From the IMG/VR virus record IMGVR_UViG_3300038701_000369, positions 1-41,157 of that record: a stretch of 41,157 nucleotides of DNA. One strand, 5' to 3'. Position numbers and translations under genes: made by a program. The stretch is from a virus. The notes beneath the pieces are model-generated. The model searched no databases. It worked only from the letters and a program-made list of their open reading frames with translations, and was not told the origin of the DNA. Shown piece by piece: positions 1 to 41,157 of this stretch. Each line of letters begins with the position of its first letter. The stretch's first letter is position 1.

Positions 1-8
1 GAGGAAAA

Positions 9-90
9 TTCCACACTGACACTCACACTCGGTTCCATTATGGAACTGACCCCCCGGGGAGGGGAATACGTATATAAATTTGCGGGGGGT
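9..90. repeat. 82-bp direct repeat, left copy
   Basis: Positions 9-90 are identical to 41071-41152. The unit contains the 15-bp palindrome GTTCCATTATGGAAC at 32-46, a CCCCCCGGGGAGGGG tract and an AT-rich stretch. The left copy is followed by GCCCCCC, which can pair with the preceding G run (84-97) as a hairpin; the right copy is not. Short-tailed phages commonly have short direct terminal repeats made during packaging, so this is probably part of the packaging or terminal region. The 8 bases before it differ from those before the right copy, so it is not an exact end-to-end terminal repeat as given. Confidence 0.9.
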
Positions 91-244
91 GCCCCCCATA
101 TACAAAATAGGGTAAAATTAGAAAAAAGATCTCATGTTCAGTACACAGCAAAGCCACGACGATTTCTTTAGTGAAATCAATGACTTACGTATGTTAAGGC
201 TAAGTGCTTGAAAACACTGAACTATTTCTAAAAAAGGACACAGC
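91..244 (+). promoter_or_regulatory. Leader of the rightward late operon, with 14-bp shared element
   Basis: This gene-free stretch lies between the terminal repeat and the first late gene. Positions 174-187 (AAATCAATGACTTA) match, base for base, both arms of the inverted repeat at 40801-40870 near the other end. An AGGA Shine-Dalgarno at about 235-238 serves the ATG at 245. I see no convincing host -35/-10 pair. The shared element could be a promoter or operator of phage type; that is inference from its position and repetition only. Confidence 0.45.
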
Positions 245-739
245 ATGACTGAGGACAAGGAACAATCCCCCTCGGTAGCCGTAGAGGACTCGAAAGAGTC
301 CAGAGAAGCTCCTGAGAGCTCATCTGAGAGCAATAGCGACACTACAGGTACCAAGAGAAGGGGTAGGCCGAGAAAGTCTCTAGTGGCCTCTAAGAAGCCC
401 GGAGGCAGAGGCAAGGTCGGAAGACCCAAGGGTGACACAGCAATCATGGCTGACTACAAGTCACGGATGCTGGCGTCCCCTAAGAGTAGGAAGGTTATAG
501 CAAAGGTGTTCGATGTCGCCCTAGAGGACGGTCATCCGCACCAGGCTGCCTGTATGAAGATGATCATGGATCGTGTCGCACCGCCTTCGAGTTTCATTGA
601 GAGCAAGACTGACGGAGCGCCTAAGATTGAAATTAACTTCAATATGCCTGACGGCACTACGCCTACGATACATAGCTCCGATGACCGCGACAGCGCTATT
701 GACGGTGAGTTCGAACCAGTTGGAGACTCCGATGACTAA
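245..739 (+). CDS. Terminase small subunit (probable)
   Basis: A 164-residue protein immediately upstream of the packaging genes. Residues 1-37 are acidic and serine-rich. They are followed by two AT-hook-like basic motifs (RRGRPRK at 38-44 and GRPKG at 59-63), then a helical core (about 66-125) ending in a QAACMKMIMDR stretch, as in small terminase proteins of other podovirus-like phages. The tail is acidic. Small terminases bind the packaging site on DNA and hand it to the motor subunit, and the AT-hooks fit DNA binding. The start has an AGGA site 6-7 bases upstream. The stop overlaps the next gene start by 8 bases. Family assignment rests on pattern and position, not on a catalytic motif. 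Confidence 0.65.
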   Translation: MTEDKEQSPSVAVEDSKESREAPESSSESNSDTTGTKRRGRPRKSLVASKKPGGRGKVGRPKGDTAIMADYKSRMLASPKSRKVIAKVFDVALEDGHPHQAACMKMIMDRVAPPSSFIESKTDGAPKIEINFNMPDGTTPTIHSSDDRDSAIDGEFEPVGDSDD

Positions 740-1253
740 CTGGACCTTTCATGAGTACCTAATGACAGCAGAGAATGCTGAGCTACTGGCTGGGGAGGAC
801 ACCTTCCTGCATGACTCTCCTGAGGGAGGGAACAAGACTATAGGGTTCGGCCATAAGCTGAACGTCCTGGAGAAGCAGACTCGTCAAGTTTATGGAGTCC
901 AGATCGACGAAGGAACTCTACAAGATGCCAAGATGATCCTAGAGAAGGATGTCTCCGAGCGTTACCGACAGCTTGAGCTACGGCTGGGAGCTAAGTTCAA
1001 GAACCTAGACGTCAGATCACAAGAGATGCTGGTGGAGATGGACTTCAACGTCGGTACCGTAGAGAAAACCTTTCCTAAGTTCACAGCAGCGGTCTTTGCA
1101 GGGGACATCGAAGCACAGAGACAGGAGTACGAGCGGTACTACACCAACGATAAGGGCCTGAAGAAGCCCCTTGAACGTCGTAACCAGATGTTCTATGACC
1201 GTTATCTGTCGGATGAAGCCCTCCAAGCCTGGGAAAATGGTGCAAGACAGTGA
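732..1253 (+). CDS. Endolysin, GH24-like (T4-type) lysozyme
   Basis: A 173-residue muramidase-like protein that should cleave peptidoglycan at lysis. The GH24 signature region is AGEDTFLHDSPEGGNKTIGFGH, here split as AGEDTF and NKTIGFGHKL (about residues 20-41). The candidate catalytic Glu lies 14 residues before the Thr of TIGFGH, close to the 15 usual in T4 lysozyme. No signal peptide is seen, so export would need a holin. The ATG at 732 is chosen because GGAG lies about 6 bases upstream and it couples to the small terminase stop. A longer reading from 573 would run inside that gene. Its place between the two terminase genes is unusual. Confidence 0.8.
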   Translation: MTNWTFHEYLMTAENAELLAGEDTFLHDSPEGGNKTIGFGHKLNVLEKQTRQVYGVQIDEGTLQDAKMILEKDVSERYRQLELRLGAKFKNLDVRSQEMLVEMDFNVGTVEKTFPKFTAAVFAGDIEAQRQEYERYYTNDKGLKKPLERRNQMFYDRYLSDEALQAWENGARQ

Positions 1254-2521
1254 CCACAGCCTTCGATATTAACCTAATACCATGGCAACAGGAGGTTTGG
1301 AGGCACCCAGCTAAGTACAAGATCGTTTGTGCAGGCCGTCGAGTAGGAAAAACAGAGCTAGCCTGCTACCGATTGCTTTACAACGCCCTGACTGATGGGA
1401 TTCTGGACAAGGATGCAGAGCGTTTCTACGTTGCGACCACCCAGAAGCAAGCAAAACGGAACATGTGGGGCAAGTTACACCAGATCGGTCATAAACTGAT
1501 CGCTAAGTCGCACATCAACGACCTAGAAATCACCTTGATCAACGGTCAGCGCCTCAGTTTGCAGGGTGCAGACAACCCAGAGGTAATGCGAGGTGTAAAG
1601 CTGGCAGACCTAGTGCTTGATGAGTACGCTGACATGCGTCCTTACATCCTAGAAGAGATTCTTGAGCCTGCATTGGCGGACTATGACCCAGGATACCTGA
1701 TGATCGGTACTCCTAAAGGTCGGAATCACTTCTACGAGGAGTACATCAAGGCAAGTCTGGGCGATGACCCCGATATGGCGGCATGGACCTTCACTACGTA
1801 CGACAATCCGTACATCAACAGGGATTTCTTGGAGCGTAAGAAGCGTACAGTGTCTTCTCACGCGTTCAGGCAAGAGTACATGGCGTCGTTCGAGTCGCAA
1901 GGTTCTGAGATATTCAGCGAGGAATGGGTTTCGTTCTATGACGAGCGTCCTGCTGCGGGTACATGGTACATCGCAGTAGACCTCGCAGGTTTTGAGGAGG
2001 TCGGTAAGAAGAACGGCACTCGTAACCTCGATGACAGCGCCATAGCCTGTGTCTTTATTGACAAGCAGGGTAACTGGTGGGTCGAGGACATCATCACAGG
2101 ACGCTGGACGTTGGATGAAACGGCACGGCGCATCTTCGATGCGGTGGCTAAGTATCGTCCGATCAAGGTAGGGATCGAGAAGGGTATCGCCAAGCAAGCG
2201 GTGATGTCACCCTTGACAGACCAGATGCGTCGGACGGGTAGGCACTTCGTTGTAGAGGATCTCACGCATGGTAACCAGAAAAAGAATGACCGGATAGCGT
2301 GGGCACTCCAAGGACGTTTTGAGAACGGATTGATCAACATCAAGAGGGGAAGTACATGGCAGCCAGCGTTCTTGGACCAGCTGTATCAGTTCCCTGACAA
2401 ACTAACTCATGACGATATGATCGACTCACTGGCGTACATCGACCAGTTGTCTGATCAGTCGTACCTGGAAGACTACGAGATCGAAGACTTTGAAATCTTT
2501 GATGACATCTCCGGGTGGTAA
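1250..2521 (+). CDS. Terminase large subunit
   Basis: The packaging motor ATPase and nuclease (423 residues). Walker A is GRRVGKT at 29-35. Walker B with catalytic Glu is LVLDEYADM at 121-129. The coupling motif GTPKGRNH follows at about 153-160. The RNase H-like nuclease half starts at YIAVDLAG (Asp244), continues at VGIEKG and ends with an acidic HDDMIDSLAYI segment near the C-terminus. Length is typical. The start codon is GTG, overlapping the lysozyme stop as GTGA, so the two are translationally coupled. It acts at the portal to fill procapsids. Confidence 0.95.
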   Translation: MTTAFDINLIPWQQEVWRHPAKYKIVCAGRRVGKTELACYRLLYNALTDGILDKDAERFYVATTQKQAKRNMWGKLHQIGHKLIAKSHINDLEITLINGQRLSLQGADNPEVMRGVKLADLVLDEYADMRPYILEEILEPALADYDPGYLMIGTPKGRNHFYEEYIKASLGDDPDMAAWTFTTYDNPYINRDFLERKKRTVSSHAFRQEYMASFESQGSEIFSEEWVSFYDERPAAGTWYIAVDLAGFEEVGKKNGTRNLDDSAIACVFIDKQGNWWVEDIITGRWTLDETARRIFDAVAKYRPIKVGIEKGIAKQAVMSPLTDQMRRTGRHFVVEDLTHGNQKKNDRIAWALQGRFENGLINIKRGSTWQPAFLDQLYQFPDKLTHDDMIDSLAYIDQLSDQSYLEDYEIEDFEIFDDISGW

Positions 2522-2530
2522 TTATAGCAG

Positions 2531-2576
2531 TGCAGGAAAGTTACGGCGCAGAGAGCCTGCATCTCGTTGAAGCGCC
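2531..2576 (+). other. Interleaved inverted repeats upstream of the tRNA pair
   Basis: TGCAGG (2531-2536) pairs with CCTGCA (2556-2561), and GGCGC (2545-2549) pairs with GCGCC (2572-2576). The two stems interleave, so the RNA could form a pseudoknot or two alternative hairpins. A run of six T follows at 2582-2587. It could be a weak terminator or processing structure between the large terminase gene and the tRNAs. It is not a third tRNA: no T-arm consensus is present. Confidence 0.35.
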
Positions 2577-2587
2577 AGCCATTTTTT

Positions 2588-2661
2588 ATTCGGGACAGGT
2601 AAGGTACCGGTCTGGTCTCCAAAACCATGACGAGAGGGTTCGATTCCCTCCCCGTTTGCCA
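2588..2661 (+). tRNA. tRNA-Trp (CCA)-like gene, weak acceptor and D arm
   Basis: The anticodon loop CTCCAAA (anticodon CCA) is closed by TGGT/ACCA. A 5-nt variable loop and a perfect T-arm GAGGG-TTCGATT-CCCTC follow, and the 3' end GCCA is encoded. The acceptor pairs ATTCGGG with CCCGTTT, leaving two T-T mismatches. The D stem CAGG/CCGG has one mismatch, and only one base separates it from the acceptor. It may be a diverged functional tRNA or a decaying one. Only 5 bases separate it from the next tRNA, suggesting a common precursor. Confidence 0.6.
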
Positions 2662-2666
2662 ATAAA

Positions 2667-2741
2667 ACTTGGGTAGCTCAATGGCAGAGCATCCGGTCGA
2701 TAACCGGAAGGTTGTAGGTTCGAGTCCTACCCTAAGTACCA
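2667..2741 (+). tRNA. tRNA-Ile (GAT)
   Basis: A complete cloverleaf. The acceptor is ACTTGGG/CCTAAGT with one G-T pair, and the D stem is GCTC/GAGC. The anticodon stem TCCGG/CCGGA holds loop TCGATAA (anticodon GAT at 2699-2701). The variable loop is AGGTT, the T-arm is GTAGG-TTCGAGT-CCTAC, the discriminator is A and CCA is encoded. It lies in the late rightward transcript between the large terminase and portal genes. Phage tRNAs commonly offset codon-use differences from the host. Confidence 0.92.
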
Positions 2742-2755
2742 ATTAAGGATAGCGC

Positions 2756-4795
2756 ATGGCACTTGAAGAGCTAATCAAATTAGAAGACCACGCTGCTTCG
2801 GGCCAGACGCTTGAAGCTTGGGTACATACACAAACCGAAGACTGGCGTGACCACATTGACTCGAACTACATCGACAAGTGGGACGAGTACTACAGGATCT
2901 GGCGAGGAATCTGGGCACACGAAGACAAGACCCGACAGTCAGAGCGTAGTAAGCTTATCGCCCCGGCCACTCAACAGGCAGTAGAATCTTCTGTCAGTGA
3001 GCTTGAAGAAGCCACGTTTGGTCGGGGTTCTTTCTTCGATATCGAGGACGATGAGATCGAGCAAGAGCCTGCCCTGGGACTGGAGCAGACTAAGAAGCAG
3101 CTCGCTAAGGAATTCAAGAAGCATGGTATTCGGAAGGAATCTTCTGAGGTAATGCTTAACGCTGCTGTCTTCGGTACGGGAATCGCGGAGCTTGTCCTTG
3201 ACAGCTACGATGAGTACACCCCGACGGAAGAAGAGGATGACAATGGTCTCACAGTCATTGGGCGTTCAACCAAGAAAAAGATATGCGTTAAGGTTAACCC
3301 GATACGTCCTCACAATTTCCGAATCCCTCCGACAGCAACCAGCATCAACGATGCGCTGGGAGTGGCAATTGAAGAGTTCGTATCCCCCGACTACGTGTAT
3401 GACCTACAGGAACGGGGAATTTACAAAGAGACTGAAACTCTCCTCGCCTCAACATTCACGGATATGGAGCTTGAAGCTGACCCAACCATCACATCCTACG
3501 ATGAAGATAAGGTCAAGCTCCTACGATATTACGGTAAGGTTCCCCGACATCTGCTAGAGCAGGTAGAGGGTTACGAGCCTAACCAGAACGTACAAGAAGG
3601 AAGTTACTACACTGAGGCAATCGTTGTGATTGCTAACGATGGAGTACTCCTGAAGGCAGACCCTAACCCGTATCTCATGAATGACCGCCCTGTTGTGGCG
3701 TTCCAGTGGGATATCGTCCCCGGTGTATTCTGGGGTCGTGGTGTCTGCGAGAAAGCATACAACCCGCAGAAGGCTCTCGATGCAGAGCTTCGACAACGGC
3801 GGGATGCCATGGCTATGAACGTAGCCCCTATGATCGGCATTGACTCTACTCGTCTTCCGATGCTGGGGCAGAAGCTACAGATCCAGCCTGGTAAACAGAT
3901 CCTTACGAACGGCGACCCAAGAGAAATCTTGCATCCGTTCAGGTTTGGGGACCTTCCCCAGAGTTCGTTTGTAGAAACGGACAATCTTTCTAAGATGGTT
4001 CAGATGGCTACGGGGGCCGTGGATTCTGCTGGGATTGCAGGGCAGATCAACGGTGAGGCTACAGCAGCCGGCATTTCCATGTCCCTCGGAGCCATCATTA
4101 AGAGGCACAAGCGTACGCTAATCAACTTCCAAGAATCGTATCTGATTCCTCTGGTACAGAAGGCAGCGTATCGTTACATGCAGTTCGACCCTGAGAGATT
4201 CCCCGCACAGGACTACTCCTTCATTGTGAGTTCTTCTCTCGGGATCATGGCAAGGGAATACGAAGTTGGTCAAATGACCCAGCTGTTGCAAACGATGTCC
4301 CCGGACTCACCGATTTACAGTGCAGTTCTGGAAAGCATCATCGACAACATGAACGTATCCAACAGGGAAGAACTCATTGCTCGTATCCGCAAGGCTGGTG
4401 AGCCTGACCCTGCACAGCAAGAAGCTATGCAGCAGCAGGAAGCCAGAGCACAGCAGATACACGAAGCGCAACTACAGGTTCTTGCTGCACAGGCAGCAGA
4501 GTCTCAGTCTCGTGCAGCTAAGTACGAGGAAGAAGCAAGACTGATGCCGTTGAAGCTCCAGGTTGAAATGCTGGAAGCTGCTGCGGATATCAACAACGAC
4601 GCAGCTGATGACTTCGAGAAGGTAATGCGAATCTCTCAGCAGAAGTTCGACGAGAAAGCTAAGGTCGCTGACCTGGCTCTCAAGGAACGTAAGCAGAGGG
4701 CTGAAGAAGTACTGAAGCGTCGTCAACTTGAACAACAAACCAATCAACCAAACCAACAACAAGCACCCCAACAGGAGAATGCTGATGGTAGTTAG
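2756..4795 (+). CDS. Portal (head-tail connector) protein
   Basis: A 679-residue protein in the usual place after the terminase. The N-terminal half has the acidic and aromatic segments common in podovirus portals. The middle contains GIAELVLDSYDEY, PHNFRIPPTA and WDIVPGVFWGRGV stretches. Residues from about 540 on are strongly helical, Gln/Ala/Glu-rich and likely coiled-coil, ending in a low-complexity Gln/Asn tail (QTNQPNQQQAPQQ). Portals form the dodecameric ring through which DNA enters and leaves. Length matches large podovirus portals. The start ATG follows the tRNA-Ile by 14 bases, with AAGGA upstream. Confidence 0.9.
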   Translation: MALEELIKLEDHAASGQTLEAWVHTQTEDWRDHIDSNYIDKWDEYYRIWRGIWAHEDKTRQSERSKLIAPATQQAVESSVSELEEATFGRGSFFDIEDDEIEQEPALGLEQTKKQLAKEFKKHGIRKESSEVMLNAAVFGTGIAELVLDSYDEYTPTEEEDDNGLTVIGRSTKKKICVKVNPIRPHNFRIPPTATSINDALGVAIEEFVSPDYVYDLQERGIYKETETLLASTFTDMELEADPTITSYDEDKVKLLRYYGKVPRHLLEQVEGYEPNQNVQEGSYYTEAIVVIANDGVLLKADPNPYLMNDRPVVAFQWDIVPGVFWGRGVCEKAYNPQKALDAELRQRRDAMAMNVAPMIGIDSTRLPMLGQKLQIQPGKQILTNGDPREILHPFRFGDLPQSSFVETDNLSKMVQMATGAVDSAGIAGQINGEATAAGISMSLGAIIKRHKRTLINFQESYLIPLVQKAAYRYMQFDPERFPAQDYSFIVSSSLGIMAREYEVGQMTQLLQTMSPDSPIYSAVLESIIDNMNVSNREELIARIRKAGEPDPAQQEAMQQQEARAQQIHEAQLQVLAAQAAESQSRAAKYEEEARLMPLKLQVEMLEAAADINNDAADDFEKVMRISQQKFDEKAKVADLALKERKQRAEEVLKRRQLEQQTNQPNQQQAPQQENADGS

Positions 4796-4949
4796 TAAAG
4801 TAGAGTTCCATGACGCAATGGAACAGATCAATGAAAGTTATGCTCGGCTGCTTGAGCGAATCAAGGAGACTGAAGATCGTCTCGCTAAACTTGAATCCGA
4901 AAAAGAAGCCAAGACTGCACCTAAGTCTAGGGCCAAGGCAGCAGCGTAA
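4785..4949 (+). CDS. Small coiled-coil protein of the connector region
   Basis: A 54-residue protein, not recognised as a named family. It has a helix of about 35 residues with a heptad-like pattern (ESYARLLERIKETEDRLAKL), then a Lys/Ala-rich tail. The ATG at 4785 is chosen because AGGAG lies 7 bases upstream. An in-frame ATG at 4779 sits too close to that site, and a still longer reading from 4728 is inside the portal gene. It overlaps the portal stop by 11 bases and is followed directly by the next ORF, so it belongs to the same translation-coupled block. Confidence 0.65.
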   Translation: MVVSKVEFHDAMEQINESYARLLERIKETEDRLAKLESEKEAKTAPKSRAKAAA

Positions 4950-5185
4950 TGGAAAGCCGTGAGAAATTGGAAACAATCCACGAGCTGTTCCAGCATCCAG
5001 GCTGGCCAATCCTCTACGATATTCTTGAGGGTGCACGAGCTAACCTGGGTGACATACGTGCGATTAACTCCATTGAGGAGCTACACTTTAACAGGGGGAG
5101 GCTGACACAGCTCGATGAGCTGCGTAACTTCCCCGAGCTAGTCAGAGAGCAATTAGATTCACCGGAGGTGGACGATGCTGTTTGA
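4949..5185 (+). CDS. Conserved-position phage protein of unknown function
   Basis: A 78-residue, mostly helical protein (HELFQHPGWPILYDILEG, then LDELRNFPELVREQLD), with no motif I recognise. Its ATG overlaps the last base of the preceding stop codon and its end overlaps the next gene by 11 bases. Small genes like this sit between portal and scaffold in many podovirus-like phages, but no role can be assigned from the sequence. Confidence 0.65.
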   Translation: MESREKLETIHELFQHPGWPILYDILEGARANLGDIRAINSIEELHFNRGRLTQLDELRNFPELVREQLDSPEVDDAV

Positions 5186-5387
5186 CTTCAGATGCCGCAG
5201 TTGCGGCGAACTAGAGGAGCACTCTGTCAAGTCCGACACACGCAAGGTACGGTGCAGTTGCGGAGGTGAGGCAGACAGAGTGATAACTGGGACAATGGCG
5301 TCACTCGATCCCCTTAGCGGAGACTTTCCCGGAGCTACGCTAAAGTGGGCACGTCACCATGAACAGGCCGCCAAAAGCGGTGGATAA
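5175..5387 (+). CDS. Zinc-ribbon (FmdB-type) protein
   Basis: A 70-residue protein whose first 30 residues form a small zinc ribbon: FDFRCRSCGE (Cys7, Cys10) and VRCSCGG (Cys27, Cys29). FmdB-type ribbons are annotated as putative regulators and are often found in phage structural blocks; the biochemical role is unknown. The second half lacks motifs. A GGAGG site stands just before the ATG at 5175. The overlap with the previous gene indicates co-translation. Confidence 0.7.
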   Translation: MLFDFRCRSCGELEEHSVKSDTRKVRCSCGGEADRVITGTMASLDPLSGDFPGATLKWARHHEQAAKSGG

Positions 5388-5417
5388 CTCCATAATACGT
5401 TTGTACGGAGATACAAT

Positions 5418-6227
5418 ATGACTAAAGAAGAAAGCACAGATACCGAACTAGACCCGAGCTTGTTTGTTGAGGAACAACCCGAAGAGGAGCCGCAACAGGA
5501 GCAAGCACCCGAGCCAGAGTCAAAGGAACCGGAACCCGAGACTGACATCCCTGACAAGTATCAGGGTAAGACCGCGATGCAGATTATCAAGATGCATCAA
5601 GATGCGGAGCGGCTACTGGGCAGACAGGGGAACGAGCTAGGTGATCTGCGTAAGGTAGTGGACGATCTCGTCCAGACCATGCAAGCAAAACCTTCTGATC
5701 CTGCACCACAGGAACCCGAGACGGACTTTTTTACCGACCCCAAAGAAGCGACGCGGAGAGCGGTAAGGTCTGAGCTAGACAGCGACGAAAGTTTCCAAGG
5801 TATCAAACAAGAATTGGCAGAAGCCCGACGCGAACGTTCGGCCCGTGCTCTTCTCGCTAAGCATCCCGATGCTGGCGAGATCAGTCAGGACCCTAAGTTC
5901 GGAGAATGGGTATCTAAATCGAAAGTGCGTATGAAGATGTTCGAGAACGCTCATACCAACTTCGATGCAGAGACAGCCTCAGAGTTGTTTGATTTATGGA
6001 AGGAGCGCAAAGAAGTGGCAGACACAACTGCAAAGAACGCCCAAGCACAGCGGCAAGAGTCAGTGACTCGCGCCTCAACTGGCTCGGGAAAGTCGTCTTC
6101 GGAGGTACGAGGTAAGCCGGTCCTATCACGGGAACGTCTTATTGAATTGAAACGAACGAACCCTGACCGGTACTACGCACAAATTGATATGATCAAACAA
6201 GCGTATGCGGAGGGCAGGGTCAAATAG
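5418..6227 (+). CDS. Capsid scaffolding protein
   Basis: A 269-residue protein directly upstream of the major capsid gene. The first 50 residues are extremely acidic and Pro/Gln-rich (EEQPEEEPQQEQAPEPE), followed by a helical region with NELGDLRKVVDDLVQ and a basic C-terminal end (LIELKRTNPDRYYAQIDM). This composition, a disordered acidic start, helical middle and basic tail that can bind coat protein, is typical of scaffolds that guide procapsid assembly and then leave. The call rests on position and composition. Confidence 0.8.
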   Translation: MTKEESTDTELDPSLFVEEQPEEEPQQEQAPEPESKEPEPETDIPDKYQGKTAMQIIKMHQDAERLLGRQGNELGDLRKVVDDLVQTMQAKPSDPAPQEPETDFFTDPKEATRRAVRSELDSDESFQGIKQELAEARRERSARALLAKHPDAGEISQDPKFGEWVSKSKVRMKMFENAHTNFDAETASELFDLWKERKEVADTTAKNAQAQRQESVTRASTGSGKSSSEVRGKPVLSRERLIELKRTNPDRYYAQIDMIKQAYAEGRVK

Positions 6228-6241
6228 GAGTTTAGTAGATA

Positions 6242-7228
6242 ATGGCTACTTCAACTTATCCCGCTACTGGCGGTTTTGTTGACAACACTTCGGCGGCGAC
6301 ATTTATCCCCGAGTTGTGGTCAGACGAGATCCGTGCAGCGTTTAAATCCCAGCTTGTAATGGCTGGTCTTGTTAAGAAAATGCCGATGAACGGCAAGAAG
6401 GGCGATACGATTCACGTACCTGCCCCGGTTCGTGGTACGGCAAACGCCAAGGTGGAGAACCAAGCAGTAACGGTTCAGAACAACACCGAAAGCGAAGTAC
6501 AGATCGTGATCGACAAGCACTACGAGTTCTCTCGTATCATCGAGGATATCACTGAGGCTCAAGCCCTCGATACCCTCCGTGCTTTCTACACTGATGACGC
6601 TGGCTACGGCCTCGCTCGTCAGATGGACAGCGATCTCTTTACCCTCGGTACGGGTCTCGGTGACGGTACGTTCACCAACACCCCGGCCAACACTGGCGCA
6701 GATTGGGCACACTCTGCTGCCTTCTTCAATGATGCATCTAACGGTAAGACCCCGTATGCAGTTGACACCGTAGCTCCGGCTGACGTGTTCGACGACGCGT
6801 TCCTCCGTGGCTGTATCCAGGAGCTTGACGACAACGATGTCCCTATGGACAACCGTTACCTCGTTGTGCCCCCGGCACTGAAGAACCGTATGCTTGGTAT
6901 TGACCGGTTTAACAGCCGCGATTTCTCCAACGTACAAGGTGTGGCCTCTGGTCAGTTCGGTGAAGTATACGGTATCCCCGTGTATGTATCCACGAACTGC
7001 CCGGTCATCGAAGCTGCGGCTCAGAACACGGCGTCTACGGTTGATATCCGTGGTGCGTTCCTGTTCCACCGTGACGCATTCATCCTGGCTGAGCAGATGT
7101 CTATCCGCTCTCAGTCTCAGGAGAAGCTGGAATGGCTTGGTACTCTGTACGTGGCTGATTGCCTGTACGGTATCAAGAACTTCCGCACGGAAGCTGGCGT
7201 TGTTATGGCTGTGCCGAACATCGTGTAA
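6242..7228 (+). CDS. Major capsid protein
   Basis: A 328-residue protein expected to have the HK97 fold. Supporting segments are the N-terminal ATFIPELWSDEIRAAFKSQL, then KGDTIHVPAPVRGTANA, a YEFSRIIEDITEAQ spine-like stretch, YLVVPPALKNRML and a C-terminal FRTEAGVVMAVPNIV. These features are shared by many phage coat proteins of about 330 residues. The gene follows the scaffold by 14 bases and is followed at once by a strong terminator-like hairpin. Codon use is GC-richer and more even than in the flanking fibre genes, as expected for the most highly expressed late product. Confidence 0.93.
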   Translation: MATSTYPATGGFVDNTSAATFIPELWSDEIRAAFKSQLVMAGLVKKMPMNGKKGDTIHVPAPVRGTANAKVENQAVTVQNNTESEVQIVIDKHYEFSRIIEDITEAQALDTLRAFYTDDAGYGLARQMDSDLFTLGTGLGDGTFTNTPANTGADWAHSAAFFNDASNGKTPYAVDTVAPADVFDDAFLRGCIQELDDNDVPMDNRYLVVPPALKNRMLGIDRFNSRDFSNVQGVASGQFGEVYGIPVYVSTNCPVIEAAAQNTASTVDIRGAFLFHRDAFILAEQMSIRSQSQEKLEWLGTLYVADCLYGIKNFRTEAGVVMAVPNIV

Positions 7229-7235
7229 TAGGACT

Positions 7236-7260
7236 GCCCCTCTTCGGAGGGGCTTTCTTT
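7236..7260 (+). terminator. Intrinsic terminator after the major capsid gene
   Basis: A perfect 7-bp stem GCCCCTC/GAGGGGC is closed by a TTCG tetraloop (7243-7246) and followed by TTTCTTT. It begins 7 bases after the capsid stop codon. It probably limits readthrough so that coat protein mRNA exceeds downstream fibre and tail mRNA. Downstream genes have no obvious promoter of their own, so it is likely leaky. Confidence 0.85.
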
Positions 7261-7283
7261 CCTCTAACTAGGAATTTATTCTA

Positions 7284-7760
7284 ATGGCTAACGGTGTATT
7301 CAATATCGCAAAAGGTCGGGTAAATGAGTTGATGAATCGCATCGACGACAATGACCCGGCTGACTCTGGACTGACTATTGTTCTTCTTGCAGCTACGTCT
7401 GAAGCAGACGCTACTCTCGAAGACTACGATACTCTGGCCGCTCTACTCGCAGGCTCTAATACGGAAGCTACGTTTACGAACTATGCCCGTAAAGACCTTA
7501 GCGATGCAGACATTACAGGTCCGACTCCTGACGATACTAACAATCGTATGGATGCAGACTTCCCTGACCAGACATGGACTAGTGCTGGTGGGGCTTCTAA
7601 CAACACGCTGGACAAACTCATTGTTTGTTACAACCCAGCTATTACCACGGATGTAGATGCTAACATTATACCGCTGACACATCACGACTTCTCGGCTACC
7701 ACTAACGGCGGTGACCTCACTGCTCAGGTGAATGCTGCTGGATTCTTCCGAGCTTCATAA
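7284..7760 (+). CDS. Conserved virion-associated protein (possible head decoration)
   Basis: A 158-residue protein of a type found directly after the coat gene in many phages. It starts ANGVFNIAKGRVNELMNRI and contains a typical PDDTNNRMD segment and a LTHHDFSATTNGGD segment near the end. It has no catalytic motif and its acidic, Ala/Thr-rich composition suits an exposed structural protein. AGGA lies about 10 bases before the ATG. Assignment as a decoration or minor head protein is inference from gene order. Confidence 0.65.
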   Translation: MANGVFNIAKGRVNELMNRIDDNDPADSGLTIVLLAATSEADATLEDYDTLAALLAGSNTEATFTNYARKDLSDADITGPTPDDTNNRMDADFPDQTWTSAGGASNNTLDKLIVCYNPAITTDVDANIIPLTHHDFSATTNGGDLTAQVNAAGFFRAS

Positions 7761-7769
7761 GGATATACT

Positions 7770-8372
7770 ATGGCTATCTTGTTGGTAAAGGTTTCGGATT
7801 CTTCTGTTGAAGACTCTCCCAATAAATGGAGAGCGGGGGAGATTGTAACAATACTGGAAGATGGCCATGTATTTGGGAGTAAAGAGGTACCTTCAGCAGG
7901 CAACTTTTATCATGTACATGTTACTGATAGAACCAAAGCGCAGTTGGAAGACTACATAGAGAGGTGGCAGCACAGACCAACCTTGTCGGTGGTTGCTAGC
8001 CAGCCTCCTAATTACCGCATACGTATGGAATCAAACCGCGCAAGTGTTTCCGGTATGGGAGAGATCCTTAGACCGGAGATTGAAGCAATGCTGACAGAGT
8101 TGGGAGAAATGATCGGAGGTTCTGCTGAATACCATGATCGTGGTAGAAGCGGAAATACAGTCTGGTTTGAATTTAATGTCCTCGGTGTAGACCCAGATGA
8201 ACGCAGCGTGGCAAGAGACTTTGTGAAAGATGCGGTGAGCAATCTAAGCATCCGGCGTCGTCGATGGTACATCAACAGCGCAGGTATGACTTTCTTAGCC
8301 AATAATAACGGAAGTGTTTCAGGGACAGCTACCCAGATTCAGAACTATCTTCAGGATAGACTTATGGAATAA
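7770..8372 (+). CDS. Unknown virion-module protein
   Basis: A 200-residue protein, not recognised. Residues 1-60 look like a small beta-rich domain with a DGHVFGSKEVP turn. Residues 90-175 form a second domain with an RRRRWYINSAGM segment, and the C-terminus is helical (ATQIQNYLQDRLME). It lies between a head protein and the large fibre gene with only 2-9 bases on each side, so a role in head or tail assembly is likely. It is noticeably AT-richer than the capsid gene. Confidence 0.55.
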   Translation: MAILLVKVSDSSVEDSPNKWRAGEIVTILEDGHVFGSKEVPSAGNFYHVHVTDRTKAQLEDYIERWQHRPTLSVVASQPPNYRIRMESNRASVSGMGEILRPEIEAMLTELGEMIGGSAEYHDRGRSGNTVWFEFNVLGVDPDERSVARDFVKDAVSNLSIRRRRWYINSAGMTFLANNNGSVSGTATQIQNYLQDRLME

Positions 8373-8374
8373 TT

Positions 8375-10789
8375 ATGGCTACTACAGTTACAGTAACGGT
8401 TCAAGCTACTGGTGGTGACTATACTACTATTCAGGCTGCTGAATCTGGAGAACAAAAGAACCTCGTTACTGCTGACGAGATTCTCGTCATCGACATCGAA
8501 GCGGGTACCTACAACGAGTCTGTTGATGTAGGTGGCTGGACTACTGACTCTACCCGTTATGTAAGATTCAAAGCCCAGACTGGAGATGAGCACGGCGGGG
8601 TTCAAGGTGCTGGTGTAAAGATCGCCAGCAGCGTTAGTTTTAACTTCCCACTTGACTGTTCGCAAGACTACACCCAATTCTTTGACCTTGAGTTTGAGCA
8701 GACAAACGGAAGCAACGCCGCTTTTCATTGCATCTCCTGCACAGGGGTGCGTGGCGAGCGATTGATAGCGGATAGCAACGGTTCTAACTGCTTCGACATG
8801 CGGAACGCCAGCACGTCTAGCCCACACACCCTAATCAACTGCCTGGCTATAGGCGCGAACAAGGGCTTTGATCTCGCCAACGGAAGCTCAAATAACTGGT
8901 ATAACTGCACCTCCATAGACGCAACCACCGTAGGGTTCCAGTGCCAAGCGTTCAGTACAATGAACGTACTGGTCCAGAACTGCGTTACCTACACCGCTGT
9001 AGGTGATGGATTTTATACCGGAGCAAAAACAGATTCAGCAAGCGACTACAACGCTGCTCATGACACACGTGCCCCCGGCGCAAACTCAGTAGACAACATC
9101 ACCAGCGCAGCCTTTGAGGACTACGCTGGCGGCGACTACGCCCCTGCGGATAGCGGTGTGTTGGACGGGGCTGGTACAGATCTCTCCGGTATTTTTACGG
9201 ATGACATTACTGGTACCACACGAAGCACTTGGGACATAGGTGCATTCATAACCGCTTCTACTGGTGCTACTTTAGTAAGTGTACCACAAACTACAGAGAC
9301 AGACACAGCACAAAGTATATCACCTACAGTAGGGGCTATTAGTGAGGCTGTAGGTCAATCATCAGAGACAGACACAGCACAATCCATATCTCCATCTGTT
9401 GGTGCAGTGTCTGTTGAAATAGGTCAAGCAACTGAAACTGACTCTGCGTTTAGTGTTCTTGGTTCTTTCTCTTCTCAGGTTGAAGCCTTAGATCCTTGGT
9501 TGTACTGGAAGATTGATGAAGCCAGTGGTGCGCTACAAGATAGTACTGCTAACAATAACGATTCTGTAGCCCAATCTATATCGACGTATCAAGACACTAA
9601 CATTGTTGATGAAGCTGGTGCTGCTACATTTAACGGTGCTTCTGATTACGCTAAAGATACTGCGGCTACTGGATATGTAGCTGATGGGGTAATGAGTGCA
9701 GTTGTAGCTATGCGCTACAACGATACGCTCCCAGCTTCTGGAACAATATTCCATGTAGGTGATTTTGGAAACGGATCAAACAGAGGTTTTAGGTTTTACT
9801 TTGTAAGTGGCGTCTTAAGGATTCAGGGATGGGCTTCTAGTAATTACCGAACGGTAGACCTGACTTGGCAACCAACTATAGGGGCAAACCACCTAGTAGG
9901 TATCGTCCTTACAACAACTGATCTTAAACTTTATGTTGACGGTGTACTAGAAGATACTACAGCGCACTCATGGACTTACAACAATAACACCTCTAGTCCT
10001 CCAGTAACTCTAGGATCGGCCCAGTCCTCTGGAGAGTCTGACTTCTTGGAAGCGGACCTCGGGCACTTTGCTCTGTTTAATCAAGAGTTGTCTGCTGCCA
10101 ATATGTCAGACTTGGCAGAATATTTGTTGGTGTCTTCGGTAAATGCTACCGTAGGACAAGCTACAGAGACAGACCTAGCTCAGTCGTTTACCGTTTCTGT
10201 TGGAGCGGTTAGTGTTGAAGCTGGATTAGCTAGTGAAGCAGATACTGCCCAATCTATAACAGCAACCTTTGGCGGTAATTCGGTTTCTGTTGGTCAAGTA
10301 ACAGAGACGGATACTTCTCAAAGTATATCCCCTTCTCTAGGGGCAGTAAGTGTATCTCTTGGTTTAGTTACAGAGACAGATACAGCTTTTGAAATATCAG
10401 CTAGTATTGCTGGAACTGAGCTAGGACTACCAACCGAGACAGACGAAGCGTTTTCTATAACGCCTTCTCTTGCGGGAGAAGCTGTTCAAGTTGAGACAGC
10501 GTATGAGGTAGACTTTGCAATAGAGGTCTCGGTTCTTGGTGGAAGCAATACAACTATCAAGCTTCCTGTCAACAGGAAGACTAACGCTGAACCCGGAGAG
10601 TGCTGGGTTACCCATCCAGGTGACGTAGAAAATTACTCAGGGTTTGTGGAGTGGGCAGTGCTGACAGAAGAGTACGCAATTATGCGTCTTGGTGGTCTCT
10701 ATGATGGAAGGAACCTTTCTAAGAGTGACCCAGCAGTTGCAGGACAATTCTGGAATGACGATGGAATACTAAAAGTGAGTAACGGATAA
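8375..10789 (+). CDS. Large fibre/appendage protein: beta-helix, repeats, LamG-like domain
   Basis: An 804-residue adhesin-like structural protein. Residues 1-295 resemble a right-handed beta-helix (GGDYTTIQAAESG, then IEAGTYNESV and many Asn/Ser turns). Residues 300-368 hold about three copies of a 23-residue repeat with core ETDTAQSISPSVGAVSV. Residues 369-585 form a concanavalin/LamG-like domain (LDPWLYWKIDEASG, GGAATFNG-type AATFNGASDYA, LKLYVDGVLEDT, LGHFALFNQELS). Residues 588-718 resume the 21-23-residue repeats, about six units. The last 85 residues end in DPAVAGQFWNDDGILKVS, a module also present at the end of the protein at 12103-12345. Inferred role: receptor or surface-polysaccharide binding. 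Base composition shifts from GC-richer to AT-richer near 9255, suggesting mosaic origin. Confidence 0.7.
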   Translation: MATTVTVTVQATGGDYTTIQAAESGEQKNLVTADEILVIDIEAGTYNESVDVGGWTTDSTRYVRFKAQTGDEHGGVQGAGVKIASSVSFNFPLDCSQDYTQFFDLEFEQTNGSNAAFHCISCTGVRGERLIADSNGSNCFDMRNASTSSPHTLINCLAIGANKGFDLANGSSNNWYNCTSIDATTVGFQCQAFSTMNVLVQNCVTYTAVGDGFYTGAKTDSASDYNAAHDTRAPGANSVDNITSAAFEDYAGGDYAPADSGVLDGAGTDLSGIFTDDITGTTRSTWDIGAFITASTGATLVSVPQTTETDTAQSISPTVGAISEAVGQSSETDTAQSISPSVGAVSVEIGQATETDSAFSVLGSFSSQVEALDPWLYWKIDEASGALQDSTANNNDSVAQSISTYQDTNIVDEAGAATFNGASDYAKDTAATGYVADGVMSAVVAMRYNDTLPASGTIFHVGDFGNGSNRGFRFYFVSGVLRIQGWASSNYRTVDLTWQPTIGANHLVGIVLTTTDLKLYVDGVLEDTTAHSWTYNNNTSSPPVTLGSAQSSGESDFLEADLGHFALFNQELSAANMSDLAEYLLVSSVNATVGQATETDLAQSFTVSVGAVSVEAGLASEADTAQSITATFGGNSVSVGQVTETDTSQSISPSLGAVSVSLGLVTETDTAFEISASIAGTELGLPTETDEAFSITPSLAGEAVQVETAYEVDFAIEVSVLGGSNTTIKLPVNRKTNAEPGECWVTHPGDVENYSGFVEWAVLTEEYAIMRLGGLYDGRNLSKSDPAVAGQFWNDDGILKVSNG

Positions 10790-12099
10790 TGGCACAGAGC
10801 GGAAACTACACACCTATCAAGACTTACAGTAGTGAAACAGCCTCTGCTGAGCCTGCGGCTGTTAACCTAGAAGTAGGTGAACTTGCAGTTAACATTCCTG
10901 ACCAAAAGATTTTCACTAAAAATTCTAGTGAAGAGATTGTTACTCTTTCCGGTAACAGGACTGTTGATTATGATGTAACCTACAACGGGGATATCACTAA
11001 CAACGGAGATGTCGTCAACAACGGTACAACTTCTATGAACGGAGATGTACTTGTTGATGGCAACACGCTAGAAACCTACATACAGACTACAGTAAACACT
11101 GGCTCTGCTCCAGGAAGTGATGGAAAACATCGCTACTGGCGCATAGGTTTTGGGGTAGAAGCTGGAGATACGTCCGCAGAAATTAGTGACGGTACTCTCT
11201 GGACCGGTGGCAAAGGTTTTGAAAATGGTCGTAGGTGGAACAAAGGTGTCCCGATAGATATCTCTGGAGTAACTTGGGGTAACTTTTTGGTTGGTCAAGG
11301 AGACACAACGCCCACTGCTAACGCTTGGGAGAGGTTCTTTACCGGAGAAATAGACTCTGTAATCTTAGGTTATACTGGGTCTTCTACTACCGCTTCTAGG
11401 TCAGGTGTTGAGCTTGACTTTGGAGAAGGTAACGAAGTATTCCTCAGTGGTTTAGATATTAATGGTAGAGTAGCCGGGGTTGTTGAAACAGTAGATATTG
11501 TGGAGTTTTCTTATTCGGACAATGGCTCCGATTGGACAGTTGCTTCAACAGTTTCTGGTATCAGGGCATCGACAGGTGCAGACGTAGACCCGTCCATTGA
11601 CCTACCTCACATAGGAAACATTGGGGACACTACCCCTAACACTTTGTTTGATGAAAGCAAAGCTACTATTCCTTACTTGGACACAAGTGGTGGTGGTGGT
11701 GGAACAGACTACTGGACCTTTGACTACACCATTAAGAACAATGAAAACTGGACAGCCCAAGCGGGATACTACTACTTCGTTGAAGGTAATAACCTAGACC
11801 CTTGTACAGTTACTCTCCCTTCCTCTCCTGCTACCGGAACTAGGGTAGGATTCTGTTTGGCTAACCACGGTTCTGCCATCTCTAGTGCAGACTCTGGTCC
11901 GGGTGGAGTCAACTCTGCTACATGCGAGGTTACGATTCAAGATAGTGGGACTAACGTAGTGACTGGACTTGGAGATGTAACTGGTATCACAAAACCCACC
12001 AGTTTCTTATACGGTAGCGCAGTTGCAGCAGTAGAACTAATTTATATTAATGGCGACTGGCAGATTATGAACATCATTACCTACACGTTTGTGGAGTAA
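10789..12099 (+). CDS. Tail fibre-like protein
   Basis: A 436-residue protein with an N-terminal module NLEVGELAVNIPDQKIFTKN (about residues 26-45), characteristic of phage fibre or appendage proteins and shared with the protein at 12103-12345. Then come Asn/Gly-rich beta repeats (NGDITNNGDVVNNG), a carbohydrate-binding-like beta domain (about 110-270), a GGGGG linker near residue 304 and a C-terminal beta domain. No enzymatic motif is seen. The ATG overlaps the previous stop. Likely displayed on the virion, but which appendage is unknown. Confidence 0.65.
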   Translation: MAQSGNYTPIKTYSSETASAEPAAVNLEVGELAVNIPDQKIFTKNSSEEIVTLSGNRTVDYDVTYNGDITNNGDVVNNGTTSMNGDVLVDGNTLETYIQTTVNTGSAPGSDGKHRYWRIGFGVEAGDTSAEISDGTLWTGGKGFENGRRWNKGVPIDISGVTWGNFLVGQGDTTPTANAWERFFTGEIDSVILGYTGSSTTASRSGVELDFGEGNEVFLSGLDINGRVAGVVETVDIVEFSYSDNGSDWTVASTVSGIRASTGADVDPSIDLPHIGNIGDTTPNTLFDESKATIPYLDTSGGGGGTDYWTFDYTIKNNENWTAQAGYYYFVEGNNLDPCTVTLPSSPATGTRVGFCLANHGSAISSADSGPGGVNSATCEVTIQDSGTNVVTGLGDVTGITKPTSFLYGSAVAAVELIYINGDWQIMNIITYTFVE

Positions 12100-12102
12100 T
12101 AC

Positions 12103-12345
12103 ATGCCTACAACTATTAAATTAAAAAGAAGTTTTACTTCTGGAAATGAACCTGCCCCTGGAGATCTGGAGGTAGGGGAAGTGGCAATGAATCCTACCGA
12201 TGGGAAGGTATGGACTAAGAATTCAGCAGGAGATATCGTTCTCCTCGGTGGGTTGCAAGACGGTGCTGACCTACCCACAGCAGATCCAGTAGTAGTGGGT
12301 AGGTTGTGGAACGACAACGGAACCGTCAAGGTGAGTACAGGATAA
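12103..12345 (+). CDS. Small two-module fibre-associated protein
   Basis: An 80-residue protein made of two recognisable pieces. The N-terminal half (LEVGEVAMNPTDGKVWTKNS) matches the start module of the fibre protein upstream. The C-terminal 30 residues (ADPVVVGRLWNDNGTVKVS) match the last module of the 804-residue protein. It has no other domain. It may be a linker or cap, or a remnant of a fibre whose middle was lost. ORF integrity and tight spacing (3 and 4 bases) argue that it is expressed. Confidence 0.65.
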   Translation: MPTTIKLKRSFTSGNEPAPGDLEVGEVAMNPTDGKVWTKNSAGDIVLLGGLQDGADLPTADPVVVGRLWNDNGTVKVSTG

Positions 12346-12349
12346 TACT

Positions 12350-13474
12350 ATGAGCTTTAGACCCGGTATAACAGACCCGTCTAGCCCCTACTGGAATGGT
12401 GGGTTCACATCGCCTGCGGATAATGCTCTAGCTCAGTTCGAGCAGCTGTTGGCTGGATGGACAGGACTATACAACGACGGCAACGTAACGCAGGAACAAC
12501 TTCAAGATGGAGTGTCGGACTCGATTGTAGGCGGACTCTTCGGTGACGTTCTGGGAGATGCGACAGGTAACATTGTTCCTGAACCAGACCCTTCACCTAA
12601 CGCACCTTCACCTCAACCTACAACGCAACCGGCAGATATCTCTGATATTCTCGGAGACATACAGATACAGTATCCTAATTTTGAGCTGCCCGACATGGGC
12701 GGTGGTGGTGGGCAGACAGCCCAAGCAGGACAAGACGAAGCACAAGACGCAGTACCGGAACCCCCGTCTGACCAGCAAGCCAACAACCAAGGAGGTGATC
12801 CATCTGCTGGCGCTCCCCCGTCAGCCGTATACGTCCCTGAAGAGGGTGTGTACGTAGAACCTAATCACGCGCCACGAGACGACATGGTGTGGGTTCATCA
12901 GAACCCCGACGGGACCTGGGTCGCTGGGAACGAGATGGGCGAAGTGTGGGAGACGGCCCCTCCGGGAGATGAAGATCTTCTGGCGGATTCGACAACCGGA
13001 CTAGAAGCAGAGGATATAACGGATATAGTTTATCAAGGACCTAACGGTACCAACACTGGAGGTAGCGTAACCATTAACTCTCCGGTCCCACAGACCGGTC
13101 AAGGAAGCGGCCAAACTGGTGGACAAACTGGTGGACAAGGAACCACTACAGGTGGGTCAGGTTCAGGTGGAACTACAGTTGGCTCTTCAGGTGGACAGCC
13201 AAGCACAGGTAATCAGAATACAGGCGGGACAGGTGGAGGAACTGGTACAGGAAATGGCACCGGAGATGGAGCAGGTGACGGCTCAGGTGATGGAGATGGT
13301 GACGGAGATGGTGATGGATCGGGAAGCAATCCGTTCACGCCAGCAGGTTCTCTCGTCGCTGGAGCAGGAGGCTCAACTAATGAGTTGTATCCCTACTCTC
13401 AGATAGCACCTAGCCAGGCCGCCTCATTGCAAGGTCTCATTGACTACGTAGCAGCCCTTAGGAGCGGACGATGA
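12350..13474 (+). CDS. Low-complexity, mostly disordered virion-module protein
   Basis: A 374-residue acidic protein with little order. A short N-terminal helix region (ADNALAQFEQLLAGW) is followed by Pro/Gln-rich sequence, then a small folded-looking part (about 160-235, with DMVWVHQNPDGTWVAGNEMG, a WW-like or beta-meander pattern). A Gly/Thr/Gln tract and a Gly-Asp dipeptide run come next (encoded by a near 6-base repeat at about 13290-13320), then a helical C-terminus. No family is recognised. Its stop overlaps the adaptor gene by 4 bases. It could be a flexible tail component or assembly factor. Confidence 0.55.
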   Translation: MSFRPGITDPSSPYWNGGFTSPADNALAQFEQLLAGWTGLYNDGNVTQEQLQDGVSDSIVGGLFGDVLGDATGNIVPEPDPSPNAPSPQPTTQPADISDILGDIQIQYPNFELPDMGGGGGQTAQAGQDEAQDAVPEPPSDQQANNQGGDPSAGAPPSAVYVPEEGVYVEPNHAPRDDMVWVHQNPDGTWVAGNEMGEVWETAPPGDEDLLADSTTGLEAEDITDIVYQGPNGTNTGGSVTINSPVPQTGQGSGQTGGQTGGQGTTTGGSGSGGTTVGSSGGQPSTGNQNTGGTGGGTGTGNGTGDGAGDGSGDGDGDGDGDGSGSNPFTPAGSLVAGAGGSTNELYPYSQIAPSQAASLQGLIDYVAALRSGR

Positions 13475-14118
13475 ATTATCTTGAAGTAGTAAACAGCGTC
13501 CTGCGTAGAATGCGTCAGAGCGAAGTCTCGTCTCTGTATGAGAACAAGCAAAGTGCTGTCATCGCTGAGTTTGTCAATGATGCAAAGCGAGAAGTAGAAG
13601 ACGCACATGACTGGTCAGCTTATAGAACTGATCTGAATATTGTTACTGCTGCTGGTGTGAACACTTACGATATTAACGGTAGTCAAAACAGGGCTACGGT
13701 AATTGATGTACGTGACATCACCAATAGCGCCATGCTTTCTCGCGTATCAAACGAGTACATTCGTAGGCAAGACTTGGTTAGCTCTCCCGGTACTACCCGT
13801 CCCAGCTATTGGGCATTGCAGGGTGTAGGTACAGACGGGGACACACAGATTAAGTTCTGGCCCACACCGGATGCAATATATAACCTGAAGGTGCACTGTG
13901 TCCTCCGGCCTGATGAACTAGTAGCTGAAGGTGACGAGATCACGATCCCGAGCAAGCCAGTTGTCCTCCTGACTTGGGCACTAGCTTCACAGGAACGTGG
14001 AGATGTAGATGCAGGTGACTTGCAGAGTCTGTTCCAGCTAGCGAAGAACGCACTGGCTGATGCTGTGATGTACGACGTAGCGAAGAACCCTGAAGAACAA
14101 ATCTGGTACCCTGTATGA
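13471..14118 (+). CDS. Head-to-tail adaptor (T7 gp11/P22 gp4-like tail tubular protein A)
   Basis: A 215-residue protein. The start NYLEVVNSVLRRMRQSEV and the EFVNDAKREVEDAHDWSA segment at about 35-50 are hallmark features of podovirus adaptor proteins. A beta-rich middle (QIKFWPTPDAIYNLKVHCV) and helical end (LFQLAKNALADAV) follow. This protein forms the ring between portal and nozzle. The stop overlaps the nozzle gene by 4 bases, matching the conserved adaptor-nozzle gene order in short-tailed phages. Confidence 0.82.
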   Translation: MNYLEVVNSVLRRMRQSEVSSLYENKQSAVIAEFVNDAKREVEDAHDWSAYRTDLNIVTAAGVNTYDINGSQNRATVIDVRDITNSAMLSRVSNEYIRRQDLVSSPGTTRPSYWALQGVGTDGDTQIKFWPTPDAIYNLKVHCVLRPDELVAEGDEITIPSKPVVLLTWALASQERGDVDAGDLQSLFQLAKNALADAVMYDVAKNPEEQIWYPV

Positions 14119-15701
14119 AACAAGCGAACATCCAAGTAAGCTCCCCAGGCTTTCTGGGGCTGAACAGCGAGCAGTCCCCGGTTTCCTTGGAGCCGGGTTG
14201 GTGTTCTGTCGCTGATAATTGCATCATCGACAACAATGGTAGGGTAGGATCTCGTAAGGGTTATCGTATTCTCACAGCTGATAACACAGACTTAGGCAGT
14301 GAGAAGATAACTCAGATCCATGAAGCTAACTATGCTGATGGTACTACTCTGAGATTTGCTACAGGTAATGGTAAGTTCTTTACATTCGATGTTGCTGGTG
14401 TACTGACGGAGATCACATCCGGTACTCCTAGTGGAGATGATTGGCAGATTGTAACACTGAATGATGACACGTTCTTCTTTCAGAGAGGAGAGGTCCCCCG
14501 TGTATACGACAAGTCAGCCGGTACGTTCGGCCTTATCACAGCACACACTGACTATGACGGAACTGCACCACAGGCTGACTGTGCTGTGGCAGCGTATGGT
14601 CGCCTTTGGGCTGGCGGTATAAGTGGTAGCAGGGCACTACTGGAGTGGTCTGACCTTTTGATAGGAGCAGACTGGGTAGGCTCAGGTGCGCCCGGTAGTT
14701 CTGCTGGGGAGCTTGACCTTACAAGGCTCTGGCCAACAGGTAACGACGAGATCACAGCAGTAGCTGCACACAACCAAAAGCTCATTGTCTTCGGTAAGCG
14801 TAACATCCTTGTGTTCGGCTCTTCCGCTACAGATGGTAGGCTTGCAGACCCAGCTAACGATCTATTCCTAGAGGACACAATCGTTGATGTAGGCTGTGTA
14901 GGCAAACACGCATGGGTTGTGGTAGGAGAGGACATCTGGTTCATCGACTACTCTGGTCTTCGTAGCCTTGGTCGTACTATCCAAGAGAAGTCCCTACCTA
15001 TGGGACTGATCTCTCGAAACGTAAACACACAGTTCCGCAACCAAGTGCGTACTGTTGATGATGATGCCCGACTGGTGTACTCACCCGAAGAGGGATTCGT
15101 CCTTGCTATCTTTGAATCGCAGCCCCTTACTTGGGTGTTCGATGTCAAGCAAAGGCTACAAGACGGCTCTGCTCGTGTGACTCACTGGACTAACTTAGAC
15201 TTCCAATGTGCATACAGGGCAGTAGACGGTACGCTTTGGTTCGGAAACAATGACGGAATTAACCGATACACTGGGTTCATAGACGGAGCTTCCTCTACTG
15301 GGACAGGGGGTACATCGTATCGCTTCAGGTACTACATGCATCCTCAGACCTTTGGTGAACCAGCCAATCTTAAGATCCCCAAAGAAGTTGACTTCATTAT
15401 CGCGGGTGGACTGGGACAAGACGCAGTGTGTTACTGGGGCTTTGGTTACGGTTACCTGTTCGAGAGACAACCGTTTGTACTGAACTCTGTAACACCTGAC
15501 TTCTATAACATTGATGAGTACAACATCACTGATGAAGCAGACCCAACAGAGTACGGTTCGGGTTCCACTATTGGAGCGTATGAAATCCCCTTGAATGGAT
15601 CAGGTACTGGGGTGGTGATTGGACTGGAGGCGGATGTGTTGGGACAACAGCTTAGCCTTCAAGAGATAAACCTTCAAACTAAAATGGGAAGAATGACATA
15701 A
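14115..15701 (+). CDS. Tail nozzle protein (T7 gp12/P22 gp10-like tail tubular protein B)
   Basis: A 528-residue beta-rich protein. The beginning, with SSPGFLGLNSEQSPVSLEPG and then CIIDNNGRVGSRKGYR, is the standard opening of tail nozzle/stabilisation proteins. Beta-propeller-like repeats with Trp and Gly turns follow (AVAAYGRLWAGG, AAHNQKLIVFGKRNILVFG, DIWFIDYSGLRSLG). It should assemble as a hexamer under the adaptor and form the channel tip to which fibres bind. Start and stop overlap both neighbours. Confidence 0.82.
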   Translation: MKQANIQVSSPGFLGLNSEQSPVSLEPGWCSVADNCIIDNNGRVGSRKGYRILTADNTDLGSEKITQIHEANYADGTTLRFATGNGKFFTFDVAGVLTEITSGTPSGDDWQIVTLNDDTFFFQRGEVPRVYDKSAGTFGLITAHTDYDGTAPQADCAVAAYGRLWAGGISGSRALLEWSDLLIGADWVGSGAPGSSAGELDLTRLWPTGNDEITAVAAHNQKLIVFGKRNILVFGSSATDGRLADPANDLFLEDTIVDVGCVGKHAWVVVGEDIWFIDYSGLRSLGRTIQEKSLPMGLISRNVNTQFRNQVRTVDDDARLVYSPEEGFVLAIFESQPLTWVFDVKQRLQDGSARVTHWTNLDFQCAYRAVDGTLWFGNNDGINRYTGFIDGASSTGTGGTSYRFRYYMHPQTFGEPANLKIPKEVDFIIAGGLGQDAVCYWGFGYGYLFERQPFVLNSVTPDFYNIDEYNITDEADPTEYGSGSTIGAYEIPLNGSGTGVVIGLEADVLGQQLSLQEINLQTKMGRMT

Positions 15702-15937
15702 TGGCAGACTATACTAAAGCAACAGACTTTGCTTCTAAGGATGGTCTCGTATCCGGTAACCCTCTGAAGGTGGTCAAAGGTGTTGAACTCGACGCAGAGT
15801 TCGAAGCTATTGAAACGGCTATCGAGACTAAGGCCGACATACACAATGAGACGCATACAGGTGACCACACATTTACAGGCAATGTCAGTGTCACTGGTAC
15901 CTTGACTGCCGGTCTTATTGACGGGGGTACGTTTTAA
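15701..15937 (+). CDS. Short fibre-attachment-like protein
   Basis: A 78-residue protein with the sequence type DFASKDGLVSGNPLKVVKG followed by ELDAEFEAIETAIETKAD. It recurs at the start of tail fibre or neck proteins and as a free small protein in T7-like and related phages. It ends in a short Thr/Gly beta stretch (HTFTGNVSVTGTLTAG). It is therefore either an autonomous small virion protein or an N-terminal anchor stub without its fibre shaft. One-base overlaps on both sides show it is part of the coupled series. Confidence 0.65.
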   Translation: MADYTKATDFASKDGLVSGNPLKVVKGVELDAEFEAIETAIETKADIHNETHTGDHTFTGNVSVTGTLTAGLIDGGTF

Positions 15938-16755
15938 TGGCTAATTGGACACAGGCTGTCCTTAGCGGTATCGGGCTGTATGACCAGCTTGACCGCTATG
16001 ATGACACTAATCAATACATTCAAGATGAGCTTACTGACGCTAGGACACGAGCAGTAGAGGGCAGTGAGTTCACTCCCTTTACTGTGACCAGTCGTGGCGG
16101 TACGGCAAGTGCAGGTCCAGGGGGTAGTATCAACTACCAAATGGACCCAGCTACTCAAGCTCAGATGGATGCACGTAATGCTCAGTCTAATACGTTCTAC
16201 AACAGGGCGTCCTCTGATATGGGACAGAACACACAGGATGTGTTCCAAGCTATGCGAGCTATGCAGATGCCTGGTGAACAACGTGCTCAGACTGAACTTG
16301 AGCAACGTCTGTTCGCTCAGGGCAGGGGTGGAATGACTACCAACCAATACGGTGGGTCACCTGAACAGCTGGCTATGCATAAGGCTATCGGTGAGAACCG
16401 TAACGCTGCGGCAGTAGCTGCTATTGAACAGGGCCGGATGCAGCAAGCACAGGATGCTGCTCTTGGTGGTCAATTCCAGACCGCAGAGTACCTGCCTCAG
16501 GCACAGCTGATGAATACGATGAACCAAGGATTGCAGACTTCACAGATCAATCAAGCAGGTCAGCTGGCTGGTGTGAATTACGACTCTAACCTACGCCTTG
16601 GACAGATCCAAGCACAGGTTAACTCAGAACAGACACGAGCAGGACTGATGCAACAGTTGTTCAACACGATTGGTGGGACAGCAGCAGCTAATAACTTTGA
16701 TCCAATCGGTGACATAGGCGGGGCATTCGGACGTTGGTTCGGTGGACTGTTCTAA
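15937..16755 (+). CDS. Internal virion (ejection) protein, first of three
   Basis: A 272-residue protein. It is Gln/Ala/Met-rich and helical from about residue 70 to 245 (RAMQMPGEQRAQTELEQRL, then EQGRMQQAQDAALGGQ), with a glycine-rich C-terminal end (DIGGAFGRWFGGLF) that could insert in a membrane. Three consecutive proteins of rising length after the nozzle gene follow the arrangement of T7 gp14-15-16 and P22 gp7-20-16, which are ejected to form a conduit across the cell envelope. The assignment is based on order and composition. Confidence 0.65.
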   Translation: MANWTQAVLSGIGLYDQLDRYDDTNQYIQDELTDARTRAVEGSEFTPFTVTSRGGTASAGPGGSINYQMDPATQAQMDARNAQSNTFYNRASSDMGQNTQDVFQAMRAMQMPGEQRAQTELEQRLFAQGRGGMTTNQYGGSPEQLAMHKAIGENRNAAAVAAIEQGRMQQAQDAALGGQFQTAEYLPQAQLMNTMNQGLQTSQINQAGQLAGVNYDSNLRLGQIQAQVNSEQTRAGLMQQLFNTIGGTAAANNFDPIGDIGGAFGRWFGGLF

Positions 16756-16764
16756 GGAGACATC

Positions 16765-17925
16765 ATGGCTATAGGAAATGGATTGTTTAGTCTAGCGCAG
16801 ACTCTACAGACTGGGCAGAGACAGGCTTACCAGAATGCTGGTGGTCTGTTCGAGAGCCTTGGTAATGCGCTGTCGCCTATCGCGGATATGAACCTGTCTG
16901 ACCCTACCAGTGTACGTGCTGCGGCAGAGGGGGAGGCCCGTCGAGGAAATCAGGTTAAGGCTAATGCACTAATGCAGCAGGCTAACCAGATTGAGCAGCG
17001 TCAAGAAGCAGAGCGTGTCAAGAACATTCAGCGTTCATACGCTCAGATGAAAGCTCTTGGTAGGGAGGGTGAGTTCGAAGACGCCATGATCCAAGCGGGT
17101 AGGGTCGATGAGATCGCTGCTATCAAACGCAAGGAGATGGAGCACGACATCCTTACTATGGAGTACGGTGACGCCAAGCGAGCACGTAAAGCTCGTGAGC
17201 TGTCCCAAGGGTACTTCCAAGCTCAGACAGAAGAAGGCCGAGACCTTGCTCTTCAACGTATGGCAGAAGAAGGGTTCGGTGAAGAAGCTGCTGAGCTGAA
17301 GGAACGTGCACTGGAAACGGAGATTGAAACTACCGAGCTGAAACTTCGTCAAGCAGAAGCAGAGTGGAAGAGAGATGTTCAGCGTGTCCGTGCTATCGGT
17401 GTTCCTCGCTCTGAAGAAGAGATTGAGAAGGTACGTCAGAGTATTGACCCAAGCTTGCGTGGCATCTATGACCAACAGGTTGTGGCTATGCAAGAGAACC
17501 GTGTACGGATTGATGCAGCAAGAGAGAAACTTAAGAAGAGTGAACTGCTTGACCAAGAGTTCGTAGAGAAAGCTGGATTGTCTTGGTCAGAGTATAAGAA
17601 CCTAGCTAACACTCAGGCCCGTGACAAGGTAAACCAACAAGTCATTGAGAACTACATGGCGAAGATGAGAACAGAAGCTAGTACGTTGCCTAACGGACCA
17701 GCTGAAGCACAGCTCTCTGCTCTGTATGATTCCCTTAATGAAGTTTGGGGGCCTAACCGACTGTTCAGAGAAGATCTGTTCAGGCCACAGGCTATTCAGC
17801 TTGCATGGACTAAGATGCAGCAGGAAGGTCTTGGGGCAAGGGAAGCAATGGATCAGGCTATCGCTGAAATTGCGGGAGAAGAACCTGACGTAGATAATAT
17901 ACTGGATGCAATCGAGGGACTCTAA
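16765..17925 (+). CDS. Internal virion (ejection) protein, second of three
   Basis: A 386-residue, almost entirely helical and highly charged protein (EAERVKNIQRSYAQMKALG, ETEIETTELKLRQAEAEWK), with no signal or membrane segment. It lies between the other two ejection-protein candidates. An AAGGAGA Shine-Dalgarno precedes the ATG. Its size is roughly half that of T7 gp15, and no catalytic motif was found. Likely packaged in the head and delivered with DNA; this is inference. Confidence 0.62.
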   Translation: MAIGNGLFSLAQTLQTGQRQAYQNAGGLFESLGNALSPIADMNLSDPTSVRAAAEGEARRGNQVKANALMQQANQIEQRQEAERVKNIQRSYAQMKALGREGEFEDAMIQAGRVDEIAAIKRKEMEHDILTMEYGDAKRARKARELSQGYFQAQTEEGRDLALQRMAEEGFGEEAAELKERALETEIETTELKLRQAEAEWKRDVQRVRAIGVPRSEEEIEKVRQSIDPSLRGIYDQQVVAMQENRVRIDAAREKLKKSELLDQEFVEKAGLSWSEYKNLANTQARDKVNQQVIENYMAKMRTEASTLPNGPAEAQLSALYDSLNEVWGPNRLFREDLFRPQAIQLAWTKMQQEGLGAREAMDQAIAEIAGEEPDVDNILDAIEGL

Positions 17926-20735
17926 TGGACCAGCGGATAGCAGACGCTTTAGCTAAGAAGCGAGAAGAGATAGGGGACGACCCGGAACGTCTCGCCAAGT
18001 TCGAAGCTCTGGCGAAACAACTCCGCGCTAAGTTGTACGACCAAGAGGACTCAACAGAAGAGTTCCGTGGACTAGCTGCTATCCCCGCAGAAGCCATGAC
18101 CCTGGGTATCTTGGGTGACGAAGCTCGTGCAGCAGGTAGAGCAGCAGTCGCTAAGGCTGCTGACTTCATAGGTGGTACCGACTACGCTGGTACATTCAAG
18201 GAAGAGTACGAACTTGCCCTTGAGGACGAACGCCGTGTCGAAGCAGAGACATACCGAGACTACCCGATTGCATCCTACGGTACACAGATTGCCTTCGGAC
18301 TGGTCCCGGCTGCCCGAATTGCAAAGACTGCGGGTGTCGGTGCTTCTGCTGCTCAAGGAGCAATGCGTCAAGGTGTTGGTGCTGCGCTTGAGGGCGGGGT
18401 ATACGGATTTACAGAGGGAGAAGACGGAGTAGTAGAGCGTCTGGAGAACGCTGGGAAGGTAGCAGCCATCTCAGGTGCTCTAGGAGGCGCTGGTGGGGCG
18501 CTGGCTGGACGTTTCAGCGATACGAACCCCAAGGTACTGGCTAAGAAAGCCGCCCGTCAGAAGGCACAGGAGGAGGCCATACAGAAGGCTGAGTCCGCTG
18601 TCACTCCAGAGGATTTTGCTAACTCAGTGAATCGCCGTATGACGGAGAGGGCTGAGAACCTGTACCGGGAGACTGGGGAGACCCTCCAGGGTCCTAAGTA
18701 CATGGATGCTCTGAAGGAAACTGCCAAGGAGATGGGTGTACCTGTCGCTAAGGTACGTAACATCGAGGGTCTGAAGTTCTTTGAGCAAAGGGAGTTCATT
18801 GAGAAGCTAGATGACTACGTACCAGCTGCTCTGTCTCGTGCAAAGATCAATGCAGCTAAGAGTATCTGGCGGAATAACATTACTCCTATCGTCAAGAAGG
18901 CAGAGACCGTAGTAGGTAAGAGCTTCGCTGGTAGGATGCAGAGATACGCTACACGTATGGCTCAGACTGGTGACGAGATCACTACGTTCTTCAAGGACAA
19001 AGACATACAGTCTTTCGGTGCTTTGATGGAGGGGCCTGACTCTTCTGAGTTCAGGGCTAATCTTCTGAACATGTCCAACCTGGACCTTGATATGGCACAG
19101 AGGGCACAGTACTACAAGAAGATGGTGGATACCCTACGAGAACGTAAGCAGGATGCTGCCTTGCGTGGGTTCAATAAACTACGTGCTCGTCTGTATCAAG
19201 AACAGAGCAGGCAGAGCAAGACTGTCAACAGCTTCATTGAGCCGGACCAGTTCTATTGGCCTGCTCAGTTCAAGAACGAGACGCTTGCTCTGAGAGGAAG
19301 AGACAATACTTCCCGAGCCAAGCAGACAAACATGATGAACCAGAAACGTGGTGTCGTCAACAACGAACAGGCTATGATGTTCGAGAACCCGGTTGTCCAT
19401 GCGGATAACTGGATCAGAGCAAGCAGTGGCCTGTCTGAAATGTTTGACACCTTCAAGCTCAGGAACGCTAAAGCTACTTCTGATATTGCTAAGAAGGCCC
19501 GTCAAGGGAAGATGCCAACCGAGAAGCAGGTTTCCCGAGCAGCTGAAAGGGCTAGGCAGCAGGTGGCTGGTGGTGAATGGGCATTCAAAGAACTCGGTAA
19601 ACGACTGAAGGCAGAGGGTGCTGAGAAAGGAACCAGAGATCACGCTATCTCTCTTATGCGAGCACTGGCAGTGGACGGCTCTCGTGGCCCTAACCAGATC
19701 ATCAGCAACTTTAGGAAGGCTGCGTACATGGGAACCATTGGTAACCCGTACTCTGCTGTCCTGAACCTGGGTGACGTGTTCAACTCTGCTGTTAACTTCG
19801 GTGTACGCAACACAGCTCGTGGTCTTTACGATACCCTCAAGCAGCGTGGACTCCGTATCAACGCTGATGACGTAGGACTGATGCACCAGACCACAGGTGA
19901 ATTTCTGCGTGACGGTGTTACAAATGCACAGCGCAGGTTTGATGCTTGGTCTGATGCTACATTCCGTATCTCCCAGTTCCGTCGCTTTGACAGACTGGGT
20001 AAGGATGCGGCAATGACTTCTGCGATTCGTCAGAATCAAAAGAGGGCTTTGAATGCGAAGGACTTCGCTGAGAGGTGGGATGGTATCTTCGATAAGTACG
20101 AGCAGGCACAGCTTCGTAAGGCTATCCTGAGCAACGAGAAGACACAGCTTGTGAAGGAGATGGCAGCCGCTGAGCTGTCGAAGATGCAGCCTACGGATAT
20201 GGCGTCACTGCCTCAGTGGTTCCTTGAGAATCCGAATGGCCGTGTACTGTACATGCTGCGTACCTTCGGACTCAAACAGATCCAGCAGATGGATGACCTG
20301 ATTGTCCAGCAGTGGAAGAAGGGTAACAAGAAGCAAGCGATGAAGAACATGCTTGCTTTCACCATGATTACAGGTGGGGGTAACGCTGTTCTCCAAGAAG
20401 CAAGGCAGACCCTCAAAGGGGATACGCCTAACTTCAGCTTGGATGTCTCAGACAAAGGATTAGGTTACCGCTTCGTTGATCACATGCTTGGAGCAGGGTC
20501 AGCAAACATGGTGAGTCTGTACGGATTGGACATGTCTCGTAAGCAGGGTAACGCTGGGCCACTGGTACAGGGAGCTATGCCTCCCTTTGCTATGGCACTG
20601 GCACCCATCATTGATGTGATGCAAATAGCTGATTCAGAAGACATAGACGTAGGAGCCGCACTGCACGAGTCCGAAGTATTAGGTTGGGCACCGTTCGGTA
20701 GGCTTATACAGGACTGGTTTGATGATAAGGAATGA
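17925..20735 (+). CDS. Large internal virion protein, third of three
   Basis: At 936 residues it is the largest protein in the window. Residues 1-110 are charged and helical. About 120-185 are Ala/Gly-rich and possibly membrane-active (SYGTQIAFGLVPAARIAKTAG, then ISGALGGAGGALAG). The rest is long helical sequence, with SNFRKAAYMGTIGNPYSAVL near 590 and a Gly/Met-rich membrane-like stretch near 780-860. This is the pattern of the large ejected proteins (T7 gp16 class). No lytic transglycosylase motif is evident at the N-terminus. The start overlaps the previous stop (TAATG). Confidence 0.68.
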   Translation: MDQRIADALAKKREEIGDDPERLAKFEALAKQLRAKLYDQEDSTEEFRGLAAIPAEAMTLGILGDEARAAGRAAVAKAADFIGGTDYAGTFKEEYELALEDERRVEAETYRDYPIASYGTQIAFGLVPAARIAKTAGVGASAAQGAMRQGVGAALEGGVYGFTEGEDGVVERLENAGKVAAISGALGGAGGALAGRFSDTNPKVLAKKAARQKAQEEAIQKAESAVTPEDFANSVNRRMTERAENLYRETGETLQGPKYMDALKETAKEMGVPVAKVRNIEGLKFFEQREFIEKLDDYVPAALSRAKINAAKSIWRNNITPIVKKAETVVGKSFAGRMQRYATRMAQTGDEITTFFKDKDIQSFGALMEGPDSSEFRANLLNMSNLDLDMAQRAQYYKKMVDTLRERKQDAALRGFNKLRARLYQEQSRQSKTVNSFIEPDQFYWPAQFKNETLALRGRDNTSRAKQTNMMNQKRGVVNNEQAMMFENPVVHADNWIRASSGLSEMFDTFKLRNAKATSDIAKKARQGKMPTEKQVSRAAERARQQVAGGEWAFKELGKRLKAEGAEKGTRDHAISLMRALAVDGSRGPNQIISNFRKAAYMGTIGNPYSAVLNLGDVFNSAVNFGVRNTARGLYDTLKQRGLRINADDVGLMHQTTGEFLRDGVTNAQRRFDAWSDATFRISQFRRFDRLGKDAAMTSAIRQNQKRALNAKDFAERWDGIFDKYEQAQLRKAILSNEKTQLVKEMAAAELSKMQPTDMASLPQWFLENPNGRVLYMLRTFGLKQIQQMDDLIVQQWKKGNKKQAMKNMLAFTMITGGGNAVLQEARQTLKGDTPNFSLDVSDKGLGYRFVDHMLGAGSANMVSLYGLDMSRKQGNAGPLVQGAMPPFAMALAPIIDVMQIADSEDIDVGAALHESEVLGWAPFGRLIQDWFDDKE

Positions 20736-21108
20736 TGAAGTGCGTGAAGCTGTAGATCAGCAAGAGCTAGTTAAGAAAGTTTATCATACCGATGCTCGGG
20801 TCACAGCTATGGAAGGGGAGATCCGTCAGTTAGCTGGCGGTGTCTCTCGTATCGAGACCCTGTTGCTGAACAAACAAGAGACATCTCCACTACAGTGGTT
20901 TGGTATCATCTTCTCTGTGCTCACATTGGTAGGTGCACTGGTATGGGGAGGCGGGGAGTACATTGAAGCCCGTCTTGGAATTATCAGAAGTGAGCAGGCT
21001 CTTCAGCATCGCTCCATTGACAAGCTACAAGATGCTCAGCTTGAGTATCAATATGAACTAGGGAGAGTACACGAATGGAAAGAACAAGAGCAATCGCGGC
21101 GTCCTTGA
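20722..21108 (+). CDS. Single-span membrane protein, possible holin or lysis protein
   Basis: A 128-residue protein. Residues 10-50 are an amphipathic helix, 57-77 a transmembrane segment (LQWFGIIFSVLTLVGALVW) and 80-125 a second charged helix with coiled-coil character. It sits at the end of the late operon immediately before a lipoprotein gene that it overlaps by 34 bases, as in lysis cassettes. Start choice: the ATG at 20722 has AGGA 8 bases upstream, a TTG at 20719 is less likely, and a GTG at 20740 with AAGGA is possible. A holin or inner-membrane spanin-like role is inferred. Confidence 0.6.
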   Translation: MIRNDEVREAVDQQELVKKVYHTDARVTAMEGEIRQLAGGVSRIETLLLNKQETSPLQWFGIIFSVLTLVGALVWGGGEYIEARLGIIRSEQALQHRSIDKLQDAQLEYQYELGRVHEWKEQEQSRRP

Positions 21109-21413
21109 TTCTGTGTGTAGCTCTCGTAGGGTGTGAGACCTTGGCTAAGAAAGCAGGGTCTGCATTACTAGGGGTAGGTGAGAAAGGTGGGATAAAGGCC
21201 GACGCTGAAGTAACTGTCGGCAAGAAGGAAGAAGATAACGATGTCGTTACGGACACCCAGATAGGGGACAACCAGACGGCTGAGCTTATCAAGAATGAAA
21301 ACTCGGGACCGTCTGGCTGGATCATACTATTGATCGTGTTGCTAGCAGGTTGGGCCATCCCTGGCCCTGCTGCTATGTTCAGAGGTATTAAGGATTTCTT
21401 CCGTAAGTCCTAG
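21075..21413 (+). CDS. Outer-membrane lipoprotein with C-terminal membrane span (u-spanin candidate)
   Basis: A 112-residue protein with a lipoprotein signal peptide ending in lipobox LVGC (Cys20, followed by Glu, so outer-membrane sorting is expected). A polar periplasmic middle (VTVGKKEEDNDVVTDTQIG) follows, then a hydrophobic span at about 82-97 (GWIILLIVLLAGWAIPGP) near the C-terminus. A lipid anchor plus C-terminal transmembrane segment in one chain is the architecture of unimolecular spanins such as T1 gp11, which fuse inner and outer membranes at lysis. It is the last late gene; its stop abuts the convergent ribonucleotide reductase gene. Confidence 0.6.
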   Translation: MERTRAIAASLILCVALVGCETLAKKAGSALLGVGEKGGIKADAEVTVGKKEEDNDVVTDTQIGDNQTAELIKNENSGPSGWIILLIVLLAGWAIPGPAAMFRGIKDFFRKS

Positions 21414-23051
21414 TCAGATTCCGCAAACACCACCACCACAGGCTGCGTCGGAATTTTCTTCAAGAACAACGCCAACGTTTGCTTTAGCCTCATCGTAAGA
21501 ACATAGGTTGAGTGGTTGTCCTCCCCTAGCTCCGTCAGGGTACGCAGTGAAGCCTCGTAGTCTCGGGGCGTACTTGGCAAGCGTACGTGCGAATCCCTCA
21601 ACTCGATCTTCGTTATTGCTTTCCGTCCCCCAAGAAGGGAGGTTGATGGTTGATGATATAGACATATCAACGTAGTCTTGTACGTCGGCTTGGAAAGAAA
21701 TACGCCTTTCAAAATCATCCACCAACGAAAGACTGGTTTCAATTTTATCTGGCTCGATACCAAATTCATTAATCAAACCCTCCGCTGTGGAGTCAACAAC
21801 GTACTCCGCTTTCCATTGGTTACCGCCCACGAGATACCGACGCTTATATGCGACAGCAAATAGAGGCTCAATACCAGTAGTGGTACCTGCAAGAATACCG
21901 ATAGTACCAGTGGGAGCGATAGCCCGATAAGCAACAGGCTTACTGATCCCCAGCCTATCGCACAGAGAGTTCGCTGAGCGTTCGCTCTCCTCCCTATATA
22001 CCTCAAGCCACTGCCTGAGTTCCTTAACCATCTCATACCTATAGCCTCTCTTCAGGAGCCACTCATGTATCCCCATGAGACCCAGGCCCAACCGTCTGTT
22101 CTTCTTACGGACCTCATAAACTTTCTTATAAGGCAGGTCTGCTGTCAGAGTACCGCATACCAGAAAGCCTGAAGCAAGACGTACAACTTCTCGAAAACGA
22201 TCAATGGTGTCGATTGCACCCATGTTGATAGACCCGAGGTTACATACGTCTGAGTCATCTTCTGACGTAACCTCTGTACATGCATTACGTAGCGTCTCAT
22301 TCTCTTTGTCTCCGAAGTTGAAGCTGAAACCTGGCTCACCTGTCATCATAGCTTGGCGACAGTTGTCAACGAAAGTCTGTGGCAGGTGTCCCTGTGAGAT
22401 ATGATCGAGGAAAGCGTTGTCGTAGTTCAAGCTGATGTTCGTCATGTCCATAGGAGCATGACCGTTGTAGTTCTGTTCCTTGATTTCCTTGTACGTTATC
22501 GAATCGGTGGGGCCGCTGTCATGCCAGTTCTTGAGGGTAAGGAAACTGTCGGCGTCTTGATGTCTCCAGTTAAGTGAAGCGTATATGGCGCTCCGACGGC
22601 TGCCTCCCTGCATGACATTGCGTCCGATCTCGTTGATGGATTGCATAAGAGGTATAGGTCCAGAGGCGTCTCCTCCAGTTCGTCCAAGTGGAGAGCCAGA
22701 AGGACGGAACACACTGTAGTCAACGCCGATACCCCCACCAGACATAAGGCAATCGCTAGATCTTTTACAAAGGTTACCCCACTCTTCACGCGTATCCTCC
22801 TCACCCTTCAACAGGTAACAGTTATTATAGAAGCTGGCCTGCCGACCAGCGTAGTAGATGTACCTGCCACCGGGAAGGAACTCGAACCCCTTGATCATCT
22901 GGGCTAACTCACCTTGCATGTCGGGAGGCATCAGGTTTTCTGTGACCTCGTATGCTATTGTGTTAGCTTTGTCTTCCCAAGTCTGGCCTTCATAGGTTGC
23001 GTACTTATGATTAAAAATTCCCTGTGCAAAGGGGTTCCTGAATTCGCTCAA
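21414..23051 (-). CDS. nrdJ: Class II (adenosylcobalamin-dependent) ribonucleotide reductase
   Basis: A 545-residue enzyme converting ribonucleotides to deoxyribonucleotides for phage DNA synthesis. Visible residues are Cys78 in NNCYLL, GGGIGVDYS at about 105-113, Asn256-Cys258-Glu260 (NACTE, the radical-site triad), Cys270 in CNLGSINMG, the loop APTGTIGILAGTTTGIEP and C-terminal Cys538 and Cys543 (ACGGGVCGI), which would recycle the active-site disulfide. The absence of a small radical subunit or activase gene nearby supports class II, which uses vitamin B12. It is compact compared with many bacterial NrdJ proteins of 700 or more residues. It is the last gene of the leftward transcript. Confidence 0.9.
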   Translation of the reverse strand: MSEFRNPFAQGIFNHKYATYEGQTWEDKANTIAYEVTENLMPPDMQGELAQMIKGFEFLPGGRYIYYAGRQASFYNNCYLLKGEEDTREEWGNLCKRSSDCLMSGGGIGVDYSVFRPSGSPLGRTGGDASGPIPLMQSINEIGRNVMQGGSRRSAIYASLNWRHQDADSFLTLKNWHDSGPTDSITYKEIKEQNYNGHAPMDMTNISLNYDNAFLDHISQGHLPQTFVDNCRQAMMTGEPGFSFNFGDKENETLRNACTEVTSEDDSDVCNLGSINMGAIDTIDRFREVVRLASGFLVCGTLTADLPYKKVYEVRKKNRRLGLGLMGIHEWLLKRGYRYEMVKELRQWLEVYREESERSANSLCDRLGISKPVAYRAIAPTGTIGILAGTTTGIEPLFAVAYKRRYLVGGNQWKAEYVVDSTAEGLINEFGIEPDKIETSLSLVDDFERRISFQADVQDYVDMSISSTINLPSWGTESNNEDRVEGFARTLAKYAPRLRGFTAYPDGARGGQPLNLCSYDEAKANVGVVLEENSDAACGGGVCGI

Positions 23052-23063
23052 TGTTCCTCCTAA

Positions 23064-23234
23064 TTATTTTTGTGTGAAAATCTCTTTATGCCTTTTTAGC
23101 TGGCTCCAAAGTTCTTCGTATGCTTCTGCTTTATATTTCAAATGCTTGTTCTCTTTCTTGAGTTCATCTACTTTATCTTCAAGAGAAGCAACTCGCTTTC
23201 TTTCTATGTCCAGTTCGCTGTTGAGAATACCCAT
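23064..23234 (-). CDS. Small coiled-coil protein (56 aa)
   Basis: A 56-residue reading frame, MGILNSELDIERK at its start, then a clear heptad pattern (VASLEDKVDELKKENKHLK) and EAYEELWSQLKRH. It has no known family. The ATG shares its A with the TGA of the upstream gene (TGATG), and it ends 12 bases before the ribonucleotide reductase start, so it fills an otherwise unexplained gap in a packed operon. A leucine-zipper-like dimer is likely. Confidence 0.65.
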   Translation of the reverse strand: MGILNSELDIERKRVASLEDKVDELKKENKHLKYKAEAYEELWSQLKRHKEIFTQK

Positions 23235-23437
23235 CACTCTTCCCCGCCTGCTAGGGCTTTACATTCACTATATGCGAGCGGATAGCGCTCTTCACTAAAA
23301 TTTGCACCAACTACTAATGGAGATACCTCTCGAAGACATTCTTTTAGGTGGTGTATCTCTTTGTCATATTCTAAGAGCCTAGAACATGCTAATTCGTAAG
23401 CTTCCCACGGTTCCAGGTCTGGGTAGGGGTCACTCAT
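23234..23437 (-). CDS. Unknown small acidic protein
   Basis: A 67-residue protein beginning MSDPYPDLEPWEAYELACSR, helical and acidic, with no recognised motif. It overlaps the upstream gene by 8 bases and shares one base with the downstream start, so it is clearly co-translated within the leftward operon. Confidence 0.6.
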   Translation of the reverse strand: MSDPYPDLEPWEAYELACSRLLEYDKEIHHLKECLREVSPLVVGANFSEERYPLAYSECKALAGGEE

Positions 23438-23714
23438 CCTTCACCTCCTGTATGTACCCCATCGTGTCGTACAGGCTGAGCAAGAGCGCGTCCAGCATCT
23501 TCGCTATCTCCCGGACGTTGTTACCGCTGGGCATCTGGTCGGCCACTCCGCGAAGGTAGACCGCCGACCACTCGATGCGATCTCGTTCTATGCCCTGACC
23601 GATGTACCCCATGATGGGGAAATTCTGGACCATCGACGTCGCCGCAGCTTCCGGGCTGATGAAGGTGTACCGCTTCTCCGCCACTTCCCGTCTCGGCTTG
23701 TCGAACCAGCTCAT
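23430..23714 (-). CDS. Unknown protein
   Basis: A 94-residue protein, not recognised. It has a basic N-terminus (KPRREVAEKRYTFISPEAAA) and a helical C-terminal half (NVREIAKMLDALLLSLYDTM). No membrane span or metal site. It overlaps its neighbours by 4 and 8 bases. GC content is higher than in the genes around it, so it may have been acquired separately. Confidence 0.6.
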   Translation of the reverse strand: MSWFDKPRREVAEKRYTFISPEAAATSMVQNFPIMGYIGQGIERDRIEWSAVYLRGVADQMPSGNNVREIAKMLDALLLSLYDTMGYIQEVKDE

Positions 23715-23947
23715 GAGTCCTCCACGATCTGGTCCGAGAGTCTGTCAAGAGCTGCCTCGTAATCGTCAATGATCTGCTGATGCCCTTGCTCAGCCATCTC
23801 ACTCAGCCTTTGTACGCCAGTCAAGTAGGTTTGGTGCAGGGACAATACTGTGCTTTTGAAATCTCCAGTCGTAATCCCCTTCGGACGGACAGGGTATTCC
23901 ATAGGCAGTCGCTTGATATGTACTGTCTGTTGCATTACGTTCGGCAT
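23711..23947 (-). CDS. Unknown protein overlapping the dNTP hydrolase gene
   Basis: A 78-residue protein beginning MPNVMQQTVHIKRLPMEYPV and ending in a helical segment (HQQIIDDYEAALDRLSDQI). The ATG at 23947 is chosen because AGGA stands 8 bases upstream. A TTG at 23965 would add six residues. It overlaps the 3' part of the neighbouring gene (23799-24242) by 149 bases in another frame, an unusually long overlap. Both have natural-looking composition, so both may be translated. Function unknown. Confidence 0.5.
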   Translation of the reverse strand: MPNVMQQTVHIKRLPMEYPVRPKGITTGDFKSTVLSLHQTYLTGVQRLSEMAEQGHQQIIDDYEAALDRLSDQIVEDS

Positions 23948-24242
23948 TCTCTCTTTCCTGTTCAATCTCTGTTTGTAGGAGGGACAAGGCTCGCCATGCT
24001 ACCTTAGCAGTATGACTTACCCCGTCTGTGTCCATTGTCCCACGTTCCATCAGGTGCCTGACCAAGCAATCAGCATGGTCGGTTGACTTCTCTTTCGCCC
24101 AGTGCAGTGGCTGTCCTGGATTGTGTTGATCGTTACCCACCTTCGAGCAGTGAGCTACAGCAGCCAGTGCATCTGGGAAGTAGTCGAGTACACCTGTACA
24201 TACCGGTGTCTCTTTACGCTGCTGCTTGTCCGTAGTAAGCAT
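23799..24242 (-). CDS. dATP/dGTP diphosphohydrolase-like protein (former DUF5664)
   Basis: A 147-residue protein with the strongly conserved core of a phage family annotated as dATP/dGTP diphosphohydrolase N-terminal type: ETPVCTGVLDYFPDALAAVA (about 11-30), GNDQHNPGQPLHWA and DHADCLVRHLMERGTMD. Such enzymes hydrolyse purine dNTPs and can shape the nucleotide pool. Glu, Asp and His in these blocks could bind metal. The last 35 residues lie outside the conserved core and overlap another frame. GGAG is 7 bases before the ATG, and the start overlaps the upstream gene by 29 bases. The activity is from family annotation, not proven for this group. Confidence 0.72.
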   Translation of the reverse strand: MLTTDKQQRKETPVCTGVLDYFPDALAAVAHCSKVGNDQHNPGQPLHWAKEKSTDHADCLVRHLMERGTMDTDGVSHTAKVAWRALSLLQTEIEQERENAERNATDSTYQATAYGIPCPSEGDYDWRFQKHSIVPAPNLLDWRTKAE

Positions 24243-24681
24243 CTGAAAGCTCCATGTTGATTAGTCTCATAGCCTGTCCGCGAGACAGGGGGATCAGGTC
24301 TTGTATACCCACCTCGGGTAGATAGGTAAACAAGGGCTTACCGAGGTTCATAGCTACAAATGCTTCTGTCCTTGCTCCCTTGCTCTTATACCAATCTCTT
24401 AGAAGTATGAGGGCATCCACATGATCAGCTACGATCTTGATGTCACGAGAGAGGAAGTCTCCCCAAGTGTCACCGTTCGCCGTTGTACCATCCGGGTTCA
24501 GCTCTCCTGTCTCTGAGTCGAGAGCAGCAGCGAGTTGTTCTTTGTCATCCATCTCTGCTGGGCTGATCACATGAAACCCCTGCATCCGCAGTTCAGTTGC
24601 TACTGAACGGAACTTAGGGAAATTGAATTGAGGAATGCCGGTCATAGGACCGGCGAGGTAATAGACTAGATCATTATCCAT
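24214..24681 (-). CDS. Nucleoside 2-deoxyribosyltransferase-like protein (DUF4406)
   Basis: A 155-residue protein with YLAGPMTGIPQFNFPKF at residues 8-24, the substrate-loop signature of the DUF4406/deoxyribosyltransferase-like group. ISPAEMD and SRDIKIVADHVDALILLRDW (about 85-104) follow, then KGARTEAFVAMNLGKPLF. Family members share the fold of enzymes that move deoxyribose between bases. The precise reaction is unknown for most phage copies. It adjoins a dNTP hydrolase gene and an exonuclease gene, so nucleotide salvage or modification is the likely context. AAGGA lies 8 bases before the ATG. Confidence 0.72.
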   Translation of the reverse strand: MDNDLVYYLAGPMTGIPQFNFPKFRSVATELRMQGFHVISPAEMDDKEQLAAALDSETGELNPDGTTANGDTWGDFLSRDIKIVADHVDALILLRDWYKSKGARTEAFVAMNLGKPLFTYLPEVGIQDLIPLSRGQAMRLINMELSDAYYGQAAA

Positions 24682-24692
24682 AATGGTGATCC

Positions 24693-25469
24693 TTAGTTTG
24701 CGTTAGTTCGGAGTGCTTCCCTTACTGGCTTGTCGAGGACTGTGTACCTCCCTCGTGACCATCCTCCGCAGTCGTTGCACCTGTACCGTTGATACTTTCC
24801 AACTTGGGTATATGCGAAACCACGGGCCTGAACACTATGGCTGCCACACTTAGGACAAGTAGGCAGTTCAGAATCCAGATAAACACCCACGTTGGGATGG
24901 TTAGGCATCCAGGGACGAAGCGCGAGATAAACATCTTCCAGTAGCTGTACGTCTCCGATATTGTACTCGACCATTTTCTCAAAGGCATCTTTATCTCCCT
25001 CCATGCAACGTGCCCAGAGTTCGAACCCACCTGTATTTACCTTCTCACCGAGTCCCAAGAATTTACCGAGGGAGTCGAGCCTGTTACTGGTGAATGCGAA
25101 CTGTCGCTTCGCTACTTGGAATGTATCAATGCGTTTGTAAGGGGAAGGCGGAGTAATCCCCGCCTTTAAGAATCGAGTGTTCACCTTAGGGATGTCAAAG
25201 CGATTACCGTTGTGAGCTACCACCATGTCTGCCTCATCAAGCAGGTGCCATAGCGACTCAAGTATCGGTGTGTCTTCGCTCGGATCATCCGAATGTAGGT
25301 GCACACTGTCGTAGTAAATGTCGTCCTCACCCAGCCACTTGGCAGCCCACGTAAGCATGGACCACTCATCGACCAGCTGATTGATACCGATGTTCTCTTT
25401 CCAGATACGCCAGAAGTAACCCTTCAGTGGCGCTGTCTCGATATCAAAGCTTAGGATTCTAGCTGACAT
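24693..25469 (-). CDS. DnaQ-like 3'-5' exonuclease with C-terminal zinc ribbon
   Basis: A 258-residue protein. The RNase H-fold DEDD exonuclease motifs are LSFDIETAP (Asp and Glu near residues 8-10), VVAHNGNRFDIPKVNTRF (about 83-100) and YNIGDVQLLEDVY (about 168-180). A C-terminal zinc ribbon follows (CPKCGSHS and CNDCGGWSRGRY, about 202-238), of the type seen in transposase-associated ribbons. It could edit DNA ends or degrade host DNA. The ATG at 25469 has GGAG 7 bases upstream; a GTG one codon earlier is possible. The start overlaps the upstream gene by 11 bases. Confidence 0.8.
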   Translation of the reverse strand: MSARILSFDIETAPLKGYFWRIWKENIGINQLVDEWSMLTWAAKWLGEDDIYYDSVHLHSDDPSEDTPILESLWHLLDEADMVVAHNGNRFDIPKVNTRFLKAGITPPSPYKRIDTFQVAKRQFAFTSNRLDSLGKFLGLGEKVNTGGFELWARCMEGDKDAFEKMVEYNIGDVQLLEDVYLALRPWMPNHPNVGVYLDSELPTCPKCGSHSVQARGFAYTQVGKYQRYRCNDCGGWSRGRYTVLDKPVREALRTNAN

Positions 25470-25674
25470 CACGTTGCTCCAGATAGGATGCGCCAGCTGC
25501 GACTAACGCAATGAGTCCGAGGCAGGTGACGAATCCTGATTTGAATGCGATACCACCGAGCAGGATCACTGCTCCTACGATCATGATAGGGATGGTCTCT
25601 TCTTGTGTGAACTCTTCTCGTGACACACGCTTAAGGTAGCGTGTCACATTGTCTAGTTTCTCTTTGAAGTTCAC
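25459..25674 (-). CDS. Small membrane protein with two predicted spans
   Basis: A 71-residue protein. A charged N-terminus (FKEKLDNVTRYLKRVSREEF) is followed by two hydrophobic segments (PIMIVGAVILLGGIAF and VTCLGLIALVAAGASYL) joined by a short KSGF turn, a helical hairpin with both ends on the same side of the membrane. It sits in the early/replication operon, so a host-takeover or superinfection role is as likely as lysis. Starts and stops overlap both neighbours. Confidence 0.6.
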   Translation of the reverse strand: MNFKEKLDNVTRYLKRVSREEFTQEETIPIMIVGAVILLGGIAFKSGFVTCLGLIALVAAGASYLEQRDVS

Positions 25675-25901
25675 GCTACACCCCCTAGCTCAATGAACGA
25701 TGAGAGCTTGTCCAATACAGGGCGTTGCTCTGCTGCTGGTATCTCTTTCATGTAGCCAACCATGTCAGCTACGCCACCGGGACGGGTGGCACCGTTCTCT
25801 GTGTTGGACTCATAGATATTCCAGAGTACAACAGCACGGTTGCGGGTCTTAAGGTCTTGATCTTCTACGTCGTAGAACAGATCGTATCCCTTGAATTCCA
25901 T
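25671..25901 (-). CDS. Unknown small protein
   Basis: A 76-residue soluble protein starting MEFKGYDLFYDVEDQDLKTR, with no recognised motif. AAGGA precedes the ATG by 6 bases. It lies 3 bases after the endonuclease VII-like gene and overlaps the membrane protein gene by 4 bases. Confidence 0.58.
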   Translation of the reverse strand: MEFKGYDLFYDVEDQDLKTRNRAVVLWNIYESNTENGATRPGGVADMVGYMKEIPAAEQRPVLDKLSSFIELGGVA

Positions 25902-25904
25902 ATA

Positions 25905-26252
25905 TTATTTCCTTGTACGCTTTCTGCGTCTTCTTCGAGTAGGTACACCATGCTTCGGGTGCATGGGTCTTCGTGTCCAATCTTTGCGCCAGTACTTGAT
26001 CAGGTTCTTAAGAAATTTCTCGGGGTCTGTGCCTCTGCTACGTGGCCCTGCCCACTGCAATATCCTTCCTTCTGCGCCATTACATGAGCGGTGAAGGGCA
26101 GCTCGAACGTGTCCAGTACGGTGGCAATGATCTAATGCGGACTCCTCAGGGAGTAGCTCTTCCTCGCAGAGGGGACAGATATACTTCTGTCTCTTGACGA
26201 GCTTCTCCCTGTACTCTTTGATCTCCCTGTTGGTTAGTTTGGTAACTGCCAC
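25905..26252 (-). CDS. Endonuclease VII-like (HNH) nuclease
   Basis: A 115-residue protein with ICPLCEEELLPEESALDHCH (Cys26, Cys29, catalytic-region Asp-His at 41-42) and HVRAALHRSCNGAEGRI. This matches the recombination endonuclease VII family, with His54/Cys57 in place of the second CxxC pair. The family resolves branched DNA before packaging. A strongly basic tail (TRRRRRKRTRK) suits DNA binding. The start is GTG at 26252, with GGGGGAG 8 bases upstream and 19 bases of overlap with the exonuclease gene. A longer open frame to 26525 is only a shadow of that gene. Confidence 0.8.
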   Translation of the reverse strand: MAVTKLTNREIKEYREKLVKRQKYICPLCEEELLPEESALDHCHRTGHVRAALHRSCNGAEGRILQWAGPRSRGTDPEKFLKNLIKYWRKDWTRRPMHPKHGVPTRRRRRKRTRK

Positions 26253-26998
26253 AAGACCGGCTCCCCCTTCTCGGTCAGCTCTCTTGTCATCCAGAGTAAC
26301 TGCCCCTGCTCTAAGAGTAGGGTCTCGTCTGCTCCTCTGTCTTTGTACGTAGCGAGTACCGCGTCGTACATCTCGTGAGGCTCTAGGTCTCCCAGTATCT
26401 TCCAAGCTTTTGAGTCGCCTATGCCAGGGCACCCCGGTATGTTGTCTACGGTATCTCCCACCAGTAACTGAAGGTAGAAAAAAGACATACCTTCTCCGCA
26501 TACTTTCCCCTTCTCCGTCTTCCACAACTTACCGTCGTAGGTTACCCACTTCTTGAACATCTCAGGTTGCTTTCCGCACTCCCAGCCGTAGTGCCAGCCA
26601 GGAATCATACGCAAGTCTTTATCACGGGTGCATATCACGGTGTCGAGTAGGTCTTCGCTGTCTAGTTGATCTATTGCCATGAGGTCATCTGCCTCTAGCC
26701 CGTCAACACTCTTCCACTCATACTGATTCTTGATGTAAGTGGTAAGGTTAGCGAAGTGAAAGGGCTTCTCGCTCTTGCGGTTTCCCTTGTACGGTTTGGT
26801 TACGGCTATCTCATTACGGAAGTTACCTCCGTCAGTGAGGTACATACATACGCTGTCTGCTTCCACAGCTGTGGCTATGCGTTCTACCGCTGCATCGAGG
26901 TACTCAGCTGCTACATCAAAGGGAAGGGGACCATCGTCCCCCTCCACACATGCACCTATCTCATAACGCAGTACGTCTGCATCAATGAGTGCCTTCAT
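26234..26998 (-). CDS. 5'-3' exonuclease (FEN/T7 gp6-like)
   Basis: A 254-residue flap-nuclease-fold protein. The metal-binding acids are LIDADVL (Asp6, Asp8), VDGLEADDLMAID (Glu102, Asp104, Asp105) and CTRDKDLRMIPG (124-134). Arg/Lys residues in KPYKGNRKSEKP (68-79) match the helical arch. The helix-3-turn-helix is GDTVDNIPGCPGIGDSKA (181-198). It should remove RNA primers and make 3' ends in recombination. It overlaps the ssDNA-binding gene by 4 bases. Confidence 0.9.
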   Translation of the reverse strand: MKALIDADVLRYEIGACVEGDDGPLPFDVAAEYLDAAVERIATAVEADSVCMYLTDGGNFRNEIAVTKPYKGNRKSEKPFHFANLTTYIKNQYEWKSVDGLEADDLMAIDQLDSEDLLDTVICTRDKDLRMIPGWHYGWECGKQPEMFKKWVTYDGKLWKTEKGKVCGEGMSFFYLQLLVGDTVDNIPGCPGIGDSKAWKILGDLEPHEMYDAVLATYKDRGADETLLLEQGQLLWMTRELTEKGEPVLWQLPN

Positions 26999-27636
26999 AC
27001 AGGGAAGTCATCAGGTTCAGCTTCCTCTTTGGGAGTGTCTGGTTCACCAGCGAGCATACCATCCAGCTTGGAACCGGGGAAGCCAAGACCATCGCGGATG
27101 ATACCTTGAATCCAATCGGGAAGGGAGCTGAAGACTTCCAGGTCTGGGTTGTCCTGATCAAAGAACTTCGGTTCGTTCACCAACTCAGGGATGGGTACAC
27201 CCTTGAGTGCTGGACTGATACCACCTACGTTGTTGTAGGTTCGACCATCCTTCTCGTTGTTCACGATAGCTACCAGACACCCCGCTCCAAGGAGCTGAGT
27301 CCAGTCGCCACCGTACTTCTTGGCGGGATCAAGTGCCATGTACCTCTTGGTACTCTTGGCCTTGTCTGCTGCTAGGTTGTAGAGCGGGAGCCGTTCGCTT
27401 ACCCAGCGTGGCTTACTGGTGTCCTCGTTACCATCCTCGTCGAGGAGGAACTCAGTACCCAGCTCGTAGGTCACCATGATCTCTTGGATAGGAGGCTTCT
27501 CAGTACCCTTATAGGGACGCTGAGCCTGTACACCAAGGTCAATGACCTGTACTACGCGAGCCATGTAGTTCTCGGGAGGCAGGGGTTCCGCTCGGGGACC
27601 ACTGGTTCCGGCTGCTTTGCTTGCGTTAAGTGCCAT
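26995..27636 (-). CDS. Probable single-stranded DNA-binding protein
   Basis: A 213-residue protein with an OB-fold-like beta-rich N-terminal 120 residues (YMARVVQVIDLGVQAQRPY, then KSTKRYMALDP). The C-terminus is acidic and ends EEAEPDDFPV, reminiscent of the acidic tails through which phage ssDNA-binding proteins recruit partners. The same kind of protein is widely placed beside exonuclease and polymerase genes in phages. No catalytic motif. Position between polymerase and exonuclease supports the call, but it rests on family resemblance remembered, not on an alignment. Confidence 0.6.
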   Translation of the reverse strand: MALNASKAAGTSGPRAEPLPPENYMARVVQVIDLGVQAQRPYKGTEKPPIQEIMVTYELGTEFLLDEDGNEDTSKPRWVSERLPLYNLAADKAKSTKRYMALDPAKKYGGDWTQLLGAGCLVAIVNNEKDGRTYNNVGGISPALKGVPIPELVNEPKFFDQDNPDLEVFSSLPDWIQGIIRDGLGFPGSKLDGMLAGEPDTPKEEAEPDDFPV

Positions 27637-27641
27637 ATTCT

Positions 27642-27977
27642 TTATACCTTTTTAGAGTTAATCGTTTCAACAGAACCATCAGACTTGTGGAAGTAACTGT
27701 CTATTCCCCAATAAGCGTCAAACTCGTCGTTCTTGGGGGTAGTTACAACATCATAATCGTCGGCCTCATACCAGCGATCACCGCAGCATGGACAATCTAT
27801 TCCTTCGTAGCAACCATCAAAGTAAAGACCTATATCCTGTGCCTTTTTATTGGCTTCTTCGGCAGAGGCTGCTTCGATAAACACTCGTAGACCTATTCCT
27901 TTTTTCTTGTCCTCTCTAAAAGAACCCCCTGAATTGTTCTGCCTGAACTCGTAGATTGTATTAGGAGTGTTCTCCAT
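27642..27977 (-). CDS. Conserved phage protein with Cys-rich motif (DUF7296-like)
   Basis: A 111-residue protein. YEFRQNNSGGSF near the N-terminus and YFDGCYEGIDCPCCGDRW in the middle are typical of a phage family of unknown function; the Cys cluster probably binds zinc. No enzymatic residues can be assigned. The ATG lies inside the end of the DUF1289-type gene (17-base overlap), so the two are coupled. Confidence 0.7.
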   Translation of the reverse strand: MENTPNTIYEFRQNNSGGSFREDKKKGIGLRVFIEAASAEEANKKAQDIGLYFDGCYEGIDCPCCGDRWYEADDYDVVTTPKNDEFDAYWGIDSYFHKSDGSVETINSKKV

Positions 27978-28134
27978 TCTCTTTCCTTTGTTTACTTAGT
28001 TGAAGTATTCCTTTCTGGACGTTCTCGCTTACCTTTGGCCAAGCTTTTATCTCGTCTCTGGTTCGATAGCATCCAGTGCACACATCGTCTTCGTTGAGCT
28101 TGCATACGTTTACGCATGGACTAGTGACATTCAT
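27961..28134 (-). CDS. DUF1289-type small cysteine protein (57 aa)
   Basis: A 57-residue reading frame with SPCVNVCKLNEDDVCTGCYR (Cys7, Cys11, Cys19, Cys22), followed by a helical basic tail. The C-x3-C-x7-C-x2-C pattern and following Tyr/Arg are characteristic of DUF1289, small bacterial proteins suggested to bind an iron-sulfur cluster or metal. Its ATG shares one base with the polymerase TGA stop (TGATG), and it fills the gap between polymerase and the next gene. Function unknown. Confidence 0.75.
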   Translation of the reverse strand: MNVTSPCVNVCKLNEDDVCTGCYRTRDEIKAWPKVSENVQKGILQLSKQRKENGEHS

Positions 28135-30017
28135 CAGTGTGTCTCATGCCAGTTCTTTCCGATGTCATATTCCCCCTTGTGTTCACATCCGCATCCGAGC
28201 ATTTCACCTGCCACCTTGATGGCTTGTGTTGCCAGCTCTGCATATTCTAAGCACAGATCGTCGCGGACTTCAGCCTGTATCTCATCGTGTACATTAGCGA
28301 CAAAGCCGTACTCGCGTCCGTGCTTCCAGCCCCTTTCAGTGAGCCATTGATATAGTAAAACCAACGCGTACTGCATGAGGATTGCTTCGTCGGACTGTAA
28401 TGTGTAGACCAGTATGCAATGCTCGCTTTCAATCTTGACGGGTCTACCATCAAGTCCGGTGACAGTTCCGTTTCTGTACTCCAGTCCCCATCGTCCACGG
28501 ACACGCTCTGCACTCGCTCTCCACTCTCTAGTAAGCTCTTCCACCAATCGTTCAAGTCCAGGGGCAACGGAGAAGAGAGCTTCTCTAATGCGTGGTCCTT
28601 TACCTTTATCAACCCCAGCTGTTGCAGCGAGCTTGTTATCCGAGGCACCGAACAGAAAGGCGTAGTTAAGATTCTTACAGACTTTGTAAGTTGGGTCGAA
28701 TCCAGCAACTCTGGATATGGCGGACTGATTGACGTAGTGTATTGAGCTTCGATCTTCCTTCCGTCCTTCAAGCAGAGTCTTCGTATACGCAGGGTCACCG
28801 ACTCTCCCAGCCAGCATTCTGTTCTGACAACCGGCAGCGTCAACACCCACAATTGAGAATCCAGGTTTGGAAACAAAGCATTGACGCATTTGCTTTCCGT
28901 AGAAGACCTCTGAACCTGGAACGTTGACAATACGTTTGTGCTTGAGCCGTCCCGTACTAGCGATACCACTAATTCCTTGGGATAGGCGAGAATCTTCACG
29001 AAGTAATTCTCTCCAACCCTCAAGCTGGCTTCGTCTATGGCGACACTGAACCCATCGCGCAATAAGTCTTCCCACTTTCCCTTGAATACCTTCGAACGGG
29101 TCGTCATGCTTAAGCTTAGGTGATGTTCGTTCTCCCTTGTCGTTGGTGTTCCAGTCTCGGGGGACCCACCCTTCCGAGAGAAGAAAGTCTTTAACTTCTT
29201 TGTTGCTTCCGAGATCGACACGTCTGATACCTACCCTAGTAAATGGACCGCCGACACTGCTACGATGCAGGTCAGGCCAATCCCCATTAAGGTAATCAGA
29301 AACGTAGGACTGAAGCTCTCCGTTAACCTTGAAAGGTTTTTTGTAATACGCATACTCCCCCTTGTTCTTTGTTGGACGGACGATGACCATAGGCAGCTGG
29401 TCGTTCACTGCTCTGTCTATCCTGTCCATCCACTGTGTGAGTTGTTGAATACACTTGTCCATGTACTCCCTGTCTATCAGCCATCCGTACTCTTCCTGCT
29501 TGTGCAGGATCTCGAACAGCTTGAACGACAGCTTATGTGCTGGCTTCCAGTTCTTTCCTTTGCCCTCGTCAAGCAGGGCATCGAGGATCATCCTCTGGAT
29601 TGCTACGTCTTCTGAACATCTGTGTAGCATTTCCTCGGAGAACCTTGACCAGTCTTCGTGTTCAGGTTTAGCCCTCCCAAAGCGCATACCCCATGCTTCA
29701 ACCGAGTGTGGACCAGCTTTGCATCCTCTGGGAGATACACGATCTGGTCGTTGCAGACGGGACATGATGAGTGTGTCAACCATTGAGCCTTTGTAATTGT
29801 ACCCAAGGACCTTCTCCATTAGTGGTTTGTCGTAGGCTATGCCGTTGTGCATGACCAGTGCATCTACTGTGTCAAGGTACTCTGGCATATCCTGGATGTC
29901 ATCAGGTCGGAACACTCGCTTCTCACCTGTGTCGATGTCAACGAAGACACCGCACCAGATACGGGTAGCTGTGTCCAGCAGCCCATCAGCTTCTAAGTCT
30001 CCGACTACTCGCTTCAC
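28134..30017 (-). CDS. DNA polymerase, family A with 3'-5' exonuclease (T7 gp5-like)
   Basis: A 627-residue replicative polymerase. The exonuclease domain has GDLEADGL (Asp7, Glu9), HNGIAYDKPLM and CSEDVAIQ. Polymerase motif A is VGVDAAGCQNRML (Asp393). Motif B is TYKVCKNLNYAFLFG (Lys448, Tyr452). Motif C is NVHDEIQ (His-Asp578-Glu). Oddities against T7: the steric-gate Glu480 position is Gln398; the O-helix Arg518 position is Tyr444 (Lys445 beside it); the O-helix Tyr530 position is Phe456; and the exo III Tyr position is Arg. Length is close to T7 gp5 (704) but shorter. The start is GTG overlapping the upstream stop. Confidence 0.93.
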   Translation of the reverse strand: MKRVVGDLEADGLLDTATRIWCGVFVDIDTGEKRVFRPDDIQDMPEYLDTVDALVMHNGIAYDKPLMEKVLGYNYKGSMVDTLIMSRLQRPDRVSPRGCKAGPHSVEAWGMRFGRAKPEHEDWSRFSEEMLHRCSEDVAIQRMILDALLDEGKGKNWKPAHKLSFKLFEILHKQEEYGWLIDREYMDKCIQQLTQWMDRIDRAVNDQLPMVIVRPTKNKGEYAYYKKPFKVNGELQSYVSDYLNGDWPDLHRSSVGGPFTRVGIRRVDLGSNKEVKDFLLSEGWVPRDWNTNDKGERTSPKLKHDDPFEGIQGKVGRLIARWVQCRHRRSQLEGWRELLREDSRLSQGISGIASTGRLKHKRIVNVPGSEVFYGKQMRQCFVSKPGFSIVGVDAAGCQNRMLAGRVGDPAYTKTLLEGRKEDRSSIHYVNQSAISRVAGFDPTYKVCKNLNYAFLFGASDNKLAATAGVDKGKGPRIREALFSVAPGLERLVEELTREWRASAERVRGRWGLEYRNGTVTGLDGRPVKIESEHCILVYTLQSDEAILMQYALVLLYQWLTERGWKHGREYGFVANVHDEIQAEVRDDLCLEYAELATQAIKVAGEMLGCGCEHKGEYDIGKNWHETH

Positions 30018-30298
30018 AGCAGTAGCTCTTGCACCTTAATGAAGGTTTTGTTTTCCTGTTGCTTCTTGAATCGCTTCCATCTGCGAAGGGCAGAGAACTT
30101 GAACATGTATCCTCCTCCTGATGTTGACTCATCGAACCAGTAATCTCCGTCGGAGCATCCTAGCCAGTCTATCCTCAAGTCCTCCGACGCCGCGTTCTTG
30201 ATCGGGTTATACTGGATGGCATTGTAGGCTCGGATAATATACCACCTATTGGGGTACCCACGACGAGCCAAATAATAGTGGACTTGTGTATCACGCAT
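30014..30298 (-). CDS. Unknown protein upstream of DNA polymerase
   Basis: A 94-residue basic, aromatic-rich protein (HYYLARRGYPNRWYIIRAYN, then FKFSALRRWKRFKKQQ). Not recognised; it could be a small DNA- or RNA-binding accessory factor. It overlaps the polymerase start by 4 bases and the sigma-like gene by 8 bases. Confidence 0.58.
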   Translation of the reverse strand: MRDTQVHYYLARRGYPNRWYIIRAYNAIQYNPIKNAASEDLRIDWLGCSDGDYWFDESTSGGGYMFKFSALRRWKRFKKQQENKTFIKVQELLL

Positions 30299-30779
30299 AC
30301 TTTTCCCTCATGTCATCGTAAAACATCTGGATACATTTACGTACTGTCCAGAGATTTACATCGAGGAGTTGCACTACCTCTTTCGATTGATACCCAAGGA
30401 ACACAAACAACTCAAGGATAGACTTAGCTGGTTCGTCCATGTCTTTGACTTCGAGCATGATCTTCTCTAGTGTTTGTTCATCATGGGCGGCTAGCTCCAG
30501 GTCTTCGATGATCCTGTCTGGCTCAGCAACCATACCTTGATACCGCTCCTGTCTCTTGAAGTCTTTGAGCGTGTTGTTTATGATCGTGTTGAACCATGCC
30601 TCCATGACCTTGTTGTTCGGGTCATAGCTGTCGATGTAATACAGAGCACGAGTGAACGCCTCTTGCACTACGTCTTCTGCGTTGGGTATACCTCCAGCAC
30701 GGTAGCTGAATCTCTTGACCAGCTTGTCGTACTCACTACAATAGAACTCAGTTAGTGTGGTAACCTTGTTTAATTTCAT
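30291..30779 (-). CDS. ECF-like RNA polymerase sigma factor
   Basis: A 162-residue protein with two sigma70-family domains. Region 2 covers about 12-75 (NAEDVVQEAFTRALYYID, then EAWFNTIINNTLKDFKRQE, the core-binding and -10-recognition helices). Region 4 covers about 110-160 (DEPAKSILELFVFLG and a helix-turn-helix VVQLLDVNLWTVRKCIQ). Length equals ECF factors. phiEco32 encodes an ECF-like sigma that redirects host polymerase to phage promoters. This genome has no RNA polymerase gene, so the same role is likely here. AGGA lies 7 bases before the ATG, and the gene overlaps the helicase gene by 32 bases. Confidence 0.82.
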   Translation of the reverse strand: MKLNKVTTLTEFYCSEYDKLVKRFSYRAGGIPNAEDVVQEAFTRALYYIDSYDPNNKVMEAWFNTIINNTLKDFKRQERYQGMVAEPDRIIEDLELAAHDEQTLEKIMLEVKDMDEPAKSILELFVFLGYQSKEVVQLLDVNLWTVRKCIQMFYDDMREKYA

Positions 30780-32406
30780 TGAACAGTCCTGTTGCCCTGT
30801 CCCAATAGAGCGGGACGTTAGCGGTCATACCAAACTCACGATCTTCCAAGAGCTTGAGAGTACGCACGTTCCGTTCTTCTATGGGTAGGTCAGGGTCTTT
30901 GTTGCCTTCGATACCAATCATGTAGTTACATGAACGCATCATTGCACGAGATCCAGCAAACTGTGTACTGAACACTTGTCCCCCTCTCTCGTGTGGTATG
31001 CCATCGGGTGCCTTGAGGTGACAGAAGATGTACGCTGTAAAGTCAAGGTCCTTGGCGAGTGCTGATAGCTCGGCGGCTACTGTAGTCAGGTGTTCATTAG
31101 CCTGTGCTGCTGACATCGTATTGGTAAAGCAAGTGATGGGGTCGATGATTACGTCACGCACCCCGTCATTCAGTACCGTATAGGTGATGTCATTCTTCAG
31201 GTCATCCCACCTACCGAACTGGTAGATATCCTGGAAGATAGCCTTGTCTCCTACCTGTGCGTCCGCTTTGTCGAACGCCTCATGGTCGAAGGGTACCGTT
31301 GGGTCATGAAAGATACGACCCGCTACCTTGCCGAGTACCATCTTGTAGCTCTTAGCCAGGGCTTCCTCGGGCTTGATCATGTACACCGGACTGTTGTGCT
31401 CTTGTATGATATGGGCAGCGATGGCGTTTACAACCTCGCTCTTCCCCATCTTCACACCAGCCCCGATGTAGATAGTCTCGCCTCTTCGGATACCCCGTGT
31501 TGCCTGAGTCAGCCCTTCCCATGGCCAGCTCAAGCCGAAGGTCGGTTCCTTACGTGCCGCTTCTCTGAGCTGGCTACCGTATACAACACGAGAGTTCTTC
31601 GGCTTGGCTGCCTTGAAAACTACAGCGGACTTCAGTGCCTTGGCCGCACCCTGCATGAGGCAATCGTTCGCGTCTTTGCATGGCAGCTTAGCTACCTTTG
31701 CCTCGGGTACAATACGACACACTTGGTCGGCTGCTTTCTGACCCGGTTCATCCATGTCAAACACTAAGACTATCTCATCGAAGTGCTCACGGATCTGTTG
31801 AACCATCTCGGAGATCTCTTTCTTAGCACTGCCTGAACCAGACGTGAGGGACACGACAGCGTGTTCCATGTCAGCATAGGCAGTACCAGCGTTCGACTCC
31901 TTGAGTACCTGATACAGAGCGATGGCATCGTACTCACCCTCTGTAATGTACAGGGTCTTAGCTCCTGATCGGACTGCTTGCTTCCAACCGAAGAGCTGTG
32001 CCCCTCTTGTGGTACCGACAGCCCACATCTTCTTGGTCTTCAAGGGCCTGGCCTTCCAGCCTATCAGCCCCTCGTCAGTACCGTAGGGGAAGTACACCAA
32101 GGTAGGTGTACGCCCGTCTGCTTGTGATACCTCCATGCGACAACCGAACCTCTCGAAGGCAAACTTCTTCAGCCTCCTGTCTGGTACGTCAGTGCATGGG
32201 TACTTGATTAGCTCTCGAACTTGAGCTTCCACTTCCTCTGGTGAGGGCGGCTCATACTTAGGTGGCGGCTTGTCCCCATACGGGTCATTAACATAGGTGC
32301 CACATGAAAAGCAGAAGCCGGTGAACACACCGTCGTCATGGAATACTTGGAGTCCGTCGCTCGAACCGCACTCATCATGCGGTAGTTTCTCGACGCAATC
32401 CCCCAT
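30748..32406 (-). CDS. Primase-helicase (T7 gp4-like)
   Basis: A 552-residue bifunctional replication protein. The zinc-binding start is His10-x2-Cys13 and Cys32-x2-Cys35 (a His replaces the usual first Cys). The TOPRIM primase fold shows YITEGEYDA (Glu155), VFDMDEPGQ (216-222) and KDANDCL. The RecA-like helicase has Walker A GAGVKMGKS (314-322), Walker B VIIDPITCF and a C-terminal FAGSRAMMRSCNYMIGI with the Arg region. It unwinds the fork and primes lagging strands for the polymerase. GGAGG is 4 bases before the ATG. Confidence 0.93.
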   Translation of the reverse strand: MGDCVEKLPHDECGSSDGLQVFHDDGVFTGFCFSCGTYVNDPYGDKPPPKYEPPSPEEVEAQVRELIKYPCTDVPDRRLKKFAFERFGCRMEVSQADGRTPTLVYFPYGTDEGLIGWKARPLKTKKMWAVGTTRGAQLFGWKQAVRSGAKTLYITEGEYDAIALYQVLKESNAGTAYADMEHAVVSLTSGSGSAKKEISEMVQQIREHFDEIVLVFDMDEPGQKAADQVCRIVPEAKVAKLPCKDANDCLMQGAAKALKSAVVFKAAKPKNSRVVYGSQLREAARKEPTFGLSWPWEGLTQATRGIRRGETIYIGAGVKMGKSEVVNAIAAHIIQEHNSPVYMIKPEEALAKSYKMVLGKVAGRIFHDPTVPFDHEAFDKADAQVGDKAIFQDIYQFGRWDDLKNDITYTVLNDGVRDVIIDPITCFTNTMSAAQANEHLTTVAAELSALAKDLDFTAYIFCHLKAPDGIPHERGGQVFSTQFAGSRAMMRSCNYMIGIEGNKDPDLPIEERNVRTLKLLEDREFGMTANVPLYWDRATGLFNEIKQGYHTN

Positions 32407-32426
32407 TGATCCTCCACATTTCTTGT

Positions 32427-32448
32427 ACCGGTATATAATACTACCGGT
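32427..32448. repeat. Inverted repeat between ATP-grasp and primase-helicase genes
   Basis: A 7-bp perfect stem ACCGGTA/TACCGGT with an 8-base AT-rich loop (TATAATAC) lies in the 54-base gap upstream of the primase-helicase start, one of the few gaps in the leftward operon. It could be an operator, an RNA hairpin or a weak processing site. There is no U-run, so it is not a standard terminator. TATAAT in the loop reads rightward, antisense to the genes. Confidence 0.5.
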
Positions 32449-32460
32449 TTCAAACGAAAA

Positions 32461-33222
32461 TTAGTAAAGCTTTTCGAAAACTTTTACATATTTATCCAGC
32501 GTCTGTCCCGTCAGACCTGGGGCTGTGTTCACTTCCAACACGTACGCCTTGTCGTAGTGCTCGTTGTAGATCACATCGACTGCACCGAAGTGTAACCTAA
32601 GGGCATCAACAGCCTTCAATGCTGCTACTTCCACGGCATCTGGTATGTGCTCATTGGTACGCTGGAAGATGAAGCCGTTCCCGTGGTTCCTGATCCTGTA
32701 GTCCACGCCATCAGCAGGCAGGGCTGGGTTCCTGATCTTACGGTCAGTGATGATAACAGCATTGAACGCCACATGTACACGCCACTCGGACTTAGACTTC
32801 TGGTACTTGACGTACAGTGGTGCACGAGCTATTGGTTCATTCGGGCTAGAACAAATTGAGATACCTCTTCCTCCGTTAGCACGGAGCAGGGTACGAGACA
32901 GTACAGACTCCCCCTCCAGAACCCACTCTCGTGCCTTCTCAAACTCAGTGGTGTATTCAGGGATAGGTACCTCTTCTATTACCATCTTGTCAAACGACCT
33001 CAACTTGTTGCCAGCATCTGAGACCGCATAGGGCGGGTTGATGATGTAACTCTTCTCTACTTGGTAAGGAACCTCTGGTGCACCCCAGTTAATCACTATC
33101 TTCTGGTAAGATCCCTTGAACTTCGAACCGTTGTGCTTGATACGCTTAGCACCAAGCGCACGGGCCAGGTCACGGGCAGACTTGCTGCCCATCTTGTACG
33201 GATAGATGTACTTCATTCCCAT
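32461..33222 (-). CDS. ATP-grasp ligase of the amidoligase operon
   Basis: A 253-residue protein with the ATP-grasp fold: glycine loop NGGRGISI (116-123), the basic and aromatic YVKYQKSKSEWRVHV stretch (137-151), and the metal-binding core VDVIYNEHYDKAYVLEVN (215-232) followed by TAPGLTG. The family activates a carboxylate as acyl phosphate and joins it to an amine. It is the distal gene of the cluster with two GS-fold amidoligases and two glutamine amidotransferases. The ATG at 33222 has GAGG 4 bases upstream; ATG 33216 forms an ATGA overlap and is also possible. Substrate unknown. Confidence 0.88.
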   Translation of the reverse strand: MGMKYIYPYKMGSKSARDLARALGAKRIKHNGSKFKGSYQKIVINWGAPEVPYQVEKSYIINPPYAVSDAGNKLRSFDKMVIEEVPIPEYTTEFEKAREWVLEGESVLSRTLLRANGGRGISICSSPNEPIARAPLYVKYQKSKSEWRVHVAFNAVIITDRKIRNPALPADGVDYRIRNHGNGFIFQRTNEHIPDAVEVAALKAVDALRLHFGAVDVIYNEHYDKAYVLEVNTAPGLTGQTLDKYVKVFEKLY

Positions 33223-34415
33223 TCATCCTCGTCGTCTTCGAGTTCGTCGTAATCTTCGTCCACTTCGTTGCCAGCTTGTAGGATGGCTTCATCAATAGCT
33301 CGACCAACAAACGCGTTACCACCAGCATCTCCGAGTATACGCATCTGGCGTTCAACCATAGCCATCGCTTGTGCAACCTCAGCCTGCTTTCTCTCGTCAT
33401 CCCGATCTTTCTTGCGGTTTTTCAGGACGGCTTCACGGTGTATCCGATAGACTTCAGATGCAGCCTCGTCAACGAGAGCAAAGGCTCTCTTCCGGTTCTT
33501 TGAGTACAGGTCCCTGTCTTCACTGAGTTTCTGGAGTTCCTCTCTATACATCCAGTCTTTAAGCTCAGTCTTCCACAGGTAGTGTTCCGCCTGTTCGGAA
33601 AAAAGATTCCATTGATCGAACTCCCAGTCATCCGTACTGAATGCGATGTGCTGTGCCCTACGCATACCGTTACGCATACTGTCCTCGTCAAAGGGCACGA
33701 TGTTAGGGAACTGTTCGAACACCATGTCGTACAGTTTACGTGGAGACTCGGCACTGAATGCCATGATAATCTCCTGCGGATTGTCGAACCTCTTCGCAAC
33801 CTCTCGAATGTTCAGGAGAATACCAGCCCACACTGACAGCTTCTCGGTGTCCACTGTACTCCGCATCGCACGGAACTCCAGGCTACCGTACCGAGGAAGG
33901 CTGTTGATGTTCAGTGCAGCATACCGGATGTCGTCAGTGCGGAACAGATCCTTGTCACTCTGTACAGCTGCATGTCTGAGGATGTCGATCAACGCCTCGG
34001 CATCCTTGAACCTGAGACAGAACAGGTTCCCGTCACGGTACTCACCGCACAGCTCTGTCAGCTGATCCTCGAAGATACAGTACAGCATGATCATGTTGTA
34101 GACCTGAGCCATACTGCACTGTTGCACATTCACATGGATATGCACACCAGCACGACCAGTATCGTACACTGTCATCCTGTTCCTCTTAACAAAATCCTGG
34201 ACAAGAGCGACAGCCCTCTGCATGTCTTCGAAAGCTAATGGGTCTCGGAGCACAAGCTCAACAGCATCACCACGAAGGCTACCGTCATGCTCAACTCTCC
34301 AATCAGCTCCAGGCATCAGCCCGAAACGTTCGAACCCCTCCCCCTCTAACTCTATCTCAACGCCGAGGTCTCCGTCCTTGCGCCTCAACTTGTATTGCTC
34401 TTTAACGGTTATCAC
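33213..34415 (-). CDS. GS-fold amidoligase (Amidoligase_2 type)
   Basis: A 400-residue protein. Its first 190 residues carry the amidoligase motifs GVEIELEGEG (18-27), VEHDGSLR (41-48), VELVLRDP (52-59), AGVHIHVNV (89-97) and YGSLEFRAMRST (176-187). The Glu, His and Arg residues correspond to the metal/ATP and acyl-phosphate site of glutamine-synthetase-like folds. Residues 270-400 are helical and charged, ending in an acidic Asp/Glu tail, and may mediate partner binding. Expected to form an amide or peptide bond using ATP. Start GTG with GGAGG 7 bases upstream, overlapping the previous stop as GTGA. Confidence 0.82.
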   Translation of the reverse strand: MITVKEQYKLRRKDGDLGVEIELEGEGFERFGLMPGADWRVEHDGSLRGDAVELVLRDPLAFEDMQRAVALVQDFVKRNRMTVYDTGRAGVHIHVNVQQCSMAQVYNMIMLYCIFEDQLTELCGEYRDGNLFCLRFKDAEALIDILRHAAVQSDKDLFRTDDIRYAALNINSLPRYGSLEFRAMRSTVDTEKLSVWAGILLNIREVAKRFDNPQEIIMAFSAESPRKLYDMVFEQFPNIVPFDEDSMRNGMRRAQHIAFSTDDWEFDQWNLFSEQAEHYLWKTELKDWMYREELQKLSEDRDLYSKNRKRAFALVDEAASEVYRIHREAVLKNRKKDRDDERKQAEVAQAMAMVERQMRILGDAGGNAFVGRAIDEAILQAGNEVDEDYDELEDDEDEWE

Positions 34416-34981
34416 TGTGCGTCCTCCAATTCTTCTTTGAGGTACGTGAAGTTCTCCAAGAGAACAAGGTTACCGGACTGATACTTGCCTACCTCTATAC
34501 CACGGTAGTGCAGATGAACACCGTCATCTTGTCTGACGAATGCCCAGTACCTGTGGAATGCACACCCACTGTGCTTGTTCATCCTAGCATAGGCGTCTTC
34601 CATACTGGGGAACTCGTTGTTGATGAGCTTCGCCATAGACACAGACTTGATCAGTCTATCAAGAGAGTGAACTCTCTTGTTAACAACCAGATTAGCAGAG
34701 TTCAGTCCCTGCTTGTACCTTCGGTGAGGCAGACGAGAGCAGTACAACACATCCGATGTGGTGTTCACGTACCCAAGCGGTACCGGACGTATGTCCAACT
34801 GCTTGTTCGGAAGGGTGAACCTCCCAATCTTCTGGGTATCTGTGTAATACCCGCTGACCTGTAGCCCGTCTATCTCTACGACGTAAAATGGACGGCCCTT
34901 GTGCATCACCAAGCTTGAGCCAAGACGCATCTGCAAGTCTCGTTGTTGGTAGGGAAGCCCAGTCTTTTTATCCAAGTCCAT
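34412..34981 (-). CDS. Unknown protein of the amidoligase operon
   Basis: A 189-residue protein with no family I recognise. A beta-rich first half (FYVVEIDGLQVSGYY, then TLPNKQLDIRPVPLG) is followed by a helical part (LDRLIKSVSMAKLINNEF) and a C-terminal segment HRYWAFVRQDDGVHLHYRG. The ATG at 34981 has GGAGG 8 bases upstream; a longer frame to 35011 lacks this. It lies between the two GS-fold ligases with a 1-base gap and a 4-base overlap, so it is likely a partner or substrate carrier of them. That is inference from position. Confidence 0.68.
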   Translation of the reverse strand: MDLDKKTGLPYQQRDLQMRLGSSLVMHKGRPFYVVEIDGLQVSGYYTDTQKIGRFTLPNKQLDIRPVPLGYVNTTSDVLYCSRLPHRRYKQGLNSANLVVNKRVHSLDRLIKSVSMAKLINNEFPSMEDAYARMNKHSGCAFHRYWAFVRQDDGVHLHYRGIEVGKYQSGNLVLLENFTYLKEELEDAQ

Positions 34982-34982
34982 A

Positions 34983-35777
34983 CTAATAACCTCCAGGGGT
35001 TGGGATACCAATGATGTTGATCAACTCTACAGCTGCATCAACGTTGCTGGTATTGATGACTTCTTGAATGTCACCGAACTCTTCGGCCAAGTCTCCATCT
35101 CGGAGGGACTGGATAGCAAGTGTCGTGTTCGTAAACACCCACCGCATGAGCTTCTCGTCTGACAACCACTTGTTCGAGAGGACACGGTACTCTACGCCGT
35201 AAGACTTCGGGCGATAAGCACCAGCTTGTCCGTACATACTCCGACGATCCACATCCTGATCGAACAGGAGAGAAGGGAGTCCGAGGAAGAAGTCCAGCTG
35301 TCGCACAAGCCTACAGCACAGGGCTACATGATCTCGGTGTGTCGGGTCTTGGCCTGAGGTCAGGCCGATGTGCACATGCCCAGCACCAGTACGGATGGGC
35401 AGATTGTTGTCGGGCTTAGGGTTGACCTTGCCACCAAGCCAAGCGTTGTAGTCAGGGTCACACCCTAACTCCTTAGCTTCCTCGGGCTGAGCATCGAGGT
35501 ACTCAGGTGTGAACCTGGCTACCGGGTCAGCCACTACATCGTGAGTAGGTACCATGTCACGGAGCTGTGCCATTACAGCTTGAAGGTTGAAGACGAATCC
35601 GTCTTCGGTATCAGCGGGGTCGATGTTGAACTCCAGGGCCATGCCATCTACCTGCACAGCACCGTAGTCCACGACATGAGGGTTAGCCTTGTCGCCGGGG
35701 ACAAGACCCCAACCTGATACGTGTTTGCCATCCTGCATAGCGAACAGCTCGGGATCAGCACCAATCAAAATGTTCAT
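34983..35777 (-). CDS. phiEco32-like COOH.NH2 ligase type 2 (GS-fold)
   Basis: A 264-residue protein matching the family named after phiEco32: IGADPELF (5-12), GAVQVDGMALEFNI (39-52), RTGAGHVHIGL (129-139) and YRPKSYGVEYRVLSNKW (188-204). These correspond to the acidic metal ligands, ATP-contacting His and C-terminal Arg of glutamine-synthetase-like carboxylate-amine ligases. Family members are predicted to make peptide or amide bonds; no product is known. AGAGG lies 7 bases before the ATG. It is 10 bases from the amidotransferase gene. Confidence 0.88.
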   Translation of the reverse strand: MNILIGADPELFAMQDGKHVSGWGLVPGDKANPHVVDYGAVQVDGMALEFNIDPADTEDGFVFNLQAVMAQLRDMVPTHDVVADPVARFTPEYLDAQPEEAKELGCDPDYNAWLGGKVNPKPDNNLPIRTGAGHVHIGLTSGQDPTHRDHVALCCRLVRQLDFFLGLPSLLFDQDVDRRSMYGQAGAYRPKSYGVEYRVLSNKWLSDEKLMRWVFTNTTLAIQSLRDGDLAEEFGDIQEVINTSNVDAAVELINIIGIPTPGGY

Positions 35778-35787
35778 AACAATTCCT

Positions 35788-37161
35788 CTAGTTCAGGGTT
35801 GAGTTTGCAGCCATGTCCTGGATCTCTTCGTCGCAGGACTCACACAACGGCTGCTTGTCATGTGTCCATACGACATCTCCGTTACCGTACCACAGATTAC
35901 ACTGACAGCTAGCACAACCATGCTCAGTGAGCTTGTCGAACTCTGCCTCAGTGAGAGGCTCACCGTCAGGACCACGTACTCTGTGATCATTCAGCTGGAT
36001 AACCTCACCTGTCTTAGGTTCATAGGTATCAGCTATCTCTACACTATCGGGGTCCACGAATATGTGTCCCTCGTCCAGTGTGAGAGTGTTTTTGTGACAC
36101 CTTACGTAAGGCATCAGCATACTCTTGGCTGTTCCAACCAGCTCGATCTCTGTCTGGTCTATCATATCAACAGCATCCTTGCTTGATGAACAATACACAC
36201 GGACTGTGTGATACGGGTGCTCCGTCATTGCTCCTTCCATGGAGTAGCACCCACCCTTGTACTGAGGGTCAATCACACGATCAAGGATGAAGTGAATCTT
36301 CTTACCTCGCAGACTGTCCATGTCTGCGGCGAGATCTTCTCGCTCGTCGTAGATCTTGTCTACTTCTTTTCGGTCCATGCCTGGAAAGCTGTGACGGTTC
36401 CCCGAATGTCTCCCGTACCCACCGTACCATTGATTGTACCTTGGCGGGGTGTACAGGTTTAACATCCGGGTGTGCACTTTTGGGAGGGGTTTGTGCTCCT
36501 TCTTCGGTAGCTCCCAAGTGTAGAGCTGACCTACCTTGAGATCGTGTATGCCATCCTTCAGTAGACGGATGTTATTCCTGGACGCTGCGACCAAGATCAT
36601 CCAGTCCTCACTGGCATACAACAGACTCCGCTTGTCTGCCGTCAAGCAGTAGCTAAGCGGACGTTCATCGTTCCGAATCATACTGAATGTATGATCACCC
36701 TTGTTGTACCACGTAAGGGCAAACGCTCCATCAACCTTTCCCAAGGTGTCCTCTGCACCGTTCTTGTTGATGTTGTAAATCAGACAACTGGAGTCAACCT
36801 CAAAGAGCTTCGCATCATCGAGGTCTTGCTTCCACCCACGCAAGGTACCGTTGTGCATACCTATCACGTTGCCGTGCATAAATGGGTGAGCATTCTTGGT
36901 GTTGACTTCACCAATCGTGGCGTGACGGTTATGTCCCATCAACCCCACGCTCTGGTACTTCATCACATCCTTGCCGAGGTCTGAAGATAGCAGGCTATGC
37001 GGATCACCTGCCAACTTAGCCGAGTAAGGCACCTTCTGCGGTGTCATGTTCACAATCCCTGTGCTGTGAACACCTCGAACAACATCAAAGAACAACATGT
37101 TCTTGAAGGCTGCCTCGATGGGCTTGTTAATGGCACCAATGGCACCAACCAGTCCACACAT
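35788..37161 (-). CDS. Class II glutamine amidotransferase with C-terminal zinc ribbon
   Basis: A 457-residue protein. The N-terminal nucleophile is Cys2 (MCGLVGAIG, exposed once Met1 is removed). GHNRHATIGEVN (76-87) and MHNGTL (102-107) are the glutamine-binding and oxyanion loops of Ntn-type amidotransferases such as GlmS and AsnB. After about residue 210 there is no sugar-isomerase or synthetase domain. The tail instead has a zinc ribbon (GCASCQC and CESC, about 425-450). It would release ammonia from glutamine for the neighbouring ligases, or transfer a glutamyl group. AGGGAG precedes the ATG. Confidence 0.87.
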   Translation of the reverse strand: MCGLVGAIGAINKPIEAAFKNMLFFDVVRGVHSTGIVNMTPQKVPYSAKLAGDPHSLLSSDLGKDVMKYQSVGLMGHNRHATIGEVNTKNAHPFMHGNVIGMHNGTLRGWKQDLDDAKLFEVDSSCLIYNINKNGAEDTLGKVDGAFALTWYNKGDHTFSMIRNDERPLSYCLTADKRSLLYASEDWMILVAASRNNIRLLKDGIHDLKVGQLYTWELPKKEHKPLPKVHTRMLNLYTPPRYNQWYGGYGRHSGNRHSFPGMDRKEVDKIYDEREDLAADMDSLRGKKIHFILDRVIDPQYKGGCYSMEGAMTEHPYHTVRVYCSSSKDAVDMIDQTEIELVGTAKSMLMPYVRCHKNTLTLDEGHIFVDPDSVEIADTYEPKTGEVIQLNDHRVRGPDGEPLTEAEFDKLTEHGCASCQCNLWYGNGDVVWTHDKQPLCESCDEEIQDMAANSTLN

Positions 37162-37164
37162 ACT

Positions 37165-37788
37165 TTATCTCCCTATCAGTTGATCAATCTTACGGAAATA
37201 CCATTGCTGGCACGGTGCATTCTTGTCCAGGAATTCAGGGTGCGGCTGATAACAGAACGAGAGTGTCTGCGGATACCAGACTGCTTCGATATCCTCTCCA
37301 CGCTGTGCCTTATGCACCACTACCTTACCGTCCTCGACATTCTCAAGCCTGGTCGCCTCACTGGCTACCATCAGGACTACCCCGTCCTCACTGGGGCGCA
37401 TCATCTGGTGATGGGTACTTGTGACCGGAATCATCTTACCCGTTTCAGTATCCACCGCAAGGTGAGTACCACCGATTGCGTGATTGTCACAGTCTTGCCA
37501 CATAGCACCACCGTTCATCACGTTCAGGAACTGAGCACCACGGCAGATACCTACCATTGGTACACCAATGTCACGAACGTACTCGAATACGTTGCACTCG
37601 TGGCTGTCACGCATGGCATCGTAGTGCGTAGCAGGGTGCCGACTTTCTTCGTACAGAACAGGGGATACATCAGCACCACCCGTGAACTGCACTATATCAG
37701 CGTCCTCTACGTCCTCGACGATCTCGTGCCCGTTATCCTCCCACATCTGGGAGTAAGCAGGCTCGTCGTACATCATGAACACTTTCAT
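37165..37788 (-). CDS. Class I glutamine amidotransferase / gamma-glutamyl hydrolase-like
   Basis: A 207-residue protein with the class I triad: Cys82 in GICRGAQFLN, and His183 and Glu185 in YQPHPEF. FTGGADVSP (35-43) and TSTHHQMM (123-130) are typical of the peptidase C26 branch that includes gamma-glutamyl-GABA hydrolase. No synthetase domain is attached. It may cleave a gamma-glutamyl amide made by the ligases or deliver ammonia. It overlaps the upstream gene by 4 bases. Confidence 0.88.
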   Translation of the reverse strand: MKVFMMYDEPAYSQMWEDNGHEIVEDVEDADIVQFTGGADVSPVLYEESRHPATHYDAMRDSHECNVFEYVRDIGVPMVGICRGAQFLNVMNGGAMWQDCDNHAIGGTHLAVDTETGKMIPVTSTHHQMMRPSEDGVVLMVASEATRLENVEDGKVVVHKAQRGEDIEAVWYPQTLSFCYQPHPEFLDKNAPCQQWYFRKIDQLIGR

Positions 37789-38717
37789 ACTTGGAGTTCC
37801 TCAATTGCTGAGATTATGTAGTCAGCCCAATGCTCGACGGACGGAACTACCTTTACGGTGTGTATTTCTACGTCGCCCAGCCAGTTGGTTCGCTTGTCCT
37901 GTTGCTCTTCTTCTATCTGATCTGTAAAGAGATCAGACAGGTCGAAATAGAACTTGGTGCCAGGCCCGTTGAACCTTTCGTTTACGTACTTGTATCCCTC
38001 CCTAAGGGGTGTGTCCCCTTTGTCATTAGGTACTTTACCAGAGCGCACGAGTGCACTCAACCCTTCGATGGTCATCTCATCGATTTCAAATGCCTGATGA
38101 CCTGAGTCTGCGTAATAGAAGTCCCAGTTTCCATTACCGTTCTCGTAAGCAGCTTCGCTAAGGACGACGGCCATTCGAGGGTGAACTCCACGATTCACCA
38201 GCTCATACCAAGCCAGGACTTTGTAAGGGTACTCCTTCGGACGACGACTCAAGATCAAAGAGGTCATCGCTAACCCCTGCTTGCAGTCCTGGTCTATGAG
38301 AGTGCCAAGGGTGAATGCCTCCTCTATGTTCTTCGTGATGAACGGCTGACCAAACACGTAGTCAGTTAAGAGGAACCGATGAAACTCTAAGGTCGCCTTC
38401 ATCAATGTGTCTTTATGCGTACTGATCCACTGATAAATCTGGTCGTACCTTTCCGGCATTTCATCTCTAAAACCTGGAGGTATGTGAGGCAGGTTAACGA
38501 GGACATCCCACGTTTTCTGACCTTCGACCCTCCACTTCCCCAAGAAAGAGTGACAAATAGCGGACTTGACCACATGAGGACGGACTCCCGGCTTCAGCAT
38601 ACACTGAGCAGAGTACGTCACTGACTTATACCGATTCTTTACAGCCAACTCTGCTAGCTGTTTCCTTACGGAATTGACGTACTTATTAGCGTGCTCTGTC
38701 ACAGACCAACCCCCCAT
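37785..38717 (-). CDS. Unknown protein at the head of the amidoligase operon
   Basis: A 310-residue protein, mainly helical and rich in aromatic residues (KDTLMKATLEFHRFLLTDYV; YKVLAWYELVNRGVHPRMA), with no motif I recognise. Two starts are possible: ATG at 38717, or GTG at 38702, which forms a GTGA overlap with the upstream stop and has a GGGGGG run 7 bases before it. Its 4-base overlap with the class I amidotransferase suggests it serves the same pathway. Function unknown. Confidence 0.68.
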   Translation of the reverse strand: MGGWSVTEHANKYVNSVRKQLAELAVKNRYKSVTYSAQCMLKPGVRPHVVKSAICHSFLGKWRVEGQKTWDVLVNLPHIPPGFRDEMPERYDQIYQWISTHKDTLMKATLEFHRFLLTDYVFGQPFITKNIEEAFTLGTLIDQDCKQGLAMTSLILSRRPKEYPYKVLAWYELVNRGVHPRMAVVLSEAAYENGNGNWDFYYADSGHQAFEIDEMTIEGLSALVRSGKVPNDKGDTPLREGYKYVNERFNGPGTKFYFDLSDLFTDQIEEEQQDKRTNWLGDVEIHTVKVVPSVEHWADYIISAIEELQV

Positions 38718-38869
38718 GTTACGCCAAACTGGCTGAACGGATATTCACGACGTATACGCCGCACCCAGTACGCTTGGCACCTACGTGCACGAGGCGTATC
38801 AATCCCGAACCACTGAGACTGTGCTACAGCGGCTCTACGGATCAATGAATTGTACCCTGTGTGTGTCAT
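38699..38869 (-). CDS. Small basic protein (56 aa)
   Basis: A 56-residue basic protein (SLIRRAAVAQSQWFGIDTPR, then QAYWVRRIRREYPF) with no recognised family. The ATG at 38869 has GAGG 8 bases upstream and overlaps the upstream stop as ATGA. A longer frame to 38914 lacks a ribosome site. It could be a nucleic-acid-binding or host-inhibitory peptide. Confidence 0.6.
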   Translation of the reverse strand: MTHTGYNSLIRRAAVAQSQWFGIDTPRARRCQAYWVRRIRREYPFSQFGVTWGVGL

Positions 38870-39015
38870 CGCTTCAACCTCGCAATCACAGCCACGCCCA
38901 CTACAAGCAGCCACAACGTAGCTGGCACGGGTACTGAGTGAATGGGCTGTTCAGCACACGGCCAGGCCGGTGACACAACTGTTCCGCCATTGGTGCAATC
39001 TCTTGTCTGATACAT
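38866..39015 (-). CDS. 49-aa protein with PEP-CTERM-like C-terminus
   Basis: A 49-residue frame starting MYQTRDCTNGG and ending VPVPATLWLLVVGVA then VIARLKR: a VPxPA motif, a hydrophobic span and a basic end. This is the arrangement of PEP-CTERM (VPxPA subtype) sorting signals recognised by exosortases in Gram-negative bacteria. There is no N-terminal signal peptide. The Shine-Dalgarno AAGGAG is 6 bases before the ATG, and the stop overlaps the next start (ATGA), so expression is likely. It may simply be a small single-span membrane protein. Confidence 0.65.
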   Translation of the reverse strand: MYQTRDCTNGGTVVSPAWPCAEQPIHSVPVPATLWLLVVGVAVIARLKR

Positions 39016-39025
39016 GACTTTCTCC

Positions 39026-39220
39026 TTACAGATAAGTTACTTGAATTTCCCGAGATGCTTGTGCCAGAAGCTCTACGATATAGACGGCCTCCGAATCACA
39101 AGAAAAAAGAGCTTTTCTAGCCGCCATGGTTGCCTCATCTCGGCTAGCGTACTCCTTCAACCTCAAGTTATCGGGTAAAGCTTTCCCATCAGAACGGATG
39201 ATCCTGAAACGCCTGTACAT
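39026..39220 (-). CDS. Unknown small protein
   Basis: A 64-residue protein (MYRRFRIIRSDGKALPDN; SRDEATMAARKALF), unrecognised; the middle resembles small beta-alpha single-domain proteins. The ATG at 39220 has GGGAGG 9 bases upstream and shares a base with the upstream TGA. A longer frame to 39259 has no such site. Confidence 0.6.
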   Translation of the reverse strand: MYRRFRIIRSDGKALPDNLRLKEYASRDEATMAARKALFSCDSEAVYIVELLAQASREIQVTYL

Positions 39221-39351
39221 CAGTACATACCTCCCACTGGCAGATTCAGGAATGCCCACTCTACCGCCATGGCATACACATAGGCAGCACTCACGTAGAT
39301 GATTACCCTCGGAATCGACAGAACGTCGAGGGATTTACTGGTTTTTCTCAT
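39220..39351 (-). CDS. 43-aa membrane-type peptide, first gene after the early terminator
   Basis: A 43-residue frame: a basic start (MRKTSKSLDV), then a hydrophobic stretch (RVIIYVSAAYVYAMAVEWAF) likely to span the membrane. AGAGG is 8 bases before the ATG. The TGA shares its last base with the next ATG, so the pair is coupled. Function unknown. Confidence 0.58.
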   Translation of the reverse strand: MRKTSKSLDVLSIPRVIIYVSAAYVYAMAVEWAFLNLPVGGMY

Positions 39352-39523
39352 GTTCAGTACCTCTCATTGAAAATAATTACACTTTTTCTTACTAATTTCC
39401 TGAAATTTCCAGTATATATAAGTATACACTGAAATATTTCAGGGCTTATTGATGCATACAAGTGAAAAAACTCAATCACTTCTTACACATCAATATTCCC
39501 TAGCAATTCCTAAGGAATACTGA
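39352..39523 (-). promoter_or_regulatory. AT-rich control region of the leftward operon with paired palindromes
   Basis: A gene-free AT-rich stretch. CTGAAATATTTCAG at 39429-39442 is a perfect 14-bp palindrome. A related imperfect one, CTGAAATTTCCAG, is at 39400-39412. Their centres are about 30 bp apart, close to three helical turns, and TATATATAAGTATAC lies between them. TATTCC/GGAATA arms also occur at about 39494-39519. This suggests a dimeric regulator binding beside a leftward promoter, but no clear -35 element is visible. Confidence 0.45.
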
Positions 39524-39552
39524 TAGGCAAAAAGAAAGGGGCCGAAGCCCCT
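39524..39552 (-). terminator. Intrinsic terminator after the first early gene
   Basis: On the leftward strand the stem AGGGGC/GCCCCT is closed by a TTCG loop (39543-39546) and followed by TTTCTTTTTG. It stands 47 bases after the stop of the 39600-40139 gene. It separates this gene from the long leftward operon, so that operon needs its own promoter or antitermination. Confidence 0.82.
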
Positions 39553-39599
39553 ACAATGGTTTTTGTTTTCTCTTTTTGAGCGTTCCAGATAGTCCTGGG

Positions 39600-40139
39600 T
39601 TACGCTGCCTGTGCTTCCTCTTGCTCAGGCTCAAGAGCAGCCTGTACGATGGCCAGGACTTGCTCAGCACTAAAGCCGCCTTTCTCAATGGCTTTCTTGA
39701 TATCACGCTGGATCAAAGCGCCGTAGTCAGTCTCTTTAACCTTGACTTCGACGTTCTTGGTTCCCCACTCAGAGTACAGCTCACCAGTAGCTTCCCACTT
39801 ACGGAATGCACGTACTTTAGCTTGTGCCTTAGGCTTTTCCAGCCGCTTACCGAATGTACCGTCATTCTTGAATTCATGCGGTACAAACTTAGGCAGAAAG
39901 CTTTCCGCTACCTTGCGACGTTCACCACGCAACGCTTTCAGGGTACGGTTAACGATGGCGATATTGTCACCACCGATCACAGCACCTACGATTGCGGGCA
40001 TGATCTCGTCTAGCAGTTTGACCGTCAACCGTTCGTTACCTGCTACGGTCTTGATCTTCTCGTTCACAGACTCGCGCTGCTTATCTGTGAACGGCTTGTA
40101 CTGCTTTTCGAAAGGGATAGCTTGATTTACATCTTTCAT
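39600..40139 (-). CDS. Early protein of unknown function
   Basis: A 179-residue protein, not recognised. The N-terminal half is helical and charged (DKQRESVNEKIKTVAGNERL; NRTLKALRGERRKVAESFLP). A basic middle (RLEKPKAQAKVRAFRKWE) and a helical C-terminus with an acidic Gln/Ala tail follow. The ATG at 40139 has GGAG 7 bases upstream; 12 more residues are possible in frame but lack a site. As a single gene behind the right-end control region and before its own terminator, it is a candidate immediate-early regulator or host-takeover protein. Confidence 0.7.
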   Translation of the reverse strand: MKDVNQAIPFEKQYKPFTDKQRESVNEKIKTVAGNERLTVKLLDEIMPAIVGAVIGGDNIAIVNRTLKALRGERRKVAESFLPKFVPHEFKNDGTFGKRLEKPKAQAKVRAFRKWEATGELYSEWGTKNVEVKVKETDYGALIQRDIKKAIEKGGFSAEQVLAIVQAALEPEQEEAQAA

Positions 40140-40773
40140 GATATTTCTCCAATAGGCTAATGATACCCTCGACATGAGAGCATCGGTCAGCCTACTGGTG
40201 AGCGATGGGGATACGTTATAAATGTCGGATATGCTGCTATGCCAGCACCGACAATGTACGTATTCGGGTAGTACAACGGGATTGATACGGCTTGACTGGA
40301 CTCACAGTCAGTGGCTATTGATTTGCCCCTAGTGTGGCGGATCACCCTTCAGCATAGACTTTAGCTTAGGGGTTCACGTTCACGGGGCGCAGATTGTTAA
40401 AGAATCAGTTTAGGCGAGTATCACAGTACGACGTTGGGAGATCGTTGACCCTTACATGATCGTGCATACGGCATAGCGTACGCTGTGATCCTTCCCCCCA
40501 TTAGGAGCCTGATGTAAGCGTGTAACTTTCTCTCTCTTTCTAGGCAAGGTTCACCCCTACGGGCGTCACGCATTGCCATACTGGACCAGCATTACCGGTT
40601 TACAATGCATACGCATAGACGGACTGGACACAACTCTCGCCAGACTGTTAATGATCGCCAGTGACGCGGTGGTCGCTGGACACAGTAGGTATTGCATCTC
40701 CGGTGCCAACCTGGAGAAACTTCAATAGAATCAAGGGGTTACGTGAGTATGGCCAGATATGACCGAATATGAA
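40140..40773. other. Long non-coding leader, no convincing gene
   Basis: About 630 bases without a reading frame that has both length and a ribosome site on either strand. It contains a boxA-like site (40393-40404), a pyrimidine tract on the rightward strand (CTTTCTCTCTCTTTCT at about 40527-40542) and several short inverted repeats. It probably forms the 5' leader of the leftward early transcript or part of a replication origin. I found no tRNA or known structured RNA in it. Confidence 0.5.
40393..40404 (-). promoter_or_regulatory. boxA-like antitermination site
   Basis: On the leftward strand the bases read TTCTTTAACAAT, with GAT before and CTG after. The bacterial rRNA boxA is TGCTCTTTAACAAT, so 11 consecutive bases match (TCTTTAACAAT). 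NusB-S10 bind boxA RNA and reduce termination. The site lies in the leader upstream of the 39600-40139 gene and its terminator. A boxB-like hairpin was not identified. Confidence 0.45.
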
Positions 40774-40900
40774 GTGTAAAGAAACCTGACACTATCTACC
40801 ATAAATCAATGACTTAGGGTGTCAGGATATTTTACACCGAGGCCAGGAATAGGCTAAGTCATTGATTTATAAGACAATGCAGTGTAAAGAAATCCGACAC
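40774..40900. repeat. Three copies of a 19-bp dyad (iteron-like)
   Basis: GTGTAAAGAAACCTGACAC at 40774-40792 and GTGTAAAGAAATCCGACAC at 40882-40900 point right. GTGTAAAATATCCTGACAC lies on the opposite strand at 40819-40837. The consensus GTGTAAA-N5-YYGACAC is a partial dyad (GTGTNAR...ACAC), as expected for a dimeric protein site. Centres are 45 and 63 bp apart. Possible roles are an operator set or a replication origin. Confidence 0.7.
40801..40870. repeat. Perfect 17-bp inverted repeat flanking the inverted dyad
   Basis: ATAAATCAATGACTTAG at 40801-40817 and its exact complement at 40854-40870 enclose 36 bases that contain the oppositely oriented 19-bp dyad. The AAATCAATGACTTA core (14 bp) also occurs at 174-187 before the first late gene. 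Either a large cruciform/hairpin or two divergent promoter-like elements would explain it. Confidence 0.8.
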
Positions 40901-40948
40901 TACCCAGGCTTAGACCAATAAGCTATAAGCAGGACGGCTTTTATAAAG

Positions 40949-40966
40949 ATACAGTATACCCTGTAT
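40949..40966. repeat. Short inverted repeat in AT-rich right-end region
   Basis: ATACAG (40949-40954) and CTGTAT (40961-40966) flank TATACC in an AT-rich stretch with TATAAAG and GTATAAGG nearby. It could be part of a promoter-operator or an easily melted origin segment. Seen directly; role unknown. Confidence 0.35.
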
Positions 40967-41004
40967 GTATAAGGATGGCATAGTATATGCATAGGATGTC
41001 ATAG

Positions 41005-41108
41005 TGGAACCTAGTATACATACCATAATGGAACGCACCAGGTTCTAGATTGGAACTTACCTGGGGTGGGTTCCACACTGACACTCACACTCGGTTCCAT
41101 TATGGAAC
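41005..41108. repeat. Cluster of TGGAAC/GTTCCA elements
   Basis: TGGAAC occurs at 41005, 41029, 41051 and 41103, and its complement GTTCCA at 41070 and 41094. The last pair forms the 15-bp palindrome GTTCCATTATGGAAC (41094-41108), also present at 32-46. The first three are 22-24 bp apart, near two helical turns. GGAAC is also the usual -35 core of ECF sigma promoters, which is notable because the genome encodes an ECF-like sigma. Terminase-binding sites are an equal possibility. Confidence 0.55.
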
Positions 41109-41152
41109 TGACCCCCCGGGGAGGGGAATACGTATATAAATTTGCGGGGGGT
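41071..41152. repeat. 82-bp direct repeat, right copy
   Basis: Identical to positions 9-90. It is followed by only CCTCT to the end of the window, whereas the left copy continues with GCCCCCC. If the ends were joined, the copies would be in tandem with a 13-base spacer reading CCTCTGAGGAAAA, which itself contains the small palindrome CCTCTGAGG. Confidence 0.9.
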
Positions 41153-41157
41153 CCTCT

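Follow-up and report, generated by a model that had tools for sequence, protein, structure and literature searches.

What does a phage make with a cassette of three different ligases, two glutamine amidotransferase-type proteins, and two proteins of unknown function? Such a cassette lies in a 41,157-nucleotide viral sequence (IMG/VR record IMGVR_UViG_3300038701_000369, positions 1 to 41,157; the window, below), where a sequence-only reading had proposed a leftward operon of seven closely spaced genes at positions 32461-38717. Seven intact open reading frames are present there, all on the minus strand and tightly packed: unkB overlaps GAT-I by 4 bases; gaps of 3, 10, and 1 bases separate GAT-I from GAT-II, GAT-II from the COOH-NH2 ligase, and the COOH-NH2 ligase from unkA, respectively; and unkA overlaps AL2 by 4 bases and AL2 the ATP-grasp ligase by 10. 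The seven genes of the proposed operon thus stand, but its limits do not. Downstream, it continues into a DNA primase/helicase gene (30748-32406, minus strand; phrog_239, 2.8e-148), a conserved neighbor outside the pathway that begins 54 bases beyond the ATP-grasp gene and is followed by a sigma factor and a DNA polymerase. Upstream, unkB (annotated at 37785-38717) more likely starts at a GTG at 38702 than at 38717; this codon is preceded by GGGGGG and overlaps, as GTGA, the stop codon of a 71-amino-acid open reading frame (38699-38914, minus strand; no family match in Pfam or PHROG profiles), so there would be no sharp upstream edge at 38717. A promoter scan gave results at chance level.

Profile searches place the ligases in the families proposed for them, and the motifs described as intact are so: the ligase motif residues and the catalytic triad of GAT-I are at least 97% conserved among 77 to 90 relatives, and Cys2 of GAT-II is present in the sequence. 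The COOH-NH2 ligase (34983-35777), with a GCS/GS fold of phiEco32 type 2, matches PF14395 (2.3e-11) and the phiEco32-like phrog_3815 (2.5e-86) and conserves E10, E49, H134, H136, R178, E196, and R198. AL2 (33213-34415), an Amidoligase_2 protein with a GS-like fold, matches PF12224 (3.8e-8) and phrog_7469 (8e-70) and conserves E20, E22, E24, E53, H92, H94, E180, and R182; its acidic C-terminal extension, which ends here in ...EDEDEWE, was considered as a LysW-like carrier tail and rejected, the tail being unconserved among relatives. The ATP-grasp protein (32461-33222) matches phrog_2599 (4e-73) with K73, R110, E146, D216, E230, and N232 conserved; its NCBIfam matches to MptN (5e-11) and RimK (8e-8) are both far under the curated cutoffs, and it falls short of the cutoffs for RimK-type alpha-L-glutamate ligases (32 versus 143 bits for TIGR00768 and 16.4 versus 21 for PF08443), and it is best described as an ATP-grasp ligase resembling the alpha-glutamate ligases. 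GAT-II (35788-37161) combines a class II (Ntn) glutamine amidotransferase domain (PF13522, 5.6e-14), in which the N-terminal Cys2, R79, N104-G105, and D123 are conserved, with a C-terminal region bearing a CxxC...CxxC motif (C416, C419, C440, and C443; 35833-35916, minus strand) that is at least 97% conserved in 88 relatives and is predicted to be zinc-ribbon-like.

The two remaining proteins resist assignment to a known family: unkA and unkB match no Pfam, NCBIfam, or PADLOC family, and sequence and fold searches of the PDB were uninformative. unkA (34412-34981) matches phrog_11055 (1.3e-32), conserves G70, R83, and R87, and yields a compact AlphaFold2 model (pLDDT, 95) that finds no convincing match in the PDB, only partial similarity to SH3-like barrels; a broken copy of AL2 was also considered, and profile similarity is absent. 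In unkB, C55, R158, E162, and H207 are near-invariant, and it may itself be an enzyme; an RBL4 match to its profile spanned 28 residues, contained no passing stretch, and was disregarded. The compact, confident fold of the one and the near-invariant Cys, Arg, Glu, and His of the other sit poorly with a role as small carriers; candidate carriers, substrates, or modifiers had been suggested. Neither protein could be traced in the viral collection by pattern scans from a single sequence, because both diverge fast; their relatives emerged only when profiles were applied to loci that the ligase had retrieved. Homologues of unkB occur in 68 of 80 related viral loci, as well as in RIO-1, Grimontviridae, and Lahexavirus phages. 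That both genes are embedded in the operon had been noted, with the question of whether they travel with the ligases; they do, as all seven families are present in 56 of the 59 sufficiently long related loci, and unkA and unkB are fixed members of the cassette.

Gene order and strand are nearly constant (63 of 65 loci), and scattering or independent loss of the genes in related phages, which would have spoken against a functional set, did not occur. The cassette lies upstream of the primase/helicase gene, on the same side, in all 72 of 72 loci, and it is near replication genes also in LUZ24, phiEco32, RIO-1, phiM6, Grimontviridae, and one crAss-like phage. At least 317 phage records in GenBank, from phages of Pseudomonas, Escherichia, Vibrio, Klebsiella, and other hosts, contain the COOH-NH2 ligase of the cassette. 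A cellular origin was rejected: matches in bacterial metagenome-assembled genomes carry either the phage cassette with its primase (L090-L093) or a phage-like RNA polymerase gene (L097).

The cassette itself is not new. The suspected kinship with phiEco32-like sets holds, and the enzyme set has moreover been reported from RIO-1-like podoviruses under the name "seven-gene peptidoglycan modification cassette", used also for PA11, CW02, LUZ24, PaP3, tf, and phiEco32 in excerpts of that paper (PMC5498523), where unkA and unkB are not listed among its members; consistent with the earlier view that the product is not established, the literature on the cassette names none. The window shares with the RIO-1-like cassettes (Zobellviridae: PSA-HP1, RIO-1, PA11, and CW02) a phiEco32-type COOH-NH2 ligase, a second amidoligase (Amidoligase_2), an ATP-grasp protein, and a class II amidotransferase, in equal order within one operon, as well as unkA- and unkB-like genes and a position upstream of primase/helicase, sigma factor, and DNA polymerase genes. 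It differs in the slot of its C26 hydrolase, which in RIO-1 is filled by a gamma-glutamyl cyclotransferase; no cyclotransferase match was found within the window. (The cyclotransferase is not defining for all published cassette members.) Pseudomonas phage TC6/PA11 (Paundecimvirus) has all seven families in equal order with equal neighbors, but its COOH-NH2 ligase is only 53% identical to that of the window, and two extra small genes separate its GAT-I and GAT-II. phiEco32, LUZ24, and Grimontviridae resemble the window in having a COOH-NH2 ligase, an unkA-like gene, AL2, GAT-II, an ATP-grasp gene, and a nearby primase gene but differ in their order (COOH-unkA-AL2-GATII-ATPgrasp) and in having a cyclotransferase without the C26 enzyme; unkB is doubled in Grimontviridae, undetected in LUZ24, and borderline in phiEco32. 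In its replication block and in the order of its cassette genes, the window phage matches Zobellviridae; for its head genes, the best matches listed are to Manatee Spring, Rhizobium, and P. syringae phages for TerL (31-33%) and to Roseobacter and Pelagibacter phages for the portal (about 23%), with no Paundecimvirus among the head-gene matches listed and no Zobellviridae among those listed for TerL and portal.

GAT-I (37165-37788) is a class I glutamine amidotransferase by fold. It matches PF07722 (Peptidase_C26) at 6e-19, with 69.1 bits against a gathering score of 20.5, and carries the Cys-His-Glu triad (Cys82, 37543-37545; His183, 37240-37242; Glu185, 37234-37236; minus strand, each at least 97% conserved in 77 relatives) and the C26-type SxHHQ motif as STHHQ (residues 124-128; 37405-37419, minus strand). 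Family, triad, and SxHHQ are common to SpuA/PuuD and the gamma-glutamyl-CDP-amidate hydrolases, but GAT-I scores beneath the equivalog cutoffs (2e-7 for the NCBIfam gamma-glutamyl-CDP-amidate hydrolase). Its nearest PDB relatives include Lin1909 and 7d4r/7d50/7d53, which we take to be SpuA, a gamma-glutamyl-polyamine hydrolase of polyamine metabolism. A C26 enzyme or a gamma-glutamyl cyclotransferase is present in 98 of 98 untruncated loci, none lacking both; 62 have the C26 hydrolase, as here, and in five (RIO-1, Slicky01, 1.208.B, KZY1, and L073) the cyclotransferase occupies exactly its slot between unkB and GAT-II. The two enzymes are unrelated, yet both cut gamma-glutamyl amides, with small gamma-glutamyl compounds as substrates. 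The exchange requires four changes on the best COOH-ligase tree, at least one of them forced by well-supported branches; with so few events, the interchange is not statistically independent. Because of the C26 family membership and the exchange with the cyclotransferase, GAT-I would hydrolyze gamma-glutamyl amides: the amidotransferase fold and triad proposed for it are retained, but a role as a gamma-glutamyl hydrolase is more probable than one as an ammonia donor.

We consider it about an even bet (0.5) that the cassette is a soluble, cytoplasmic pathway that makes and cuts gamma-glutamyl amides on a small acceptor and is expressed with the phage replication genes. None of the seven proteins has a hydrophobic segment of membrane-helix length. 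In the reaction order that we infer, the COOH-NH2 ligase, which is glutamate-cysteine-ligase-like, would join a glutamate carboxylate to the amine of the acceptor; the class II amidotransferase would feed ammonia to AL2, the second GS-fold ligase; AL2 and the RimK/MptN-like ATP-grasp protein would add or amidate a further residue; and the C26 enzyme, or the cyclotransferase in sister cassettes, would then take off the gamma-glutamyl group, with unkA and unkB as obligatory partners and presumably to the benefit of the phage. In phage SU10, the amidotransferase, ATP-grasp, and cyclotransferase proteins were found by mass spectrometry and are listed as early products (PMC4281155). The likeliest acceptor would be a precursor of the host cell envelope, for example a stem peptide of peptidoglycan; the envelope is perhaps the target, a suggestion taken wholly from the hypothesis of earlier authors (PMC5498523; PMC10580990). 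PADLOC models of antiphage defense gave zero matches for all seven proteins, and no protein fusions were found that might serve as functional clues.

Alternatively, the product may be a free gamma-glutamyl metabolite or the pathway may scavenge nitrogen or glutamine (from host glutamine, glutathione, or polyamines) with no tie to the envelope, which we regard as possible but unlikely. C26 and cyclotransferase enzymes use small gamma-glutamyl compounds, and among the solved structures closest to GAT-I is an apparent polyamine-metabolism enzyme. Phage ZRK32, which has a version of the cassette, is reported to aid nitrogen use by its host, although the excerpts of that report describe no mutant test (PMC10945688). 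Three different ligases and two conserved unknowns, however, exceed the needs of scavenging.

Less likely again is protein tagging, in which the ATP-grasp and GS-fold ligases would attach residues, glutamyl or others, to a protein of the host or the phage. RimK adds glutamyl residues to ribosomal protein S6, and the ATP-grasp protein resembles the RimK family; modification of host proteins has also been proposed for phage R2K ATP-grasp enzymes (PMC4431377). The gamma-glutamyl cutter that each untruncated cassette contains nevertheless fits a small-molecule route better, no target is encoded in the cassette, and the C-termini of the cassette proteins are unconserved and hence offer no signal for self-tagging.

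We are more doubtful still that the cassette serves to equip nucleotides or the phage DNA with an amide-linked group, shielding the genome from restriction. The adjoining primase/helicase and replication genes would suit such a role, and phiEco32-like phages of the BASEL series, in which Bas94 carries the cassette, resist restriction-modification systems in vivo from an unexplained cause (BASEL paper). Avoidance of EcoRV sites as the source of this resistance was not seen in phiEco32 (20 sites versus 15.9 expected); its EcoRI sites are fewer than expected. A term search of the BASEL paper found no mention of amidoligase or ATP-grasp. Against this reading, the BASEL authors point to a dCTP deaminase and a nucleotidyltransferase; the cassette proteins match no DNA-modification family in Pfam, PHROG, or NCBIfam profiles; and virion DNA of tf, in which the cassette enzymes are present, is cut by RsaI, HpaI, EcoRV, SmaI, and HaeIII (PMC3517423), making dense base replacement unlikely in that phage. 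Neither a DNA product nor a surface product can be assigned to the cassette. We give least credence to a protect-extend-deprotect scheme in which unkA supplies a new binding fold, unkB represents a new enzyme family, and the outcome is an undescribed gamma-glutamyl or amide-linked compound that would, as a nucleotide or sparse DNA modification, cause the restriction resistance of phiEco32-like phages.

Prior papers have mostly seen this gene set as a possible surface modification. The presence of a gamma-glutamyl cutter in all untruncated cassettes narrows the chemistry, the two conserved unknowns complete the parts list of the cassette, and the question of its product becomes testable in laboratory phages, for example, those of the BASEL set or TC6.

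The cassette consists of seven ORFs on the minus strand at window positions 32461 to 38717, and an ORF check of the window bore out the positions proposed in the sequence-only reading, with no gap longer than 10 bases, three overlaps, and a good ribosome-binding sequence before most of the genes. Profile searches likewise recovered the five enzyme families that this reading had named: an ATP-grasp enzyme (phrog_2599, E 4e-73), an Amidoligase_2 (AL2), a phiEco32-type COOH-NH2 ligase (PF14395; phrog_3815, E 3e-86), a class II glutamine amidotransferase (GAT-II), and a Peptidase_C26/class I amidotransferase (GAT-I). The two remaining genes, unkA (34412-34981) and unkB (37785-38717), match the uncharacterised phage family phrog_11055 and, weakly, phrog_34254 (1e-10), respectively; for unkB, the GTG at 38702, preceded by GGGGGG and overlapping the stop codon of the 71-aa ORF before it, is a more likely start than 38717. 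Genes for a primase/helicase, a sigma factor, and a DNA polymerase follow downstream on the same strand. Upstream, a strong terminator-like hairpin on the minus strand (AGGGGCTTCGGCCCCT then TTTCTTTTT, 39537-39552) may separate the cassette from a 191-aa ORF at 39600-40175.

The phage itself, a 41,157-base IMG/VR record, looks mosaic from its gene matches: its replication block and cassette resemble those of Zobellviridae phages, whereas TerL and portal (1250-4795) point to other groups, their best hits among the matches listed being Rhizobium, P. syringae, Roseobacter, and Pelagibacter phages (23-33% identity). Its COOH-NH2 ligase is 50-59% identical to those of CW02, PA11/TC6, and kin, its primase/helicase is 49-57% identical to that of oyster- and seawater-derived phages, and megablast found no near match to the right quarter of the window among GenBank phages. 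The genome also carries a ribonucleotide reductase large-subunit-like gene (545 aa; 21414-23051, minus strand) and a tRNA-Ile (GAT) gene (2667-2741) just upstream of the portal gene.

Searching with the COOH-NH2 ligase retrieved 80 viral loci, 59 of them with 4.5 kb or more on each side. All seven families are present in 56 of these 59, so that the unknown genes travel with the ligases, the check proposed in the sequence-only reading, although the loci are related and were selected for their resemblance to a single cassette gene, and such counts are not independent events. The six genes other than ATP-grasp keep their order and strand in 63/65 loci, and the primase/helicase comes next on the same strand wherever downstream sequence suffices (72/72). 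About 10 loci have virtually no other coding sequence between the seven genes, and the small genes that interrupt the set in other phages are therefore not required. A second ATP-grasp gene between GAT-I and GAT-II in several loci (L003, L011, L016, L025, and others) suggests two different ligation steps there. Beyond this group, the enzymes turn up in other arrangements in LUZ24, phiEco32, Grimontviridae, Lahexavirus, phiM6, and a crAss-like phage. Homologues of unkA occur in phiEco32 and, weakly, LUZ24, and those of unkB in RIO-1, Lahexavirus, and Grimontviridae, where two tandem, diverged copies lie just upstream of the COOH-NH2 ligase (L103, L112); the two unknown genes that correspond to them in LUZ24 (gp14-15) and phiEco32 (gp87-88) may be remote unkB relatives (gp87, E 0.008).

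Across 77-90 relatives, the expected catalytic residues are at least 97% conserved, including the acids, histidines, and arginines of the ligases, K73/E146/D216/E230/N232 of ATP-grasp, R79/N104/G105/D123 of GAT-II, and C82/H183/E185 of GAT-I. Equally conserved is a C-terminal CxxC...CxxC in GAT-II (C416, C419, C440, C443), which appears zinc-ribbon-like. In GAT-I, the C26 motif takes the form STHHQ, and the top NCBIfam model for this protein is gamma-glutamyl-CDP-amidate hydrolase, with a score below cutoff. Among solved structures, those nearest to GAT-I are Lin1909 and 7d4r/7d50/7d53, the latter deposited as "probable glutamine amidotransferase" and which we take to be P. aeruginosa SpuA, a gamma-glutamyl-polyamine hydrolase. 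The model of unkA is confident (pLDDT 95) and has no PDB match below E 0.01, just short SH3-like-barrel similarities; in a viral library its structural matches are unnamed phage proteins and the CW02 protein, and conserved G70, R83, and R87 suggest anion or substrate binding. The less certain unkB model (pLDDT 77) returned no fold match, and C55, R158, E162, and H207, nearly invariant at about 18% overall identity, look like an active or metal site.

The best evidence for a central role of gamma-glutamyl chemistry in the cassette comes from the enzyme that would remove the group. C26 enzymes and gamma-glutamyl cyclotransferases are unrelated but share the ability to cut gamma-glutamyl amides. 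Among 105 cassette loci, 60 encode C26 alone, 18 both, 15 the cyclotransferase alone, and 12 neither; 11 of these 12 are truncated by a contig end, and in the remaining one, Proteus phage J3S, a cyclotransferase lies farther downstream. No untruncated locus among the 98 in the tree lacks both. In RIO-1, Slicky01, 1.208.B, KZY1, and L073, the cyclotransferase lies between unkB and GAT-II, the slot that C26 fills elsewhere, and at least 97% of 35 sequences retain its Tyr-Gly-x-Leu motif and one Glu. With one or the other in every untruncated locus and the same slot used in five, the two evidently swap places. Repeated exchange is suggested rather than proven, since the cyclotransferase-only state requires four changes on the best COOH-ligase tree but well-supported branches force only one. 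One phage-like, Stahlbacteria-binned contig with an RNA polymerase gene (L097) carries from the cassette only the COOH-NH2 ligase, two C26 genes, and one cyclotransferase, possibly a minimal make-and-cut set.

None of the seven proteins has a membrane segment. The proposed route would be cytoplasmic: an amide would form with glutamate, the product would be extended or amidated, and the gamma-glutamyl group would finally be removed. In its logic, this route resembles the gamma-glutamyl protection known from the breakdown of polyamines (PuuA/PuuD) and the biosynthesis of butirosin (BtrJ/BtrG).

That the target is DNA is suggested by the constant position of the cassette near replication genes and by a 2025 report of restriction resistance without known reason in phiEco32-like phages (PMC11990801); phiEco32 does not avoid EcoRV sites. 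However, virion DNA of tf, which carries cassette enzymes, is cut by RsaI, HpaI, EcoRV, SmaI, and HaeIII (PMC3517423), making dense modification unlikely at least in that phage; if DNA is modified at all, the modification may be sparse or lineage specific. Site counts are uneven in LUZ24 (SmaI, 0 versus 7.9 expected; EcoRV, 20 versus 7.1) and phiEco32 (EcoRI, 5 versus 15.4).

The cassette has been published (PMC5498523) and is found in the TC6 and UFV-P2 annotations; in the window, C26 stands where other cassettes have the cyclotransferase, as is already common among relatives. Apparently new are the fixed membership of unkA and unkB, the interchange of C26 and cyclotransferase, the zinc-ribbon-like motif of GAT-II, and the link to unexplained restriction resistance, parts of which may already stand in Iyer 2009/Hardies 2013. 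Such a cassette is expressed in phage SU10, whose GATase, ATP-grasp, and cyclotransferase proteins were detected by mass spectrometry and classed as early products (PMC4281155). Earlier authors proposed peptidoglycan side chains as well as superinfection exclusion (PMC5498523; PMC10580990), and we consider the former the single most likely target of the cassette, at a probability of roughly one in three.
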